Positions 1 to 64,000 of a stretch of 64,000 nucleotides of DNA are shown here, piece by piece; positions within the stretch are counted from its first letter, which is position 1; each line of letters begins with the position of its first letter. Under the pieces are notes generated by a model. That model saw nothing but the letters and a program-made list of their open reading frames with translations, was not told where the DNA came from and ran no database searches. Source of the stretch: Flavobacteriales bacterium (GTDB taxonomy: Bacteria; Bacteroidota; Bacteroidia; Flavobacteriales_G; Salibacteraceae); contig JABMOM010000038.1 in assembly GCA_013204105.1 (NCBI GenBank), forward strand, positions 1-64,000, written 5' to 3'. Both the position numbers and the translations under genes were made by a program.

Positions 1-204
1 CCGCTGGTGTACCGGTTGTGGTGCCAACTGCATTGCCGGGTAGCTACGTCGGGACGAGATAAGCGCTGAAAGCATCTAAGTGCGAAACTCACCTCAAGAT
101 AAGTTTTCTTTACAAGGATCGTGGTAGACTACCACGTTGATAGGCTACAGATGTAAAGGCAGTAATGTCAAAGTCGAGTAGTACTAATTGTCCGTAAGCT
201 TTCT
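1..204 (+). rRNA. 23S ribosomal RNA, 3' end (partial)
   Basis: The first ~204 bases carry the conserved 3' end of bacterial 23S rRNA, including the segments reading GGGACGAGATAAGCGCTGAA, AGCATCTAAG and the terminal GTACTAATTGTCCGTAAGCT. The last word is the Bacteroidota form of the 23S 3' end. The gene is cut by the window start. The exact 3' boundary is estimated from the loss of conserved sequence after about position 204; it could differ by a few bases. It is followed by 5S on the same strand, so this is the distal part of an rRNA operon. Confidence 0.95.
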
Positions 205-268
205 GTATAAAGCATTTCAACTCTCGTGTCTTTTTTCAATTTGTTTTTTTAAATTCAATTTAGAATTT

Positions 269-304
269 AATAACAAAATTTAAAATAATTTAAATTTTGT
301 TATT
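269..304. repeat. Perfect 16-bp inverted repeat in the 23S-5S spacer
   Basis: In the AT-rich spacer between 23S and 5S, bases 269-284 are the exact reverse complement of bases 289-304, separated by a 4-base loop (285-288). There is no T-run after the right arm, so it does not look like an intrinsic terminator. Its place between two rRNAs suggests a processing hairpin in the precursor, for example an RNase III substrate; that role is inference. Confidence 0.8.
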
Positions 305-331
305 TGATTAGATATGAATTTAATATCCCTT

Positions 332-441
<110 letters not shown>

Positions 442-450
442 TTTTTAAAA

Positions 451-482
451 AGCCTTGCATGCAAATGCAAGGCTTTTTTTTT
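451..482 (+). terminator. Intrinsic terminator of the rRNA operon
   Basis: A perfect 10-bp stem (451-460 with 465-474), loop GCAA, followed by a run of T from 474 to 482. This is a textbook rho-independent terminator 10 bases after the 5S gene. The next coding start (498) lies only 15 bases past the T-run. Confidence 0.93.
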
Positions 483-497
483 GATTGCTTTGTAGCG

Positions 498-2234
498 ATG
501 TTCAAAAGGACAATATTCACTTTCCTGACACTCCCTTTCCTTCCCTTCTTTGGGATTGGACAGTCCCTTCCGTTCAACCAATACGGCAACGAAATATGGC
601 TGGGAGATTCCATCAACGGATTGCCCGCGCCAAACAGGTTCGGATTCAATTATCGCCCTGATAATAACCTACCCCCGAAGCTTCGACTGACACTCCCGAT
701 CACCTCCAGTGACTCCAACACCTATTCCAGGATGCTGTATCGCATCACCAATGCTCAAAACCAATCCCTCGGCGCACGTGTTTACAGGCCGCTCGGCGAA
801 GGTGAATTTATCGATTTCAACTTGCAGCGGATATCTAATAACGGCTGGATGGTCCAGTCTGAATCAAGGTTTACCTATGCCGATGTGCGACTGCTACTTG
901 ATGTTATTGATGAGAAACTTACGTTGGATCTGAGCGGAGATGCAACTATCCTAGACCGAGATCAAAATGGTGGACTCAAGTCTGACGCCTATGATATCGC
1001 CACAGACGCCGGCCCATTTGGAGCTTTGGCGAACGACGTGTTCCTCACTACTGCCTTCAATCGTTCGACCGATTACAAAGGGAGAATGGCACTTAAGTAT
1101 TCCCTCAATGAGCGTCTAGCATTTTCTGGTATAGGACAGGTTAAGCAACAACGCTACCTCTACGATGATAATGATGGTGATCGTCCCTATTACGATGCCT
1201 TTCGTGACGATACAAATAATGTCGCTGTGCGGGATTCTAACAACGTCTTCATTTGGGGAACGGGAGGAAGTGCTAGCTATTTGATCTCGGAGGATTCTAT
1301 CAAGAGGCAAGCGATTGAGATCACATTGATGCATAACGCAATCCGATATAGATCGATGGAGCCAACGGCCTTCACAACGAACACATCGGTACAAGCTGCA
1401 TTTGAATCCGTTGGGCTTCGAAATACAATACGACTGCTGGGAAGGTCTGGAATTGCTGGATACAATGAAGGTGACTTCCTGGTGAAAGGAAGCTGGGACA
1501 GACTTCTGAATGGTGTGACTGAGAGTGATTCATTGGCCAGCGGACAATGGCACCTACTCTTAAAGGTTAATGCACAACGATATGCCCCCTATGGTGCATA
1601 TTCCCGTTATCAATCGAATTTCTTGAGTTGGAATTTGAACCTTTCTAAAAGCAATGCCATCGATTTTGATGGTGGAATTGAACATCAAGGAGAGCGAGGA
1701 AGGTTTGGTTTTATGCTGAACTCTGATTACCGTGAGAACTTCGTTTTCCTGAACGACGTTCTTGAAGTGGAACAAGCAAATAAGGCAATTGCAGTAGCGG
1801 GGGTCGAACTGATGGGTGATTACACCTTTAGGAGATTTGACTTGTCTGGTATTGCACGCTATCAGTTGAATGTTTTTGATTTGGTCTACGACCTGCCGAT
1901 GTTTTCAACAGCTGTAGAAGTGTCTTATTCTTTCCCCGTGTTCAACAAGGCTATTTACCTAAAAACAGGAACGGGCATTACCTATTTCACCGACTATCGA
2001 GCTAGGGCTTACGCTCCGTTTATGGACATGTATTACCTGCAGCGATCTGAACGCTTCGGAAACTATCTGCAGGTTGATCCTTTCATCCAAGCGAGCATAC
2101 AGTCCGTGGACGTAAGCTTTCGCTTTCTAAATGCTACTTATGGCTTACTTGGGATTGAGCCACTTGTTGGGCCAAGGTATCCCAGTGTACCTCGTTATTT
2201 TGAGGTGCGAATCGACTGGATATTCAAAAATTAA
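498..2234 (+). CDS. Putative beta-barrel porin (Bacteroidota 'putative porin' family)
   Basis: Predicted 578-residue outer-membrane protein. I chose the ATG at 498 because it begins a clear signal peptide (MFKRTIFTF..., hydrophobic to about residue 20, ending near GIGQS); a longer in-frame start at 408 would lie inside 5S rRNA and the terminator. The remainder is rich in alternating aromatic/polar strands and ends in a typical barrel closing strand (VRIDWIFKN). The family resembles Bacteroidota proteins named 'putative porin'; substrate is unknown. The start lies 15 bases after the rRNA terminator and there is no obvious ribosome-binding site, so its promoter must lie in or overlap the 5S/terminator region, or it depends on read-through. 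Its stop overlaps the stop of the convergent downstream gene (shared TTAA). Confidence 0.8.
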   Translation: MFKRTIFTFLTLPFLPFFGIGQSLPFNQYGNEIWLGDSINGLPAPNRFGFNYRPDNNLPPKLRLTLPITSSDSNTYSRMLYRITNAQNQSLGARVYRPLGEGEFIDFNLQRISNNGWMVQSESRFTYADVRLLLDVIDEKLTLDLSGDATILDRDQNGGLKSDAYDIATDAGPFGALANDVFLTTAFNRSTDYKGRMALKYSLNERLAFSGIGQVKQQRYLYDDNDGDRPYYDAFRDDTNNVAVRDSNNVFIWGTGGSASYLISEDSIKRQAIEITLMHNAIRYRSMEPTAFTTNTSVQAAFESVGLRNTIRLLGRSGIAGYNEGDFLVKGSWDRLLNGVTESDSLASGQWHLLLKVNAQRYAPYGAYSRYQSNFLSWNLNLSKSNAIDFDGGIEHQGERGRFGFMLNSDYRENFVFLNDVLEVEQANKAIAVAGVELMGDYTFRRFDLSGIARYQLNVFDLVYDLPMFSTAVEVSYSFPVFNKAIYLKTGTGITYFTDYRARAYAPFMDMYYLQRSERFGNYLQVDPFIQASIQSVDVSFRFLNATYGLLGIEPLVGPRYPSVPRYFEVRIDWIFKN

Positions 2235-3496
2235 GTCTTCTGCTTTTTCTTTTTGGCGGCCGGGAACAATACATTGTTCAGTATCAGTCGATAGCCAGGA
2301 GAGTTGGGGTGTAAACTCAGATCCGTGGGAGGGTCACCCACAAAATGCTGGTAATCCTCTGGGTCATGCCCACCGTAGAACGTCCATTGTCCCTTCCCGA
2401 ATTCTCCATGGATGTACTTGGCAACGCCGAAGCCTTTGTTCTCTGCCAGTATGAGGACATCAGGCTTGATGTACTGTTTCTTATACGAGGTGGTTTGCCC
2501 CATAAATCCTTTGACAATCGATTGATGGTTTTGACAGAGCATCGTCGGAACGGGATCCCATTTTGCTGAGAAATCGAATAAGGTGAAGAAGTCTTCGGTA
2601 GGCTTTACCTTGGCATGAATGTCCGTGGCGTCTATCTCGGAGAATTCGTAGATCATGGGATTCATGATCAAGTTATAATTTTCAAATGCGAAGGATTGAT
2701 CGAACTCGATCTTCTTCTGTGCCATCGGGTCTGCCGGGTCTCCGTCAAACATCCGTTCACATATGTCTACATGCTCAGCGGCCAACGCAATATCGTAGGA
2801 GTCGGTTCCAGAACACATCGAGAATAAAAATCCACCCCCTGAAGTATATTCTTTGATTCGAAGTGATACGGCTAATTTCAGCTCTGAAACTTTCGCGAAG
2901 CCGAGCCTTGTAGCAGTCTCCTCAAATTCAGCCACTTGATCTTGGTACCACTTGTGGTTGCGGTAGGATCCATAAAAGCGTCCGTATTGACCGGTGAAGT
3001 CTTCGTGGTGGAGGTGGAGCCAATCATAGAGGTGGAGGTTTCCATGGATGATCTCATCGTCATAAATGACTTCATAGGGGATCTCAGCGTAGGTCAACAC
3101 AAGTGTTACGGCATCATCCCAAGGCTGCGCGCTCTTTGGTGAGTACACGGCGATCTTAGGTGCTTTCTCAAGCTTCACCGCGTCCATGTTCACCTCAGGG
3201 TTCGAAATATCTAGCAGCAGCGATGCTGCTTTTGCATCGGGTATGTTCTCAAAGGAAATGCCTCGAATCACCAATTCCTTTTCCACCTCGGGATAGTGAT
3301 CAATTAAAAAACTTCCGCCACGGAAGTTGAGCAGCCACTGTACTTCAACGTCGCGTTCAAGCGTCCAGTAGGCCAGTCCATAGGCCTTCAAATGATTTGC
3401 CTGAGACTCGTCCATCGGGATGAGGATCTTCTTGGCGAAGACCTGACCGATGATTAGAAAGCAAAGCAGTAGAAGACTAGAATGGCGGCTCATCAT
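2231..3496 (-). CDS. Exported protein of the family often labelled 'asparagine synthetase B' in Bacteroidota
   Basis: 421 residues from the ATG at 3496 (an ATGATG pair; 3493 is an alternative). An N-terminal hydrophobic stretch SSLLLLCFLIIGQVFA looks like a cleavable signal peptide. The sequence matches, from memory, a conserved Bacteroidota family that databases call asparagine synthetase B, but there is no MCGI glutaminase start and no SGGxDS ATP loop, so that name is unsupported. Instead there is a glutamine-amidotransferase-like nucleophile-elbow pattern, FSMCSGTD (Cys about residue 228), and a later FYGGHDPE that could supply a histidine. Function is unknown; a hydrolase or amidotransferase-like fold outside the cytoplasm is an inference. 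It overlaps the 3' end of dnaB by 20 bases and is probably co-transcribed with it. Confidence 0.72.
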   Translation of the reverse strand: MMSRHSSLLLLCFLIIGQVFAKKILIPMDESQANHLKAYGLAYWTLERDVEVQWLLNFRGGSFLIDHYPEVEKELVIRGISFENIPDAKAASLLLDISNPEVNMDAVKLEKAPKIAVYSPKSAQPWDDAVTLVLTYAEIPYEVIYDDEIIHGNLHLYDWLHLHHEDFTGQYGRFYGSYRNHKWYQDQVAEFEETATRLGFAKVSELKLAVSLRIKEYTSGGGFLFSMCSGTDSYDIALAAEHVDICERMFDGDPADPMAQKKIEFDQSFAFENYNLIMNPMIYEFSEIDATDIHAKVKPTEDFFTLFDFSAKWDPVPTMLCQNHQSIVKGFMGQTTSYKKQYIKPDVLILAENKGFGVAKYIHGEFGKGQWTFYGGHDPEDYQHFVGDPPTDLSLHPNSPGYRLILNNVLFPAAKKKKQKT

Positions 3497-5003
3497 CGCC
3501 CTCTTCAGCCTTATCCCAATTCTCTGATTTGAGTATTTGTCTTCCATATTGATCATCGACCTGTACGTCGCTTTCTGGTGTAATGCCAAATGCCTGTTGT
3601 TCCCAATTTATAAACTTCGCCAAGTGGTTCTCGAACCTCACCTTGACTTCATCGGTAGCACCATTCCGGTGCTTCGCGATGATCAATTCTCCTAAACCTT
3701 GCGTGCTATTGCCCTCCTCATCTTGGAGGATGCCGTAGTATTCAGGTCGATAAATGAACATAACCATATCCGCATCTTGTTCAATCGCCCCTGATTCACG
3801 TAGGTCACTCAATTGCGGACGCTTATCGCCTCCTCGCGTTTCCACCGCACGACTCAACTGACTTAACGCAAGAACAGGGACACTTAGTTCCTTGGCGATT
3901 CCTTTAATCGCTCGGGAAATAGTACTGATCTCTTGTTCACGGTTACCCTTTGCGTCGGTAGATCCGCTCATCAACTGCAGGTAATCAATGATGACCAATT
4001 GGATGTCTTTTTCGGCCTTGAGTCGACGGCACTGAGCCCGCAATTCAAAGACGGATAAACCTGGTGTATCGTTGATGTAGATCGGAGCATTTGTCAATTT
4101 GCCGATGCGGGAGTTCAATTGCTCCCATTCATAAGGCTCTAAGGTGCCTTTCTTTAACTTCTCAGCAGGGATTTGTGTTTCTGATGAAATGAGTCTATTG
4201 ACCAATTGAAGGGAGGACATTTCAAGTGAAAAGATGGCAACGCCTCTCTTGAAGTCAACCGCCGCATTGCGTGCAAGCGAGAGTACGAAGGCTGTTTTTC
4301 CCATACCAGGTCTTGCTGCAATGACCACCATGTCTGATGGCTGAAACCCTCCTGTCAATCGATCCAAGTCTCGAAACCCGGAAGGCACGCCGCTGGTGCC
4401 GTCCTGCTTGCTGATCTCCTCCAGCTTCTTTACAGCCTTGTGCAGGAGCTTACCCATGTCCTCGTACGACTTGCGAATGTTGCCTTCTGCCACTTCAAAG
4501 AGCCTGCCTTCGGCTGAATCGAGAAGGTCGAACACGTCTATCGTTTCATCGTAGGCATCCTTGATAGTATCGCTGGAAATTTTGATCAATTCCCGTTGAA
4601 TGTGTTTTTGGGAAATGATCCGTGCATGCGATTCAACGTGTGCACTGGATGCCACCCGGTTCGTGAGCTGAGCAATGTAAAATGCACCACCCACCACATC
4701 TAAGTTTCCTTGCTTCTTCAACTCTTGGGTAACCGTCAAGATGTCAATGGGCTCAGAGCGCTCAAATAACTCCAAGATGGCCTTAAAGATCATTTGGTGA
4801 TCTTCCTTGTAGAAGCTCTCCTTTTTAAGGATGTCGATTACATCAGTCAAGGCCTCTTTGTCCAAGAGCAAAGCTCCCAGCACTGCCTCTTCGAGATCGA
4901 CAGCTTGAGGTTGTAATTTGCCATATTCAGGACTGTCCAATTGGTTCCTAACTACACTCAATCCACTCTTTTTACCGCTTGTTGCTGATTTTGGCTCTTC
5001 CAT
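3477..5003 (-). CDS. dnaB: Replicative DNA helicase DnaB
   Basis: 508-residue hexameric 5'-3' helicase of the replication fork. The N-terminal DnaB domain (roughly residues 30-130, PQAVDLEEAVLGALL) is followed by a linker and the RecA-like helicase domain from about 200. Walker A is ARPGMGKT at 230-237; other hallmarks are AIFSLEMSS, the Walker-B-like VIIDYLQLM, LSQLSR and ADMVMFIYRPEYY. Length is normal for a DnaB without intein. The ATG at 5003 lies 3 bases downstream of an exact TACCTTTG -7 word (5007-5014), so the mRNA may be leaderless or nearly so. The downstream gene overlaps its last 20 bases. Confidence 0.97.
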   Translation of the reverse strand: MEEPKSATSGKKSGLSVVRNQLDSPEYGKLQPQAVDLEEAVLGALLLDKEALTDVIDILKKESFYKEDHQMIFKAILELFERSEPIDILTVTQELKKQGNLDVVGGAFYIAQLTNRVASSAHVESHARIISQKHIQRELIKISSDTIKDAYDETIDVFDLLDSAEGRLFEVAEGNIRKSYEDMGKLLHKAVKKLEEISKQDGTSGVPSGFRDLDRLTGGFQPSDMVVIAARPGMGKTAFVLSLARNAAVDFKRGVAIFSLEMSSLQLVNRLISSETQIPAEKLKKGTLEPYEWEQLNSRIGKLTNAPIYINDTPGLSVFELRAQCRRLKAEKDIQLVIIDYLQLMSGSTDAKGNREQEISTISRAIKGIAKELSVPVLALSQLSRAVETRGGDKRPQLSDLRESGAIEQDADMVMFIYRPEYYGILQDEEGNSTQGLGELIIAKHRNGATDEVKVRFENHLAKFINWEQQAFGITPESDVQVDDQYGRQILKSENWDKAEEGDDEPPF

Positions 5004-5006
5004 GAC

Positions 5007-5014
5007 TCAAAGGT
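5007..5014 (-). promoter_or_regulatory. Candidate Bacteroidota -7 element for dnaB
   Basis: The minus strand reads TACCTTTG, an exact match to TAnnTTTG, three bases before the dnaB start codon. No TTG-type -33 word stands at the usual 19-21-base spacing. If used, transcription would begin at or next to the ATG. Confidence 0.45.
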
Positions 5015-5151
5015 AGGAATAGGAAGAGGCGTTCTCGTGATCTGAGGGGTTAAACTTTTACAGCCAGATGGGAACGCAGGGGCATGACGCCTTCGCCTGT
5101 TATGACTGGGATGGATCGGTGAATAAAACTTCTGAACGTTCTATCAACACA

Positions 5152-5598
5152 TCATTTCAACGGTTCTTGATAAACCATTCTTAAATGAGGAATTCCGTCT
5201 TCCAAGTACATGCTTCCTTGCGCCTCAAACCCCAAGGATCGATAGAAGTCGCAGAGGTAAATCTGCGCTGACATTTCGATGGATCGACCAGCATCAGCGT
5301 GAACACAGTGCGCGATGGCTTCCTCGATGATTTGTTTTCCTATACCAGCTCCTCTCTGCGAGCCTTTTACCACGACGCGGCCTATGTGCCAAGCGGTGCT
5401 TTGAATGATCCGCAGGTATGCGATCAGTGCGTCTCCCTCTTTTCTGAGAAGGTGCGTGGCTTCTGGGTCTTTTGTATCTGGGTCGAGGTAGACGCATTGT
5501 TGTTCTACCACAAACACATCTGAGCGCAAGGCCATGATTTGATGCCAGTCTTCCGATTGGATCTGATCAAGAGAGCATATGATTGAATTTATGGACAT
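5152..5598 (-). CDS. ElaA-like GNAT-family N-acetyltransferase
   Basis: 148 residues from the ATG at 5598 (MSINSIICS...); an upstream in-frame start at 5679 would run into the divergent gene. Sequence landmarks match the ElaA branch of GNAT: LRSDVFVVEQQCVYLDPD near the N-terminus, the acetyl-CoA-binding RVVVKGSQRGAGIGKQ (about residues 80-95), FYRSLGF, and the closing EDGIPHLRM. It should transfer an acetyl group from acetyl-CoA to an amine; the substrate is unknown. It stands 35 bases from the divergent SRPBCC gene and 148 bases upstream of dnaB on the same strand. Confidence 0.87.
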   Translation of the reverse strand: MSINSIICSLDQIQSEDWHQIMALRSDVFVVEQQCVYLDPDTKDPEATHLLRKEGDALIAYLRIIQSTAWHIGRVVVKGSQRGAGIGKQIIEEAIAHCVHADAGRSIEMSAQIYLCDFYRSLGFEAQGSMYLEDGIPHLRMVYQEPLK

Positions 5599-5633
5599 AC
5601 AGAACCTAGTGGGAAGTTGCTTGTTTCTATGGC

Positions 5634-6119
5634 ATGAAGGTATATCGTTTGTCCACAACCCAAAAGCTTCCGATACCATTGGAGCAAGCTTGGGAGTATT
5701 TTTCGACGCCCAGTAACCTGCAAGAGATTACGCCGAAAGACTTGAAATTCAAGATATTGACTGAGCTTAGCCGTGAGAAGATGTACGCCGGTCAAATCAT
5801 CAATTATTTTGTCACACCGCTCTTTGGCATACCAATGCGATGGACCACCGAAATCACCCATGTAGAAGAGGGAAGGTACTTTGTGGATGAGCAGCGCTTT
5901 GGGCCTTACAGTTTTTGGCATCACAAGCATTTCTTTACCCCCATTGAGGGAGGCGTTTTGGCGACAGATATTGTGGATTACGCCTTGCCACTTGGGGTTT
6001 TTGGGAGATTGGCACATGCCCTATTCGTCAAGGCTCAATTGAAGCATATCTTCACTTTCAGAGAAAAGAAGCTGGAAGAGATGTTCGGTAGCTTTATGGG
6101 TGGATCAACGGATCGATAA
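5634..6119 (+). CDS. SRPBCC-fold ligand-binding protein
   Basis: 161 residues with the START/Bet v1-like SRPBCC pattern: an N-terminal strand (YRLSTTQKLPIPLEQAW), the EYFSTPSNLQEITP helix-turn, a MRWTTEI strand, FVDEQRFGPYSFWHHKHFF, and a C-terminal helix. Family members bind hydrophobic ligands; some close relatives are loosely annotated as cell-division inhibitors or cyclases, with little evidence. No ligand can be assigned. Its 3' end overlaps the convergent helicase gene by 15 bases. Confidence 0.82.
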   Translation: MKVYRLSTTQKLPIPLEQAWEYFSTPSNLQEITPKDLKFKILTELSREKMYAGQIINYFVTPLFGIPMRWTTEITHVEEGRYFVDEQRFGPYSFWHHKHFFTPIEGGVLATDIVDYALPLGVFGRLAHALFVKAQLKHIFTFREKKLEEMFGSFMGGSTDR

Positions 6120-8633
6120 TACCCGATGCTGCTCGTCCCATTCTGGCCAAGCGAATAGATCCTGTAGAAGGTTTTCCTTCTTCGGTCCGATGGAGAATAT
6201 TTCTAGTTGTCGCTCTGCCCGTGTGAAGGCGACGTAGAGTACGTTCAGTAAATCCAAGTTAGAACGCTCATCCTCTTCTTCAGGAAGCCGAGCATAATGT
6301 GATTCCCTGAGCTGACTCAATTTTAATTGCACATTTCCTAAGGCGTAATGTTCTTCTATCTCCACCCACCCATACTCCTTGGTATTCTTTCTTTTGGTAA
6401 CCTCGGGCATGAACACCACCACCACTGGAAACTCTAAACCTTTCGACTTGTGGATGGTCATCACGCTGATGGCATTCGTGTTATCCGCCAGTTGAATGCT
6501 TTCGTCTTCTGCTTTTTTAGCCCAGTATTCTAGAAAGCCCTCTTTTAAGTAACCGCCGGAAGTTTCATACCTCAGGCAGATGTCTAGGAATTTAGAGACG
6601 AAGGCATTTTCCAATGGTACGTGCAGTATTTTACAGATCGCCATGGCCCTCTGAAAGGTGTCGCCATGTTGGACCTCAGGAGTGGAAAAGCTAAATCCCA
6701 TTGCCTTCGCGGTCTTCGTAAAGCTCCATTTTTCTTGTTTGACTTGCTTTGTTTTTGCGTGTGCATTTGTAATGTTTACGTGCTGGGTCAATCTTGAAAA
6801 CCAAAGCTGAGTTATAAATGGGTCTTTATTCCATTGCAAACCTTGCAGGGTAGACGCAAGAAGCTGCACCAGCGGATTGTTTTTCAAGAGCAAGCTTTCT
6901 TGACTCACCACGCTAAAGCCCGCTTCGAGCAGCATGGATGCGAAGGCTGCGGCATCAGCATTGGTTCTGAACAAACCACAAATGTCCCCTGGAGCAACAC
7001 CATCCTTGTCGACCATTTTCCTTACCCGATCCAGCATCTTGAGCATCAGCGCGTTCTTGTTCATCTTGGGATCTTCATCTATCCACCAATTGACTTCGCC
7101 CGCCTTTTCTTGCACGGGATGTTGCTCGAGCGTACTGTATGTTCCTCGGTGCGCCTCGGAGAGCATGGAACGATGGGCTTGATCAAAGAATCGGTTGTTG
7201 AAGTTGACGATTTGCTGGGACGATCGGAAATTTTGATCGAGGACAATTTCCTTGAACGTGGATTCTAGGAGACCCGATGAAGGGTGGTCCACTTTGGGGA
7301 GCTTCACAAATTGCTCGGGATCACTGTTGCGCCAGCGGTAGATGGATTGTTTTGCATCACCGACGATCAAGGAAGTGTTTCCTTCTGATAAACTGTTTTC
7401 TACCAGAGGAAGGAGGTTTTTCCACTGTAAGACGGAAGTGTCCTGAAACTCATCGATCAAGATGTGGCTGAATTGCGTTCCAAGACGCTCAAATAAAAAG
7501 AAGGTCTGCTCATCTTGGAGTTGGTCCGAAATTAGAGTGTTGAATTCGCTAAGTAGACGAATGTTGTCCTCTTCGCGAATCCATTCGAAAATGTCCTCTA
7601 ATGCGCTGTAAAATCCTAGCGCATAGACTTCTTGCCTCAATGCATTGATCAATTGTAAGTGCTGATGCACAGGCATCGAGGACAAGGTTTCTTCAAAGCA
7701 TTTTTTTAGATCCTCTTTGACGTCCTCGATCGAAGGGTTCTTGGACCCGCTCATCCATTTATCTTCTTGGATGGTTGCAAGCACATAACTGTTCGGTTGG
7801 ACCTTACTGAGATCCCCCTCGGCAATTCGTCTGAAATAGGTATGAATACCTTGGGCGCCTCGGTATACGTCCTTTGCCTCAATGGATCGGTCTGCGAAAA
7901 TCTCCATGGCGCGTTTGGCGGGCGCGATGAATTCTCCCGTCAATGCTTCGGCGTCCTGGTCGAGCTGCTCTTTTAATGCGAATACAGCTTGGGGTTTCCA
8001 CGTTTTAAATTTTGAACGGGCGAAGTAAAATTCATCCGAAAGCAGAGAGCGGCACGCATTTTCAATCACGTCATCCGCGTTATTAGATTGATCGTCTGCC
8101 AATCGAGAGCGCAGCATTTGCAGCAATAAAAAAGTCAAATCATCGTCAGTGCCAACTTTTTCAAAGAGAAGGTCAGCCGCTCGGTCGATGAACATGGATC
8201 GGTCTACCTGGATTTCAAAATCGGGGGCCAGGCTCAGATCGCTCGCGAATGAGCGGACTAGTCGAGCAAAGAATTTATCGATCGTCACGATATTGAACTC
8301 GCCGTATTGATGAAGAATCTGATGGAGGCGTTGACCACTGCGTTCCTTGATTTCTTCGTGACTGAGTCGGGTATCTTCTTTTAGCGCATCCAACATGAAT
8401 TCGGCGTCGCTTCTTTTTCTGGTTTCATTTCCAGCGAGGATGGATAGGTAGGTGATGATCCGATCCTTCATCTCTGCCGCCGCTTTCACCGTGAAGGTGA
8501 TGGCTAGAATACGCTTGAAATAGTGAGGGTCTTTAGCGGTTAGAATGAGGGATAGATAAACCTTTGCAAGGTTGAAAGTCTTTCCTGAGCCAGCCGAACT
8601 TTTATAGACGAGAAAGGGTTGAGGAAAATCCAT
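6105..8633 (-). CDS. AddA/RecB-like UvrD-family helicase lacking the nuclease domain
   Basis: 842-residue superfamily 1A helicase. Motifs in order: Walker A SSAGSGKTF (residues 11-19), AITFTVKAAAEMKDR, HILIDEFQDTSV, IVGDAKQSIYRWR, LDQNFRSSQQIVNF, MTIHKSKGLEFPVVVV and LYVAFTRAERQLEIF. These match AddA-type helicases of the AddAB recombination nuclease. The protein stops about 30 residues after motif VI, whereas AddA relatives usually continue some 200 residues into a PD-(D/E)XK nuclease domain. No addB-like gene is next to it. It may act as a helicase only, or pair with a nuclease encoded elsewhere. The stop lies inside the end of the convergent SRPBCC gene (15-base overlap). Confidence 0.88.
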   Translation of the reverse strand: MDFPQPFLVYKSSAGSGKTFNLAKVYLSLILTAKDPHYFKRILAITFTVKAAAEMKDRIITYLSILAGNETRKRSDAEFMLDALKEDTRLSHEEIKERSGQRLHQILHQYGEFNIVTIDKFFARLVRSFASDLSLAPDFEIQVDRSMFIDRAADLLFEKVGTDDDLTFLLLQMLRSRLADDQSNNADDVIENACRSLLSDEFYFARSKFKTWKPQAVFALKEQLDQDAEALTGEFIAPAKRAMEIFADRSIEAKDVYRGAQGIHTYFRRIAEGDLSKVQPNSYVLATIQEDKWMSGSKNPSIEDVKEDLKKCFEETLSSMPVHQHLQLINALRQEVYALGFYSALEDIFEWIREEDNIRLLSEFNTLISDQLQDEQTFFLFERLGTQFSHILIDEFQDTSVLQWKNLLPLVENSLSEGNTSLIVGDAKQSIYRWRNSDPEQFVKLPKVDHPSSGLLESTFKEIVLDQNFRSSQQIVNFNNRFFDQAHRSMLSEAHRGTYSTLEQHPVQEKAGEVNWWIDEDPKMNKNALMLKMLDRVRKMVDKDGVAPGDICGLFRTNADAAAFASMLLEAGFSVVSQESLLLKNNPLVQLLASTLQGLQWNKDPFITQLWFSRLTQHVNITNAHAKTKQVKQEKWSFTKTAKAMGFSFSTPEVQHGDTFQRAMAICKILHVPLENAFVSKFLDICLRYETSGGYLKEGFLEYWAKKAEDESIQLADNTNAISVMTIHKSKGLEFPVVVVFMPEVTKRKNTKEYGWVEIEEHYALGNVQLKLSQLRESHYARLPEEEDERSNLDLLNVLYVAFTRAERQLEIFSIGPKKENLLQDLFAWPEWDEQHRVLSIR

Positions 8634-8679
8634 GGGCTAAAATTCAACTTAATTCTACGATTTTCGTCTTATATTCTAT

Positions 8680-10983
8680 ATGATGAGTTTTAAAACATTT
8701 ACGCTTTGCTGTCTGCTAGTCGTGACGGCTCCCCGCATATTTTCACAACACGTTGAGTCGTTTGAGCACTATGTTCCTGGTGAGTTGATCGTCATGATTC
8801 ACCCGAGGACAAATGTAGATATGTGGTGCCGTGAATTTCATGAAATGGGGTTGACGTCCATGGAGGCTGGTGAACGCTTGTCTGCTACGATGAATTTGTG
8901 GAAGGTTCAATTTGATCCAACGCAAATGACAGCGGATGCCGCTCTCTTGCAAGCCGAACGGATTTCATCTACCCAGATTGTTCAGCTTAATCATACCAAC
9001 CTTGTGCAGCGCAATGTTCCAGATGACGAACTTTTTGAAGATCAATGGGCATTGCACAATGACGGCAGCAATGGAGGTTCGGGTACGGCAGATGTAGACG
9101 CATTGCAAGCATGGGATTTGACTACAGGAGGGACAAATGCCTTGGGCGATTCGATTGTCGTTGCGGTGATCGATGGTGGGTTTAACATCAATCATGAGGA
9201 CCTTGAGGCGAACATATTTGTGAATCGAAATGAGATTGCTGGCAACGGCATCGACGATGACGCGAATGGATACATCGACGATGTGAATGGGTGGAATGCA
9301 TATACCAATTCGGGAACGCAATCATTTAGCAATCACGGAACCCACGTGGCTGGCACCATTGGCGCTGTAGGAAATAATGGTATAGGGGTGGTTGGTGTCA
9401 ATTGGAATGTCAAGGTGATGCCGATCTCCGGTTCTTCCTCATTGGAGGCGACGGTGATTGCGGCCTACTCTTATGTTTTGGACATGCGCAGAATGTACAA
9501 TGAGACAGGTGGTGAAAAAGGCGCCTACGTAGTCTCTACCAATGCTTCGTTTGGCGTTGACTATGGTGATCCCGCTGATTATCCTCTTTGGTGTGCGATG
9601 TATGATTCATTGGGTCTGGTTGGTATATTGAGTGCTGGAGCTACGGCGAACTTGAATGTCAATATTGATGTGGTGAATGACGTGCCTACGGCTTGTGGAA
9701 GTAATTTTCTGCTTAGCGTAACAAATACGACGAGCTCGGACATTAAGAATCCAGGTGCAGCGTACGGGGCTACCACGATTGATCTCGGTGCACCCGGCAC
9801 CAATATTCTTTCCACTACGAGCAATGGATATGGAAACCTGACGGGGACTTCCATGGCTACTCCCCACGTAGCTGGCGCTGTAGGCCTTATGCACAGTGCG
9901 GTTTGTGAAGAGATTCTGCAAGCCTATGCCGGAAATCCTGGTGGATTGGCGATTTACATCCGCACGCAGCTCTTGACTGAAGGGGTGGATGAGCTCCAAA
10001 GCCTGGCTTCAATTACGGTGTCAGGGGGAAGGCTGAATTTGTTCAAAGCGGTGAAGAGTGTAATCGATACATGCGTATCGATTGCCTTTGAAATGGTTCC
10101 ATCAACCTGCGGTAATTGCGATGGATCGTTGATTGCGACAGTGATTGGAGGTGAGGCGCCCTATCAGTATTTCTGGTCTACGAATGACACTTCGAATTCG
10201 ATTTCTGGCTTGTGTCCTGGTACCTATACGTTAACGGTAGTCGACGCTGTTTCAGATAGCTTGATCGGTCAAGGTGTTGTCTCCGATTCGACGGGCCCGG
10301 TGGTTTCATTGAGCAAAGCAGACGTTACCTGCAATGGTGGGTCGGATGGAAATGCGACGTTGTCTGGAGCTTCCAGCTACCTCTGGTCCGATGGAAACAC
10401 GAGCAGTGCTCGAAACGATCTCGGAGCAGCACATTACTTCGTTACGGCAACCAATGCCAGTTCCTGTTCAACGGTAGTAGAAGTAGACATCGATCAACCG
10501 GATTCATTGATGATCACATTCATTGGGACTGTTCCGACTCCATACACTGGAAGCAATGGGGTGGTTTCAGGAACGGCAAGTGGCGGTGTTCCTCCATACA
10601 GCTATGCTTGGAATACGGGCGCACAAGATTCAATGGTATCGGGGGTTGAAGTAGGTGATTACCAATTGACCGTTGCTGATGCAAATGGCTGTGAGGCAAG
10701 CGTTGGATATTACTTGGGTTACCCAACAGGACTCAATAAGTATCATGCAGATCGAGTGAGGCTTTACCCGAATCCAAGCGATGGTTCCTTTTTCATTACA
10801 GGATTCGATGGTGAAGAAGTTGCCGTGTCCATTTATGACATCATGGGCAGATCGCTCTTGAGTTTTAATGCGCAAACTGACCTCAAATCCATTGACCTTT
10901 CTTCCCTTCAATCAGGGAATTACCTGGTCCATTTACAGACAAGCACGGAGAGAATCGTGAAAAAGGTTCAAATCCTTCGATGA
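8680..10983 (+). CDS. Secreted subtilisin-like serine protease (S8) with SprB-like repeats and T9SS type A sorting domain
   Basis: 767 residues. A signal peptide (MMSFKTFTLCCLLVVTAP..FSQ) is followed by a propeptide-like region to about 120 and the S8 catalytic domain with D165 (VAVIDGG), H219 (NHGTHVAG) and S391 (GTSMATPHVAG). Residues roughly 470-690 hold repeated SprB-type modules of the form PYQYFWST...GTYTLTVVDA. The C-terminus (about 700-767) is a Por/T9SS type A sorting domain: LYPNPSDGSFFI, VSIYDIMGRSL, SGNYLVHL, VKKVQIL. It should cross the outer membrane through T9SS and act at the surface or outside the cell. The next gene starts inside its stop codon (ATGA), indicating translational coupling. 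Confidence 0.93.
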   Translation: MMSFKTFTLCCLLVVTAPRIFSQHVESFEHYVPGELIVMIHPRTNVDMWCREFHEMGLTSMEAGERLSATMNLWKVQFDPTQMTADAALLQAERISSTQIVQLNHTNLVQRNVPDDELFEDQWALHNDGSNGGSGTADVDALQAWDLTTGGTNALGDSIVVAVIDGGFNINHEDLEANIFVNRNEIAGNGIDDDANGYIDDVNGWNAYTNSGTQSFSNHGTHVAGTIGAVGNNGIGVVGVNWNVKVMPISGSSSLEATVIAAYSYVLDMRRMYNETGGEKGAYVVSTNASFGVDYGDPADYPLWCAMYDSLGLVGILSAGATANLNVNIDVVNDVPTACGSNFLLSVTNTTSSDIKNPGAAYGATTIDLGAPGTNILSTTSNGYGNLTGTSMATPHVAGAVGLMHSAVCEEILQAYAGNPGGLAIYIRTQLLTEGVDELQSLASITVSGGRLNLFKAVKSVIDTCVSIAFEMVPSTCGNCDGSLIATVIGGEAPYQYFWSTNDTSNSISGLCPGTYTLTVVDAVSDSLIGQGVVSDSTGPVVSLSKADVTCNGGSDGNATLSGASSYLWSDGNTSSARNDLGAAHYFVTATNASSCSTVVEVDIDQPDSLMITFIGTVPTPYTGSNGVVSGTASGGVPPYSYAWNTGAQDSMVSGVEVGDYQLTVADANGCEASVGYYLGYPTGLNKYHADRVRLYPNPSDGSFFITGFDGEEVAVSIYDIMGRSLLSFNAQTDLKSIDLSSLQSGNYLVHLQTSTERIVKKVQILR

Positions 10984-12056
10984 GAAGCTGGGCTGTCATA
11001 GTAAGCTTGTTGATTGCCGTAATAGTGTTGGTGCGATGCGTTAAAGATGTTGGCATTGCAGATACAAGTCTGACCGATGTTAAACAAGGCCCGACGCCCT
11101 TCCATTTGAAGATTCCTCCTGGGTTTCCAGATTATTTTTTAAAGGAGGAAAATCGCCTTACAGAAGAGGGCATTGCGTTGGGTAAGCGATTGTTTTTTGA
11201 CCCCATCCTTTCCAGGAATGAGAATATTTCTTGTTCCTCATGTCATTTGCAGTCCAGTTCTTTCTCCGATCCACGGGTTAAGAGCCTTGGCACGACAGGA
11301 GAGGAGACCGCCTTTCATTCCATGCCCATTTTTAACATCGCTTGGATGAATGAATTCTTTTGGAATGGCAGGGCGAAATCGCGAGAAGCGCAAGCTCTCC
11401 TCCCGGTTACGAACCCGGTAGAGATGAACATGACTTGGCCAGAAGTGGAGGTCCGACTTCAGAACCATCCGGACTATCCCGAATTGTTTGATGCGGCCTT
11501 TGGCACTGATCAGATCGATTCGTTCTTGGTTGCGCAAGCCATGGTGCAGTACGAGATGACGCTGATCAGTTCCAACTCAAGGTTTGATCGCGCTTTGAGA
11601 GGTGAGATTGCCCTTACTGAACAGGAGCAGATCGGTCAGATCATTTTCAACAGTGAACAGGCAGACTGTTTTCATTGCCACGGAGGGGTGCTGACCACGG
11701 ACAATTCGTTCCACAACAATGGCTTGGATGATGATATGCACTTGCCTCTGGGACTGATGGAGGTGACAGGCAAGGAGGAGGATTTAGGTAAATTCAAGAC
11801 GCCCACGCTGAGGAATTTAATCTTCACAGCCCCCTACATGCACGATGGTCGTTTCCAAACATTAGGAGAAGTCGTCGATTTTTATTCAGAAGGAGTACAC
11901 GACAATCGGAATGTGGATGTCCTGATGGAGTTCGCTTACAAGGGTGGGGTAGAAATGAATGCTGAAGAGAAAGAAGCCCTGATCGCATTTCTACGCACGA
12001 TGACAGATGCTTCATTCGTAGAGGATGAGAGCCTTGTACCTGCGCTTGATGATTAG
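10980..12056 (+). CDS. MauG/CcpA-like dihaem cytochrome c peroxidase
   Basis: 358 residues with an N-terminal hydrophobic anchor or signal (SWAVIVSLLIAVIVLVRC) and two haem c attachment motifs, CSSCH (85-89) and CFHCH (230-234). Also visible are GKRLFFDPILS, FFWNGRAKS, and FKTPTLRNL...PYMHDGRF, all typical of the bacterial dihaem peroxidase/MauG family. It would act in the periplasm, either reducing hydrogen peroxide or oxidising a protein substrate. The Cys after the hydrophobic stretch is preceded by Arg, so a lipoprotein is possible but not convincing. It overlaps the protease gene by 4 bases; the gap to the convergent oxidoreductase gene is 3 bases. Confidence 0.93.
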   Translation: MRSWAVIVSLLIAVIVLVRCVKDVGIADTSLTDVKQGPTPFHLKIPPGFPDYFLKEENRLTEEGIALGKRLFFDPILSRNENISCSSCHLQSSSFSDPRVKSLGTTGEETAFHSMPIFNIAWMNEFFWNGRAKSREAQALLPVTNPVEMNMTWPEVEVRLQNHPDYPELFDAAFGTDQIDSFLVAQAMVQYEMTLISSNSRFDRALRGEIALTEQEQIGQIIFNSEQADCFHCHGGVLTTDNSFHNNGLDDDMHLPLGLMEVTGKEEDLGKFKTPTLRNLIFTAPYMHDGRFQTLGEVVDFYSEGVHDNRNVDVLMEFAYKGGVEMNAEEKEALIAFLRTMTDASFVEDESLVPALDD

Positions 12057-12059
12057 GCT

Positions 12060-13571
12060 TTAAAGTTCTTGGAGAGCCTCTATGTGCTCCGCCTTTCTTC
12101 GGTAGCACTGCATTGCATCCTTGAATACCGCTGACTTGAAAATGGATTTGTTCAGCAGCATACGCACGCATTCTTGAATTCCCTCGATGATAGAGGGGTG
12201 AGGGTGCACCAGGTCCGCTAACACCTCGATAGATTCATCCATCTTGATCAACAAGCCAATGGCCTGAATGGCACTTGACGCATGTTCACCAATGGCGCGC
12301 ATGCCCAAGATCCTCATTTTGTCGTCGTCCGTTACAATGATCTTGAAGAATCCCTGGGTCTTGCGCATGGCAATGGCCCGTGCGATACAGCTATAATCGA
12401 GCTTCACCACCTTGATGGAGAGTCCTTTCTCAACGCATTGCTGCTCATTGAGTCCAACGGCCGCTACTTCTGGGTTGAGAAACATGATCGTACAGATGTT
12501 GTCATAGGAAACGGAGGAATCGTGTTGATATCCAACGATGCGTTCAACCGCGTGACGCGCTTCAATCTCTCCCATATTCACCAAGGCGATGTGCCCTGAG
12601 ACGTCACCAACTGCGTATATGTTCGGAACGTTGGTCTGGGTGTCACTGTCGGTGATGTAGTTTCGATCGGTAACGGTCACTCCCGCTTTTTCCAGACAAA
12701 TATGCTCCGTGTTCGGTATCCTACCTACCGAAAGAAGGGCTTTTTCAACTCGAATAACTTCGGTTCTTCCATCCGGATAAGACAGTTCGTACTCCACCTC
12801 ACCGTCCACGATTTCCATGCGTAGCAGTTTGGCAGTACTGTGGATGGTAGCCCCTTTCTCTTTTAAATTGTCGCTGACCATTTTTGCGATGTCATCGTCC
12901 TCGAAAGGAAGGATGCGATCCGCTCGATCAATCAGGTAAACATCGGTTTTGCCGAAATTGGAGAAAATGGTTGCGTACTCACAACCGATCACCCCTGCAC
13001 CAAGGATCACGAGACTCTTCGGATAGTTGTCCATGTGATGGATGCCGTCAGAAGTCATGATGATTTTCTCATCTACTTCTATGGTCGGCAGTTTTCGGGG
13101 CCGACTTCCCGTGGCAATGATCGTATAATCAGCATGGATAATTTCCTCGCCTTTCTTGCTGATGATCTTGACCTCCGTTGCAGATTCAAAAGTTGCGGAA
13201 CCTCTTGCATATCGAAAGCGCACAGTGGAGGTTTCTTCTTGCAGGAGCTTGATGTGGGCAGAATATTGTTGCTTTCTGTCGAAGATGGCTTCGCGCACTG
13301 TCTGTTGCACATCGTCCCATTCCATATCGAAAAGCTTTCGTCCTTGGGCCGACAGCATTTCGTTGATGGACGCCACTCGGGAAGATATTTCCCAAGTCGT
13401 TTTAGAAGTGAGCGCGCCATCGTAGATCGCAGCGCCTCCAACTTTCCCTTTTTCAATGAGGATTACCTTCTTTCCGAAGTCAATCGCTCGCATCGCAGCA
13501 GCGTATCCCGAGGGGCCGCCGCCGATTACACAGATATCGTAATGTTCCAATGGGCTGTTTTGTACAATCAC
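12060..13571 (-). CDS. NAD(P)/FAD-dependent oxidoreductase, transhydrogenase/dihydrolipoamide-dehydrogenase-like, without redox disulfide
   Basis: 503 residues beginning at a GTG codon (no ATG lies between it and the FAD motif). The N-terminal FAD dinucleotide fold is VIGGGPSG (15-22); a second NAD(P) fold is VILGAGVIGCEYA; the C-terminal dimerisation domain has HPHPSIIE with H458 and E463 in the positions of the lipoamide-dehydrogenase His-Glu dyad. The site that normally carries the CxxxxC redox pair reads VGGAAIYDGALTSK (44-57) and has no cysteine. It therefore resembles SthA-type soluble transhydrogenase in architecture but cannot do disulfide chemistry there. I recall similar cysteine-free proteins in other Bacteroidota. 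Likely a cytoplasmic NAD(P)H-dependent flavoenzyme; substrate unknown. Confidence 0.85.
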   Translation of the reverse strand: MIVQNSPLEHYDICVIGGGPSGYAAAMRAIDFGKKVILIEKGKVGGAAIYDGALTSKTTWEISSRVASINEMLSAQGRKLFDMEWDDVQQTVREAIFDRKQQYSAHIKLLQEETSTVRFRYARGSATFESATEVKIISKKGEEIIHADYTIIATGSRPRKLPTIEVDEKIIMTSDGIHHMDNYPKSLVILGAGVIGCEYATIFSNFGKTDVYLIDRADRILPFEDDDIAKMVSDNLKEKGATIHSTAKLLRMEIVDGEVEYELSYPDGRTEVIRVEKALLSVGRIPNTEHICLEKAGVTVTDRNYITDSDTQTNVPNIYAVGDVSGHIALVNMGEIEARHAVERIVGYQHDSSVSYDNICTIMFLNPEVAAVGLNEQQCVEKGLSIKVVKLDYSCIARAIAMRKTQGFFKIIVTDDDKMRILGMRAIGEHASSAIQAIGLLIKMDESIEVLADLVHPHPSIIEGIQECVRMLLNKSIFKSAVFKDAMQCYRRKAEHIEALQEL

Positions 13572-13791
13572 TAAGGTATGGAAAATAATACTCCATAAGC
13601 CATGTGGTAATATATCGCAGGCAACGCAAGGGGACGAGAATGAGTCTATAGAGGTACCCTTTCCCCAACTTTCTCAGAATACTTTCCATTGACCCTAAAA
13701 ACCAGAGGTTATGGAAATCTTAACTAGTCGCGCAATCAGGTCGAAGACACCCGAAACTCCTTTATTTTCGTGGAACGAGGCCTATTTTCTT

Positions 13792-16700
13792 ATGCGGAGG
13801 ATCCTGATCATTTTTTTCATGCTTTTGCTCGCGGGTATTGCGCGCAGCCAATGCGTCGTTTATGACGGGCAGGGAAACTCCGTAAACAACCCTGTTTGGG
13901 TGAGTTGTTCAGGCGGTGCGTTCACGTTGTACGTACAATCGCCGAACAACTTTGGCTACACGATCATCGATTGGGGAGATGGCACAGCCAACACGGTGGT
14001 GAATTCGATCATCCCGCCGGCTTACGTTTCGCATATCTATGCTGCGGCCATCGCCAATTACACGGTGACGATCACCGACACTACGAACAACTGTGTTGCC
14101 ACTGGACTGGTGGTAATGGAGAAGCCGGTGAACGCGTCTATTCAGATTCCTATTGGAGGGGTCACGCAGACGTGCGCTCCAAATGACCTTATTTTCACCA
14201 ACAGCAGTACGGATGTCTCACAGAATACAACCTTCACGTGGGACTTCGGGGATGGATCTCCCATTCTGACCTTCGGTCCTGGCAATGCGGGTGATACGAT
14301 AACCCACACCTACCTTCAGGGTACCGTTGATTGCGTTACGGAGGTCATACTTACCGCGGAAAATTACTGCAGCTTCGGGAATCCAACTCAGGCATCGTTC
14401 AATCCAATACAGATTTATGACCTTGACGATGCGCAGATCACTGCTGACAATGTGCTTTTGTGCTATCCAGACACGTTAGTTCACTTCACCAATACCACAG
14501 CTAAAAACTGTGTTCCACAGGGAAACACCGCCCAGCGCTTCGAGTATTGGAATTTTGGAAATTATTGGGGAACAGGTCAGGATTCCATTTTTGATTGGAC
14601 GCCTTTTGATCCACCTGCTAAACCTGGGTACAATATTGCATACCCGGGTATAGGAGTGTATACGGTCATGATGGCCGACAGCAACATGTGTGGACGCGAT
14701 ACGGCATTTATCACCATCCAAATTGTAGATGCCCCGATAGCAGGCTTGACAGCGAGCGTTGACAGTGCTTGTACGGGAACTCCCATCACATTCACAAACA
14801 CAAGTACAGGTGGGAATCAAACATTGATTAACTACGGGGATGGCGGTGGATTTACAGCCATCGGAACGAATGCCGCTCACACCTACGGAACAGCGGGAAC
14901 TTATACTGTCATCCTCGTGACCAATATTGTTGGTGGAACACAATCTTGTACAGACACAGCAAGCATTGACGTTGAGGTACTGCCTAGTCCAACCGCTTCT
15001 GCGAGCCTGTCGCCCGCTTCTGGATGCGATTCATTGCAGGCGGTCTTCATTAACTCTTCATTTGGTGGAAGTATTTATTACTGGGATTTTGGCAACGGAG
15101 ATACCAGCACCCTTCAGAATCCGCCTCCGATCATGTACACGAACGAAGGGCCTACTCAAGTGATATTGGTAGTTACAAGCAACAACGGGTGCAGCGCTTC
15201 CGATACGGCCATCATCGAAGTGTTCGATACTCCAGTGGTGAATTTTGGACTTCAGAATGTATGCGAGGATGCCCTGGCCAGCTTTATCGATTCGACGACT
15301 GTAGGGTATGGTGGTCCCGTGAATTCCTGGCTCTGGAGCTTTGGCGATACGGCTAATACAACCTCCACCTTGCAAAATCCATCGTTCATATACGTTGATT
15401 CGGGAACCTATACGATCACCCTCGTTGTGGGAACCCCCTATTGCCAAGATTCGGCAAGCCAGACCATTGTTGTGGAAGCGAAGCCGAATGCAGACTTCAC
15501 TCCTTCAGATACGGTGGGTTGTTCACCATTGACGGTCACTTTTACGAATAATTCTGTAGGTGCAGCTAGCTATGGTTGGTCCTTTGGTGACGGTAATACG
15601 AGCACGGCGATTTCTCCAAGCCACACATTTGTACACAACGGATTGACCGATACCACTTTTGTCGTACGCATGATTGCTCAAAGTGCGTTTGGTTGTGTGG
15701 ATACAGTTTACGACACCATCAGCGTACTAGGAAATCCGATGGCATCTTTCGCCTCTGATGCTGTGCTTGATTGCGCGCCGCTCGAGGTCAATTTTTCGGA
15801 TAGCTCAGCAGGGGCGGTATCCTGGCTTTGGGATTTTGGGGATTTTACAGGCAGTACGCTGCAAAACCCATTTAAGATCTTCGAAAACCAAACCCTCTTC
15901 ATCACCAATTACACGGTGAAGTTGTTCGTAACCGCGCCCAATGGCTGTGTAGACAGTGTTGAACAGACGATCACGGTATACCCGGAGCCGCTTTTTAATT
16001 TTCAGATTGTCCCTGACTCAGGTTGCAGTCCTTTGGTTGTGCAATTTCCTGTTGCGGTAGGGGCGGTCCTTTATGATTGGGATTTCGGAGATGGCAACAC
16101 GGCCACCGGGCCTAATCCGACCCATACCTACTACAACAACACAACGAATAATCAAATTTTTACGGCTCAGTTAATCGCTACTTCTCCCTTTGGCTGCATC
16201 GATACGGTTCAAGGGGATGTGAAGGTCTTTCCTAATCCATCGGCGAGCATTACGCCACTAACCCAGGCTGGGTGTGAGCCATACACGGCCAATTTTGTGA
16301 ATGCTTCTACAGGGGGAACTTCATACACGTGGGACTATGACAATGGTCAAACCCAAACAACGAACAATATAACTGTCAGCTCGACCTATGCGAATGGCAC
16401 CAACGACACGCTGTTTTTCCAGCCCATGCTGATCGCAACATCCGACGATGGCTGCGTTGATACCGCATATTCCGAGGTCACTGTCTATCGCAGGATCGAC
16501 GCTTCTTTTAGTGTTCCTTCGCCTGCCTGCCATCCGTACAATGCGAATTTTACGGATCAATCCATCAATGCGGTGAATTGGAGCTGGGATTTTGACAATG
16601 GCCAGTTTTCTACCCAACAGAACCCGAATCTTTTCTTCCTCAACACGTCCAATACGGCTGACACCTTCGACGTGAACTTAGAAGTGCAGAACCTAGAACA

Positions 16701-18303
16701 ATGCATGGATGATACTACGATTCAGTTGGTGGTCTTTCCGAAACCAACGGCCATCTATACGATCAACAATACACCTGCATGTCATGAGGAGCTGGTTCAA
16801 TTCACCAATTCGAGCAGCCAGAATTCGATCAATCAATGGCGTTTTGGGAATGGACTGCCCTATATCGACAACAGTCCAGTCATCGATACGACCTTTTTGA
16901 ATTTTACGAATAACCCCATTACCTTTTCTATTCAGTTGATCGTTGAGAACGACTATGGATGCACTGACACGGCGGAACAGTCTATGCAGGTATTTCCATG
17001 GGTCGAGGCGAAATTTGCCTCTATCGACGAGGGGTGCTCACCTTTCGACGTTGAATTCACCAACCTGAGCAGCGGAGGCAATCTCTATGAATGGCAGTTT
17101 GGCGATGGTCAAGTTTCTTTTCTGGATGAACCTGAACACACCTTCGTGAATAATGACACCATGGACGTGATTTATACCGTGGTTCTCTCCGTAACCTCTC
17201 CCTATGGTTGCACGGATCAAGACAGCTTTGATATCCTCGTTCATCCGACTCCCAAGCCTCAGTTTACGGTGAATCCAACCGCCCAGACCTATCCGAGTGC
17301 TACGGTGAGTTATACCAACTTGACCAATGATGGACCTTGGAGCTACGAATGGAAGTTCGGAGATGGAACCGATACTGTCGGTGAAAATCCGGCGGATCAT
17401 CTCTATCCAACATGGGGAGTTTACCGTGTTACCCTAACGGCCTCATCCCCGTACTGCGAGGATACCATTTCGCGAAATGTGATCATAGAACCGCCACTAC
17501 CCATTGCCGAATTTGATACGCTGGTAGATGAGTGTGCGCCGATAACCATCCAATTTTTTAGCAAGTCAGAATATGCAGAAACCTTCCTATGGGAGTTTGG
17601 TGATGGCGCAACAAGTACCGCTGAGAATCCACTGTATACCTATCAATTTCCGGGTGTCTACACGGTAAAGTTGACGGTGACAGGGCCTGGAGGGCAAATC
17701 GATTCGAAGGAAATTCTGAATGCTATTCGAATAAACCCGCAACCACTGGCCAATTTTGTGAATACACCTGACGAGGTGAACATCCCACTGGAACCCGTGA
17801 CTTTCATCAATTACTCCCAGTATGCCGATGGCTATTTGTGGAATTTTGGAGATGGGAATACTTCCGAGGACGATAGTCCGCAATATCAGTACGGGGAAGC
17901 GGGTGAGTTTTATCCTTGGTTGGTTGCGTATACGAATCTCGGATGTTCGGATACGGCCTATAGCGTGGTGCCTGTGCGGGCAATTGAAACAGGGGTGCTT
18001 CAAGTTCCCAATGCCTTCACGCCCAATCCAAACGGCCCGAATGATGGAATGTTTGACCCCAGGGCCTTTGATAACCAGATCTTCTTTCCGATCCTGAGTG
18101 GTGTCTCTTCCTCGAATTTCACGTTGAGTGTTTTCAATCGTTGGGGTGAGTTACTGTTCGAAACGCACGATGTGAATCAAGGATGGGATGGCTATTATCG
18201 AGGTAACATGTGTGTGCAGGAGGTATATGTGTGGAAAGTGAGGGGAGAGTACGCGAATGGAGAGCGATTTACCAAAGTTGGGGATGTTACCCTCATTCAA
18301 TGA
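13792..18303 (+). CDS. Giant PKD-repeat surface protein with gliding-associated (T9SS type B) C-terminal domain
   Basis: 1503 residues from the ATG at 13792, which opens a signal peptide (MRRILIIFFMLLLAGIARSQ); an earlier start at 13711 would put 27 residues before it. The body is a chain of about fifteen PKD-like domains marked by the repeated WDFGDG core and variants (WSFGDGN, WDYDNGQ, WRFGNG, WQFGDGQ, WKFGDGT, WEFGDGA, WNFGDGN), each followed by a hydrophobic strand and usually a Cys in the next domain's opening. The last ~100 residues (VPNAFTPNPNGPND..., FNRWGELLFE, GWDGYY) form the T9SS type B / gliding-motility-associated domain. Expected at the cell surface as adhesin or filament. A TATTTTCG word (13763-13770, one mismatch to TAnnTTTG) stands 21 bases upstream. 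It leads an operon with a PD40 protein and a PorP/SprF protein. Confidence 0.93.
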   Translation: MRRILIIFFMLLLAGIARSQCVVYDGQGNSVNNPVWVSCSGGAFTLYVQSPNNFGYTIIDWGDGTANTVVNSIIPPAYVSHIYAAAIANYTVTITDTTNNCVATGLVVMEKPVNASIQIPIGGVTQTCAPNDLIFTNSSTDVSQNTTFTWDFGDGSPILTFGPGNAGDTITHTYLQGTVDCVTEVILTAENYCSFGNPTQASFNPIQIYDLDDAQITADNVLLCYPDTLVHFTNTTAKNCVPQGNTAQRFEYWNFGNYWGTGQDSIFDWTPFDPPAKPGYNIAYPGIGVYTVMMADSNMCGRDTAFITIQIVDAPIAGLTASVDSACTGTPITFTNTSTGGNQTLINYGDGGGFTAIGTNAAHTYGTAGTYTVILVTNIVGGTQSCTDTASIDVEVLPSPTASASLSPASGCDSLQAVFINSSFGGSIYYWDFGNGDTSTLQNPPPIMYTNEGPTQVILVVTSNNGCSASDTAIIEVFDTPVVNFGLQNVCEDALASFIDSTTVGYGGPVNSWLWSFGDTANTTSTLQNPSFIYVDSGTYTITLVVGTPYCQDSASQTIVVEAKPNADFTPSDTVGCSPLTVTFTNNSVGAASYGWSFGDGNTSTAISPSHTFVHNGLTDTTFVVRMIAQSAFGCVDTVYDTISVLGNPMASFASDAVLDCAPLEVNFSDSSAGAVSWLWDFGDFTGSTLQNPFKIFENQTLFITNYTVKLFVTAPNGCVDSVEQTITVYPEPLFNFQIVPDSGCSPLVVQFPVAVGAVLYDWDFGDGNTATGPNPTHTYYNNTTNNQIFTAQLIATSPFGCIDTVQGDVKVFPNPSASITPLTQAGCEPYTANFVNASTGGTSYTWDYDNGQTQTTNNITVSSTYANGTNDTLFFQPMLIATSDDGCVDTAYSEVTVYRRIDASFSVPSPACHPYNANFTDQSINAVNWSWDFDNGQFSTQQNPNLFFLNTSNTADTFDVNLEVQNLEQCMDDTTIQLVVFPKPTAIYTINNTPACHEELVQFTNSSSQNSINQWRFGNGLPYIDNSPVIDTTFLNFTNNPITFSIQLIVENDYGCTDTAEQSMQVFPWVEAKFASIDEGCSPFDVEFTNLSSGGNLYEWQFGDGQVSFLDEPEHTFVNNDTMDVIYTVVLSVTSPYGCTDQDSFDILVHPTPKPQFTVNPTAQTYPSATVSYTNLTNDGPWSYEWKFGDGTDTVGENPADHLYPTWGVYRVTLTASSPYCEDTISRNVIIEPPLPIAEFDTLVDECAPITIQFFSKSEYAETFLWEFGDGATSTAENPLYTYQFPGVYTVKLTVTGPGGQIDSKEILNAIRINPQPLANFVNTPDEVNIPLEPVTFINYSQYADGYLWNFGDGNTSEDDSPQYQYGEAGEFYPWLVAYTNLGCSDTAYSVVPVRAIETGVLQVPNAFTPNPNGPNDGMFDPRAFDNQIFFPILSGVSSSNFTLSVFNRWGELLFETHDVNQGWDGYYRGNMCVQEVYVWKVRGEYANGERFTKVGDVTLIQ
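13990..17880 (+). repeat. Array of diverged PKD-domain coding repeats
   Basis: Within the giant surface protein the motif encoding W-x-F-G-D/N-G recurs roughly every 75-95 codons, about fifteen times between these coordinates. The copies are well diverged at DNA level, so this is an old domain array, not a recent tandem duplication. Some modules have replaced the canonical acidic turn (YDNGQ, FDNGQ, FGNGL), which may change calcium binding; that is inference. Confidence 0.75.
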
Positions 18304-18304
18304 T

Positions 18305-19861
18305 ATGGCAAAGGCCCTAAAGAAAATACTACTTATTGGAACATGCTTCGCATGTTCAGGGTTGCTTTTCGGACAGCGCCTATCGACGGATGAAAGGGAG
18401 ATTGTGGAAGAGGCGCGCGCCTCTTTTGAAATCGGCGATTACCTAACTGTGCGCAAGCTTTTGGAGCCGCATGTGACCGATTTTAATGCAGATCCTGAAC
18501 TGATGTATTTCTACGGAGGGGCTTCTTTTTACCTGCGTGAATTCCATACCGAGGCATTTCCATTTTTGCGCGTCGCGTATGAGTTGGGAGAGAGCAGGGC
18601 GCTGTACATCTATATCACATCGCTTCTTGAAAGGTACCGAATTGCTGAGGCTCAGGACCTTATTGAGAATTCTGGGGCGCTTGACCTCCCTGAGGGCAGA
18701 GAATTGTATGCGCAAGTGCAAGTGGCGAAACGCGCCATGGCCAATCCTGTTCCTTCGGTTGTTGAACCCATGGCACCAGTGATCAACACACCCTATACCG
18801 AGCATTCGCCATTGATTGCTGGCAATGACTCAACGCTGTATTTCACATCGAGAAAACCCATCGATAAAAATGCCATCACCGATATGCTTGGGCGCTACGA
18901 TGAGAATATTTACCGTTCCGTCAGGACAAAGGATGGGTGGTCCGTAGCCGAGCCATTGGAAGGCGAGATCAACGATATTCTCAATGACGCTGCGGTGGCA
19001 TTGCTTGGTGATGAAGAGCGCATGGTCATATTTAAGACGGCCCGAGACATGGAGTCTTCCGACCTGTGGCTCTACGGGGTAAACCGCAATGGCAAATGGA
19101 AGAAAGAAATGAAGTTGAGCCCATCGATCAACTCTAAGTGGATTGAAAACGGACTCACAGTGAATGCCAATGGGGATCTGTTTATTGTCGCAAGTGATCG
19201 TCCCGGTGGTTACGGTGGCATGGATTTGTACCGAATTGTTCGCTTCGGCAATGGTGAATACAGCGAACCCCTCAATTTGGGCCCATTGGTGAATACCGAA
19301 TACGACGAAATCGCCCCCACTTTATTGCTTGACGATAGAACGATGTTCTTCTCCAGAAACGGGGTGGAAAGCATGGGGGGCTTCGACGTATTCCGCACGA
19401 ATTATTTAGGTGACACTACCTTTACCGATGTGGTCAACTTGGGTTACCCAATCAACTCTACACGGGATGACTTGCATATTTCGGTCTCTCCACTTACGAG
19501 GAGGGCTTACCTCACGCGCAGCAAGGAAGATCAGCCTGCTGATTTTGATATCTACTCTGCCAATTTGCCCGGATTCAACCTCCGCGCCACGGTCTATAAA
19601 TTCAAACTCACCGCTGGTTCAGCATTCGACTTGACCAATGCTGAAGTTAGTTTGTTCACCGCTGACTTCTCTGAAATACAAGGGATGTACACGGTAAACG
19701 AGCTTGGTGAATTCATTGTGGTGCTCTTACCGGGAGAGAGTGGAGTGCTGGGCATTGACCTTCCGGGTGCGCACAGCGAGGAGATTGAACTGTTCTACCA
19801 AGACTCGGAGACGATCATTGAAAAATTCAAGACCATCACGCTTAGTCCGAATGAACCGTGA
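18305..19861 (+). CDS. TPR plus PD40 (WD40-like) propeller protein, PorE-like but without OmpA domain
   Basis: 518 residues from ATG 18305, one base after the previous stop; an in-frame start at 18257 inside the upstream gene lacks the signal peptide. After a signal (KKILLIGTCFACSGLLFGQ) there is a TPR-like helical part (about 25-140), then PD40 propeller blades: NDSTLYFTSRK, LYGVNRNGKW, NGDLFIVASDRPGGYGGMDLYR, TMFFSRNGVES, RAYLTRSKE. The C-terminal ~90 residues are a beta-sandwich-like tail. PorE of T9SS has TPR, WD40, CRD and OmpA domains; the OmpA peptidoglycan-binding part is missing here. By position it probably helps anchor or present the PKD protein together with the downstream PorP-like protein. 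Confidence 0.85.
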   Translation: MAKALKKILLIGTCFACSGLLFGQRLSTDEREIVEEARASFEIGDYLTVRKLLEPHVTDFNADPELMYFYGGASFYLREFHTEAFPFLRVAYELGESRALYIYITSLLERYRIAEAQDLIENSGALDLPEGRELYAQVQVAKRAMANPVPSVVEPMAPVINTPYTEHSPLIAGNDSTLYFTSRKPIDKNAITDMLGRYDENIYRSVRTKDGWSVAEPLEGEINDILNDAAVALLGDEERMVIFKTARDMESSDLWLYGVNRNGKWKKEMKLSPSINSKWIENGLTVNANGDLFIVASDRPGGYGGMDLYRIVRFGNGEYSEPLNLGPLVNTEYDEIAPTLLLDDRTMFFSRNGVESMGGFDVFRTNYLGDTTFTDVVNLGYPINSTRDDLHISVSPLTRRAYLTRSKEDQPADFDIYSANLPGFNLRATVYKFKLTAGSAFDLTNAEVSLFTADFSEIQGMYTVNELGEFIVVLLPGESGVLGIDLPGAHSEEIELFYQDSETIIEKFKTITLSPNEP

Positions 19862-20859
19862 AATGGAGCTTGACGATAGCGTTAGTCGCCACCATTGGAG
19901 TGGCTTGGGCGCAGGACCCTCAATTTTCGCAGTTCTATAGCGCTCCGTTGTATATGAATCCGGGCTTCGCTGGAAACACAATCCAGGCGAGGGGAGTGAT
20001 CAATTATCGAAATCAATGGCCAGCCATGCCGGGAAAATTCGTTTCCTACGCCGCTTCCTTTGATTACAACATCGAAGAATTGAACAGTGGTTTAGCCCTT
20101 TCTTTTCAGCAGGATCGAGCGGGCACCGCGGCCTTGCGTTATTCCAACATTGCTCTGCAATATTCCTATACCCTTCGACTTTCGCGCTATTTAGCGATCA
20201 AACCTGGAATCAGCTTTTCCTATTCATTCCGTGATGTCAACCGGGCTGAACTCATCTTTGGAGATCAATTGATCTACGACAATCCAACGTCTCAGTCATC
20301 CACACGTTTCGATTACGAGCCTGTTCGATATCCTGACCTCGGCGCGGGTTCCATATTGTACTCTCGGAATTGGTGGGCGGGCATGGCCTTTCATCACATC
20401 AACCGACCGAATCAATCATTGATTGCGCAGGAGAGCAGATTGCCCATTCGATTTTCCGTTCACGGAGGGTACAACGTTGTGATGAAGAAAGACGTGAAGA
20501 AGAAAGACGTTTCTAGTTTCACATTTGTCGCGCATTATAAAGCTCAAGGAAAGTGGGATCAATTGGATATAGGAGCCTACTTCAAGTACCGAATCATCAC
20601 GACCGGACTTTACTACCGCGGGCTTCCTTTGGTAAAGACCAATGGCTACAAACAACCTAACCATGATGCTTTGACGGCCTTGATTGGTTTTGAGTACAAG
20701 GATCTTTCTTTTGGGTATTCTTACGATTTGACCCTTTCAAAACTCATTACCAACTCCGGTGGAGCCCATGAAATTTCTATCATTTATGAAATGGCCAGCG
20801 ATCGGAGAAAGCGGAGTAGAAGAAGGAGCCGGTTCTTCATTCCATGCGCGAAGTTTTAA
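19858..20859 (+). CDS. PorP/SprF family type IX secretion outer-membrane protein
   Basis: 333 residues starting at a GTG that overlaps the previous stop (GTGA), with a signal peptide (KWSLTIALVATIGVAWA). The mature N-terminus QDPQFSQFYSAPLYMNPGFAG is the hallmark of the PorP/SprF family, followed by a barrel of alternating strands (GLALSFQQDRAG, LAIKPGISFSY, WWAGMAFHHINRPNQSL, FGYSYDLTLSKL, GAHEISIIYEM). Family members with partners carrying type B sorting domains attach or guide that partner at the outer membrane, as SprF does for SprB. Here the partner is the giant PKD protein two genes upstream. A basic tail (DRRKRSRRRSR) is unusual-looking but common in the family. Confidence 0.93.
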   Translation: MKWSLTIALVATIGVAWAQDPQFSQFYSAPLYMNPGFAGNTIQARGVINYRNQWPAMPGKFVSYAASFDYNIEELNSGLALSFQQDRAGTAALRYSNIALQYSYTLRLSRYLAIKPGISFSYSFRDVNRAELIFGDQLIYDNPTSQSSTRFDYEPVRYPDLGAGSILYSRNWWAGMAFHHINRPNQSLIAQESRLPIRFSVHGGYNVVMKKDVKKKDVSSFTFVAHYKAQGKWDQLDIGAYFKYRIITTGLYYRGLPLVKTNGYKQPNHDALTALIGFEYKDLSFGYSYDLTLSKLITNSGGAHEISIIYEMASDRRKRSRRRSRFFIPCAKF

Positions 20860-20860
20860 G

Positions 20861-21907
20861 TCAATCGGTGCCTTTCGCTTTTACGTAGACTTTCCATTTT
20901 TCTAGGACTTGAACCATGTCATCGGGAAGAGGGCACTCGAATTCCATCCATTGGTTGGTCACTGGGTGGGTAAATCCTAGGGTCTTGGCATGAAGGGCTT
21001 GCCGTGGAAGGATTTGCAAGCAGTTGTCAATAAACTGCCGATACTTGCTAAACGTAGTGCCTTTTAGGATCTTGTCGCCACCATAGCGAACGTCACCGAA
21101 TAAGGTGTGGTTAATGTACTTCATGTGCGCTCGGATCTGATGCGTTCTTCCGGTGTCTAACTTACACTTCACCAACGTGACGTAACCAAAACGCTCGATT
21201 ACCTCATAGTGGGTTACGGCATGCTTTCCTTCCTCCCCTTCTGGATAAACCGTCATCTGTTTTCGATCGCCATGTGATCGTCCTATGTTACCTGTGATGG
21301 TTCCTTTGTCATCTTCTATGTTTCCCCACGCGATCGCGTAGTAGAGGCGCTGTGTAGTTCTATTGAAGAATTGTGCAGCGAGATTGGAAAGCACGTCCTC
21401 TTTCTTGGCGATCACCAATAAGCCGGTGGTGTCTTTGTCAATACGATGCACCAAACCAGGATAGGCCACGTCACTTTTTTCATTCTTGGGCAGGTAGCCA
21501 AAATGGTGAAGCAAGGCATTCACGAGCGTGCCGGAATAGTTGCCATGCCCAGGGTGGACTACAAAACCGGCCGGTTTGTTCACGACTACCAAGTAATCGT
21601 CTTCGTAAACGATGTCTAGGGGAATGTCCTCAGGGAGCAGCTTCAGCTCGTGTTTTGGATGTGAAAATACCAGCGAGATTTCATCCTCTGGTTTGACCTT
21701 GTAATTCTGTTTGACGGACATACCGTTGACCACGACATTGCCGTTTTTGGCGGCTGCCGAAATCTTACTTCTCGAGATGTGTGGGATGCGATCGATCAGG
21801 AACTTGTCGATCCTTAGAGGTGCTTGTCCTGGGTCTGCTGTAACTTGAAAATGCTCGAAACTCTCGTCCCCGTCCTGATCCTCTATAAGGTCTTCTTCTT
21901 CTTTCAT
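20861..21907 (-). CDS. RluD-type 23S rRNA pseudouridine synthase
   Basis: 348 residues. An S4 RNA-binding domain (about 30-90, LRIDKFLIDRIPHISRSKI) precedes the RluA-family catalytic domain with HRIDKDTTGLLV, in which D157 is the nucleophile, and RTHQIRAHM near the end. It isomerises uridine in 23S rRNA, most likely the helix 69 positions, as RluD does. The gene overlaps the upstream T9SS cargo gene by 4 bases (ATGA) and belongs to the PASTA-protein operon. Confidence 0.93.
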   Translation of the reverse strand: MKEEEDLIEDQDGDESFEHFQVTADPGQAPLRIDKFLIDRIPHISRSKISAAAKNGNVVVNGMSVKQNYKVKPEDEISLVFSHPKHELKLLPEDIPLDIVYEDDYLVVVNKPAGFVVHPGHGNYSGTLVNALLHHFGYLPKNEKSDVAYPGLVHRIDKDTTGLLVIAKKEDVLSNLAAQFFNRTTQRLYYAIAWGNIEDDKGTITGNIGRSHGDRKQMTVYPEGEEGKHAVTHYEVIERFGYVTLVKCKLDTGRTHQIRAHMKYINHTLFGDVRYGGDKILKGTTFSKYRQFIDNCLQILPRQALHAKTLGFTHPVTNQWMEFECPLPDDMVQVLEKWKVYVKAKGTD

Positions 21908-24102
21908 TTTTGAATGATCAATTTTTGAGTCTGAATGGCTCCCATCTCATCGATGCCTCGGATGAGGTAAACGCCATTTACAAGCCCGCTGAGATCAAAG
22001 GCGACCTGTGCTCCATTTTGTTGTCTGATCATTCTTCCTGAAAGGTCATGGAGACTTACTTCCTGAAGCCTGTGTTCACTCTTTATCTGAACATGTTGAG
22101 TTGCTGGATTGGGAAAGACCACCATGCCTTCCTTTTCTGACGAAATTTCTACCGTCGACATCAAGATGTCTTTGCTGAAGCTCGGACGTATCATGAGCGC
22201 TCCTTTGAAGTTGCTCTCAAACCATGTTTCACCGATTCGATAATGGGTGTGCTTTGATGCCTTGTTATTTACGTCAAACCCTATGTAGATCTTCTTTGAT
22301 TCTTGTTGACGAAAGCCAACGAAGAAATCGCCCTGAACGAATACTGGATCGTCCAGATCCAATCGAAAGAACTCATTCGCCGCTGTGTATTGCGGGTCAA
22401 TCCATTGCAAACCTTCATATATAGGTGGCGCGTCAAGGTCATCCCAGACCATGATCCGGATTGGAAGTTCTTCGTTGTCGTCGTGCAGGATTTGTGGGAA
22501 GTTAAACAGCACAGCCCTGAGCGAGTCTCCAATAGGTGTGTTGAATCCGTAGGCGAGGTCGAGTCCTGCTCCAGTCAGCCCGTACGCTTTTTCCGCAGTT
22601 CCGTCGTCGTAGGCGTAGTAGTCTCTCAAACGTTGGGTGTTCACGTTCGTGTCATTGATGTAATAGGTGTTCTCTTGCCCTACTGAAGTATAGCGTGAGC
22701 GAATCTGAAAGTCTGCATACTCTGTTCCCAAGTCTGGAAATAAAGGGCTATCCGAGATGGGGAAGATCGTAGTCAATCTTGTCCTCGGATCTACGGCTGG
22801 GGCTGCAGTGATTTCACCCCCCACAACGTTGCCGGAGGGGTCCATGATCTCATATTGCAATCCGATGAGGATTACGGTTTCTGTTCCTAAATTGACAACG
22901 GTAAAAGATGCGTCATCTGCTTCAAAAGCGGCGGGGTTGGTAAGGTAATGGCTGTAAGGAACACTGTGATAGGGCATAAGCATGCTTTGAATGCCTTGCA
23001 CGAATGCCGCGTCGCGGATGATTGAATCGTCTGCGAGCGTATCCCGGTTTTTCCCAACGCGCACATAATCGACGTGCCATTGGTCAAAATTGCCTGAGAG
23101 AGTCGCGTAATTCATGAATCGGAATCGAAAGCCAGATTGCAGGTATTTTCGACCATCTATGGCTATGAATACTTGATCGGTCCAATTGGAATCCTCTTCC
23201 GTTGGGGCCGTCAGTCGGTGAGCGGATCGCCAGGTCGAATCGACCACATCGAAGAATTCAACCACAAGTGAATCTTCTTCATCTGGATAGTTGCCATGTC
23301 CCCCGGCCTGGTAGAAAAAGCTGAGGTAGACATTTTCCATGTTGGAGTCTAGCCGAAGCGGTTTTGAAGTCAACACATCCGCAAGTCCGAAAGATGTGGC
23401 AGAGCTGATGTCATAGGGATACCCATCTGCCTTGGTTCCGTCGAACGTCGCCACGCCTTGAGTGAGGGGAGTTTTAGCAAATCGGTTATTAATGAATGGG
23501 ATCGAGCGAAGCGAATCAAAGCTATCGATCGGCCAGGTCCACAATGTGCTGTTGTCCGCTACCTTGAAGAAGGTGTCTGGTTCATTGATCAGGCTGCGTT
23601 CGGGAAAGAGGGTGTCAAATGTAACCAAGCCTGTGCCTTGATCGAATTCGGTTAGAACGTTGGTCCAGCCGGTGTCTTGACCTATGGGTTTGCCGTTTTG
23701 ATAGAAGGTTATAAAAAGCGTCGGATTAGACTGTGGAATTAACTGTCCATTGACCAGTTTAAGGATCGAAAAGGTAGTGTCCTCCATGTAATCCAGTTCG
23801 ATCGGATTAGCGCCGTTGACGGAAAAGTCATAGTTGATCTTCAGCGATACGTTGGCGTCATCAAAATCGGCATTGTATTCCTTGATGCGATAAGTAGAAA
23901 AATCGTCAAAGAACGGAAGCTCAAGCGTGTCGATCACGTAAATAAATGGGTGCTTTAAAACATCGATCCGACTCGTGGTTTGCATGGAAGTCTTGGCATC
24001 AAATATTCCACCGATACGGCTTAGGTCTTGTAATACCTCCTGAGAAGCGACAAGCCCTGAAGTCAAAAGACCCATAAGTAGTATGAGCAGATGCTTCACC
24101 AT
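21904..24102 (-). CDS. Large secreted protein with T9SS type A sorting domain
   Basis: 732 residues with a signal peptide (VKHLLILLMGLLTSGLVASQ). The middle has no domain I can name; it contains jelly-roll-like stretches (NVYLSFFYQAGGHGN, WRSAHRLTAP, FRFRFMNYATLSG, WHVDYVRVG) reminiscent of MAM/LamG-type beta sandwiches. The C-terminus is a T9SS type A domain: VVFPNPATQHVQI, VSLHDLSGRMIR, GVYLIRG, TQKLIIQ. Probably an exported surface protein. It is tightly packed between the PASTA gene (1-base overlap, TAATG) and the rluD-like gene (4-base overlap), so it is co-translated with housekeeping genes. Confidence 0.88.
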   Translation of the reverse strand: MVKHLLILLMGLLTSGLVASQEVLQDLSRIGGIFDAKTSMQTTSRIDVLKHPFIYVIDTLELPFFDDFSTYRIKEYNADFDDANVSLKINYDFSVNGANPIELDYMEDTTFSILKLVNGQLIPQSNPTLFITFYQNGKPIGQDTGWTNVLTEFDQGTGLVTFDTLFPERSLINEPDTFFKVADNSTLWTWPIDSFDSLRSIPFINNRFAKTPLTQGVATFDGTKADGYPYDISSATSFGLADVLTSKPLRLDSNMENVYLSFFYQAGGHGNYPDEEDSLVVEFFDVVDSTWRSAHRLTAPTEEDSNWTDQVFIAIDGRKYLQSGFRFRFMNYATLSGNFDQWHVDYVRVGKNRDTLADDSIIRDAAFVQGIQSMLMPYHSVPYSHYLTNPAAFEADDASFTVVNLGTETVILIGLQYEIMDPSGNVVGGEITAAPAVDPRTRLTTIFPISDSPLFPDLGTEYADFQIRSRYTSVGQENTYYINDTNVNTQRLRDYYAYDDGTAEKAYGLTGAGLDLAYGFNTPIGDSLRAVLFNFPQILHDDNEELPIRIMVWDDLDAPPIYEGLQWIDPQYTAANEFFRLDLDDPVFVQGDFFVGFRQQESKKIYIGFDVNNKASKHTHYRIGETWFESNFKGALMIRPSFSKDILMSTVEISSEKEGMVVFPNPATQHVQIKSEHRLQEVSLHDLSGRMIRQQNGAQVAFDLSGLVNGVYLIRGIDEMGAIQTQKLIIQK

Positions 24103-24917
24103 TAATGCGTGATCTGAGCTTTTATCGAGTCAATGTTGGCATTTGGCAGCAAGGTCAGGTCTTCAGAAAGGTAAACATCGACGGAGGAACCCATCATGAT
24201 TCGATCATTTGGGTTCGGATGTGGCAGCTGTCTGTAGATCCTTGCAGCAGTAGAATCCGCAGCATTTTCACAGTCGATGTAGACGGTAGCGCCAATATTG
24301 AGGCCAGCCCGGTTAACGAGCTGCTGCGCCTCATCGACGGTCAGTCCAAACAATACAGGGATGGAGATCTTCTCTCCTGTAGCTCCTTCTCCTACCAATA
24401 GATCAACCTTCAATCCTTTGTTGATCGGTGTTCCAGGCTCAATTTCTTTGTTGTCGATCAGCACACCGATGACACAATCGGTGCAATCGCTTGGTTTATT
24501 GATGAGCTCACCGACCTCGATGCCGTATGAACTCAACTTCGCCAAGGCCAGGGCGAGCGTTTGTTCTTCGATGTTAGGGAGCTTGACCATAGGGGAGCTA
24601 TAACGGGAGATGGTCAGATATATTTTTCGATTTTCCTTTACGAAGGATGCTGCTTTTGGCTCTTGGTCAACGATCTGTCCTCCGCGCGTTTCCGGCAAGT
24701 AAAGTGAATCGACCACAATACCCTCCAAGGTATATTCTTTCAAAACTGCTTCCGCTTCCACAATGTCGTAGCCTTCCAAAGACGGGACGGAAACAACACT
24801 GTCTTGCTTTGTGTAAGTCTGTAAATAATAGTAGGACCCAGCGATAGCGGCGACTACGGCGACAAGCGCAAGCGCGAAATGAAGAATGAATCGTTTCGAG
24901 AAAATGTCCTTGAGCAT
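24102..24917 (-). CDS. Membrane-anchored PASTA-domain protein
   Basis: 271 residues from the ATG at 24917, chosen because an exact -7 word lies just upstream (24926-24933) and because the longer frame adds a non-hydrophobic lead. One transmembrane segment (about 10-33, ILHFALALVAVVAAIAGSYYYL) is followed by three PASTA modules outside the membrane: VPSLEGYDIVEAEAVL, LPNIEEQTLALALAKL and IPVLFGLTVDEAQQLV, each with a later strand such as KIYLTISRY or LKVDLLVGEG. There is no kinase domain. PASTA modules bind peptidoglycan precursors or beta-lactams in other proteins; its closeness to ddl fits a cell-wall role. Confidence 0.9.
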   Translation of the reverse strand: MLKDIFSKRFILHFALALVAVVAAIAGSYYYLQTYTKQDSVVSVPSLEGYDIVEAEAVLKEYTLEGIVVDSLYLPETRGGQIVDQEPKAASFVKENRKIYLTISRYSSPMVKLPNIEEQTLALALAKLSSYGIEVGELINKPSDCTDCVIGVLIDNKEIEPGTPINKGLKVDLLVGEGATGEKISIPVLFGLTVDEAQQLVNRAGLNIGATVYIDCENAADSTAARIYRQLPHPNPNDRIMMGSSVDVYLSEDLTLLPNANIDSIKAQITH

Positions 24918-24925
24918 TGAGACTT

Positions 24926-24933
24926 CAAATATA
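24926..24933 (-). promoter_or_regulatory. Candidate -7 element for the PASTA/rluD operon
   Basis: The minus strand reads TATATTTG, an exact TAnnTTTG match, ending 8 bases before the ATG at 24917. No -33 TTG at normal spacing. It argues for the short start and a very short leader. Confidence 0.5.
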
Positions 24934-25016
24934 CTTGCTCTGAGATAGAGAAGTTCCTCTTGAGCACGAAAGAATTGCATCGATTTTAGCACTTTTGCCA
25001 CTTAAAGACGGAAGAA

Positions 25017-25949
25017 ATGAAGAATCAAAGGGTTGTCGTTACGGGAGGTGCTGGTTTCATCGGTTCACATTTGGTTGTGCAACTGGTAGAAGCGGGCAAT
25101 GATGTTGTGGTTATAGATACGCTGCTGCGTGGGAACAAGATTCCGCATGAAATATTCAAGCAAATAGAGTTTCACAAAGTTGACGTGTGTGACCGGGATA
25201 AGGTCAAGGCGATTTCGAAAGGTGCCAACGTAATCTTTCATTTTGCGGCGATCCTCGGAGTGGACATCGTAGCTGATAATCCGATTGAGACGATGGAGAC
25301 GGAAGTCAATGGCATGCAAAGTGTCGCTGGGGCGGCGATTGAAAACCAAATCGACCGCATTGTCTATGCTTCAACCAGCGGAGTTTACGGACACCTTGCA
25401 CTTGAAAAGAGTGTAGATGAAGAGATTTTGGTGGACCCAAGGACAAGCTATGCCATGGCTAAGCGCTACAACGAAATTTACCTCGCTTCGCTATTCGAGG
25501 AAAAGGGTATCAATTCGATTGCGATTCGCTTCTTCAACGTTTATGGCCTCCGTCAAGACAACAGAATGGTTATTCCTCGTTTTTATGAACAAGCGATGTC
25601 AAATGAACCGATCACGGTTTTTGGTACCGGTGAGCAAACAAGGGACTTCACCTATGTGGATGATGCGGTCAAGGCATCGATTCTGTTGGCGAATCGCGTC
25701 AAGGGTTTTGAGATCTTCAATGTTGCGAATGAGCGTGAGTCTACCATCGGCGAACTGGCTGAGAAGATCAAAAAGATGAGTGGCTCAACTTCCGAAATCA
25801 AATTCATTTATGCACCTAAAAAACGCTACGATTTTGAAGTGGGAAGAAGGTTTGGAAGCTCAGCAAAATTACTCAAGCATATTGATTATAAGCCAAACAC
25901 CCAACTCAACGAAGGGCTGGATGTGATTTATGCTTCTCTTCTGAACTAA
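25017..25949 (+). CDS. NAD-dependent sugar-nucleotide epimerase/dehydratase (extended SDR)
   Basis: 310 residues. Rossmann motif TGGAGFIGSH (9-18), active-site S/T in STSGVYG, and the catalytic pair Y145/K149 in SYAMAK. The RDFTYVDDAV segment and the C-terminal sugar-binding part are typical of UDP-glucose 4-epimerase/dTDP-glucose dehydratase relatives. It would act on a nucleotide sugar for surface glycan synthesis; the exact substrate is not readable. It is transcribed divergently from the PASTA gene (99 bases) and followed by ddl in the same direction after 84 bases. Confidence 0.88.
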   Translation: MKNQRVVVTGGAGFIGSHLVVQLVEAGNDVVVIDTLLRGNKIPHEIFKQIEFHKVDVCDRDKVKAISKGANVIFHFAAILGVDIVADNPIETMETEVNGMQSVAGAAIENQIDRIVYASTSGVYGHLALEKSVDEEILVDPRTSYAMAKRYNEIYLASLFEEKGINSIAIRFFNVYGLRQDNRMVIPRFYEQAMSNEPITVFGTGEQTRDFTYVDDAVKASILLANRVKGFEIFNVANERESTIGELAEKIKKMSGSTSEIKFIYAPKKRYDFEVGRRFGSSAKLLKHIDYKPNTQLNEGLDVIYASLLN

Positions 25950-26005
25950 CACATCTTGTGTTGAAAATCTCCCAATTCGGGCCGCTACCGAGCTGGGCTT
26001 CGGTC

Positions 26006-26013
26006 TACATTTG
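26006..26013 (+). promoter_or_regulatory. Candidate -7 element and flanking inverted repeat upstream of ddl
   Basis: TACATTTG is an exact TAnnTTTG match ending 20 bases before the TTG start of ddl. It sits inside a short inverted repeat, TTCGGT (25999-26004) and ACCGAA (26019-26024), which could be an operator. No -33 TTG at normal spacing. The regulatory reading is inference. Confidence 0.45.
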
Positions 26014-26033
26014 ATCGAACCGAAAGATCCAAA

Positions 26034-27023
26034 TTGGCTAAGAAGAACATCGCGATCGTTTATGGCGGATTCTCCGCTGAGCGGGTCATCTCCGAGAAGA
26101 GTGCCCAGCTCGTTCATCGTCATTTACCCGAAGAAAAGTACAATGCTTTCTTAGTGGATATCGCTAGGGGAGGTTGGTTGGTTGACCATAAAGGAATGAG
26201 AATTCCTGTTGACAAGACCAATTTTTCTTTCGAGCTAGATGGTATGTCCTTGGTGTTTGACGGCGTTTTCAATGCGATCCATGGAACGCCTGGTGAGGAT
26301 GGGAAACTTCAAGGATATTTTGACGTTATGGGAATTCCATATAACAATTGCGGGGTCATTTCATCGGCCATTTCATTCAGTAAATCAGCTTGTAACATCT
26401 ACCTGGGAGCCCTTGGCATCAAGGTCGCCCGCTCTCGTCTCATTCGGCTTGGAGCAGCGTACAATGCTGATGAAATCATTGCTGAATTGGGTTTGCCTTG
26501 CTTCATTAAGCCAACAGATGGTGGCTCTAGTATTGGTATAACCAAGGTCAAGGAGCGTAACCAATTTGATGCTGCTGTAGTGAGCGCACAGGCGGAGCAA
26601 ACGGACGCTCTGGTTGAGTCGTTTTTGGAAGGCACCGAAGTGAGTTGTGGATGCATCAGTATTCAAGGTACACCTAAGGCGTTAGCCGTGACAGAGATCG
26701 TCCCCGCCAATGAATTTTTTGACTTTGAGTCGAAGTACACAAATGCAAAGACCCAGGAAATCACACCTGCAAGGATCGACGCCAAGGATTACGATGAGGT
26801 GATGCGCACCACTGAAGAGATTTATAGCATGCTCAATGGAAAGGGAATGATTCGAATCGATTTCATGGTGGGTAAGGAAGGGGTCTACCTTATCGAGCCC
26901 AATACAACTCCGGGCTTGAGCGAAGCAAGTATTCTGCCTCAACAAGCAGTCTATTGTGGATATGACTTAGACAGCTTCTTTGACCTATCATTGGTGGAGA
27001 TGTTCAGGCAACACTCAACGTGA
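26034..27023 (+). CDS. ddl: D-alanine--D-alanine ligase
   Basis: 329 residues from a TTG start that immediately precedes the conserved beginning KKNIAIVYGGFSAE. ATP-grasp motifs: FNAIHGTPGEDG (N-terminal substrate loop), KPTDGGSSIG (nucleotide-binding loop), VSCGCISIQG, MIRIDFMV, and the metal-binding IEPNTTPGLS. It joins two D-alanines for peptidoglycan in the cytoplasm. Length is normal. The neighbourhood with the PASTA protein and RluD is one I associate with Bacteroidota. Its 3' end overlaps rdgB (convergent) by 9 bases. Confidence 0.95.
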   Translation: MAKKNIAIVYGGFSAERVISEKSAQLVHRHLPEEKYNAFLVDIARGGWLVDHKGMRIPVDKTNFSFELDGMSLVFDGVFNAIHGTPGEDGKLQGYFDVMGIPYNNCGVISSAISFSKSACNIYLGALGIKVARSRLIRLGAAYNADEIIAELGLPCFIKPTDGGSSIGITKVKERNQFDAAVVSAQAEQTDALVESFLEGTEVSCGCISIQGTPKALAVTEIVPANEFFDFESKYTNAKTQEITPARIDAKDYDEVMRTTEEIYSMLNGKGMIRIDFMVGKEGVYLIEPNTTPGLSEASILPQQAVYCGYDLDSFFDLSLVEMFRQHST

Positions 27024-27590
27024 GTGGAGAAAATGGATCAATTTTTCCACGGCTTGCGCTCGATGACTGATGCTGTTTTTTTCCGCCAAACTCATCTCAG
27101 CGAACGTTCTATCATGTCCTTCGGGTAAAAAGATGGGGTCATAACCGAAGCCTTCTGTTCCTTTGAGTTGCGCGATGATGGTTCCATTCACAGCGCCTTC
27201 AAAACTGAAGTGTTCTCCATTTAAGATGAGGTGGATCACCGTACGAAAATGTGCCCGGCGGTTTTCTTCACCAGCCAATTCGATCAGGACCTTTTTATTG
27301 TTGTCTTCAAAGCTGCAATCAGGGCCAGCGTAACGGGCAGAAAAAACTCCAGGCGCACCATCCAGCGCCTCAATTTCCAATCCCGAGTCATCTGCAAACA
27401 CATTTTCTCCAAAGAGGTCATAAATGAAATCAGCCTTGATGCGTGCATTTTCCTCGAGCGTTTCACCGGGTTCCGCAATCTCTCCCTCAAAGCCCTTTTC
27501 CCGCATAGAAATCACCTGGATGTGTCCGGGTGATTTGTCATTCAACTCCTTGATTTTGTGGGCATTTCCGGAAGCGAAGATGAGTTCCAT
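27015..27590 (-). CDS. rdgB: Non-canonical purine NTP pyrophosphatase (RdgB/HAM1 family)
   Basis: 191 residues. N-terminal FASGNAHKIKEL, metal-binding FADDSGLEIEALDGAPGVFSAR, and C-terminal GTEGFGYDPIFLP with SHRAQA define the ITPase/HAM1 family. It hydrolyses dITP, XTP and related nucleotides to monophosphates and so keeps damaged purines out of DNA and RNA. It lies 5 bases after the upstream membrane protein gene on the same strand. Confidence 0.95.
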   Translation of the reverse strand: MELIFASGNAHKIKELNDKSPGHIQVISMREKGFEGEIAEPGETLEENARIKADFIYDLFGENVFADDSGLEIEALDGAPGVFSARYAGPDCSFEDNNKKVLIELAGEENRRAHFRTVIHLILNGEHFSFEGAVNGTIIAQLKGTEGFGYDPIFLPEGHDRTFAEMSLAEKNSISHRAQAVEKLIHFLHSR

Positions 27591-27595
27591 GGGTG

Positions 27596-28927
27596 TTAAT
27601 TTTCGATGGTGTTCCGCTTCGGATTGCTCAAAAGCTTTTGAATGACGAGCAAGTAAAAGACAAAGAAGGGAAGTAGGGGGATTTTAAACCGGACCATGGC
27701 GCCATAATTAGGCGTAGTAAAACCGATGGAAAAGGCAAAGAGCAGCGTAAACACGAGACAAAAGGACAAAATGGGAGAATCCAACATGATCATAGCCAGG
27801 CGCCTGAATTTGAACCCAAAGAGGATGCGAAGGGTCAGGTAAATGAGGATGGTGTTTTCCAAGGCACTGAAAAGCATGACGATGTTCCGTACATCGAAAA
27901 TGGTTGGCGCATACAGGCCGTAGAATGTCGCAATCGGGAATTTCGATAGTACTCCGAGGAACGATGGGTCGACTTCGCCAATGTCAAAGGAATTGCCGCC
28001 GTAATAATCCCGTTTCAGGTCTTCTTGCGTGATCAATGCTTTTTCTAGAATCTGATCCGCCGAATAATCACCGAGCAGCTCATTGAATTGCTGAAAAGCG
28101 AAAATGAAGAGCAAAGAGCTCATGATGGCGATAAAAGGAATGGTGAAGCGGCGTACGAAGTTGCTTTTAACCTTGGAGAAGGGCGCGCTCATCAACCAAA
28201 GAAAAATACCGGGCAATAGGGCAATGAAGATGTACGGTTTAATCGCCAGGATGAGGTATAGCGCGATTCCCGAACCGATCAATCGACCAAGCTTTACTTG
28301 GCGCTTAATCACGGTGAAGTAAAATCCATAAACCAGATACGCGGCAGATGTGAAGGTCACGGTATCCTTGGATATTCCTGTACCCCAAAAAAGCACGCTA
28401 GGGATGAAAAGAGCGGCGATGGCTGCGATCCTCTTGTTGCTGAAGGCATCCTTGAATACTTCGTACAGCTTCCATGGACCAATGAAACTCAGTGCGCACA
28501 GCACTAGGGTGGCGGGCAAGTAGCGATTGAGACTGATCAGGAGGATAGGCGAAATCACTCGGGACACCGTAAATGTTTGATTATCAACATAGATGTATTT
28601 GAGAGGATAGCCGGTATTCTGGTCAAAGAGCGCATAATTCTCCTTGGAATAAGCAGAAAACAAGGCGTCAATTGCCTCTAGCGGTCTGTCGAACATCAAA
28701 GAAATGAAAGGCTTAGCCGTGAGGTAATAGGCTATGGTGTCTCCACCCCCATAATAGAAGAGGTAAATACTAGCAAATAGAAGCGCACCAGCAATGCGGG
28801 CAGAAAGTGCCCACATGAAAAGTGTGCGTTCATCCTTCGGCGCTACCACGTAGGCCACTCCCATGATCAATGCCAAGTAAATAGGCATGATCAATAATTC
28901 CCAAAACTGAAAGATGTCGCTATTCAC
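27596..28927 (-). CDS. Polytopic membrane protein, glycosyltransferase- or polymerase-like
   Basis: 443 residues with about ten hydrophobic segments (for example YLALIMGVAYVVA, IAGALLFASIYLFYY, ISPILLISLN, SAAYLVYGFYF, LYLILAIKPYIFIALLPGIFLWLM, FIAIMSSLLFIFAF, and two near the C-terminus). Loops such as YYGGGDTIAYY and RPLEAIDALFSAYS between early helices recall GT-C type glycosyltransferases or glycan polymerases, but no catalytic motif is certain. It probably shares a transcript with rdgB. Function unassigned. Confidence 0.75.
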   Translation of the reverse strand: MNSDIFQFWELLIMPIYLALIMGVAYVVAPKDERTLFMWALSARIAGALLFASIYLFYYGGGDTIAYYLTAKPFISLMFDRPLEAIDALFSAYSKENYALFDQNTGYPLKYIYVDNQTFTVSRVISPILLISLNRYLPATLVLCALSFIGPWKLYEVFKDAFSNKRIAAIAALFIPSVLFWGTGISKDTVTFTSAAYLVYGFYFTVIKRQVKLGRLIGSGIALYLILAIKPYIFIALLPGIFLWLMSAPFSKVKSNFVRRFTIPFIAIMSSLLFIFAFQQFNELLGDYSADQILEKALITQEDLKRDYYGGNSFDIGEVDPSFLGVLSKFPIATFYGLYAPTIFDVRNIVMLFSALENTILIYLTLRILFGFKFRRLAMIMLDSPILSFCLVFTLLFAFSIGFTTPNYGAMVRFKIPLLPFFVFYLLVIQKLLSNPKRNTIEN

Positions 28928-28980
28928 AACAGGGTATTGGCTTTTGATGCGAAGAAATCAAAGGTGATGAAAATACGGGG

Positions 28981-28988
28981 TACATTTG
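28981..28988 (+). promoter_or_regulatory. Candidate -7 element for galE
   Basis: TACATTTG is an exact TAnnTTTG match ending 17 bases before the galE ATG. A TTTTG at 28942-28946 is too far upstream (34 bases) to be the usual -33 partner. Confidence 0.5.
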
Positions 28989-29005
28989 TCCGACAACCCT
29001 GAGGA

Positions 29006-30058
29006 ATGAAGATCGTTGTTACTGGAGGAGCAGGCTATATTGGGTCGCACACTATCATAGATATCTTGGAACGCACGGATCATGAGGTCGTTTCCATTGA
29101 CAATTTTTCCAATTCAAATGAAGACACATTTGATCGGATTGAAGAGATCACCGGTAAGCGCGTTAAGAACTACAATATTGATCTGACTGCCTACAAGACG
29201 CTCAAAGAAGAATTCTTTGAGAAGGAGAATGACATCGACGGCATTATCCATTTTGCGGCATTGAAGGCAGTTGGGGAGTCCGTGGAAAAACCAGTCAAAT
29301 ACTACCAGAACAACTTGAACGGGCTCATCAATTTGCTCAAGTGTGTTCAAAAATTTGACGTTCCTAGCTTCATTTTCTCTTCCTCTTGCACGGTGTATGG
29401 AAACGTAAAGGTGCAACCCGTTACAGAGGATACACCAACCCAAACCCCAGAGTCACCCTACGGGTATACAAAGCTGGTCGGCGAGAAGATTCTTTCAGAT
29501 TTTTCCAAAACGAAGGCGGCTTTTCACGCGCTGTCTCTACGTTATTTCAATCCGGTCGGAGCGCATATGTCTGGTTTGAATGGTGAGCTTCCAAAGGGCC
29601 GACCCAATAACTTAGTTCCCGTAGTGACCCAGTCTGCCAGCGGGTGGATCGATGACCTTTGTGTTCACGGTACTGATTATGAGACGCGGGATGGAACGCC
29701 AATTCGTGATTATATCCATGTAAGCGACATAGCGCACGCGCATGTTTTGGCTTTGGAATACCTTCAGTCAGGAAAGGCAGCGGCCAACTACGATGTATTC
29801 AATTTGGGCTCGGGAACTGGCGTTACGGTGTTGGAAGTGATCCAAGCCTTTGAGGAGGTGAGCGAAATAAAATTGAACTACACCGTCGGACCGAGAAGGG
29901 ACGGGGATGTAGAGATCATTTATGCCAACAACCAAAAAGCAAAGGATTTGCTGCATTGGGAGATCAATCACTCCATCGAAGATGCCATGCGTTCAGCTTG
30001 GAAATGGCAACAGTACCTCAACGAGGTCAAGAGTGGTGATAAGGTTCACCACGGATGA
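29006..30058 (+). CDS. galE: UDP-glucose 4-epimerase
   Basis: 350 residues. NAD-binding TGGAGYIGSH (6-15), FAALKAVGESVEKP, SSSCTVYG, catalytic Y152/K156 in YGYTK, RYFNPVGAH and GTPIRDYIHVSDIAHAH are all diagnostic of bacterial GalE. It interconverts UDP-glucose and UDP-galactose and supplies galactose for surface glycans. The start is the first ATG, 17 bases after an exact -7 word. Its last 32 bases overlap the convergent rlmH gene. Confidence 0.96.
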   Translation: MKIVVTGGAGYIGSHTIIDILERTDHEVVSIDNFSNSNEDTFDRIEEITGKRVKNYNIDLTAYKTLKEEFFEKENDIDGIIHFAALKAVGESVEKPVKYYQNNLNGLINLLKCVQKFDVPSFIFSSSCTVYGNVKVQPVTEDTPTQTPESPYGYTKLVGEKILSDFSKTKAAFHALSLRYFNPVGAHMSGLNGELPKGRPNNLVPVVTQSASGWIDDLCVHGTDYETRDGTPIRDYIHVSDIAHAHVLALEYLQSGKAAANYDVFNLGSGTGVTVLEVIQAFEEVSEIKLNYTVGPRRDGDVEIIYANNQKAKDLLHWEINHSIEDAMRSAWKWQQYLNEVKSGDKVHHG

Positions 30059-30500
30059 TGCTAAACGCTCGGTAGAGTTGCTCCGCTAAAATCATTCGCA
30101 CCATCTGATGATTAAATGTCAAGGCAGAAAGCGAAAGTTTCCTGTTTGCGCGATCGTACATTGCCTCTGAAAATCCGTAGGCCCCGCCGATCACAAATAC
30201 CAAGTCCCCTTGCTCGTACAGTTGAAATTGTTCAATCATGCCAGCGAAGCCTTCGGACGAAACACTCTTGCCTTTTTCGTCTAACAGAACGACGGTGTCC
30301 CTCGCTTCGATGATATGAAGAAAGGCCTCACCCTCCTTGCGCTTAAGTTGCTCCTGATCCGTTCGATCCACCTTCTTCACATCCGGCAACTCTGTCCACG
30401 TCAACTTTGTATAGTGCTTGAGACGATTGAGGTATTCCCCTATGCCCGCTTGCACAAAGTCTATGTTGGTTTTTCCTACGGAAATGACACGAATCGCCAT
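30027..30500 (-). CDS. rlmH: 23S rRNA (pseudouridine1915-N3)-methyltransferase RlmH
   Basis: 157 residues, normal length for this small SPOUT-fold enzyme. KRKEGEAFLHII, VVLLDEKGKSVSSEGFA, FVIGGAYGFSE and the knot-forming C-terminus LTFNHQMVRMILAEQLYRAFSI...GEPYHH are family signatures. It methylates pseudouridine 1915 of helix 69, a position made by RluD, which is also encoded in this window. Its 3' end overlaps galE by 32 bases. Confidence 0.96.
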   Translation of the reverse strand: MAIRVISVGKTNIDFVQAGIGEYLNRLKHYTKLTWTELPDVKKVDRTDQEQLKRKEGEAFLHIIEARDTVVLLDEKGKSVSSEGFAGMIEQFQLYEQGDLVFVIGGAYGFSEAMYDRANRKLSLSALTFNHQMVRMILAEQLYRAFSIIRGEPYHHS

Positions 30501-30508
30501 GGTTCAGG

Positions 30509-30516
30509 TATCTTTG
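30509..30516 (+). promoter_or_regulatory. Candidate -7 element for the DUF4783-nadC operon
   Basis: TATCTTTG is an exact TAnnTTTG match between the divergent rlmH and DUF4783 starts, ending 27 bases before the ATG at 30544. Confidence 0.5.
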
Positions 30517-30543
30517 GTAGTGATTCAGCAAATATCGATTCTT

Positions 30544-30924
30544 ATGAGATACCTCGCTTTGATCACGACCACCCTTCTGTTCAGCTTTTCGCTACAAGCT
30601 CAAAACTACGAGGCCATATCAGATGCCTTTTCAGATGGAAATGCTACGGCATTGGGAAGGTTGTTAGACGCTTCCATTGAGTACAGCTTAAATGGAAACA
30701 TGTCAACCGTCGGAAGGAGCGATGCTGAGAATAAAATGCGCAGTTTTTTCATGGACAATGAACCGAGAAATTTTGAGATCGTTCACAAAGGGGTTTCCCA
30801 AAGCGACGTCCATTATTGCATCGGTCAATTGGCTTCTAGCGGGGGACCGTATCGGATTACGCTGTACTTGCATAAGTCCATCGATACATATCTAATTCAA
30901 AGCATAGAGATTGAAAATGACTGA
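30544..30924 (+). CDS. DUF4783 secreted/periplasmic protein
   Basis: 126 residues from the ATG at 30544, which opens a signal peptide (MRYLALITTTLLFSFSLQAQ); a longer frame back to 30418 would run through rlmH antisense. The mature part has a SnoaL/NTF2-like feel (ISDAFSDGNATALGRLLDASIEYS, FFMDNEPRNFEIVHKG, YCIGQLAS). I recognise it as the Bacteroidota DUF4783 family, which I recall next to nadC. Function unknown. Overlaps nadC by 8 bases. Confidence 0.85.
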   Translation: MRYLALITTTLLFSFSLQAQNYEAISDAFSDGNATALGRLLDASIEYSLNGNMSTVGRSDAENKMRSFFMDNEPRNFEIVHKGVSQSDVHYCIGQLASSGGPYRITLYLHKSIDTYLIQSIEIEND

Positions 30925-31771
30925 GGCAATGCCTTTTTCCCTCGATCGTTTTGTGAAGGAAGCACTGGAAGAAGATATTCAAAACGGTGATCACACTACG
31001 TTGGCGTGTATTTCTGTTGATGAGATCGGCAGTGCGGAGCTCATCGTCAAGGAAGAGGGTATGCTCGCCGGTGTCCAGATCGCTGAACGCATATTTCATC
31101 AATTTGATCCAACATTGGAGATCGAACACCTCATCTCTGATGGTACGCACGTGACGACAGGTCAGCGGGCGTTTAAGGTGCATGGAAAGGTGCGTAGCAT
31201 GCTGACTACCGAACGACTCGTGCTCAATTTGATGCAGCGAATGTCGGGGATAGCTACCACAACGGCTACGTATGTAAAGCGGATAGAACACACGAAGGCC
31301 AAGGTTTTGGACACGCGTAAAACCACTCCGGGACTTCGCTGGTTTGAGAAGGAAGGTGTGAAGATCGGCGGTGGGGTGAATCATCGCTTCGGTTTGTACG
31401 ACATGATCCTGATCAAAGACAACCACGTGGATGGTGCCGGATCGATAACCGGAGCGCTAAACCGGGTACACGATTACCTGACTTACAAGAACCTCGACCT
31501 GAGGATTGAACTTGAAGTACGCAATTTTGAAGAGATCAGCGAAGCTTTGAATCACGGAGGCTTGGACCGTATCATGCTGGATAATTTCAGCGTGGAAGAC
31601 ACGAGAACTGCCATCGAGCAGATTCAAGGAAAATTTGAGATCGAATCCTCTGGAGGAATTACGCTTGACACCATTCACGGATACGCAGAGACTGGCGTGG
31701 ACTTCATTTCGGTAGGAGCGCTTACCCACTCTGTAAAGTCCCTTGACCTCAGCCTAAAAATCATTACCTGA
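30917..31771 (+). CDS. nadC: Nicotinate-nucleotide pyrophosphorylase (quinolinate phosphoribosyltransferase)
   Basis: 284 residues from ATG 30917 (a TTG two codons earlier is less likely). Motifs: EEDIQNGDHTT, LNLMQRMSGIAT, LDTRKTTPGLR, KIGGGVNHRFGLYDMILIKDNH, and SSGGITLDTIHGYAETGVDFISVG. The enzyme converts quinolinate and PRPP to nicotinate mononucleotide in NAD synthesis. Overlaps DUF4783 by 8 bases upstream and the peptidase gene by 1 base downstream, implying one operon. Confidence 0.95.
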   Translation: MTEAMPFSLDRFVKEALEEDIQNGDHTTLACISVDEIGSAELIVKEEGMLAGVQIAERIFHQFDPTLEIEHLISDGTHVTTGQRAFKVHGKVRSMLTTERLVLNLMQRMSGIATTTATYVKRIEHTKAKVLDTRKTTPGLRWFEKEGVKIGGGVNHRFGLYDMILIKDNHVDGAGSITGALNRVHDYLTYKNLDLRIELEVRNFEEISEALNHGGLDRIMLDNFSVEDTRTAIEQIQGKFEIESSGGITLDTIHGYAETGVDFISVGALTHSVKSLDLSLKIIT

Positions 31772-34700
31772 TGCGCTACAGGATCCTTTTACTTCTTCTC
31801 GCCTGGCCGATAGTGTCCATGGCGCAATTCAACCCCTTGGCCAGTCCGAACACCTTTGCTTCGGATGATAGTCCGATTTACTGGAAGAACAAGATGCCGC
31901 ATGCTGGGTATTGGCAGCAGGATGTGCACTATACCATTCAAGCAGCACTAGACGACAGCAAGGATCGAATCAATGGTACCCTCCGACTAGTCTACACTAA
32001 TAACAGCCCTGATGCGCTTGATAAACTGGTCTTTCACCTTTATCAAAATGCATTTGATTCGGGATCCTATGCTTCTGATTTTCATCAACAATATCCGAGG
32101 AAAGGGGATACGCTTTTTCAAAAAATAACAGTGGAAGACGTGACCGTCAATGCGATAACGGCCTCCATGAAGCAAGACAATACGATCTTGTTTGTAAAAC
32201 CTTCCAGCCCGGTGTTACCTGGTGAGAGCGTAAGCATTGAATGTTCATTTACTACCCAGTTTGGTCCGATCAATGGGCGGATGAAGATGTACAATGCCTG
32301 GGGATACAAACACTACAATGTGGTGCACTGGTATCCGCGGATCTCTGTGTACGATCGAAAGTTTGGATGGACGACAGACCAACACCTCGGCCATGAGTTC
32401 TATGGCGACTTTGGAACATTCGATGTGGAATTGACCTTGCCGGAGCAATACGTATTGGATGGCACGGGCTACCTCACCAATAGGAATGAAGTTTTGCCGG
32501 CAGATCTGATGGATAAACTGAAGATCGAGAATTTTAAGGATAAGCCATGGAACGAGTCACCTTCTCAGGTAATTCCCCCTTCCGATGAATCAAAGACGTG
32601 GAAGTTTCACGCGGAGAATGTGCATGACTTTGCGTGGACGGCTGATCCTACCTACCGCATAGGAGCTACGGAAATTGAGCTCGAAAGCGGTCATAAGGTT
32701 ACTTGTTATGCCCTGGCTCAAGAGCCACATGCGTCGGGCTGGCAAAATGCTGCGGAGTATACTGCCAAGGTTGTTGCATTGTATTCCAAGGACATTGGAG
32801 AATATGCTTACCACAAGATGATCGTAGCGGATGCGCGCGATGGGATGGAATACCCGATGCTCACCTTAGACGGCGGAAGGGATCCTAACTACAGGGGCCT
32901 ATTTGCTCATGAGGTGGGTCACAATTGGTTTTTCGGTATGGTTGGAAACAACGAGACCTACCGGGCTTCCCTGGATGAGGGCTTCACTCAATTTTTGACT
33001 GCGTGGGCCATGGTCAATTTAGAAGGAGATAGTGCTCAGATAGGCAGTTCTCTATTCGGATGGGATAAGGCATTCCAAGAGATGCGTTCCAACCGTGACT
33101 TGAGTGTGTATTATGGCTACTATTTCTCTGCGATCATGCGCGGTGAAAGCCCAGCTTTAAATACGCATTCTGACATGTTCGAGGGTGGACGCGGCTATGG
33201 TCAGGTTTATTCAAAGACGGGCACGATGCTCTACAATTTGCAGTACGTTTTGGGTGATGAGCTATTCCTCGAGGCCTTGCAACACTATTTCGCTCAATGG
33301 AAATTCTGTCATCCCTATTTCGAAGATTTTAGGGCATCCATCATCGATTACACCAAGGTAGACCTCAACTGGTTCTTCGATCAATGGCTGGAGTCAGAAC
33401 AGACGATTGATTACAAGGTGAATTCCCTGCGATCTGCCGGTGAAGGCAAGTATACACTCTCGCTCGAGCGCAAAGGCATGCAAATGCCACTGGACATTCG
33501 ACTGACAGATACGGAAGGTAATGCGCATGATTTTCATATCCCCAACAATTACTTTGTCAAGGAGACGGATGCGACTGTATTGCCGAAATGGTATGGATGG
33601 GGTGATTTCAATGACCGATACGAGACGGTGATTGAGCTGGACGCTGTAATCGAGCGAGTTGAGATTGACCCGACAAAACGATTGGCGGATGTGTACCAGT
33701 TGGACAATTCTACCGCCACTTCGCTCAGCGTTGAATTGAACGATTTTCAATGGGAATACCCTACGCACGAGTACGCCATCGAATTGAATCCCATGCTTTG
33801 GTACAATTCCTATGATGGTTTGAAGCTCGGGGTGCAAGTGAGCGGGGATTATTGGAGCGTATACCATCGCTTGGACCTGAAGATTTGGATCAATTCAGGA
33901 TTTGGACAGCAGTTGGATGCGATCACTTCGGAGGATCGCTTTCAATTCAACCGATTCAACTATGCCTTTTCCTATTCCGATCCTTTGCGAGAAATTGGAC
34001 GAGGCTTAAGCTATACCTGGAATTCAAAATGGTTGGAAGGACTGTTTGCCAATGAGTTCTATTTCACCAAAGAGTTTGACAACAATAAGACGGCCGTCAA
34101 TTTTGGTATCGGAGGGCTTTATCGGCCATTTGATACCGACTTGAACTATTTGCATTACCCCGAATTTTGGAATGCAGATCGCTGGAACAATTACACCAAG
34201 TTGTCGCTGCGTCACTCGTATCGTTACCAAGGAGGAAGCGAAGGTGCCATTCGCGCCGAAGTGCGCAGTCCTTTTCTCGGGTCGGATTACAACTATTCAT
34301 ATGTGAACTTGGAGGTGGTCAATGATAATAGATGGGCCTTTCTCAACATTCGCACACGCGTATTTGGTCAATACGGTCTAGGGGATGATTGGGCTCCAGA
34401 GTCACAGCTGTTCGCTGCAGGTGCAAACCCTGAGCATATGATGGACCAAGCACTCACTCGATCCTCTGGGTTTGTGCCAACGGATTTATATGGTTTCGGT
34501 GCCAACACTGGAAATTATCAAGTGGGTGGTGGACTGGGTTTAAGAGGGTACAATAATTACCTCATGCCTTCTTTCAATGGCGATAGCCTGATGCGATTCG
34601 GGAATGCAGGACACAGCGGGGCATCATTCAGCACGGAGATCGAATTTGACGATGCCGTTTCACTGTTTTCGAAGTGGAAGCGGATGGTGGAGTTGAAGAC

Positions 34701-34941
34701 CTATCTATTTGCGGATGCAGGGGTTATCAATATCAACCGCGCAAATGAATCTATAGAATGGTCGAATTTTAGAATGGATGCTGGAGTTGGCGCGACCTTA
34801 GAGGTGAAAAGGTGGGGTAGATTGTCTGAATTGAAGCCGTTTAAACTCCGCTTCGATCTACCGCTGTTCTTGAATCGTCCCCCCGCATCTGAAGAGTACT
34901 TCGCCTTCCGGTGGTTGATCGGATTTCAGCGTGCCTTCTGA
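31771..34941 (+). CDS. M1-family metallopeptidase fused to an Omp85-like outer-membrane beta-barrel
   Basis: 1056 residues with a signal peptide (MRYRILLLLLAWPIVSMAQ). Residues about 45-640 are an M1 gluzincin: GMEYPM (358-363), zinc site HEVGH (380-384) with E403 in LDEGF, and an M1-like N-terminal beta domain. From about 660 to the end the sequence becomes amphipathic strands with barrel features: an LRGY motif at 924-927 within GGGLGLRGY, as in the conserved loop of Omp85/BamA proteins, then LFADAGVI, AGVGATLEV, LRFDLPLFLN and the terminal aromatic strand FRWLIGFQRAF. I read this as a peptidase tethered to its own outer-membrane barrel; whether the peptidase faces the periplasm or the outside is not visible. 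No POTRA domain is obvious. Confidence 0.85.
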   Translation: MRYRILLLLLAWPIVSMAQFNPLASPNTFASDDSPIYWKNKMPHAGYWQQDVHYTIQAALDDSKDRINGTLRLVYTNNSPDALDKLVFHLYQNAFDSGSYASDFHQQYPRKGDTLFQKITVEDVTVNAITASMKQDNTILFVKPSSPVLPGESVSIECSFTTQFGPINGRMKMYNAWGYKHYNVVHWYPRISVYDRKFGWTTDQHLGHEFYGDFGTFDVELTLPEQYVLDGTGYLTNRNEVLPADLMDKLKIENFKDKPWNESPSQVIPPSDESKTWKFHAENVHDFAWTADPTYRIGATEIELESGHKVTCYALAQEPHASGWQNAAEYTAKVVALYSKDIGEYAYHKMIVADARDGMEYPMLTLDGGRDPNYRGLFAHEVGHNWFFGMVGNNETYRASLDEGFTQFLTAWAMVNLEGDSAQIGSSLFGWDKAFQEMRSNRDLSVYYGYYFSAIMRGESPALNTHSDMFEGGRGYGQVYSKTGTMLYNLQYVLGDELFLEALQHYFAQWKFCHPYFEDFRASIIDYTKVDLNWFFDQWLESEQTIDYKVNSLRSAGEGKYTLSLERKGMQMPLDIRLTDTEGNAHDFHIPNNYFVKETDATVLPKWYGWGDFNDRYETVIELDAVIERVEIDPTKRLADVYQLDNSTATSLSVELNDFQWEYPTHEYAIELNPMLWYNSYDGLKLGVQVSGDYWSVYHRLDLKIWINSGFGQQLDAITSEDRFQFNRFNYAFSYSDPLREIGRGLSYTWNSKWLEGLFANEFYFTKEFDNNKTAVNFGIGGLYRPFDTDLNYLHYPEFWNADRWNNYTKLSLRHSYRYQGGSEGAIRAEVRSPFLGSDYNYSYVNLEVVNDNRWAFLNIRTRVFGQYGLGDDWAPESQLFAAGANPEHMMDQALTRSSGFVPTDLYGFGANTGNYQVGGGLGLRGYNNYLMPSFNGDSLMRFGNAGHSGASFSTEIEFDDAVSLFSKWKRMVELKTYLFADAGVININRANESIEWSNFRMDAGVGATLEVKRWGRLSELKPFKLRFDLPLFLNRPPASEEYFAFRWLIGFQRAF

Positions 34942-35978
34942 TGGGGGATTCCAAACTCATACTCATCGGAAGCGCTCCAAGCTCTGGTAGTACTCTTTTA
35001 GCTGATTTGTTGGACAGCTCGCCATTTACGGCTTGTGGGCCTGAATTGGAATTCTTCTGCAACCGTGCAATCTTTGACTTTGAAACCTATAAGGGGAATC
35101 CTTCAGAGAAGAGTGAGTTGTTTAGTTTGCGTGCGTCTTCACTCTTCCCACGCTATGAGCGCCTGCATCACTATGGTACTGATAAAGCGAGTTGGATGGA
35201 AATGATCCGTGATGCCAAGGATCTGGATGGTTTATCCGACCGTTTTGCACATGATTTTTTACGATATCGAGAAAAGCCCCAAAAAGGGATAGTCTTCGAG
35301 AAGACACCTCAAAATGTAAACGCCATCGATCTTTGGATTGAGCCTTCAGATCGGGCGTTCGTCTTTCTTGTGCGTGATCCACTGTATGTCTTTAATAGCC
35401 TTCTGAACAGAGGGTGGGGGACCTACACCGCATTTACGACCTGGTTGCTGTACGCGGCTAAATGTTGGAAATACTTGGATCATCCAAATGTGACGGTCCT
35501 GCGGCTGGAAGATTTGGTGAGAGAACCCTTCGAGCGGGCAGCATCGCTTATTCAGTCGTATACAAAGGACCACTTGATCACTCCAGATGCACTGAGACTG
35601 GGGTTTGAACAAAATGCATATCGAAAATCGGCTTCCAAGAAGCTGGATACATGGGGCGTTCAAGAGTCTGCCGGCGTAATCCGCGATCCAAATGCGAAGG
35701 AGGTCTCTGCCGATCGCATTGAAATTTTTCAAGGTCTACTGGGAACAAAAGTCTCGGAGGAATATGCCAAACGATATGGACTTGACTCTATTGGAATGCA
35801 GCAAGCCCTCGAGCGCTTTGGATACGATCATTTATCGGCGGCCGATAATGCAATCCCTTCTCTATCAAGAGATGAATGGCTTCGCTTTGCTCGTAAGACG
35901 CTAAGGGGTGTCATGGAAGGTCACGGTTCGATTTCGGACTTTAGGACCTACGCGCGCGCACTGGAAGTCAGTCAATAA
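34941..35978 (+). CDS. Sulfotransferase family protein (first of three)
   Basis: 345 residues starting at the ATG that shares one base with the previous stop (TGATG); an upstream in-frame start at 34911 has no support. The PAPS 5'-phosphosulfate loop is GSAPSSGSTLL near the N-terminus and the 3'-phosphate site is VFLVRDPLYVFNS near residue 145. Family members transfer sulfate from PAPS to sugars or small molecules; here the context is surface polysaccharide. The gene follows the M1-Omp85 gene directly but functionally belongs with the locus to its right. It ends 11 bases inside the convergent ligase gene. Confidence 0.85.
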   Translation: MGDSKLILIGSAPSSGSTLLADLLDSSPFTACGPELEFFCNRAIFDFETYKGNPSEKSELFSLRASSLFPRYERLHHYGTDKASWMEMIRDAKDLDGLSDRFAHDFLRYREKPQKGIVFEKTPQNVNAIDLWIEPSDRAFVFLVRDPLYVFNSLLNRGWGTYTAFTTWLLYAAKCWKYLDHPNVTVLRLEDLVREPFERAASLIQSYTKDHLITPDALRLGFEQNAYRKSASKKLDTWGVQESAGVIRDPNAKEVSADRIEIFQGLLGTKVSEEYAKRYGLDSIGMQQALERFGYDHLSAADNAIPSLSRDEWLRFARKTLRGVMEGHGSISDFRTYARALEVSQ

Positions 35979-37758
35979 ACTCTTGCAGCCAGAGTTCGGT
36001 CAGCACCAACTTCCAAGTCTTCTTGCCGTATTGGGCTGGGTACTGGAGTACTACCTTATCGAGATACTCAGCGTTGAATATACCCCGCTGCTTCAGCTGT
36101 TCGATTGACTGTTTCGTTAGATCACTGAGTTTATTGTCGATCCATGCATTCAACGGAGCGCCAACACCTCTTTTGGCTTCAGTGAGCGCAGGCTGCACCA
36201 CCCATGGAGCAGCGGCCTGTTTCAAGACAATTTTTCGCTTGTGTCCGCGCACTTTATGCCTTGACGGAATGCTCAATGCGGCGTCAATCACATCGTTATC
36301 CAGAAAAGGGTAGAGTGGCATTACCCCCAAGTGATTGGAGAAATTCTCAAAGCGGTAGATGTGATGGTTTGGACAGTTGCTGAACATGTAGTGCATTAGG
36401 CCAGAGGTAGCATCAGCGAAGGGTTCTTGACTCGAGTTGTACAAACGTTTCTGAACATCGATTGAACGATAATTGGCGTCTGTGAACAGTGCCCGGAGTT
36501 CTTCATCCAAATAGCCTGCAAAAGATCGGGCGTAATATTCATCAATGGTGCGCGCTCCTGCAATTCGCTTGAACTTGTCAATACCCTTGTGCAAGTTCGG
36601 AGGCAGCAGTTTTGCCACGGGATTCAACAAGCGAAGCCACTGCCAATATTCTAAGTGTTTGAAATAGTGAAACCCACCATAAAGTTCATCAGCACTGAGT
36701 CCATTGATGACCTGATCGTACTTCAAATCACGCGCAATAGATGCGATGGAGAAATAAGCACCCAAGGATATTCCCGGTTGTTCGTACAGCCTTACCAAAG
36801 TCTTCAGCTCTGAGGTAAAATCTTCGTACTCGAATGCTCTTATGTGATGGGTGATGCCGTGCTTTTTGGCTGTCAGGGAGGCTACATCATCTTCGTTCAT
36901 AGCATCAAATGCGGCTCCTTTGACTTTGAAGGTGAAGGCTTCCACAGATGGGTCGTGATGGTGCGCTAGAGCAGTCAAGTAGGCCGAGTCGACACCACCA
37001 CTCAGCGTAGAGCCGATGCTAGCGCCGTTACCAACCCTTCTTTTAGTGGCTGTATTCAGCGTTTCATGGGTGAGTGCAACAGCATCATCAAAGCGCATGT
37101 TCTCATCGATGTTTCGCGAAGGAATTTCCCAATACTTATCCGTCGAAAGTCGACCATCATGGAGGCTGAGATATGCCCCGCGTTCGATGACGTGGACATG
37201 TTTGAAACAGGTCAGCGGTTGGGTAGGCGCTGGATAGGCGACATTCATCCAAAGACCTTCCAGATCGAGTTCCTTTTGCGTAAAGAGCGATGATTTTGCC
37301 ACACCTCGTAATCCCGAGCTTAGAAGGGTGGCTTTTTCTGCGTGATGGTAGAATACCGTTTTGATTCCTCCGCGATCTCGAAACAGATGTAAAGTGCCAT
37401 CGTGCTTGTTGAATTTGAACAGGGTAAACCCACCGTTCAATCGCAAGACGTCTCGGTGATCCAATGTATTCGCCTCAGGAAGAGAGCGGCTCAGGATGGT
37501 GGATTGATTGGATGTTTCGTCATCGAACAACCTACCATAGACGATCAACATCCAACGGTCATCCTCAACGATGGTAGCTTGTATCCGGTTTGTGATAAAG
37601 CCCAGTATGCCTTCAGCCCCGCGAGTAGAGCGGAGTTCGATCGTTTGAATCGTGGAGGGCTGATCTCCCTCCAATGCGGAGAGCATTTCCTTCAGACGAT
37701 CCTCATATTGAGATGCTGGAGCGGGTTGGTCGTATATTATTCCTGAGAATCCGATCAT
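35968..37758 (-). CDS. Asparagine-synthetase-like ATP-dependent ligase lacking the glutaminase cysteine
   Basis: 596 residues in the AsnB two-domain arrangement. The N-terminal Ntn/glutaminase-like domain begins MIGFSG where functional enzymes begin MCG, so Cys2 is Ile; the NGE motif is also degraded (VYGRLFDD), while RDRGGIKTVFY is kept. The C-terminal synthetase domain has an intact ATP loop SGGVDS (253-258), INGLSADELYGGF, and PLYPFLDNDV. It can probably adenylate a carboxylate but cannot release ammonia from glutamine, so it likely uses another amine, as beta-lactam synthetases do. It is the last gene of a three-gene operon with a PLP decarboxylase (12-base gap) and a PLP enzyme, which may supply that amine. 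Confidence 0.85.
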   Translation of the reverse strand: MIGFSGIIYDQPAPASQYEDRLKEMLSALEGDQPSTIQTIELRSTRGAEGILGFITNRIQATIVEDDRWMLIVYGRLFDDETSNQSTILSRSLPEANTLDHRDVLRLNGGFTLFKFNKHDGTLHLFRDRGGIKTVFYHHAEKATLLSSGLRGVAKSSLFTQKELDLEGLWMNVAYPAPTQPLTCFKHVHVIERGAYLSLHDGRLSTDKYWEIPSRNIDENMRFDDAVALTHETLNTATKRRVGNGASIGSTLSGGVDSAYLTALAHHHDPSVEAFTFKVKGAAFDAMNEDDVASLTAKKHGITHHIRAFEYEDFTSELKTLVRLYEQPGISLGAYFSIASIARDLKYDQVINGLSADELYGGFHYFKHLEYWQWLRLLNPVAKLLPPNLHKGIDKFKRIAGARTIDEYYARSFAGYLDEELRALFTDANYRSIDVQKRLYNSSQEPFADATSGLMHYMFSNCPNHHIYRFENFSNHLGVMPLYPFLDNDVIDAALSIPSRHKVRGHKRKIVLKQAAAPWVVQPALTEAKRGVGAPLNAWIDNKLSDLTKQSIEQLKQRGIFNAEYLDKVVLQYPAQYGKKTWKLVLTELWLQEFID

Positions 37759-37770
37759 GGATGTTTCATG

Positions 37771-39003
37771 TCAGCTCCAAAAGTTCAAAATATCCTCAAA
37801 CGAATCACGGTCCCTGAGAATAGCCAGTTCACTGTCTTCACCAATGATCTTGGGAAATGCTCGACTGCAATGCCTCGACCAAAGCGCAAAGCTGTTGGCT
37901 CCCGTATCTTGAATGATCAGCCATTGTCCGGGCTTTGCCTTGGGCAACTGAATGTTCTTTGCGAGGTAATCCCCACCAAAGCACAAAGGCCCGCCTACAT
38001 CTGTGCTCATGAGGTCAGCGTTCTCAGAAGGCTGTAGCAACATATCATGATGCCAAACCCCCGGGTTGTAGGCCTCTCGGAGAAAAAGATCAGCTCCAAC
38101 ATGGACGATCAATACCTGATGCTGCGACTCGGTGGATTTCACATCATGTACTTTGGTAGCCGTCCAAGCCGCATTCGCGTGGTAGTAGCGGCCAAACTCA
38201 GTAACGAGTTCGAAGGAACCATCAAAGAGCTCGGGACAAGCTTTACGCAATGCATCCGCATAGGAGGCTATGTCGAAATCATCCCCCGCTTGGTACTCCG
38301 CTGGGAATCCGCCCCCAATATCAATGGTTCGAATGGTGTCGGGGGCAATGGCGTTGATCTCAAGTGCCAAGTCAACTACCTTTCGAATTGCGCCTACCAT
38401 TTTGATAAAGTCCGCTGTTTGTGAGCTGGTGTGTACATGCAGGCCGCTTACCCTTCCGGAGGAGGAGAGCAGCGTTTCAATGATCTGTGCTCGATTTACA
38501 ATCGACTCTCCGAATTTTGATCGTGCTCCTGCAACGCTCATGGAAGCGTGTGCTCCCGTATCTGCATGTGGGTTGATTCTCAATAAAATGCGCGCCTGCT
38601 GATTCAACTCCAATAATGCGCCCAGTTCTCTAAGGCTATCAGCATTGATCAACAACCCGTCGACCTCATTGGAAGCAATCATTTCTTGACGCGTCTTCGC
38701 AGGACTGTCCCAAGCGATCAGCGGTGCGCCGGCGCGCTGTGCGAGCAATACTTCCTCAAAGGATGCACACTCCAGGCCACACCCTTTGCCCGCGATGTAG
38801 GTCAGCACCTTTGAGAGTGGGTTGCTTTTCACCGCCACCGTATGATGTGCAGAAGCGCCAAAAGCAGAAGCTACCTGTCTGATGCGGGTTTCAAGAATTG
38901 AAAAATCGTAATAAATAAAGGCAGTATCGATTTCGTCGAGCAAGCTTGAAGCGCTGACTTTCTCGAATTGTAGGTTTATCCTATGTGCGTCAACGCGACT
39001 CAC
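37771..39003 (-). CDS. PLP-dependent decarboxylase of the Orn/DAP/Arg group 2 family
   Basis: 410 residues, fold III (alanine-racemase-like barrel plus beta domain). PLP lysine K59 in TVAVKSNP; other hallmarks are LECASFEEV, LRINPHA, LHVHTSSQ, the phosphate loop DIGGGFPAEY (about 228-237), EFGRYYHANAA, and the catalytic cysteine C341 in GGPLCFGGDYLA. It should decarboxylate an amino acid; the family includes diaminopimelate and ornithine decarboxylases and a type associated with exosortase A exopolysaccharide loci. Not the housekeeping LysA by context. Its start overlaps the upstream PLP-enzyme stop by 4 bases (ATGA). Confidence 0.88.
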   Translation of the reverse strand: MSRVDAHRINLQFEKVSASSLLDEIDTAFIYYDFSILETRIRQVASAFGASAHHTVAVKSNPLSKVLTYIAGKGCGLECASFEEVLLAQRAGAPLIAWDSPAKTRQEMIASNEVDGLLINADSLRELGALLELNQQARILLRINPHADTGAHASMSVAGARSKFGESIVNRAQIIETLLSSSGRVSGLHVHTSSQTADFIKMVGAIRKVVDLALEINAIAPDTIRTIDIGGGFPAEYQAGDDFDIASYADALRKACPELFDGSFELVTEFGRYYHANAAWTATKVHDVKSTESQHQVLIVHVGADLFLREAYNPGVWHHDMLLQPSENADLMSTDVGGPLCFGGDYLAKNIQLPKAKPGQWLIIQDTGANSFALWSRHCSRAFPKIIGEDSELAILRDRDSFEDILNFWS

Positions 39004-40394
39004 TCCGAGTCGTTCAGGATAATACGTAGGGTATCGAGTAGTTGGGTATCGTCTCTGAGGTCTAATTCTCGATCAATTAGCTTTCGCACATTAAACGAGC
39101 CCAGGGCCAATCGTAAGAATGATCCTGCGGCGTAGGCAACCGGTTGACCAATCGTGATCAATTCATACTTGGGCATCCATTTATGGCCTTCTAAGCAAAT
39201 ACGCTTGTAAAGATTTTTTAATTGGTCATGGCTCAAGTATGCATCGTTCTTTTTGACCCTGAACGAGATGATGGACTTGTTGGTCTTGTCTTGATCACTC
39301 ATCAATTCAAACACCTCTGCCTGCTCTTTCATGTATGCTTGGATATGATTGTTCCATCGAGTAACCACGCGAATCACTTCGCTTTCCTTGTATTTGGACA
39401 AGGCTTCGAATTCGAAGATGGCTGCTTCCCATCTCAAAAGAAGACCATCGTTTCCTCGCCCTTGAAAGAAGGGTCGAAAGATGGAATTACCAGGAAAGTC
39501 AAATGATGAAAACACGCGATCAAACCCAATGGAAATTTCTGCTTTACAGGTAGAGGCCTGTATGCGATCGTTGAGCTTCTGAGGGACGATCAAGGCGCCG
39601 CAAAAGGGAGGCGATTGATAGAATTTAGACCCCGTGATCAGCAAGCTGCAGTTCAGGGATAAAAGGTTTTGAATCAATTTTCGCGAGACTCGAAGCTGGC
39701 AAATGTCTACTACCCATCGAACGTCTAGGTCTTGGCATTCTTCGATGATGGAGACGTTATCCTCGATACCAGACTTGCTGCCAATCACTAGATTGACGAT
39801 GACCGTGTGGCTTTCCTCGTGTTCTTTGATGCAATCGATGATCTTCTTGCGATGATCCAGAATCACGCCGTTGGAATTCCGTGCTGGGAAGGGAATGTAA
39901 TCAATGTTTATGCTCGGGTTGAGTGGCTCTGTCAATTCCACACTCTCAATTTGCGTCTTCTCAGAGAAGAAGTTGCCCTTATATGCCATCACCGATCCTG
40001 ACCCAAGCTCCTCGGGACAGGTAACAATGTTGAGGATGGGCTTAGTCGGAGAAATTGTTGCTGAAAAGAGTAGTGGAAAATAGCACAGGTCGCTGCCTGA
40101 AGGCGCTAGGTACACTTCAAAAGGTTCATTGCCTTCTTGCAACGCTGCCTTGATGCGATGCCGAAGGTGCTCGTACTTCATCGAATAATCCGGATCATTC
40201 GAGAGGTATTCGTACAGTGCGTGGGTAGGAATCTTTGCTTCTTCTGTGATGAAAGAACATGTGCATGACCCTCGGTTGAAAACACCTTTGGACTTGGTTG
40301 GATTTACGTAGTATTTGTTCAGACCTTTTTCGTCTAGATCCAAGCGTTCATCACCGCCGGCAACGAGCAGATCTTCAAAAGTGGGTTTAGCCAT
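39000..40394 (-). CDS. Atypical fold-I PLP enzyme (class V aminotransferase-like)
   Basis: 464 residues from ATG 40394; 40415 is another ATG but lies only a few bases from a -7-like word (GATATTTG, 40419-40426). Recognisable fold-I elements: APSGSDLCYF in the cofactor phosphate region, VVNLVIGSKSGIEDN, the pyridine-binding Asp in VVDICQLR (D230), and the probable Schiff-base lysine in TGSKFYQSPPFCGALIVP (K257), equivalent to the class V HK motif. It is far from named families I know. It could be an aminotransferase, a lyase or a desulfurase-like enzyme. First gene of the minus-strand operon with the decarboxylase and the cysteine-less ligase; it is divergent from the second sulfotransferase (142 bases). 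Confidence 0.72.
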   Translation of the reverse strand: MAKPTFEDLLVAGGDERLDLDEKGLNKYYVNPTKSKGVFNRGSCTCSFITEEAKIPTHALYEYLSNDPDYSMKYEHLRHRIKAALQEGNEPFEVYLAPSGSDLCYFPLLFSATISPTKPILNIVTCPEELGSGSVMAYKGNFFSEKTQIESVELTEPLNPSINIDYIPFPARNSNGVILDHRKKIIDCIKEHEESHTVIVNLVIGSKSGIEDNVSIIEECQDLDVRWVVDICQLRVSRKLIQNLLSLNCSLLITGSKFYQSPPFCGALIVPQKLNDRIQASTCKAEISIGFDRVFSSFDFPGNSIFRPFFQGRGNDGLLLRWEAAIFEFEALSKYKESEVIRVVTRWNNHIQAYMKEQAEVFELMSDQDKTNKSIISFRVKKNDAYLSHDQLKNLYKRICLEGHKWMPKYELITIGQPVAYAAGSFLRLALGSFNVRKLIDRELDLRDDTQLLDTLRIILNDSE

Positions 40395-40536
40395 GTGAGG
40401 AAATCCTTGGTTCATGAACAAATATCAAATAATCTGTCGATGAACTGTTGTTATTATAGCGCTTCAAGACTAGCAATTGCGGGAACAAAGGTGGTGACTT
40501 TTTTCTGGTGAAGCCAAAAGCTCGAAATAATCATCT

Positions 40537-41559
40537 TTGAAGCTGTCGCCATTATTTTCAATCGATTTGAACCTCATTAAAAAACTCCGCCGAAAACTTC
40601 GTCCTCCTGGTATCTACGCTAGGGTAGTGGACCTGAGCGTGTCTCCTTTCTTGGATGCTCGGGAGCGAAAATTTGTCAAGGGGCTCGACGTGTCAGAGCC
40701 TGCCAGGCATGCGCCTGTGTTCATCGTAGGTGCACCTCGCTCTGGGTCTACGATGTTTTACCAAATATTGGCCAATGAGTTGGACGTTCTCTACATCAGC
40801 AATTTTGTCCATGTCTTTTCAAGTTGGTTGAATACAGCATTTGGCTTAGAAAATAAATGGCTCCGGAAGAAAAAGCGATATCCACTGACTTCGAGCTATG
40901 GCGGCACCTTCTCCGCCGGCTGGGGAGCACCCAGTGAATGCGGGGTCTTTTGGTACAAGCACATGCCCCAAGAGAAACATTTTCTCACCGGTGAAGACCT
41001 AAGCCTGGATGCTCAAATGTTCTTCAGGCGTTCTGTTCGCATTCCAATGAGTACTTATGGTAAGCCATTCCTCTTTAAGAATATGAATGCTGGTCAGCGC
41101 ATCGATTATTTGAAACGAGTTTTTCCTGAAGCGAAGTTCATCTTTATCAAACGAGATGTCCTGGCAATGGCACAGTCGATCCTAAAGGCTCGAAAAGATA
41201 TCTATGGTAGCGCCCATACATGGTGGAGTATCAAGCCAAAGGAATTTCAGGAATTGGCAGAAAAAGAACCGTTCGCACAGATCATTGGGCAAATCTTTTA
41301 CATTGAAAAGCAAATTCTTAAGGATTTTTCGTCTCTCGAGGAAAAGGACCGTATGGTGCTTTCATATGAAGCGCTGTGCGCTGATCCAAATGCCATGATT
41401 TCAAAGGTTTCTGATTTTATAAATGAGGATGTGAAAGATTCCAAGTACGACGTCGATTATGGTTTGGAGGCCAGTTCAGGCAGAAAGTGCAGCGAAGAAG
41501 ACTATGCTCGTCTCCAAGAGATCATCCACACCTATAATTGGACGACGTATGATTTGTAG
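40537..41559 (+). CDS. Sulfotransferase family protein (second of three)
   Basis: 340 residues if translation begins at the TTG at 40537. There is an in-frame stop at 40528 and no ATG near, so TTG 40537 or TTG 40567 must be used; the true start is uncertain. PAPS-binding loop VGAPRSGSTMFYQIL (about residue 64), GKPFLFKNMNAGQRIDYL, and FIKRDVLAMAQS for the 3'-phosphate site. Sulfotransfer to a surface glycan is the likely role. It starts a plus-strand operon: the next gene overlaps it by 11 bases. Confidence 0.82.
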   Translation: MKLSPLFSIDLNLIKKLRRKLRPPGIYARVVDLSVSPFLDARERKFVKGLDVSEPARHAPVFIVGAPRSGSTMFYQILANELDVLYISNFVHVFSSWLNTAFGLENKWLRKKKRYPLTSSYGGTFSAGWGAPSECGVFWYKHMPQEKHFLTGEDLSLDAQMFFRRSVRIPMSTYGKPFLFKNMNAGQRIDYLKRVFPEAKFIFIKRDVLAMAQSILKARKDIYGSAHTWWSIKPKEFQELAEKEPFAQIIGQIFYIEKQILKDFSSLEEKDRMVLSYEALCADPNAMISKVSDFINEDVKDSKYDVDYGLEASSGRKCSEEDYARLQEIIHTYNWTTYDL

Positions 41560-42742
41560 GGCCCGCCCGAAATATTTGAAAGTGGATGACTTTGATTCTC
41601 CCGACGTCACTTGGCCGGCTCACTTTGACGCGACGCTTTTTTTCAATAGCGGCAGGGCGGGATTGAAATTCTTCCTTGATCACTTTCGAAGCTTTCATGG
41701 GAAGGATCGGTTGCGGGTTGCTCTGAGTAGCTTTAACTGTGATTCCTTGATGAAGGGCATCCTCCAAGCAGACGCAACAGCGATATTGTTGGACGTGAAG
41801 CGCTCGGATATGTCCATCAGCCTTGCCTCGCTGAAGGCTCAATTGCCTACTCCAGATGTCCTAATCTTGGTCCATTACCAAGGGATTCCCAACATGGAAT
41901 ACCTTGATATTGCAGAATATTGCCGAGCTCATCAGATCGCTCTGATTGAGGATCTTTCTCATGTGCATGGTTCCACGTTCAAAGGCCAGGCATTGGGGAG
42001 TCAAGGAATGGTATCCCTACACTCACATGCATTCGATAAGCCCTTTACCGCACTTTATGGTGGAGCCATCTCCGTGGGAACGATTAAGGCCGACTTTGAA
42101 AGTAGTCTCAGAGCAGCTTATCTAAAATTACCAGAGGCGCCCAAGCTTGGCGCGAAACGAGATCTGGCCATTCTTAGGAGCCTTTTCTTCTTGACAGCGC
42201 CTCAAAGCTTCAGGACGGGCATCGATCGGGTAGGGGCGATCTCTTTTTTCTTGTCGATGGGCTTCTCGACGGATGCGATGAGCAGCTTGTACAAAAGCAG
42301 CGGATTCGTGTCCATGCTTTGGCGTTTGGTGGACAAACTGAAATCCCGATTAAAAAGCGACCGAATTGAAGTGCTGAGGCAACATCCATCAAAACTTCAA
42401 TTGATTTTCAAACAATTCCAACGTTGGGACTCGGGTCAGGACGAAGTCATGGAACTCGAAAAGTGGCTTTCGAACCAGGGTATTGAAAACGCTGAGTTTG
42501 GAGAAGCGGTCATCGAATGGAATCGATATGCAGTCCTTGACCCAGAGGGTGTCCTAAGCCAACAGTTTTCAGAAATGGGCGTTCAAGCTGGGAATTATAA
42601 TTGGCCCGTGACCTTGCGAAGCAAATATGCAAGGCATCCTAACGTTCGTGTAGATCAATCGCTTGAAGAGAGTGAATACGTTGCTCGGCACGTCGTTAAT
42701 ATTCCAGTGTGGACCGATGTTCTGGCCGATCATACTGCCTGA
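41549..42742 (+). CDS. DegT/DnrJ/EryC1-type PLP aminotransferase-like protein
   Basis: 397 residues from ATG 41549 (overlapping the previous gene by 11 bases). Fold-I PLP pattern of sugar aminotransferases: FFNSGRAGLKFFL, VHYQGIPNMEYLDIAEYCRAHQIALIEDLSHVHGS with the cofactor Asp D135, and SHAFDKPFTALYGGAI with the PLP lysine K164. The family usually aminates keto sugars bound to nucleotides. The C-terminal half is diverged and lacks the substrate loops I would expect, so it may use a different substrate. It is followed by 268 bases without a convincing gene. Confidence 0.8.
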   Translation: MICRARPKYLKVDDFDSPDVTWPAHFDATLFFNSGRAGLKFFLDHFRSFHGKDRLRVALSSFNCDSLMKGILQADATAILLDVKRSDMSISLASLKAQLPTPDVLILVHYQGIPNMEYLDIAEYCRAHQIALIEDLSHVHGSTFKGQALGSQGMVSLHSHAFDKPFTALYGGAISVGTIKADFESSLRAAYLKLPEAPKLGAKRDLAILRSLFFLTAPQSFRTGIDRVGAISFFLSMGFSTDAMSSLYKSSGFVSMLWRLVDKLKSRLKSDRIEVLRQHPSKLQLIFKQFQRWDSGQDEVMELEKWLSNQGIENAEFGEAVIEWNRYAVLDPEGVLSQQFSEMGVQAGNYNWPVTLRSKYARHPNVRVDQSLEESEYVARHVVNIPVWTDVLADHTA

Positions 42743-43010
42743 TCCTTTGGGGATCTCTCCATCTTTGCTGTCTATGCTCGAGCGATGGAAAGGTCGAGGA
42801 TTAGTTCACAAAAGCTTGTGAGGTCTGGATGCTGAGCTTGTGCTGAGTGGCGTGATTTTTCAATAGTTTCGAAGAGGAGAAGAGCGGGTTGCTCCATTTG
42901 GTCAGAACGAAGGTGTTTAGTCGCCATTCCATTCATGTCGAGCCCCAAGCAGATCCGAGTGTTTCTAAGGAATACAGCCGTTAAATTCATTCAATTAAAC
43001 CGCAGCGCGG
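42743..43010. other. 268-base intergenic stretch, no supported gene
   Basis: This is the longest non-coding interval in the plus-strand half of the polysaccharide locus. It holds a weak hairpin right at the previous stop (GATCC 42741-42745, GGATC 42751-42755, no T-run) and a 72-codon reading frame on the minus strand (42772-42990) with no recognisable features. No exact TAnnTTTG word precedes 43011. It may contain a promoter for the downstream genes or be a decayed gene. Confidence 0.4.
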
Positions 43011-43973
43011 ATGAGTGTCAGTATCGTTTCAGATAAGTCAGCCTACCTACAATTCATCTCTGGGCAAGCTAATCCCCCCATTTTCTCTCAGCCATGGTAC
43101 CTAAACATCGTATGCGGGGCTGATAGATGGAACTGTGCACTGGTTCAGAAGAAGGAAGAAATCATTGGCTCCATGGCTTATTTCCAAACCAAGGAATTTG
43201 GGCAATCGGCCATTGTGAACACCAAACTGCAGCCGTATACCTGTGTGTTAGTGGACATTCCCGATAACATGAAAGGGGTGAGTGCGAAGTCGAGAGAGAA
43301 TGAGGTGTTAACTGCAATCGCAGATGGGTTACCAAAGGTTGATCGGGTCAACATCAAACTGTACCACAACGTCACGAATTGGCTGCCATTTCGTTGGAAT
43401 GGTTATCATGAAACCACATTCTATACTTACGTAATTCCGAAAGGAACGAGCGCTGAGGAGGCGCGCATGCAGTTTCGTTCATCCGTGAGATCGACGATCA
43501 AAAAAGCGAGAAAGACCTTGACTGCAACCCAAGATGTTGGCATTGATCAAATGATTGAATTTGGTCAAAAGACATTCGCTGCCAAGGGAAAGAAGTACCC
43601 CAATGATCCTGAGATCATTCGACAGCTGTTTGCCGCCTGCAGCGAGCGGAATTGTGGGATGATACGTGGGGCGGTAGATGAGACGGGCAAGCTGCACAGC
43701 GTGATCTTCTTGGTCGAAGATGCAGGAAGCGTGTATTACCTTTTGAGTGGATCCGATCCAGAACTTCGAAATTCCGGCGCAGTGAGTTTACTCCTTGAAG
43801 ATGCGATCGTTTATGCAATGGAGGCGGGCAAGGAATTTAACTTCGAGGGGAGTATGGATCGCGGCATCGAATCCTTCTTTCGAAGTTTTGGAGGCGTGCA
43901 GGTTCCTTTAATGAAAATCTCAAAGAACCGCACTTGGCTGATGATCCTCTACGACCTTTTCAAACGAAGATGA
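43011..43973 (+). CDS. FemAB-like GNAT-fold acyl/aminoacyl transferase
   Basis: 320 residues. N-terminal IFSQPWYLNIVCG and the double-GNAT pattern (FRSSVRSTIKKARK, GAVDETGKLHSVIFLVEDAGSVYYLLSGSDPELRNSGAVSLLLEDAI in successive blocks, then FNFEGSMDRGIESFFRSFGG) are those of FemAB/BioF2-like acetyltransferases common in exopolysaccharide loci. In such loci these proteins are thought to transfer acyl or aminoacyl groups to glycan residues. Translationally coupled to the deacetylase gene that follows (ATGA overlap). Confidence 0.85.
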   Translation: MSVSIVSDKSAYLQFISGQANPPIFSQPWYLNIVCGADRWNCALVQKKEEIIGSMAYFQTKEFGQSAIVNTKLQPYTCVLVDIPDNMKGVSAKSRENEVLTAIADGLPKVDRVNIKLYHNVTNWLPFRWNGYHETTFYTYVIPKGTSAEEARMQFRSSVRSTIKKARKTLTATQDVGIDQMIEFGQKTFAAKGKKYPNDPEIIRQLFAACSERNCGMIRGAVDETGKLHSVIFLVEDAGSVYYLLSGSDPELRNSGAVSLLLEDAIVYAMEAGKEFNFEGSMDRGIESFFRSFGGVQVPLMKISKNRTWLMILYDLFKRR

Positions 43974-45238
43974 TAGCTGCATCCATATTTGATATCCAGT
44001 TGACGGGTCAATGCGGCCCGATGTTTCGTCATACGCTTGATCAGTTGTTCAAGCACGTGCAAAGCACGCAACGATCTAATGTTGCTATTGGAATCGAAGG
44101 AAGTGAAGCGGAGATTCAAGTTTCGAATCGATTTTGTGAACGGATACAGCAAGGACCTCCTTTCGTTAACATCCTAGACCAACACCCTGAAGTCAGGAGG
44201 AAAGATGGAAGTATCGATCACCTTTCTACACTGATGTATATGGTGAATTACCTGCAAGAGTATGGAAGAGTGGAGCAGGATGATATTGGCAGGTTTCCTT
44301 TTTACGCGTCCTACCAAAAACGATTTGACGTTGTGTCAAAGGCTCTAGTCCTCTACCACTTCAAGAAATTTCTAGCTCAGTACGAATTGGGAAAATGGAT
44401 CGATCAGCCGAGTCGATTGTTTGTGTCCCACGATAACGACGGACTTTTTAGAAGCTTCAAACAAGACGGCAAATTTGCATTGAGTAAGGGAAGGTTGGAT
44501 TGGCTGTTGCGGATTGTTTTCTCGGAAGCCATCCGGAAACCTCGTTGGTTCAATATGGATCGCATCATGGACATCAACGATGAGTATGATTTGAAGTCGA
44601 CCTTTTTTTGGCTGGTGGAGCAAGGGGATGTGGAACTTGAGAGTAGAAGGCTGCGGAATTCGGACTATGCCATTGACGACCCGAGAATTCAGCGTCAAAT
44701 GAAAAAGATTGAAGCTCGGGGATTTGAACAAGGGCTGCACAAATCCATCAGTTCCTATGGATTCGATGAGGAGATTGCCCTACTCCCTTTCGCGTGCCAG
44801 GCGAACAGGAATCATTTTTTACGCCTTCAAATCCCTGAACATTTTCAAGAAATGGAGGACGCGGGATTGAAGTTGGATTTTTCGCTCGGTTTTGCGGAAG
44901 AATTCGGACTCCGAAACAACTACGCTCTTCCTTACCAACCCTACGATCTGAACCATGGTCAAGCAAGCAGTGTTCTCTATGTTCCGCTGATGATCATGGA
45001 TACGACTAACTGGACCTACAAGCAGCATTCGATAGAAGAATTTAGGATCAAGGCCTTGTCCCTGATCGAAGAACACGAGCAGAATGCGGTGATTTCGATT
45101 TTATGGCATAACAAGTATTTTACAGACATGAAATTTGAGGGATACTTGCAGGTTTATCGTTCCATCTTGGATTTATGTCGTGAACGCGGGATTGCGGGTG
45201 TTTCGCAACAGGAGTTGCTCAATCAATATACACGCTGA
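43970..45238 (+). CDS. Polysaccharide deacetylase-family (NodB-like) protein
   Basis: 422 residues from ATG 43970 (4-base overlap with the FemAB-like gene). The N-terminal ~130 residues are an accessory domain of Bacteroidota proteins of this type. The deacetylase barrel starts with LFVSHDNDGLF, which supplies an Asp pair in the metal/catalytic position, then KSTFFWLV, a region SLGFAEEFGLRNNYALPYQPYD, and the closing strand VISILWHNKYF, where His may bind metal. It probably removes acetyl groups from an amino sugar in the polymer, outside the cytoplasmic membrane or in the cytoplasm; no signal peptide is evident. Confidence 0.75.
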   Translation: MIAASIFDIQLTGQCGPMFRHTLDQLFKHVQSTQRSNVAIGIEGSEAEIQVSNRFCERIQQGPPFVNILDQHPEVRRKDGSIDHLSTLMYMVNYLQEYGRVEQDDIGRFPFYASYQKRFDVVSKALVLYHFKKFLAQYELGKWIDQPSRLFVSHDNDGLFRSFKQDGKFALSKGRLDWLLRIVFSEAIRKPRWFNMDRIMDINDEYDLKSTFFWLVEQGDVELESRRLRNSDYAIDDPRIQRQMKKIEARGFEQGLHKSISSYGFDEEIALLPFACQANRNHFLRLQIPEHFQEMEDAGLKLDFSLGFAEEFGLRNNYALPYQPYDLNHGQASSVLYVPLMIMDTTNWTYKQHSIEEFRIKALSLIEEHEQNAVISILWHNKYFTDMKFEGYLQVYRSILDLCRERGIAGVSQQELLNQYTR

Positions 45239-45240
45239 GT

Positions 45241-46734
45241 ATGGGGGTGATTCGAAGACAAAGTGCCTTCTCAAGCATTGCCATGTACATTGGCATTGCT
45301 TTAGGATTTGTGCTTTCACTGTTCGTCTATCCGCGTTATTTGGTGGCAGAAGAGATTGGCCTTGTACGGGTGTTGGTTGATATGGCGAAGCTTATTTCGC
45401 CATTCTTGCTCCTAGGTATTCCCGGTACGTTTGTACGCTACTATCCCTATTTCTCGAAGGATGAGAATGCTGCGGCAGCATTTCGTTACCTATCCCTCTT
45501 GGTAACGGGTGTCGGAACAATTTTCGCCTTACTCCTTTTCTACTTTCTTGAGCCGATATTGGTGGCCTCCTTTGCCGAGAAGTCCCCGCTCCTCAGCGAA
45601 TTTTTTGTTTGGTTGCCCATTCTGATCTTTCTCGTGGGTGGTATTTCCTTGTTACGGGCTTATTATCGATCTGATTTCAACATCACTATTCCCAATGTCT
45701 ATGAGGTAATCGTTCTCAAAGTGTTCTTTATAGGAGCCGTCTTGGTGTATTTCTATATGGACCTTTCTGTAGACTGGCTGGTCTACATGTACATTTTCTC
45801 ACATGCGCTGATATTTCTGGGGTTACTGATCACATACGCCCGAAACGGCCGATTGCGATTGAACAAAAATCTGAGCTTGATTGATCCGAAACTCCGCAAG
45901 GAGATGATTACTTATGGCTTGTTTGTCATTGCCAATATGGTCAGTGGATCCATGATAGTAAATATCGACTCTTGGATGCTTGCTTCGCTTTCAGGGTTGT
46001 CTGCAACGGGCATCTATGCTATCGCTCTTTCGATCGGAATGGTCATAGAATTACCCAGACGCTCCATCACGCAGATCGCCGTTCCAGTGATTGCGAATGC
46101 TTGGAAGAACAATAACATGGATAACATCCGCGATATTTACCACAAAACCAGCTTGAACCAGCTGATTGCAGGTGGCGTTATCTTTATTTTGGTTTGGACA
46201 AACGTTGATGACCTTTTCAGACTAATCCCCAATGGAGAGTTGTACAGTGCTGGTAAATGGGTCGTCTTCTTTATTGGAATATCAAAGCTCTTTTCGATCG
46301 CTACAGGATGTAACATTGAGATTCTACAAGTGTCGGAGCACTATCGCTATAGCTTGTGGACGCGAATTATCTTGATTGCGACGGCGATCGTCACGAACCT
46401 TTATTTTATTCCAAGGTATGGCATCACAGGAGCCGCAATAGCTACTGCGATCTCTTTCTTATCCAATAACATCATCCTGTACCTTATCGTTTGGATCAAA
46501 CTTGGACTGCAACCTTTCAAACGGACTAACCTCTATGCGCTTCTTTGGTTAGGGATCATGTACCTAATTGCCGCATACCTGCCTTACCCCTTTGAACATC
46601 CCCTGGTACTGATGGGTCTCCGTACCGTTGTTGTGGGTGCGTTGTTCCTGCTGATTGTTATGCGATTTGACTTTTCTGAGGACCTCAAGCAATTTATACT
46701 ACTAGCACTGAAAAAGGCTGGACTCAGGAAGTAG
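45241..46734 (+). CDS. Wzx-like oligosaccharide flippase (MATE/MOP superfamily)
   Basis: 497 residues, about 12-14 transmembrane helices, beginning RRQSAFSSIAMYIGIALGFVLSLFVYPRYLV and containing GIPGTFVRYYP and YGLFVIANMVSG, IPRYGITGAAIATAIS. These are typical of polysaccharide-export flippases, which move lipid-linked glycan units from the cytoplasmic to the outer face of the inner membrane. It starts 2 bases after the deacetylase gene and overlaps the convergent third sulfotransferase by 11 bases. Its presence shows the locus handles an exported glycan or glycolipid. Confidence 0.9.
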   Translation: MGVIRRQSAFSSIAMYIGIALGFVLSLFVYPRYLVAEEIGLVRVLVDMAKLISPFLLLGIPGTFVRYYPYFSKDENAAAAFRYLSLLVTGVGTIFALLLFYFLEPILVASFAEKSPLLSEFFVWLPILIFLVGGISLLRAYYRSDFNITIPNVYEVIVLKVFFIGAVLVYFYMDLSVDWLVYMYIFSHALIFLGLLITYARNGRLRLNKNLSLIDPKLRKEMITYGLFVIANMVSGSMIVNIDSWMLASLSGLSATGIYAIALSIGMVIELPRRSITQIAVPVIANAWKNNNMDNIRDIYHKTSLNQLIAGGVIFILVWTNVDDLFRLIPNGELYSAGKWVVFFIGISKLFSIATGCNIEILQVSEHYRYSLWTRIILIATAIVTNLYFIPRYGITGAAIATAISFLSNNIILYLIVWIKLGLQPFKRTNLYALLWLGIMYLIAAYLPYPFEHPLVLMGLRTVVVGALFLLIVMRFDFSEDLKQFILLALKKAGLRK

Positions 46735-47716
46735 GGTAGTCATACTCTGCCATGTAGCTGCGCAAAGCCGTATTGAGACGGGAGATCTCTTCGCCATTGA
46801 AGCTGTCTTTATAGCGTCCGATGTGATGTGCGCTTAGGTCGATCTCCAACATATCTGCTTCCAATGTGATTCCTACAAAGGCGCACACCTTGGTCAAAAC
46901 TCCCTGCGGATCCTGCACTAGATCTTCAAATCGGATTTCCAAATAACGATCAGGATCGATGGAACTGCGTTGCTCCCTCCACGTGTCCATTACGCCAGCA
47001 TACCACGGAAGGAGATGGTCTAAGTGGGTAGGTGCCCAACGTTGCGTCTGGAGGGAACTGATTACGTCTCGGGGGTCTCGCACGATGTGGAGCATCTTCC
47101 CAGACGGCACGAGCGATAGCAGGTCATGGGCCACTAGGAGGTTGTGGGTGTTGTCTTCTTGAAAGATGTGTTTTCCTTGCTCTTTTCGAATCGCATCCGT
47201 ACATGCTTGAATAAATTGGGCAACGACAGGTTGCAAGCTTGAGGCATTCATGGGAGGCGCGAAGTACATCTCATTCTGCTCGACGTTTTCTTTCGAGCCT
47301 GGCCAAACACCACTATAGCTGAATAATCGAATGTCATTGATGAAAGCGTCAATCAAGTTGGCGTAACCTGGAATCCATTTGCTCAGTTCCCATCCCGCAT
47401 AGGGTGGAGGGGTGTAAGCCAGCCCAGTTGGGTCTTTTGTCTTTGCGGTTTCGGTATTGGCGGCCTTGCTTGCATCGACCACGCTCAAGGATCGCAGAAA
47501 GTTTTCTAGGCGTTTGATCTGCTTGTCTGCTCTATAGGGAGACCACAAGGCTGGATAGGAGCGATAAAAATCGATGACCCCGTCAGGGTCGATGATGAAG
47601 CGATATTCAAAGGGAAGGGAGGCAATCGCAGAATGGCGGGACATGATCTTTTTCAAGATGTTCGTGCCCGATCTTCCGGTACCCGTGATGAACAGTGTAT
47701 CGATCTGTTCGCGCAT
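46724..47716 (-). CDS. Sulfotransferase family protein (third of three)
   Basis: 330 residues from the ATG at 47716, which shares a base with the previous stop (TGATG); an upstream TTG at 47728 is less likely. PAPS loop ITGTGRSGTNILKKIM at the very N-terminus and LHIVRDPRDVISSLQTQRW for the 3'-phosphate site; EIRFEDLVQDPQGVL is another family landmark. This one is closer to classic sulfotransferases (RDPRD) than the other two. Last gene of the YfhO-to-sulfotransferase operon. Confidence 0.88.
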   Translation of the reverse strand: MREQIDTLFITGTGRSGTNILKKIMSRHSAIASLPFEYRFIIDPDGVIDFYRSYPALWSPYRADKQIKRLENFLRSLSVVDASKAANTETAKTKDPTGLAYTPPPYAGWELSKWIPGYANLIDAFINDIRLFSYSGVWPGSKENVEQNEMYFAPPMNASSLQPVVAQFIQACTDAIRKEQGKHIFQEDNTHNLLVAHDLLSLVPSGKMLHIVRDPRDVISSLQTQRWAPTHLDHLLPWYAGVMDTWREQRSSIDPDRYLEIRFEDLVQDPQGVLTKVCAFVGITLEADMLEIDLSAHHIGRYKDSFNGEEISRLNTALRSYMAEYDYPTS

Positions 47717-48363
47717 CAGATGATCCAACGGATTACTTCAAAGGCCTCCGCAAATTCTACGTTGGCCTGCAGGCCCCGATAGTTGGCTACACCACGGATC
47801 AATTTGTCCTTCGCATAAAGTCGCTTTGATTGAGACTTGTAACACTCCATGGCGGCTACCTTTTTCGCGACGTCTGATTCGTTGAGTTCGATAAAGCACT
47901 GCGAGGCGAATTGGAAATTGTTCCAAATGAATTCATACCCAAGAAGGGTAGTGTTTTTAAAAGCACGCTTAGCTTCCATGCTCACCGTTCCATGATCCTG
48001 ATGGATGTCGTAGCTCGATGGACAAAATACGAGGTCAGGTTTGTACTCCTTGTTCAAGCGAACCATGCTCTCGAGTATTTCTTGTCGGTCGCGCGGGAAG
48101 TAGCGGACTTTGAAGTCGAGGATGACCAAATCTTCTGATAGAATGCCCAAGGTGCTAGTGGCAGCCTTCACTTCGTGCGACAGCACATCAGACGGAAATC
48201 CTTCTGGAACCGATTCCTCACAGGTGGAAAAAGCCACGTAAATCACTTTTTTTCCAAGTGATAGGAGTTTATGGATGGTACCACCACAGCCGAGTTCGCC
48301 GTCATCGGTATGCGGTGCCAGGACCAAGACGGTATCGAATGCATTAAGTGCTGAAGTCTTCAT
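47716..48363 (-). CDS. PIG-L/LmbE-family N-deacetylase
   Basis: 215 residues. Zinc/catalytic motif APHTDDGELGCGGT (16-29) and YDIHQDHG later in the sequence are the two hallmarks of the family, which removes N-acetyl groups from GlcNAc derivatives and related amino sugars. It overlaps the formyltransferase gene by 20 bases, so the two products likely act in sequence: removal of one acyl group and addition of another on an amino sugar. That pairing is inference. Confidence 0.9.
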   Translation of the reverse strand: MKTSALNAFDTVLVLAPHTDDGELGCGGTIHKLLSLGKKVIYVAFSTCEESVPEGFPSDVLSHEVKAATSTLGILSEDLVILDFKVRYFPRDRQEILESMVRLNKEYKPDLVFCPSSYDIHQDHGTVSMEAKRAFKNTTLLGYEFIWNNFQFASQCFIELNESDVAKKVAAMECYKSQSKRLYAKDKLIRGVANYRGLQANVEFAEAFEVIRWII

Positions 48364-49657
48364 AAGCGGTGTCGAATTCGTTGCAAACTTCTCGAAAACC
48401 CACCTTGCGTAGGTCCGATGTTAAGTTCTCTTGTGACAATATTCGGAAAGTTTCGTCGGCTATCTCTGCTTCCATGCGGAGAGTTACGTAGACGGCTATG
48501 TTGATGGTTCTACTTTCGAGGTCGGCTTGCGCAACGATTTCTGCGGCTTCCTTGGCACTCTCTACAACGATTTGAGGAACCTCCAGAAGTCCATTGTGAT
48601 AGCGGTAGGGTTGGGTATCCATCAAGTTGAGCGAGGATACATACCTGAATTCTTTGCTTGAAACGGCCAGAACATTTTTACGCAACAGGGCCTCCATGAT
48701 CGGGAAGTGCTCTTCTAGATCGACCTGAGGATAAAGCAGAATCCCTTGCTCTGTCCTATCGCCTATACTATTCCTAAGTTCTTTTCTCTGAATTGCATCC
48801 CCTCCTGTCAAGGTAGTCTTGAATCGATATATGTCAGGGATGTTAAGCACTGAGAGGGGAGTGTCGTCGGAAGAAAGCACATCACCTTTGGGAGTGATCA
48901 CGCAAAGGCGTACCCCAGGAGCGTACAAAGCTTGAGGGGGCTGGCGATGCCCTCGAAAAGGCGGAAAGTCCATGGCGCGCACAAAACGTTCCTTTTGTTC
49001 AGGGAGCCAATCCCATTGCAGCTGGCCGCCGAATGGCTCGCCACGCAATTGATACGTAGCATCCGTTGCTGACTGTTCTTCGAGCTTCAAAAGGCCATTG
49101 TCAAAATTGGGCAACGCGCGTTCAAACATGCGTTTGCCGGCAAACATCAATTTAATGTAGAGCGTGTAGGCGTTGTCTTCGGATTCGATCGCCACCTTTT
49201 CCTGATCTGCGATGGGACCATTATCAACGCCGGTTTCCATTTTGTGCAGGGTGATGCCGCAGTAGGGTTCTCCCTTGATGATGGACCACGGTATTGGCCG
49301 CGATCCTCGATTCTTGGGGAGGTAGGCCGTATGGAAGTTGAATATCCCTTGCCTTGGGATGCCGAGGACTTCAGCTTTGAACAATTCACTCCAAAAGCAG
49401 GAGAAAATCACATCTAATTGCAAGGAGCTCAACAGCTCCAGAGATTCCTCGGAATTGACTTTCATTCCGAAGTGAACAGGAATACCATGCGATTGCGCTA
49501 AAGTTGCGAGAGAGCGGTGGCCAAGGTCTTCATGCCAAATGCCCATGCCTGGCTCGTCATCCCTACTGAAAACACCGAGTACTTCATGCCCTTGTTCCAG
49601 CAAGGTGTCTAATAGGATGCAACTCAGCTCCTTGCTCCCTATGACAACCGTTCTCAT
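48344..49657 (-). CDS. Formyltransferase-domain protein with an additional C-terminal domain
   Basis: 437 residues from ATG 49657, which overlaps the upstream glycosyltransferase stop by 4 bases; the longer frame to 49840 runs back into that gene. The N-terminal domain (1 to about 260) is a 10-formyl-THF formyltransferase: N107 and H109 in FNFHTAYLPKNRG and D145 in GVDNGPIA match the catalytic Asn-His-Asp. The C-terminal ~170 residues are not part of that family; the block GILLYPQVDLEEHFP..ALLRKNVLAVSSKEF looks like the final strand and helix of NodB-type deacetylases, and YRYHNGLLEVP is also reminiscent. Probable role: N-formylation of an amino sugar nucleotide. Confidence 0.82.
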   Translation of the reverse strand: MRTVVIGSKELSCILLDTLLEQGHEVLGVFSRDDEPGMGIWHEDLGHRSLATLAQSHGIPVHFGMKVNSEESLELLSSLQLDVIFSCFWSELFKAEVLGIPRQGIFNFHTAYLPKNRGSRPIPWSIIKGEPYCGITLHKMETGVDNGPIADQEKVAIESEDNAYTLYIKLMFAGKRMFERALPNFDNGLLKLEEQSATDATYQLRGEPFGGQLQWDWLPEQKERFVRAMDFPPFRGHRQPPQALYAPGVRLCVITPKGDVLSSDDTPLSVLNIPDIYRFKTTLTGGDAIQRKELRNSIGDRTEQGILLYPQVDLEEHFPIMEALLRKNVLAVSSKEFRYVSSLNLMDTQPYRYHNGLLEVPQIVVESAKEAAEIVAQADLESRTINIAVYVTLRMEAEIADETFRILSQENLTSDLRKVGFREVCNEFDTAYEDFST

Positions 49658-50952
49658 TGAGCAATGCGGTTGAGGAGTGATGCAAGCACCGATGTGCTTC
49701 CCTTTCGGCTGAATTGTTTGAACTTGTCGTTCCCTGTGACCATGGGCGAGGGGTGGGTCTGGTATTCTTGAAAGTAACGGACCAACCAGTCTTTTATGCG
49801 ATCTGTATCGGCGTAGTCGATCATGGGTTCTTTGCCACAATCCATGAGAATGTCGGCAGCATTGCCATCTATAGGGCCGATGCTAAGAATGGGCCTGCGC
49901 GAAGCAAGGTATTCGAAGAGTTTTCCCGTTAGGATGCTCTTGTTGCCGCTGTCTTGAGGAATGGGTAAGAGCAAGGCCTGGGATGCCATCATTCGTTCGA
50001 TTGCCTCCTTATGCGGAACAAACGGTAATAATTCCACCATGCCCATGATTCCCGCCTCTGAAAGACCCTGCCTCACCTCATCAGCGATGTTACCGGTAAT
50101 CCTGAGTTTGAAGTTCGACTTGAAGGCTTCGTTTTCATCTGCGAGTGATGCGATGGCTCGCCAAAGGGCGGTGACGTTTTGAAAGGCCTTGAGGTTTCCG
50201 ACGTATGAGAGTGTAAATTCCTTGTAGGGAGTGGGGTTGAGGTGTAGGATGTCTTCTTCGTCGTAGCCATTTGGAATGAACACAATCTCTTTTGCACGCG
50301 CTTGAAATTCCGCCTTCAAACCAGGAGATGCCACTACCATTGCGCTTGCTGTGCTAGCGACCATGTCTTCCAGGTCTTGATCTCGTTGTCGCGTACTTTC
50401 CGTCCGGTTTAGGAAGGCGTTGTAATAGATATTGGTCCAGGGATCACGAAAATCTGCGATCCATGGAATGCCATTTTCCCGATGCAGTCGCTCACCTACC
50501 AGGTGCGTGCTGTGCGGTGGTCCGGTGGTAATGATGACCGCCGGTTTTTCGACCTTGATAATGCGGAGTGCTTCGGGTAGAGAATAGATGTTCCATCCTA
50601 CCCGTGCATCAGGCACAAAGAGGTTTGCGCGGACATAGTTGGAAAAACGCGCAAAGAAGCCTTGCTTGCCTTTGATGTTTCCCATGCCCACCTCGATGCT
50701 TTTACCTTTTTTACCCCTCAAGGCATTGTAGATCGCGAAGGGTTCGAGTGTGGCGGTCTTGTGCACCATTAAGTCGGGAGGAATGTCCCCAGAAAGGCTT
50801 TCGTCTTGAGAAGGGTAACTTCCATTGCGAACGGTGACGACGATGGGTTCCCAGCCTTCGTCAGGCAGGTATTTGCAAAACTTCAACCAACGCTGTACGC
50901 CGGGCCCGGAACCCGGTGGCCAATAGTACGTCAGTATCAGTGCTTTTTTCAA
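49654..50952 (-). CDS. GT4-family glycosyltransferase
   Basis: 432 residues with the GT-B layout. N-terminal LILTYYWPPGSGPGVQRWLKF, then ITTGPPHSTHLVG, WIADFRDPW, and C-terminal nucleotide-sugar domain FIPNGYDEEDI, LSYVGNL, LTGKLFEYLASRRPIL. The form is familiar from Bacteroidota cell-surface loci. It is the only evident glycosyltransferase of this locus, so the backbone sugars must be assembled by enzymes encoded elsewhere. It begins 6 bases after the YfhO-like gene. Confidence 0.9.
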   Translation of the reverse strand: MKKALILTYYWPPGSGPGVQRWLKFCKYLPDEGWEPIVVTVRNGSYPSQDESLSGDIPPDLMVHKTATLEPFAIYNALRGKKGKSIEVGMGNIKGKQGFFARFSNYVRANLFVPDARVGWNIYSLPEALRIIKVEKPAVIITTGPPHSTHLVGERLHRENGIPWIADFRDPWTNIYYNAFLNRTESTRQRDQDLEDMVASTASAMVVASPGLKAEFQARAKEIVFIPNGYDEEDILHLNPTPYKEFTLSYVGNLKAFQNVTALWRAIASLADENEAFKSNFKLRITGNIADEVRQGLSEAGIMGMVELLPFVPHKEAIERMMASQALLLPIPQDSGNKSILTGKLFEYLASRRPILSIGPIDGNAADILMDCGKEPMIDYADTDRIKDWLVRYFQEYQTHPSPMVTGNDKFKQFSRKGSTSVLASLLNRIAQ

Positions 50953-50958
50953 TGGGGA

Positions 50959-53457
50959 TCAGTCCTCGCGTTGTTTCTTAAGGTGAAAATAGATCAGTCC
51001 GCCGGCAAATAGCAGGAACAACACGGATCCGGCCAATGATACATTCATACCCAGCCTGAAAGAGCTCGGGTTAAAACGCATTTCCACCACATGCTCTCCT
51101 GATGGAATCTTAATAGCACGGAGCACATAGTTGACACGCTCAATTTCTGCTGGCTCACCATCGATGGTTGCTTCCCAGCCATTTCCGTAGTAGACCTCCG
51201 AAAAGACTCCAAGACCATCTTGGTCATTTTTCGAGGTGTACTTCAAGAACTTCGGAGACAAATCCGTCAATTGAATCGATGCGTTTGTTGACTTTCCAAA
51301 ATTGTATCCGTACAGTGAGGCTTCATACTCTGCGCTCACGATGGCTGTTTTATTGGGGTCGAATTGAGCCAATGCGGCCATCTCTTCGTCTGCTGTGCCT
51401 ACCTTTTGGATGTTTTCTACAAACCATGCATTTCCGCAGGCGGAACGATTCAATACTGCACCACCCGGGTTGTTTGCCTGCACGATGAAGTACTTCGTGT
51501 TCAGCATGTTGTAAACAGGCATTTGCTGGGCTACAGATGGGTTCATGATTACTTGATCACCCTGCTGCATCAGGCCACTGTTCAACTTTTGAAGCTGTGC
51601 ATTCAATTCATTTTCAATCAAATCCTGATAGCGCTGCAATTTGGCGGCGTGATGCCCTCCCACATTTTCGTGATGGTAGCAGGTCAGACCATCGGTCCAG
51701 GGACTTCGCGTTACATTAATGACCCGGTAATGCGGATCGGGATCTTGCAAGATGGCTTGATCGGCGAGGGATGGTCGGAATTTCTGATCAAAGTCGCGCT
51801 GGCTTACGAAGTCATCGTTGTTGAGGTAACGCTTACTTACGTGCCACATATCTGCCAAATAAACAAGGCCGATGATCATCACTACGGCTGTTAACTTCAT
51901 CTTGCCTTTATCGTGGTACCAGATTACAAATGCCGTCACCGCCATCACCAATGTACTGATGAACCAGTCTGACAAATACCTTGACTTCCGATCGGCAAGC
52001 AAGGCTTCGTAAATAGCATCGATGCCCCATGGCGAATTCTTTCCTTGGTAGCTGGCATCTTTCGGGCCTACCCAATCGTTGAGCAATCCGTAGAGGAAAA
52101 GCAAAAGCATCAATCCACCAGCAATGTATACGGTGTATTTCAAGGCTTTTTTCAATTCAGTCTTATCCACATCTCCGTTGAGGACGCGATGCAGTCCTAG
52201 TATTCCCATCAGGGGTATGGCCAATCCAGCAATGGCAAGTGCCATGGAAGGCGTACGAAACTTGTTGTACAGCGGAAAATAGTCGAATAGCAATCCGGTT
52301 ACGGCCTCAAAATGCCGTCCCCATGATATGACCAGCGACATGACAATGATGCTCAATAGCCAAGTGCGGGTCGGGCCTTTCAGAAGGAAAATGGAGAGGA
52401 TGAAAAGGAAGATGAAACCTGCTCCGAAATAGACCGTCCCTAGTAAAAATGGCTGATCACCGACGTACATCGGGCCTTGTGCTAGGATGCCTTCCTTCTG
52501 CTGTTTATTGAGCTGAAAGCTTTTGAGAGCTTCTTCCACGTTTCCACCTTCTGGAAGCGGCTCCCCGGTTCCACCGCCCATAAAGGAAGGAACTACCAAG
52601 GTCATGGTTTCTAAGGGGCCATAAGACCAGCGCATGGCATAATCTCGATCCAGACCGCCTTTGTCTTTGTCGTCTTTGCTGCTCAGCTCTGATTTTCCAC
52701 CTCGAATGGTTTCCTGGCTGTGCTCATAGGCATTGTAGAGTTTTGCCGTGTTTGGCAATAAGCCGCCAATTGCTGCCAGCGCCAAGATTCCAACGGCCTT
52801 TGCAAAATCAGGTAAGGTCTTTTCCTTGAACGCTTGGATCAGGTGGACAATGCCCACCACAATGGAAATCAACAAAAAGTAATACAGGATTTGGAAGTGG
52901 TTTCCATTGATCATTAGACCTACAAACACCAAGGTCATTAACGCACCGATCAATCGTTTTCGTCCCAAGGCCAACACAACACCGCCAACGGCCGGAGCCA
53001 TGTATCCGATCGAGACAACCTTGGTTACGTGACCCGCTACCAGCGATACAATGAGGTTCGTGGAAATGCCGTAGGTAAGGGATGCAGCTAGCGCAAGCCA
53101 AGGATTGACGCCCATGGCTACAAGCAGTATGAAGAAGCCGAGCATGGTGACGAACAGGACATTTGCAGTACGAGGGAAGGTTCTGCGCACCACTTTGTCT
53201 AGCAGGAGCGCGACGTTGGTGCTGTACTGCGTTCCGATATGAAACGCGGTCATACCGCTGAATACACGGGTGGTCCAAAGCGGCTCTTCCCCATTAGCAT
53301 CTCGATACTCTCGCATCTCTTTGGTTTGGGCAATGTTCTTTACGATGTCGTCTTGAACGAGTCGTTTTCCCTGCAATACAGGTGAACAATAAAGGATGGA
53401 TGTCAAGAGGATGACAACTACCGAGATGATGTGCGGAGAATACTTTTTCCAGTCCAT
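50959..53457 (-). CDS. YfhO-family polytopic membrane protein
   Basis: 832 residues, about 12-13 transmembrane helices with a large extracytoplasmic C-terminal domain and a last helix near the end (LGMNVSLAGSVLFLLFAGGLIYF). FSGMTAFHIGTQY, YGISTNLIVSLVAGHVTKV, INGNHFQILYYF, PLYNKFRTPSM and YYGNGWEATIDGE are recognisable family blocks. In Firmicutes YfhO takes part in glycosylating lipoteichoic acid; in Bacteroidota the family is widespread and its substrate is unknown. GT-C-like glycosyl transfer to an extracellular acceptor is likely. First gene of the minus-strand operon. Confidence 0.9.
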   Translation of the reverse strand: MDWKKYSPHIISVVVILLTSILYCSPVLQGKRLVQDDIVKNIAQTKEMREYRDANGEEPLWTTRVFSGMTAFHIGTQYSTNVALLLDKVVRRTFPRTANVLFVTMLGFFILLVAMGVNPWLALAASLTYGISTNLIVSLVAGHVTKVVSIGYMAPAVGGVVLALGRKRLIGALMTLVFVGLMINGNHFQILYYFLLISIVVGIVHLIQAFKEKTLPDFAKAVGILALAAIGGLLPNTAKLYNAYEHSQETIRGGKSELSSKDDKDKGGLDRDYAMRWSYGPLETMTLVVPSFMGGGTGEPLPEGGNVEEALKSFQLNKQQKEGILAQGPMYVGDQPFLLGTVYFGAGFIFLFILSIFLLKGPTRTWLLSIIVMSLVISWGRHFEAVTGLLFDYFPLYNKFRTPSMALAIAGLAIPLMGILGLHRVLNGDVDKTELKKALKYTVYIAGGLMLLLFLYGLLNDWVGPKDASYQGKNSPWGIDAIYEALLADRKSRYLSDWFISTLVMAVTAFVIWYHDKGKMKLTAVVMIIGLVYLADMWHVSKRYLNNDDFVSQRDFDQKFRPSLADQAILQDPDPHYRVINVTRSPWTDGLTCYHHENVGGHHAAKLQRYQDLIENELNAQLQKLNSGLMQQGDQVIMNPSVAQQMPVYNMLNTKYFIVQANNPGGAVLNRSACGNAWFVENIQKVGTADEEMAALAQFDPNKTAIVSAEYEASLYGYNFGKSTNASIQLTDLSPKFLKYTSKNDQDGLGVFSEVYYGNGWEATIDGEPAEIERVNYVLRAIKIPSGEHVVEMRFNPSSFRLGMNVSLAGSVLFLLFAGGLIYFHLKKQRED

Positions 53458-53535
53458 GGATGAATGTCTTTAAGAGGAAAACAAAGAAACCAAAAAAAGA
53501 AGGCAATGAAAGGAGAAGTTCAAGACACGAAAGCC

Positions 53536-53793
53536 TCAGACGTCCTCATAATCGACGTACTCTCCATCTTCCGAGGTGGATGATCCGTCGCCTTTCGGGG
53601 CCGTCTTTCGGATGGTTACTTCTCCCTCTTGATAGATCTTTTCCCCATCTTCACGCGTACGCATACGTTCTTGCATGCCTTCACTCGCCTTTTTTACAAA
53701 GTACTTCGCTGCCCATGGCAACAAGTAACGCGAGATAAGTCGCATAGCCAGGTAGATGATCAAGAAGATCCCTAGAATGCGTATTAATCCCAT
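53536..53793 (-). CDS. DUF4834 small membrane protein
   Basis: 85 residues. One transmembrane helix near the N-terminus (LIRILGIFLIIYLAMRLISRYLL) and a charged cytoplasmic tail (EGMQERMRTREDGEKIYQEGEVTIRK..., acidic C-terminus). Matches the Bacteroidota DUF4834 family. Function unknown. Its start codon overlaps the carB stop by 1 base (TAATG), so it is co-transcribed with carB. Confidence 0.82.
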   Translation of the reverse strand: MGLIRILGIFLIIYLAMRLISRYLLPWAAKYFVKKASEGMQERMRTREDGEKIYQEGEVTIRKTAPKGDGSSTSEDGEYVDYEDV

Positions 53794-56612
53794 TACCTTG
53801 ACAGATAAAGGTTACGTTCGGAATAGACCTGCTTGAAGTATTCGTCCTTCAGATCTTTTATAAAATAGATCGCCTCTCCCGTTGATTTCATCTCCGGCCC
53901 AAGCTCCTTTGCTACCTCCGGGAATTTATCAAATGAGAAAACCGGTAGCTTGATTGCGTATCCTTCCTTGTGGGGTTGGAAATTGAAATCCTTCACCTTC
54001 TTTTCACCCAGCATCACCTTTGTTGCATAGTTGACGTAAGGCTCTCTATAGGCCTTTGCAATGAATGGCACTGTGCGCGATGCGCGTGGGTTCGCTTCGA
54101 TGACGAAAACCTTTTCATCCTTTATGGCGAATTGAATATTGATCAAGCCGACCGTCTCCAATTCAACGGCAATCTTTTTGGTGTATTCTTCAATCTGACG
54201 CATTACGTTATCACTCAGGTCAAAGGCTGGTAGTACCGCATTCGAGTCTCCGGAGTGGATACCCGCAGGCTCGATGTGTTCCATGATTCCAATGATGTAG
54301 GTGTCAACACCATCGCAGATTGCATCTGCTTCCGCTTCTATGGCCCCCTCTAGAAAATGGTCGAGCAACACGTTATTATCAGGCATATCCCTGAAAATAT
54401 TGATGACGTGCGTTTCCAATTCCTCTTCGTTGATGACGATCTTCATGCCTTGACCACCTAATACGTAGCTAGGGCGCACCAACAGCGGGTAACCAAGCCT
54501 TCGGGAAAGTTCAATGGCTTCTTCTGCCGTTTCAACTGCACCATACTCGGGGTATGGAATCTGCAGTTCTTTAAGCCTGTCAGAAAAACGACCTCTATCC
54601 TCTGCCAAGTCAAGAGCTTGGTAACTAGTTCCAAAGATCTTGATGCCAAAGCGCTCGAGCTTCTCTGCAAGTTTCAGTGCAGTTTGGCCTCCGAGCTGAA
54701 CGATTACACCCTCTGGCTTTTCATGCTCGATGATGTCATAGATGTGTTCCCAGAAAACGGGTTCGAAATAGAGCTTGTCAGCGGTGTCAAAGTCTGTCGA
54801 CACTGTTTCAGGATTGCAGTTGATCATGATGGTCTCGTAGCCGCATTCTTTTGCAGCGAGCACGCCATGCACACAGCAATAATCAAACTCAATTCCTTGT
54901 CCAATGCGGTTCGGACCCGAGCCTAGCACAACCACTTTCTTTCGGTCAGAGCGTACACTTTCGTTTTCACCTTCAAACGAAGAGTAATAGTAAGGCGTTT
55001 CCGCCTTGAATTCTGCTGCACAGGTGTCGACGACTTTGTAGACGCGGTTCACACCCATCTCCACCCTTTTCTCGCGTACTTGACTTTCGAGGCATCCAAG
55101 TAAGTGAGCGATCTGTCGATCCGCATAACCTTTTTGCTTCGCATCCCAAAGCAAGTCTTTGGTCAATGTATCTAAGGTGTGCTTTTCGATTTGCTTTTCG
55201 ATGCTGATCAATTCGTCGATTTGATGCAAAAACCAAGGGTCGATCTTGGTCTTTTCGTAAATCGTGTCGAAACGGATGCCCAATTTGATGGCGTCATAGA
55301 TGTGGAACAGTCGGTTCCAACTCGGATTCGCCAAACTGTGCAGGATGACGTCTTGGTCTTTGAGCTCTTTACCGTCCGCGCCCAGTCCATTTCGGCGAAT
55401 TTCGAGCGACTGACAGGCTTTTTGCAATGCTTCTTGAAAGGAACGGCCAATGCCCATCACCTCACCTACCGATTTCATTTGAAGTCCAAGCAAGCGATCC
55501 GCTCCTTTGAACTTGTCAAAGTTCCAACGTGGAATCTTCACGATGACGTAATCTAGGGTAGGCTCGAAAAATGCACTTGTGTTGCCGGTAATCTGATTAT
55601 TCAGTTCGTCGAGATTGTATCCGATGGCCAGTTTCGCTGCCACTTTTGCAATAGGATATCCGGTAGCCTTGGAGGCGAGCGCTGAGGAACGGCTCACGCG
55701 GGGGTTGATCTCAATGGCGATGATTTCTTCTCGCTCATCAGGGCTTATGGCGAACTGTACATTACACCCTCCAGCAAAGTCTCCGATGGAACGCATGAGT
55801 AATATGGCCATGTCGCGCATCTTTTGAAAAGTGCGATCGGAAAGGGTCATTGCCGGGGCTACGGTGATTGAATCACCCGTGTGGATGCCCATCGGATCCA
55901 TGTTTTCTACGGAACAGATGATGGCCACATTGTCGTTTGCGTCTCGCAGCAGCTCTAGTTCAAATTCCTTCCAGCCGAAGAGGGCCTTGTCAATCATGAC
56001 CTCGTGGATCGGAGAAGCGTGAAGGCCTCGTTCTAATTTCTTGTCAAATTCATCCTTGTGGTAGACAAAGGACGCTCCTGTTCCACCGAGGGTATAAGAC
56101 GGACGGATGACCAAAGGAAATCCGAATTTCTGCGCAATCTCTTTTCCTTCGAGGAAGGATCGGGCCGTATCTGCAGGGGCGTAACCGATGCCAATCTTGT
56201 CCAGCAATTGACGAAAGGCTTCACGGTTTTCGGTGATGTCGATCGCGGCGATGTCCACGCCGATCATTCTTACGTTGAATTCTTCCCATAAACCTTGCTT
56301 GTCACACTCAATGGCAAGGTTCAATGCAGTCTGACCTCCCATAGTAGGTAACACAGCATCGATCTGAGGTTGTTCCTCAAGGATCTGGCGAATGTATTTC
56401 GGCTCCAAAGGACGGAGGTAGACATGCTCTGCCGTCACTGGATCCGTCATGATGGTTGCTGGATTGCTGTTGATCAAGCTGACCTCGATACCTTCTTCAC
56501 GCAGCGATTTCGCCGCTTGGCTTCCGGAATAATCAAACTCACAGGCTTGGCCGATAATGATCGGTCCGCTCCCGATGATCAGGACGGATTTGATGCTATA
56601 GTCTCTAGGCAT
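53793..56612 (-). CDS. carB: Carbamoyl-phosphate synthase large subunit, without the C-terminal allosteric domain
   Basis: 939 residues; two homologous ATP-grasp halves are visible. First half: VLIIGSGPIIIGQACEFDYSG, LPTMGGQTALNLA, RPSYTLGGTGAS, INPRVSRSSALASKATGYPIAKVAAKLAIGY. Second half: VVLGSGPNRIGQGIEFDYCCVH, VQLGGQTALKLA, RPSYVLGGQGM, EANPRASRTVPF. The protein makes carbamoyl phosphate for pyrimidines and arginine with CarA, which is not in the window. Enterobacterial CarB is 1073 residues; the missing ~135 are the MGS-like regulatory domain that binds UMP and ornithine. I recall similar short forms in Flavobacteria. Divergent from the DUF5687 gene (185-base gap). Confidence 0.95.
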   Translation of the reverse strand: MPRDYSIKSVLIIGSGPIIIGQACEFDYSGSQAAKSLREEGIEVSLINSNPATIMTDPVTAEHVYLRPLEPKYIRQILEEQPQIDAVLPTMGGQTALNLAIECDKQGLWEEFNVRMIGVDIAAIDITENREAFRQLLDKIGIGYAPADTARSFLEGKEIAQKFGFPLVIRPSYTLGGTGASFVYHKDEFDKKLERGLHASPIHEVMIDKALFGWKEFELELLRDANDNVAIICSVENMDPMGIHTGDSITVAPAMTLSDRTFQKMRDMAILLMRSIGDFAGGCNVQFAISPDEREEIIAIEINPRVSRSSALASKATGYPIAKVAAKLAIGYNLDELNNQITGNTSAFFEPTLDYVIVKIPRWNFDKFKGADRLLGLQMKSVGEVMGIGRSFQEALQKACQSLEIRRNGLGADGKELKDQDVILHSLANPSWNRLFHIYDAIKLGIRFDTIYEKTKIDPWFLHQIDELISIEKQIEKHTLDTLTKDLLWDAKQKGYADRQIAHLLGCLESQVREKRVEMGVNRVYKVVDTCAAEFKAETPYYYSSFEGENESVRSDRKKVVVLGSGPNRIGQGIEFDYCCVHGVLAAKECGYETIMINCNPETVSTDFDTADKLYFEPVFWEHIYDIIEHEKPEGVIVQLGGQTALKLAEKLERFGIKIFGTSYQALDLAEDRGRFSDRLKELQIPYPEYGAVETAEEAIELSRRLGYPLLVRPSYVLGGQGMKIVINEEELETHVINIFRDMPDNNVLLDHFLEGAIEAEADAICDGVDTYIIGIMEHIEPAGIHSGDSNAVLPAFDLSDNVMRQIEEYTKKIAVELETVGLINIQFAIKDEKVFVIEANPRASRTVPFIAKAYREPYVNYATKVMLGEKKVKDFNFQPHKEGYAIKLPVFSFDKFPEVAKELGPEMKSTGEAIYFIKDLKDEYFKQVYSERNLYLSR

Positions 56613-56797
56613 ATCAAGTGAAAATTACAATTGTCCAAATTGTGCGCGAAGGTAAATGCTGAAAACCAAATGACCGCCCAATGTCGATAAGATGTGGATA
56701 ACCTCTTTGAAGTTGATTTCCGTCCGTTCTTTTTAGGCGACCGTTTGTCACTTTTCTGCTTGTGCTTCATCGCATTAGTGTCTTATTTCGACCCACG

Positions 56798-58303
56798 ATG
56801 AAAAACCTACTTAAGATCATCGCCATGGATTGGAAGGGTTCTACGCGCTCTCCAATTTGGCACCGGAAGGTCATTGTGAATGTATTCTTGGCTTTGACCT
56901 TCATCTATTTGATCGGCAACTTGTTGGTCTTGGGGATTTTCTTGGACGACATCCTCATGCAGCTTCCAATCGATGGGGTGGATTATCAGACCTACGGCCC
57001 AAGTTTCGTTTTGCGACGCTTGAACCGCTACTTGATCTATTACTTCTTCTTGGATTTCATCGTGCGCTACTTTATGCAGAAGTTGCCGGCCATGTCGATT
57101 CAGCCATACTTGCACCTCCCGATACGAAGGGCTTCATTGGTGCATTTCATGTTGGTCAAGACTGTCTGGAGCCCGTTTAACTTGATACACTTCGTCCTGC
57201 TCGGTCCATTCATGGTCGAAGTATTCAATAACCTTCCACTATCTCAGGCGCTCGGCTGGATTTCCGGGGTGATTGCAATTGTCTACTTCGCAAATTATTT
57301 CTTACTCTACATCAAGCGCACGTCAGAGGTGGACACACGCGTGTATGTCGGTTTGTTGGCTTCACTAGCGCTGTTGGTTGGTTTGCATTGGTATGATATT
57401 GTCGACTTCAATGCCATTTCCACGCGCCTGTTCGATGCCTTGTTCCTCCATCCTTGGTTGGCTGCTGTAGCGCTTTCGTTGCTGGGGGTTGCTTACTATA
57501 TCAACTACAAGTACTTGAAAAGCAACATGTATCTCAGCCGCATTTCTAAAGTGAATCGTGACGAGGTTTCATACGTTGGTACAGGCATTCTGTCCAGGTT
57601 TGGATTGGTGGGGCGCTTAACGGAGTTGGAGTTCAAGTTCATATGGCGCAACAAGCGACCCCGCTCGGTCTTCTTGATCACCATTCTATTCTTAGGCTAT
57701 GGACTGTTCGTTTTTCCGCAGTCTGAATATGCGGGAAATTACTTGATGTATATTCTGTTCAGTATCATCATCACTGGAATGTTTATGCTCAACTACGGTC
57801 AGTATCTGTTGGGATGGGAGGGTACTCATTTTGATCATGTGCTTACGCGCAATGTGTCTTTCAAAGACTATTATATGAGCAAGTTTCTGCTCTTTGCCAT
57901 TGTGAGCGGAGCGGCTATGATACTCTCCACACCCTATGCCTACTTTGGAACGGAGATCTTGTTGGTGCTTTTTTCTGTCTTCCTCTTCAACCTGGGGGTT
58001 AACGCGCACATTGTGATGTTCTTCGGGTCTATGAATCCAAAAAAGATTGATGTCACCAAAGGCACAGTGTTCAATTGGCAAGGCACGGGTGCAGCACAAT
58101 TCATGCTGATGATTCCTGTACTAGGAGCTCCTCTTGGACTCTACGGACTAGGCTTGCTGTTTTGGGATGAGATGGGTGCCGTTGCCTTGATTGGAGTAGT
58201 CGGGCTGTTGGGATTGGCTGGAACGCGGTATTGGATACAGATGCTGGCTGGGTGGTTGAGGAGACAGCGTTACGAAATAGCAAATGACTTTAGAAATCAA
58301 TAA
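56798..58303 (+). CDS. DUF5687 family membrane protein, ABC-transporter permease-like
   Basis: 501 residues from ATG 56798; an earlier in-frame start at 56762 is unsupported. About twelve hydrophobic segments, with an N-terminal LLKIIAMDWKGSTRSPIW and the conserved LTELEFKFIWRNKRPRSVFL block in the middle. I recognise the Bacteroidota DUF5687 family, which I recall being encoded next to an ATPase, as here (8-base gap). Together they should form an ABC exporter-like complex in the inner membrane; substrate unknown. Confidence 0.85.
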   Translation: MKNLLKIIAMDWKGSTRSPIWHRKVIVNVFLALTFIYLIGNLLVLGIFLDDILMQLPIDGVDYQTYGPSFVLRRLNRYLIYYFFLDFIVRYFMQKLPAMSIQPYLHLPIRRASLVHFMLVKTVWSPFNLIHFVLLGPFMVEVFNNLPLSQALGWISGVIAIVYFANYFLLYIKRTSEVDTRVYVGLLASLALLVGLHWYDIVDFNAISTRLFDALFLHPWLAAVALSLLGVAYYINYKYLKSNMYLSRISKVNRDEVSYVGTGILSRFGLVGRLTELEFKFIWRNKRPRSVFLITILFLGYGLFVFPQSEYAGNYLMYILFSIIITGMFMLNYGQYLLGWEGTHFDHVLTRNVSFKDYYMSKFLLFAIVSGAAMILSTPYAYFGTEILLVLFSVFLFNLGVNAHIVMFFGSMNPKKIDVTKGTVFNWQGTGAAQFMLMIPVLGAPLGLYGLGLLFWDEMGAVALIGVVGLLGLAGTRYWIQMLAGWLRRQRYEIANDFRNQ

Positions 58304-58311
58304 TTGAAAGT

Positions 58312-59043
58312 ATGGAGATCAAATTCTCTCAATTGACAAAGAAATATGGTGATTACACTGCCGTTGAGGTCGTAGACCTACGCATTCCTTCTGGCGAAAG
58401 CTTTGGGCTAGTAGGCAATAACGGAGCCGGTAAAACCACTCTCTTCAGGTGCTTGATCGACCTCATCGAACCCGATACCGGGTTTGCGATGATCGACGGC
58501 AAGGTGACCCGGGAGAGCGAGCAATGGAAGCACGACACGGGTAGTTACCTCGATGAGAATTTCTTGGTAGGACATCTACTCCCAGAGGAGTATTTTGATT
58601 TCATCGCTTCGATCAATGGCATTGGCGAAACCGATCTCAAGGTTCGACTGCTTTCGTTTGAACCATTGTTCAACGGTGAAATACTGGGCGGTAAAAAGTT
58701 GATTCGCGACCTGTCCAAGGGAAATCAGAAGAAAGTTGGGATAACTGCAGCATTGTTGGCAGATCCGAAAGTGTTGGTCCTAGATGAGCCCTTTGCTAAC
58801 TTGGATCCTTCTACACAAATCCGACTGAAAGAATTGCTCAAACAATTGAAGCATGACCGCGGGGTGACCATGCTGATTTCGAGCCATGACCTGAGTCACG
58901 TGACGGATGTTTGCGAACGCATCGTTTTGTTGGAAAAGGGAAAATTGATCCGGGATATTCGCACCTCAACCGACACCCTGCGTGACCTAGAAGCCTACTT
59001 CACGCAAGTGGGGAGTGGGGTAAGTCATGAGGAGGCGATGTAA
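58312..59043 (+). CDS. ABC transporter ATP-binding protein
   Basis: 243 residues. Walker A VGNNGAGKTTL (34-44), a Q-loop-like region, signature LSKGNQKKVGI (SKGNQ form, as in Ccm/YtrB-like exporters), Walker B VLVLDEPFANLDPS and the H-loop ISSHDLSHV. It powers the DUF5687 permease-like partner. The end overlaps the convergent CPBP gene by 19 bases. Confidence 0.93.
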   Translation: MEIKFSQLTKKYGDYTAVEVVDLRIPSGESFGLVGNNGAGKTTLFRCLIDLIEPDTGFAMIDGKVTRESEQWKHDTGSYLDENFLVGHLLPEEYFDFIASINGIGETDLKVRLLSFEPLFNGEILGGKKLIRDLSKGNQKKVGITAALLADPKVLVLDEPFANLDPSTQIRLKELLKQLKHDRGVTMLISSHDLSHVTDVCERIVLLEKGKLIRDIRTSTDTLRDLEAYFTQVGSGVSHEEAM

Positions 59044-59942
59044 GCCAAGAGCTCCATCAAGCCGGCGATTCCGATGTGTGCAATGCAGCCACCGATAATA
59101 TGTCGCTGGTAAAGGGCAATTACCCCGAGCAGGTATCCTCCGAAAATGCTGCTGATGGCTTCTCCGAGGGGTTTGTTGATGTGCAGCATGCAATAGATCA
59201 CAACCATGGGAAGCACCACATCCTTTCCTAGAAAGCGTGATAGACCAATGATCAAAGCACCTCGGAAAATCAATTCAACGCGAATAAAGTCCAACAGATA
59301 GAAGCTTTCGTATATGGCCGTCATCTGTTGGAGGCTAAGTCCGAAAACAGATTGGTAGCGGTTCGCTTTGAACATCGGGTAGGTGTCTAAGAAATGGGGT
59401 TGAGAGGAAGCCCCAATCAACAGAGGAAGCATTAAGAGCAGCAAGCCGAAGTAGGGTAGGTAGTTGTGCTTCTTTCGAATGCTCAAACCGTAGAACCCGT
59501 CGACCTTGCCTTTGTCTTGCACATAGAACAGGATGCCAAGCCCGACAAAGACGACAATCGACCCGAGAGAATTGAACAGGATGCGCATTACGTAATACTG
59601 TTCCATTTGGGAAAAGCCGCTGACCCAAACTCTTGCGAAGAGCAATGAGCTGCTCAACGTTGCTATGGAAACAATCGCGAAGCTGGAGATGAGAAAGTCT
59701 TTGTTCTTGAATGGAGCGGTGCCAGATTTGATCAAGACCGCTCCGTAGTAGCTCAGGAAGAAGACCGCCCCATTGAACCAGAGGTAGCTCCAATTGGAAA
59801 TGCCTTTGAAGAAATCGTTTTTGAACTCGAAATAATAATTGCCAAAAAGCAGGAGTGTCAGAAACAGTCCGGTCAGCAAGTAAGAACGAGGAGAGTAGTC
59901 ATCCTTGACGTGTTGAACGAGCTCTTTCCAAATCTGATGCAT
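59025..59942 (-). CDS. CPBP-family intramembrane protease-like protein
   Basis: 305 residues, about eight transmembrane helices. The Rce1/CPBP motifs are seen as VELIFRGAL (motif 1, normally EExxFRG; the first Glu is Val here), VVIYCMLHINKPLGE with the His of motif 2, and GGCIAHIGIAG with the His of motif 3. Family members include CAAX proteases and bacteriocin-immunity proteins. The substitution in motif 1 may reduce proteolysis, although I recall related variants in other Bacteroidota. It is divergent from the DUF1684 gene by 39 bases. Confidence 0.8.
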   Translation of the reverse strand: MHQIWKELVQHVKDDYSPRSYLLTGLFLTLLLFGNYYFEFKNDFFKGISNWSYLWFNGAVFFLSYYGAVLIKSGTAPFKNKDFLISSFAIVSIATLSSSLLFARVWVSGFSQMEQYYVMRILFNSLGSIVVFVGLGILFYVQDKGKVDGFYGLSIRKKHNYLPYFGLLLLMLPLLIGASSQPHFLDTYPMFKANRYQSVFGLSLQQMTAIYESFYLLDFIRVELIFRGALIIGLSRFLGKDVVLPMVVIYCMLHINKPLGEAISSIFGGYLLGVIALYQRHIIGGCIAHIGIAGLMELLAYIASS

Positions 59943-59981
59943 TCGATTTTCTTACTTTGATTATCATTACACGGAGAAACA

Positions 59982-60620
59982 ATGTTAGTCACATGTTCAC
60001 ATATTCGGTATGCCATTGTCGTCATTATTGCAATGGCGGCGTATGATCTGTTTGGGCAATCCAAGCAATCCGAGTACGAGCTCAATATTGTCAAAGGCAG
60101 AAAAGCCAAGGACAAGGAGTTACGTTCTAAAAGGCATTCACCCCTGCAGATTGAGGATCGAAAGCGTTTTGATGCGTTGAACTATTTTGAGGTAGACAGC
60201 AAATGGAAAATGAACGCCCATTTTCAAAGAACCGACGAAGGTGATACCACGGATATCATGACTTCTTCGGGTAAAGCAAAACAATTTTTCGAGTACGGCA
60301 TTCTCATCTTTGAGCACCTGGGTGACGCGGATACCCTTACGGCTTATATGCGCATATGGCCAGATGGATATGATTCACCTTATGAAGCTTACTTATTCGT
60401 ACCATTCACGGATCTTTCTACCGGACAAACCACTTATGGAGGCGGAAGGTACCTTGATATCGATGTCCCCGAAGCGAACGGAGACCAGAGCTTGGATTTC
60501 AACCTGTGCTATAATCCTTACTGCGCTTATGGCGGAGGATTTTCTTGTCCGATCCCTCCCAAAAAGAACTTTTTGGACATGTACGTAGAGGCGGGTGAGC
60601 GTGATTACGGAGAGCACTGA
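59982..60620 (+). CDS. DUF1684 domain protein, secreted
   Basis: 212 residues. An N-terminal hydrophobic stretch (HIRYAIVVIIAMAAYDLFGQ) looks like a signal peptide. DUF1684 hallmarks: KDKELRSKRHSPL, FVPFTDLSTGQTTYGGGRYLDID, FNLCYNPYCAYGGGFSCPIPP, and LDMYVEAGER. Function of the family is unknown; it is frequent in Bacteroidota and Actinobacteria. A TTACTTTG word (one mismatch to TAnnTTTG) lies upstream. Its stop is 2 bases from the convergent deacetylase gene. Confidence 0.87.
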   Translation: MLVTCSHIRYAIVVIIAMAAYDLFGQSKQSEYELNIVKGRKAKDKELRSKRHSPLQIEDRKRFDALNYFEVDSKWKMNAHFQRTDEGDTTDIMTSSGKAKQFFEYGILIFEHLGDADTLTAYMRIWPDGYDSPYEAYLFVPFTDLSTGQTTYGGGRYLDIDVPEANGDQSLDFNLCYNPYCAYGGGFSCPIPPKKNFLDMYVEAGERDYGEH

Positions 60621-60622
60621 TC

Positions 60623-61531
60623 TCAACCAAAGTAATGCATGGCGAGCCGGTAGGTGTTGGCGTGTGCCTCCACGATGTTTGATAAGATAGGCGAATACCC
60701 GCCACCCATAGATACCTGAAGAGGAATGCCGAGCACCTTGCATTTTTCCAACACCATGCGGTCTCGTTCCTTGCAGCCTTCTATGCTGACGCCCAACTTC
60801 CCTAGCTTATCAGAGCTTAAAATATCTACTCCTGCTTGGAAGAATATGAATTCAGGCTCTACTTGATCTACGGTCTTGCCGAGATGATTGTGGAGTAGTT
60901 GAAGGTATTCTTCGTCCCCAATTTTATCGGGGAGGCCGATGTCAAGGTCAGATTGTTCTTTGCGGAAAGGATAGTTCTTTTCGCCGTGCATACTGAATGT
61001 GAAGACACGTTTGTCTGCTTGAAATATGCTGGCCGTTCCGTTCCCCTGATGCACATCGAGATCCACCACTAAAATCTTTTTGAGTCCATGATTATTCATC
61101 AAATGATGGGCCGCTAGGGCAATGTCGTTTAGCAGACAAAACCCTTCTGCACGATCTCGATAGGCGTGATGCGTGCCTCCAGCGATGTTAAAGGCACACT
61201 CGGTTTCAAGCAACGCGCGTTCCGCGCCGATCACTGTACCGTTGCAGATGATGGTTTCTCGCTCGATCAATGTTGCGGAGTGTGGAAACCCACTGGCGCG
61301 TTGCTCTTTTGGGGTGAGTTGTAAGTTCTTTAGGCGATCCCAGTATTCATTTGAATGGGTGGTGAGGATCTGTTCTTCCGTCAGGGGGGCAGGAGCAAAG
61401 AGTTGTTCGCGTTGGATGGTACCCTCATAAAGCAGTTGCTCTGGGATGAGGTCATATTTTTCCATCGGGAAACGATGGCCGTCCGGTAAAGGATGCGCGT
61501 AGATATCAGACCATGCGATTGGAATGGACAT
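60623..61531 (-). CDS. Histone-deacetylase-family amidohydrolase
   Basis: 302 residues. HDAC class landmarks: THSNEYWDRL, the GGTHHAYRDRAEGFCLLND block with the two adjacent His and the Phe-Cys-rim, the zinc site VVDLDVHQGNGT (Asp, His) and QAGVDILSSDKLG (second Asp), and the transition-state GGGYS. In bacteria such enzymes act on acetylated polyamines, acetoin-related substrates or unknown amides. Cytoplasmic. It is followed 26 bases upstream by the thioredoxin-like gene on the same strand. Confidence 0.93.
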   Translation of the reverse strand: MSIPIAWSDIYAHPLPDGHRFPMEKYDLIPEQLLYEGTIQREQLFAPAPLTEEQILTTHSNEYWDRLKNLQLTPKEQRASGFPHSATLIERETIICNGTVIGAERALLETECAFNIAGGTHHAYRDRAEGFCLLNDIALAAHHLMNNHGLKKILVVDLDVHQGNGTASIFQADKRVFTFSMHGEKNYPFRKEQSDLDIGLPDKIGDEEYLQLLHNHLGKTVDQVEPEFIFFQAGVDILSSDKLGKLGVSIEGCKERDRMVLEKCKVLGIPLQVSMGGGYSPILSNIVEAHANTYRLAMHYFG

Positions 61532-61557
61532 GATCCTAATAACCCGTAAGTGCTGTT

Positions 61558-62106
61558 TTAGTTGGCTTGCTCAGGAGCGGGAAAGAGGGAGACGAAATTG
61601 CTCATGTAGTCCTCGTACTGAACTCCTTGGGTAGCACCTTCAACGAAGTACCGCATGATGGGCTCGAACTGCTTGGGAGCCTTGTACCCTGGAAGAATTT
61701 GAATGCGCTGGAACTCTGCATTGAGGAAGATGAAGCTTGGGTAGCTCAACTTGTTGTCCAACAGAGATGCCGCAAGTTGGTGCGTACTGCGCTTTCTGTC
61801 GGGCTGTGGGTTGACGAAGGTGTATCCATTGAATTCAATGGTGTCTTTCATCTCAGCGTCCATTTTCACTGCGTAGTAGTGCTCGTTCATGTATTCCGCG
61901 ATCACTGGGTTCGCGAAGGTGCTGGCATCCATTTTCTTGCACCATCCACACCAGTCGGTATAGGTGTCTACGAAGATCAAGCGCGGTTCATCGCTGTTGG
62001 CTGCGACCGCTTCGTTCCAAGACATCCAATTGATTTTGGAAGGTGCTTGAGCTACGGTGTTAAGCGTGACTGCAAGGAGAAAAAAGAGCGTATAAAACGA
62101 ATTCAT
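61558..62106 (-). CDS. Periplasmic thioredoxin-fold protein (DUF255-like)
   Basis: 182 residues from ATG 62106, the first Met of a signal peptide (NSFYTLFFLLAVTLNTVAQ); a longer frame back to 62136 is unlikely. Redox motif WCGWCKKMD preceded by FVDTYTD, and the cis-Pro strand LSYPSFIFLN. An unusual insert (TFVNPQPDRKRS) sits before the cis-Pro. It may reduce or oxidise exported proteins, for example in cytochrome c maturation. A TAACTTTA word (one mismatch to the -7 consensus) lies upstream. Confidence 0.88.
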   Translation of the reverse strand: MNSFYTLFFLLAVTLNTVAQAPSKINWMSWNEAVAANSDEPRLIFVDTYTDWCGWCKKMDASTFANPVIAEYMNEHYYAVKMDAEMKDTIEFNGYTFVNPQPDRKRSTHQLAASLLDNKLSYPSFIFLNAEFQRIQILPGYKAPKQFEPIMRYFVEGATQGVQYEDYMSNFVSLFPAPEQAN

Positions 62107-62143
62107 GGGGCTAAAGTTACAGATTATCAGACGCATGAAAATG

Positions 62144-62185
62144 AAGAAAGGCAGCCATTAATGCATATTAACAACCGCCTTTCTT
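62144..62185 (-). terminator. Hairpin, candidate terminator of the POT transporter transcript
   Basis: AAGAAAGGC (62144-62152) and GCCTTTCTT (62177-62185) are perfect inverted arms, with a smaller TTAAT/ATTAA hairpin inside. On the minus strand, downstream of the POT stop (62208), it is followed only by a short T-rich stretch (CATTTTC), so termination efficiency is uncertain. Confidence 0.45.
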
Positions 62186-62207
62186 TGAATTATATGGTTC
62201 GTTTAGA

Positions 62208-63692
62208 CTATTTCACGCCGTGCATTAGCTTCTCCAACGACTTGTTGGCAACGATGATAATCACGGCGATTCCAAGGAGTACGACTCCGATGGTAGAGAA
62301 TACGCTCATGTATTTACCCAAGCCTTCGGCGACCGACAAGGCTGCCCCATCTTCTCCATGTCCTCCAGTGAGCGTTGCGATTTTACCACCGACGTAGTTG
62401 GCAATTGCAAAACTTAGGAACCACCCACCCATTGCCGTTGCGGCAATTTTCTTGGGAGCGAGTTTGGTCACCATGGATAATCCAATAGGAGATAGGAACA
62501 ATTCACCAGTGGTGTGAAGAAGGTAAAGGAAGAACAGGGTCAACAATGGAACTTGAAAAGCCTCATTGACGAACATGAGTCCTACTTGAGTAACCAGGAA
62601 GCCGGCTGCCAACTGAATGATGCCGAAGGCGAACTTTAGTGGAATACTCGGATTTTTACCGATGTTGGCCAATTTCACCCACATTACAGAGAAGATGGAT
62701 CCGAAAATGATGATGAACAGCGGGTTGAAGAATTGCGTCATGGAAGCTGGCATCAACCAACCCATGATTTCTCTGTCAACGTTTCTGTCAGCGAAGAGTG
62801 TTAAAGAAGTGCCCGCTTGCTCAAAGCATGCCCAGAAGGTAATGTTGATGACCATGAAGATGATCAATGCAATCATGCGATCCTTCCAAATGGCCGTGCC
62901 TTGTTCTTTGTCCGCTTCTATTCCAGAACTGATCAAATTCCAAGCGACGTAGACGAACAATGCCAATAGGATGTAATCGAGTATTTCGTTTTGAGAAATA
63001 AGAATGTAGCAAAGAGGAATCAAAAGGAGCGATCCAAGTGAGATAGCCCAAGCCACGTTAATAGGACCAAATACTTTCTTTTTTCCTGCTTCGGTAACTT
63101 CAAGTCCAGTGGAGGCAGAATAATTTTTTCTACCTGTCCAAAAAATGAGAAGGCCGGTGAGCATACCCAGTCCTGCCAGACCAAATCCTTTCTCAAAGCC
63201 ATAGGTCTCGCCGACGTAAGCCACTACTGTTGTAGCCAATAAGGCACCTATGTTAATACCGATGTAGAAGATGGTAAAGCCAGAGTCCCTTCGTGGGTCG
63301 TCGTCTTCGTAAAGTTTTCCCACGATGGTGGAAATGTTTGCCTTGAAATATCCATTACCGACGATCAAAGCTCCCATTCCAACAAGCAGAAAGAAGTCAT
63401 TGCCTCCAAGGATGAGGAATTCACCAAGCGCCATGAGGATTGCTCCTAGCATAACCGCAAAACGGTAGCCCAAGTATTGATCTGCCATACGTCCACCGAG
63501 AATCGGAGCGGCGTAGACCAAGCCGGTATAGGCGCCATAGATCAACGATGCCTCTGCATCCCCTTTCATCAAAGATTTGACGAGAAAAAGAGTCAGAAGG
63601 ACCCGCATCCCATAGTAACAAAAACGTTCCCACATCTCCGAAAAGAAGAGGGTCATTAAGCCATCGGGATGGCCTTGCTTTACTTCGCTCAT
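62208..63692 (-). CDS. POT/PTR-family proton-dependent oligopeptide transporter
   Basis: 494 residues, about 12-14 transmembrane helices. N-terminal signature FFSEMWERFCYYGMR (the ExxERF motif used in proton coupling), GAYTGLVYAAPILGG, GNGYFKANISTIVG, FTIFYIGINIGALL (PTR2 motif) and TGELFLSPIGLSMVTKLAP. It imports di- and tripeptides across the inner membrane. The preceding gene on the same strand encodes a dipeptidyl-peptidase IV-like protein (21-base gap), giving a coherent pair: dipeptides released outside the cytoplasm are then imported. Confidence 0.94.
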   Translation of the reverse strand: MSEVKQGHPDGLMTLFFSEMWERFCYYGMRVLLTLFLVKSLMKGDAEASLIYGAYTGLVYAAPILGGRMADQYLGYRFAVMLGAILMALGEFLILGGNDFFLLVGMGALIVGNGYFKANISTIVGKLYEDDDPRRDSGFTIFYIGINIGALLATTVVAYVGETYGFEKGFGLAGLGMLTGLLIFWTGRKNYSASTGLEVTEAGKKKVFGPINVAWAISLGSLLLIPLCYILISQNEILDYILLALFVYVAWNLISSGIEADKEQGTAIWKDRMIALIIFMVINITFWACFEQAGTSLTLFADRNVDREIMGWLMPASMTQFFNPLFIIIFGSIFSVMWVKLANIGKNPSIPLKFAFGIIQLAAGFLVTQVGLMFVNEAFQVPLLTLFFLYLLHTTGELFLSPIGLSMVTKLAPKKIAATAMGGWFLSFAIANYVGGKIATLTGGHGEDGAALSVAEGLGKYMSVFSTIGVVLLGIAVIIIVANKSLEKLMHGVK

Positions 63693-63713
63693 AGCGTTGC
63701 TGGTTTTTAGTGT

Positions 63714-64000
63714 TTAGAGGTTTTCAGTTAGAAAGTTCGTGATCTTGGTAAAGAGGTGATAGCGTGCATTTCCACCGTAGATACCGTGATTCCGATCGGG
63801 GTAAATATAGAAATCAAATTGCTTGTCCGATTCTATCAGGGCATCCACCATCTCCACAGCATTCTGGAAATGGACATTATCGTCTGCCGTTCCATGGATA
63901 AGTAGGTAGTTTCCCTTCATCTTATCCGTGTGATTGATGGGGGAGTTTTGATCGTAGCCATCGGCATTGTCCTGCGGCAAGCCCATGTATCGCTCTGTGT
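63714..64000 (-). CDS. Prolyl oligopeptidase / dipeptidyl-peptidase IV-like protein, C-terminal end (partial)
   Basis: The reading frame is open through the window end, so only the last ~95 residues are seen. They carry the end of the S9 alpha/beta hydrolase domain: ERYMGLPQDN, the catalytic Asp in LLIHGTADDNVHFQNA, and the catalytic His in YPDRNHGIYG. Sequence is typical of DPP IV-type S9 peptidases of Bacteroidota. The protein releases dipeptides from peptides, probably in the periplasm or at the surface, and likely shares a transcript with the POT gene. Confidence 0.88.
   Translation of the reverse strand, partial: TERYMGLPQDNADGYDQNSPINHTDKMKGNYLLIHGTADDNVHFQNAVEMVDALIESDKQFDFYIYPDRNHGIYGGNARYHLFTKITNFLTENL

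Follow-up and report, generated by a model that had tools for sequence, protein, structure and literature searches.

This locus raises the question of what follows the catalytic core in a predicted sugar formyltransferase, and what such an enzyme may do when its gene runs into that of a PIG-L family deacetylase. The window, by which we mean the whole 64,000-nt stretch of DNA from a Flavobacteriales bacterium analyzed here, encodes this protein of 437 aa on the minus strand, from an ATG at 49657 to a stop ending at 48344. The frame at 48344-49657, proposed in an earlier note made from the sequence, is real: no overlapping ORF of at least 100 aa lies on the plus strand of this interval, where the plus frame contains stops, and since orthologues were found in 13 of the 13 searched genomes of the genus (own genome counted) the 437-aa ORF is not a product of chance. 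The gene overlaps the PIG-L gene by 20 nt and the upstream glycosyltransferase gene by 4 nt (Table 1). The length of the orthologues is 545 aa in genome G010, 494 aa in G015 and 468 aa in G005, and between 418 and 439 aa in the other 11, the window protein included.

Table 1. Coordinates of the formyltransferase gene, its parts and its neighbors in the window
Feature	Position	Strand	Evidence
Formyltransferase with a probably NodB-derived tail, 437 aa	48344..49657	-	ORF, Pfam, ArnA match, orthologues
Predicted ArnA/WbkC-type formyltransferase core, residues 1-235	48953..49657	-	PF00551, 6pih and 5j63_C matches
Asn107-Phe-His109, predicted formyltransferase active site	49331..49339	-	aligned with ArnA Asn/His
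Asp145, predicted formyltransferase active site	49223..49225	-	aligned with ArnA Asp
Probable remnant of a NodB-like deacetylase domain without its catalytic motifs, residues 240-437	48347..48940	-	homology to G010 extra domain
QPYRYHNGLLEVP, residues 349-361, best-kept stretch of the probable relic	48575..48613	-	QP....NG.L..P in orthologues
PIG-L family deacetylase, 215 aa	47716..48363	-	PF02585, E 1.6e-18, 67.9 bits (cut-off 28.2)
Formyltransferase stop/PIG-L start overlap, 20 nt	48344..48363		gene coordinates
Sulfotransferase, next operon gene	46724..47728	-	PF13469, E 3.4e-26; synteny
GT4-type glycosyltransferase, upstream, 4-nt overlap	49654..50952	-	PF13439, E 2.4e-6, 28.1 bits (just under the cut-off of 28.5); synteny
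YfhO-like membrane protein, conserved flank	50959..53457	-	PF09586, E 1.7e-11; synteny

The first part of the protein matches Formyl_trans_N (PF00551) over residues 1-181 with an E-value of 8.6e-20 and 71.7 bits against a cut-off of 26.1, and a Pfam search of the whole 437-aa protein at E <= 1 brought up no further domain. The N-terminal domain of ArnA (6pih) aligns to residues 1-230 (E 3.1e-34, 29% identity). Asn107, His109 and Asp145 align with the Asn-His-Asp set of ArnA and are kept in all 14 orthologues of the alignment; the earlier note had located this set within the first ~260 residues, and the set is indeed present, but the core ends at about residue 235. We further obtained AlphaFold models from five-row alignments, with a mean pLDDT of 70.3 for the window protein and 65.2 for the G010 orthologue. 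The window model superposes on the ArnA N-domain 5j63_C with Z 24.1 (242 aligned residues, rmsd 2.7) and the G010 model aligns with ArnA at Z 25.6 (239 aligned, rmsd 2.4), and the best 50 matches in each fold list, among them formyltransferases and related hydrolases, were all made through the core. The NCBIfam models for ArnA (152.5 bits, 777 needed), PRK06988 (148.7 bits, 316 needed), PRK07579 (52 bits, 238 needed) and Fmt (TIGR00460, 120.7 bits, 201.5 needed) all stayed under their cut-offs. Another formyltransferase ORF, of Fmt-like length (328-aa open frame), lies elsewhere in the own genome (G000:C17:138644-139330). The profile match and the structural match of the core support the assignment as a putative sugar N-formyltransferase of the ArnA/WbkC type, which bears out the formyltransferase call of the earlier note, and the 437-aa protein probably formylates surface sugars.

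Residues 240-437 reach no curated cut-off: NCBIfam gives no match at E <= 10, Pfam gives only PBDC1 at chance level (E 0.14, under its cut-off), and among solved structures the tail profile finds nothing convincing by sequence (best E 0.083). What the profile search of this C-terminal part, suggested in the earlier note, did match is the extra domain of the G010 orthologue. When the 11 shortest tails (186-206 residues in 11 genomes) were compared with this domain by hhalign, the match reached 98.4% with an E-value of 5.9e-15 and covered residues 156-310 of the domain's 312, which is its second half. By profile, this half and the tail are homologous. ArnA and Fmt carry an OB-fold domain after the formyltransferase core, and the earlier note had set a diverged form of this domain against its own view of the tail. 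Some VIA-align fold-match rows in which the window model is paired with a chain of ArnA or Fmt do reach into the tail. By hhalign, however, the 11 short tails gave 0.1% with the C-terminal regions of 11 Fmt proteins, compared to the 98.4% for the G010 domain, the other three tail sets gave 0.1-0.2% with these Fmt regions, and Formyl_trans_C did not match the protein at E <= 1, so that we regard a diverged OB fold as very improbable. In the window model residues 261-300 are of low confidence (30-40) and residues 331-430 of moderate confidence (65-87), and the G010 model is of low confidence in the middle of the domain, with block means of 30-49 over residues 331-470.

Against PF01522 the G010 extra domain alone scores 22.7 bits (E 1e-4) and the whole G010 protein 21.6 bits, both under the cut-off of 23.1, while a genome search with PF01522 gave 23.5 bits for G010, which is above it; the same search found no match in the tails of G000, G005, G006, G009 and G015. 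The domain holds FDCD, HTYHH, RSPLGY and LTLHP in the order of the NodB motifs (MT1, MT2, MT3 and an MT5-like motif), the roles of which we took from parts of PMC10967932. The MT5 pattern L.H failed for G010 and was relaxed to L.{1,2}H after LTLHP was seen; the strict motif set (MT5 = L.H) occurred in 1 of 200,000 shuffles, and among 300,000 shuffled G010 domains 47 had the first three motifs in order and none had all four. By hhalign, NodB-type proteins of the same genomes reach at most 2.1% with the G010 domain and unrelated controls up to 1.3%, and a search against solved structures by sequence gave nothing convincing (best E 0.25). Since the NodB-type profiles do not rise usefully above the controls, the G010 domain is distant from these proteins, and its NodB identity depends on a Pfam score at the border of the cut-off together with the motifs, which give marginal support to a complete NodB-like deacetylase domain. 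In the window protein no pattern of MT1, MT2, MT3 or MT5 was found after residue 230 and the ordered NodB motif set is absent, which agrees with the earlier remark that the tail shows no full catalytic set, and at least three NodB motifs in order were seen in 0 of the 13 orthologues other than G010. G015 and G005 are intermediate, as they are longer yet lack the MT1, MT2 and MT3 patterns. The orthologues, which come from the genus and one neighboring genus, apparently span one complete fused domain, two eroded ones and, for the rest, half-domain relics. The tail probably remains from a NodB-like deacetylase domain that was formerly joined to the formyltransferase and of which the second half survives in eroded form; the likeness to the end of NodB, pointed out in the earlier note, would be explained as erosion of the domain that seems whole in G010.

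We then looked at the distribution of the tail. A search in 60 genomes found matches in all 60, mostly other formyltransferases. Of these matches, 14 are set off by E-values of 4e-86 or better, against 1.4e-36 for the one that follows: the own genome, all 12 further genomes drawn from the genus, and G015, which belongs to another genus of the same family. At the level of the order the tail profile matched 14 of 42 genomes, made up of 13 of 13 in the genus, 1 of 22 in the rest of the family and 0 of 7 in the rest of the order. The 14-row tail profile matched 7 of 295 genomes of the class, which are the known carriers G000, G001, G005, G007 and G015 together with weak matches in G218 (E 3.6e-4, open frame of 136 aa) and G104 (E 0.0019, stops inside), and 2 of 395 genomes of the phylum, the own genome and again G104 weakly; the G218 and G104 matches resemble chance. 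With the G010 domain as a single query 2 of the 295 class genomes and 0 of the 395 phylum genomes were matched, and as this query also misses the carriers G000, G001 and G007, its blanks show little. The core query at E <= 1e-25 matched 14 of 395 phylum genomes, the own genome and 13 others with open frames of 263-342 aa, which are too short for the extra domain. Searching plasmids and phages with the G010 domain gave no match at E <= 1, and a pattern had one unconfirmed match in viral contigs. With regard to the two-domain order, for which the earlier note had proposed a search, the profile thus found the tail in known carriers alone among the 295 class and 395 phylum genomes, apart from the two chance-like matches. 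No formyltransferase-NodB fusion appears in titles and abstract beginnings among the literature matches listed, a scope that leaves most subscription journals outside.

The formyltransferase lies in a recurrent gene order, carB - yfhO - GT4 - formyltransferase - PIG-L - sulfotransferase, with an extra ORF of 259-266 aa between carB and yfhO in G001, G004, G008 and G015. The GT4 gene directly precedes the formyltransferase in 13 of 14 genomes (the window, 11 others with homology confirmed by BLAST, and G002 by eye), and the sulfotransferase follows PIG-L in 11 genomes by BLAST, the window among them, and by eye also in G002. The formyltransferase and PIG-L genes overlap, stop with start, in 13 of 14 genomes (the PIG-L gene of G012 is cut off by the contig end), by 20 nt in nine short forms and 29 nt in one, and by 4 nt in G010, 8 nt in G015 and 4 nt in G005. 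The exception is G006, where the short-tailed formyltransferase is found elsewhere, beside a different sulfotransferase-like gene (by eye), and where no PIG-L match was obtained at E <= 1e-25 (assembly 89% complete). The PIG-L protein of the window scores 68.2 bits against the model of the bacillithiol deacetylase BshB1, for which 182.5 are needed. As side observations, in G024, G036 and G040 GT4 is separated from a convergent PIG-L gene by an ORF (367-370 aa) that has no BLAST match to window proteins, and G014 and G033 have a PIG-L relative in another gene setting.

Tree tests were made on 11 genomes in which all genes could be read, with the long forms G010, G015 and G005 named by protein length before the trees. 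These three cluster together in the trees of PIG-L (99/98) and of the formyltransferase (65/82, which is not strong); in a wider formyltransferase tree of 14 rows and 9 outgroups this group has 94/92. It is rejected by carB (p-AU 8.38e-5, the CarB of G008 being a 681-aa piece) and by yfhO (p-AU 1.95e-77), while GT4 does not decide (p 0.394). The pair of G010 and G004, which has 100/100 in the yfhO tree and 93/92 in the carB tree, is in turn rejected by the formyltransferase (p 0.00966) and by PIG-L (p 0.00255), the pair having been chosen after the yfhO tree was seen. Counting changes of the short/long label, we found one in the formyltransferase tree (90% of bootstraps; 14 rows and 9 outgroups) and one in the PIG-L tree (98%), compared to three each in carB, GT4 (not forced) and yfhO and two in the sulfotransferase. 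The long/short history is thus common to the formyltransferase and PIG-L but rejected by carB and yfhO, and formyltransferase and PIG-L are probably an exchangeable pair that moves between species. In the 14-row formyltransferase tree the short-tailed G006 stands beside the long forms (82/79) and may for this reason have shortened independently.

Alternatively, the tail might be decaying and roleless, and persist only through the overlap of its end with the PIG-L start, where any shortening would disturb translation coupling. Its variation in length between the 11 genomes and in sequence (35-39% identity in two pairs) would suit such decay, as does the position of its last residues inside the 20-nt overlap. 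However, comparing G000 with G009 we calculated a dN/dS of 0.041 for the core and of 0.185 and 0.274 for two parts of the tail, which together cover 195 codons upstream of the overlap with PIG-L. Six pairs were computed and many values were saturated; the other computable pairs gave 0.21-0.46 for the second tail part. The pattern QP....NG.L..P is also kept in 14 of 14 orthologues, even in G006 with no PIG-L gene after it. The tail is under purifying selection, and we consider roleless decay improbable.

We infer the deacetylate-then-formylate order, the amino-sugar substrate and the role of the relic as follows. The enzyme would act within a surface-polysaccharide operon (GT4 - formyltransferase - PIG-L - sulfotransferase), in which PIG-L would take the N-acetyl group off an amino sugar and leave a free amine, to which the formyltransferase would add a formyl group from 10-formyl-tetrahydrofolate. 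That the two genes overlap and share their history points to successive steps on one amino sugar. In the ancestor a NodB-like deacetylase domain would have been fused to the formyltransferase as a double-headed sugar-editing enzyme; its first half would since have been lost or become unrecognizable, with none of its metal and catalytic motifs left, and what remains would be kept for a non-catalytic role, most likely in folding, in oligomer or partner contact, or in holding the substrate. A sugar N-formyltransferase with a non-catalytic NodB relic, working after PIG-L on one amino sugar, is the reading we hold to be rather likely. The earlier note had suggested this order of deacetylation and formylation, which is plausible and is strengthened by the shared history set against carB and yfhO, but the genome without a PIG-L match does not fit it.

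In a further reading, which we find possible but doubtful, the G010 protein would be a single-chain N-acyl-exchange enzyme, its NodB domain stripping acetyl or formyl and its partner formylating the same sugar; long and short formyltransferase-PIG-L cassettes would be swapped between species in an otherwise differently inherited operon and would switch the acyl states of the glycan, and in the short form PIG-L would have taken over deacetylation, the pseudo-NodB half serving PIG-L for docking or as a substrate platform. For the long form in the ancestor, the main competing view reads the NodB domain as a deformylase, such that the ancestor formylated an amino sugar that was later deformylated and the short forms leave the formyl group on. 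The Ara4N pathway offers a model, as ArnA formylates there and the deformylase ArnD later removes the formyl group, and the core of our protein is closest to the ArnA formyltransferase. ArnD with a NodB1-like domain is described as part of Ara4N biosynthesis in parts of PMC10967932. However, the G010 domain matches no NCBIfam family at E <= 10, in a library that may hold no ArnD model, and we judge the deformylase reading unlikely.

If the coupling of deacetylase and formyltransferase is real, it would help to tell which surface sugars of bacteria bear N-formyl rather than N-acetyl, and exchange of the two genes suggests that surfaces vary in this acyl state. Across the orthologues of this protein one can follow what becomes of a dead enzyme domain that is retained as a part; otherwise, the annotation of an unnamed domain is corrected.

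The window further encodes a VimE-like deacetylase at 43934-45238 (NF053580, 48 bits against a cut-off of 440), for which a kinship with the tail was tried and gave no match, and beside it a FemAB-like acyltransferase at 43011-43973, an asparagine-synthase-like protein at 35968-37758, a protease with a type IX sorting tail and a PorP/SprF protein. The VimE-like and FemAB-like pair, whose genes are separate from the formyltransferase, resembles VimE and VimA of Porphyromonas gingivalis, where the putative deacetylase VimE, VimA and WbpS are credited, in parts of PMC7468200, with steps in making the sugar that links type IX cargo. The formyltransferase operon may conceivably serve a linking sugar of this kind.

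Compared to known enzymes, the window protein has the core and the Asn-His-Asp set in common with the N-terminal domain of E. coli ArnA. In ArnA the fusion partner is a UDP-glucuronic acid oxidase, whereas the core in the window, where the sequence match ends at about residue 230, is fused to the probable NodB-derived relic. The compact core of WbkC, the perosamine N-formyltransferase of Brucella, is covered nearly completely (TM-score by target length 0.75-0.80 over 233-242 alignment columns), yet the WbkC chains of 244-256 residues have no extra domain like that of our protein. Similar in layout are the two-domain sugar N-formyltransferases QdtF and FdtF, in which the core is likewise followed by a long further domain (chains of 397-417 residues). 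Their extra domain is of the ankyrin type, unlike that of the window protein, which is homologous to a domain that appears NodB-like. Inactive or pseudoenzyme NodB (CE4) proteins are known and, as described in parts of PMC10967932, lack active residues, while the relic in the window is also without the first half and fused to another enzyme. What is new here is a predicted sugar formyltransferase that carries a catalytically dead half-domain of probable NodB origin.

In three stretches from other genera (L109, L111 and L112) the position after the glycosyltransferase gene GT4 is taken not by the formyltransferase but by an ORF of 367-370 aa, with which the PIG-L deacetylase gene is convergent (see table). 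The L111 copy gave no match in Pfam or NCBIfam, and a replicon of Eleftheria terrae bears a relative (24%). The formyltransferase itself lies away from GT4 in one genome only, G006 (contig C2; stretches L012 and L074), the one in which it has moved; there the following gene is sulfotransferase-like, but a different one, and a search for PIG-L found no match. Two weak matches to the profile of the formyltransferase tail, G218:C41:15462-15647 (E 3.6e-4, in a frame of 136 aa) and G104:C4:101214-102485 (E 0.0019, in a frame interrupted by stops), are probably due to chance.

Features of the window and of stretches from other genera
Feature	Location
367-370-aa ORF	L109:4942-6054
367-370-aa ORF	L111:3601-4704
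367-370-aa ORF	L112:6594-7697
Subtilase carrying SprB repeats and a sorting tail for type IX secretion	window 8680-10983
PorP/SprF protein	window 19858-20859
443-aa protein, apparently a membrane protein (judged by eye)	window 27596-28927
Sulfotransferase-family gene	window 34911-35978
Asparagine-synthase-like gene	window 35968-37758
473-aa protein	window 39000-40421
Sulfotransferase-family gene	window 40537-41559
FemAB-like acyltransferase and VimE-like NodB deacetylase, neighbouring genes	window 43011-45238
Sulfotransferase-family gene	window 46724-47728

At E <= 0.01 neither Pfam nor NCBIfam matched the 473-aa protein, relatives of which (46-93% identity) occur in 6 of the 12 stretches read around the formyltransferase operon, and Pfam gave no match for the 443-aa protein. 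Because three sulfotransferase-family genes are clustered within 13 kb, a sulfated surface polymer is suggested. Together with the asparagine-synthase-like gene, the FemAB-like and VimE-like pair looks like a Vim-type sugar locus; the two genes show the same adjacency as the vimA and vimE homologues that, according to PMC7468200, are neighbours in some other bacteria.
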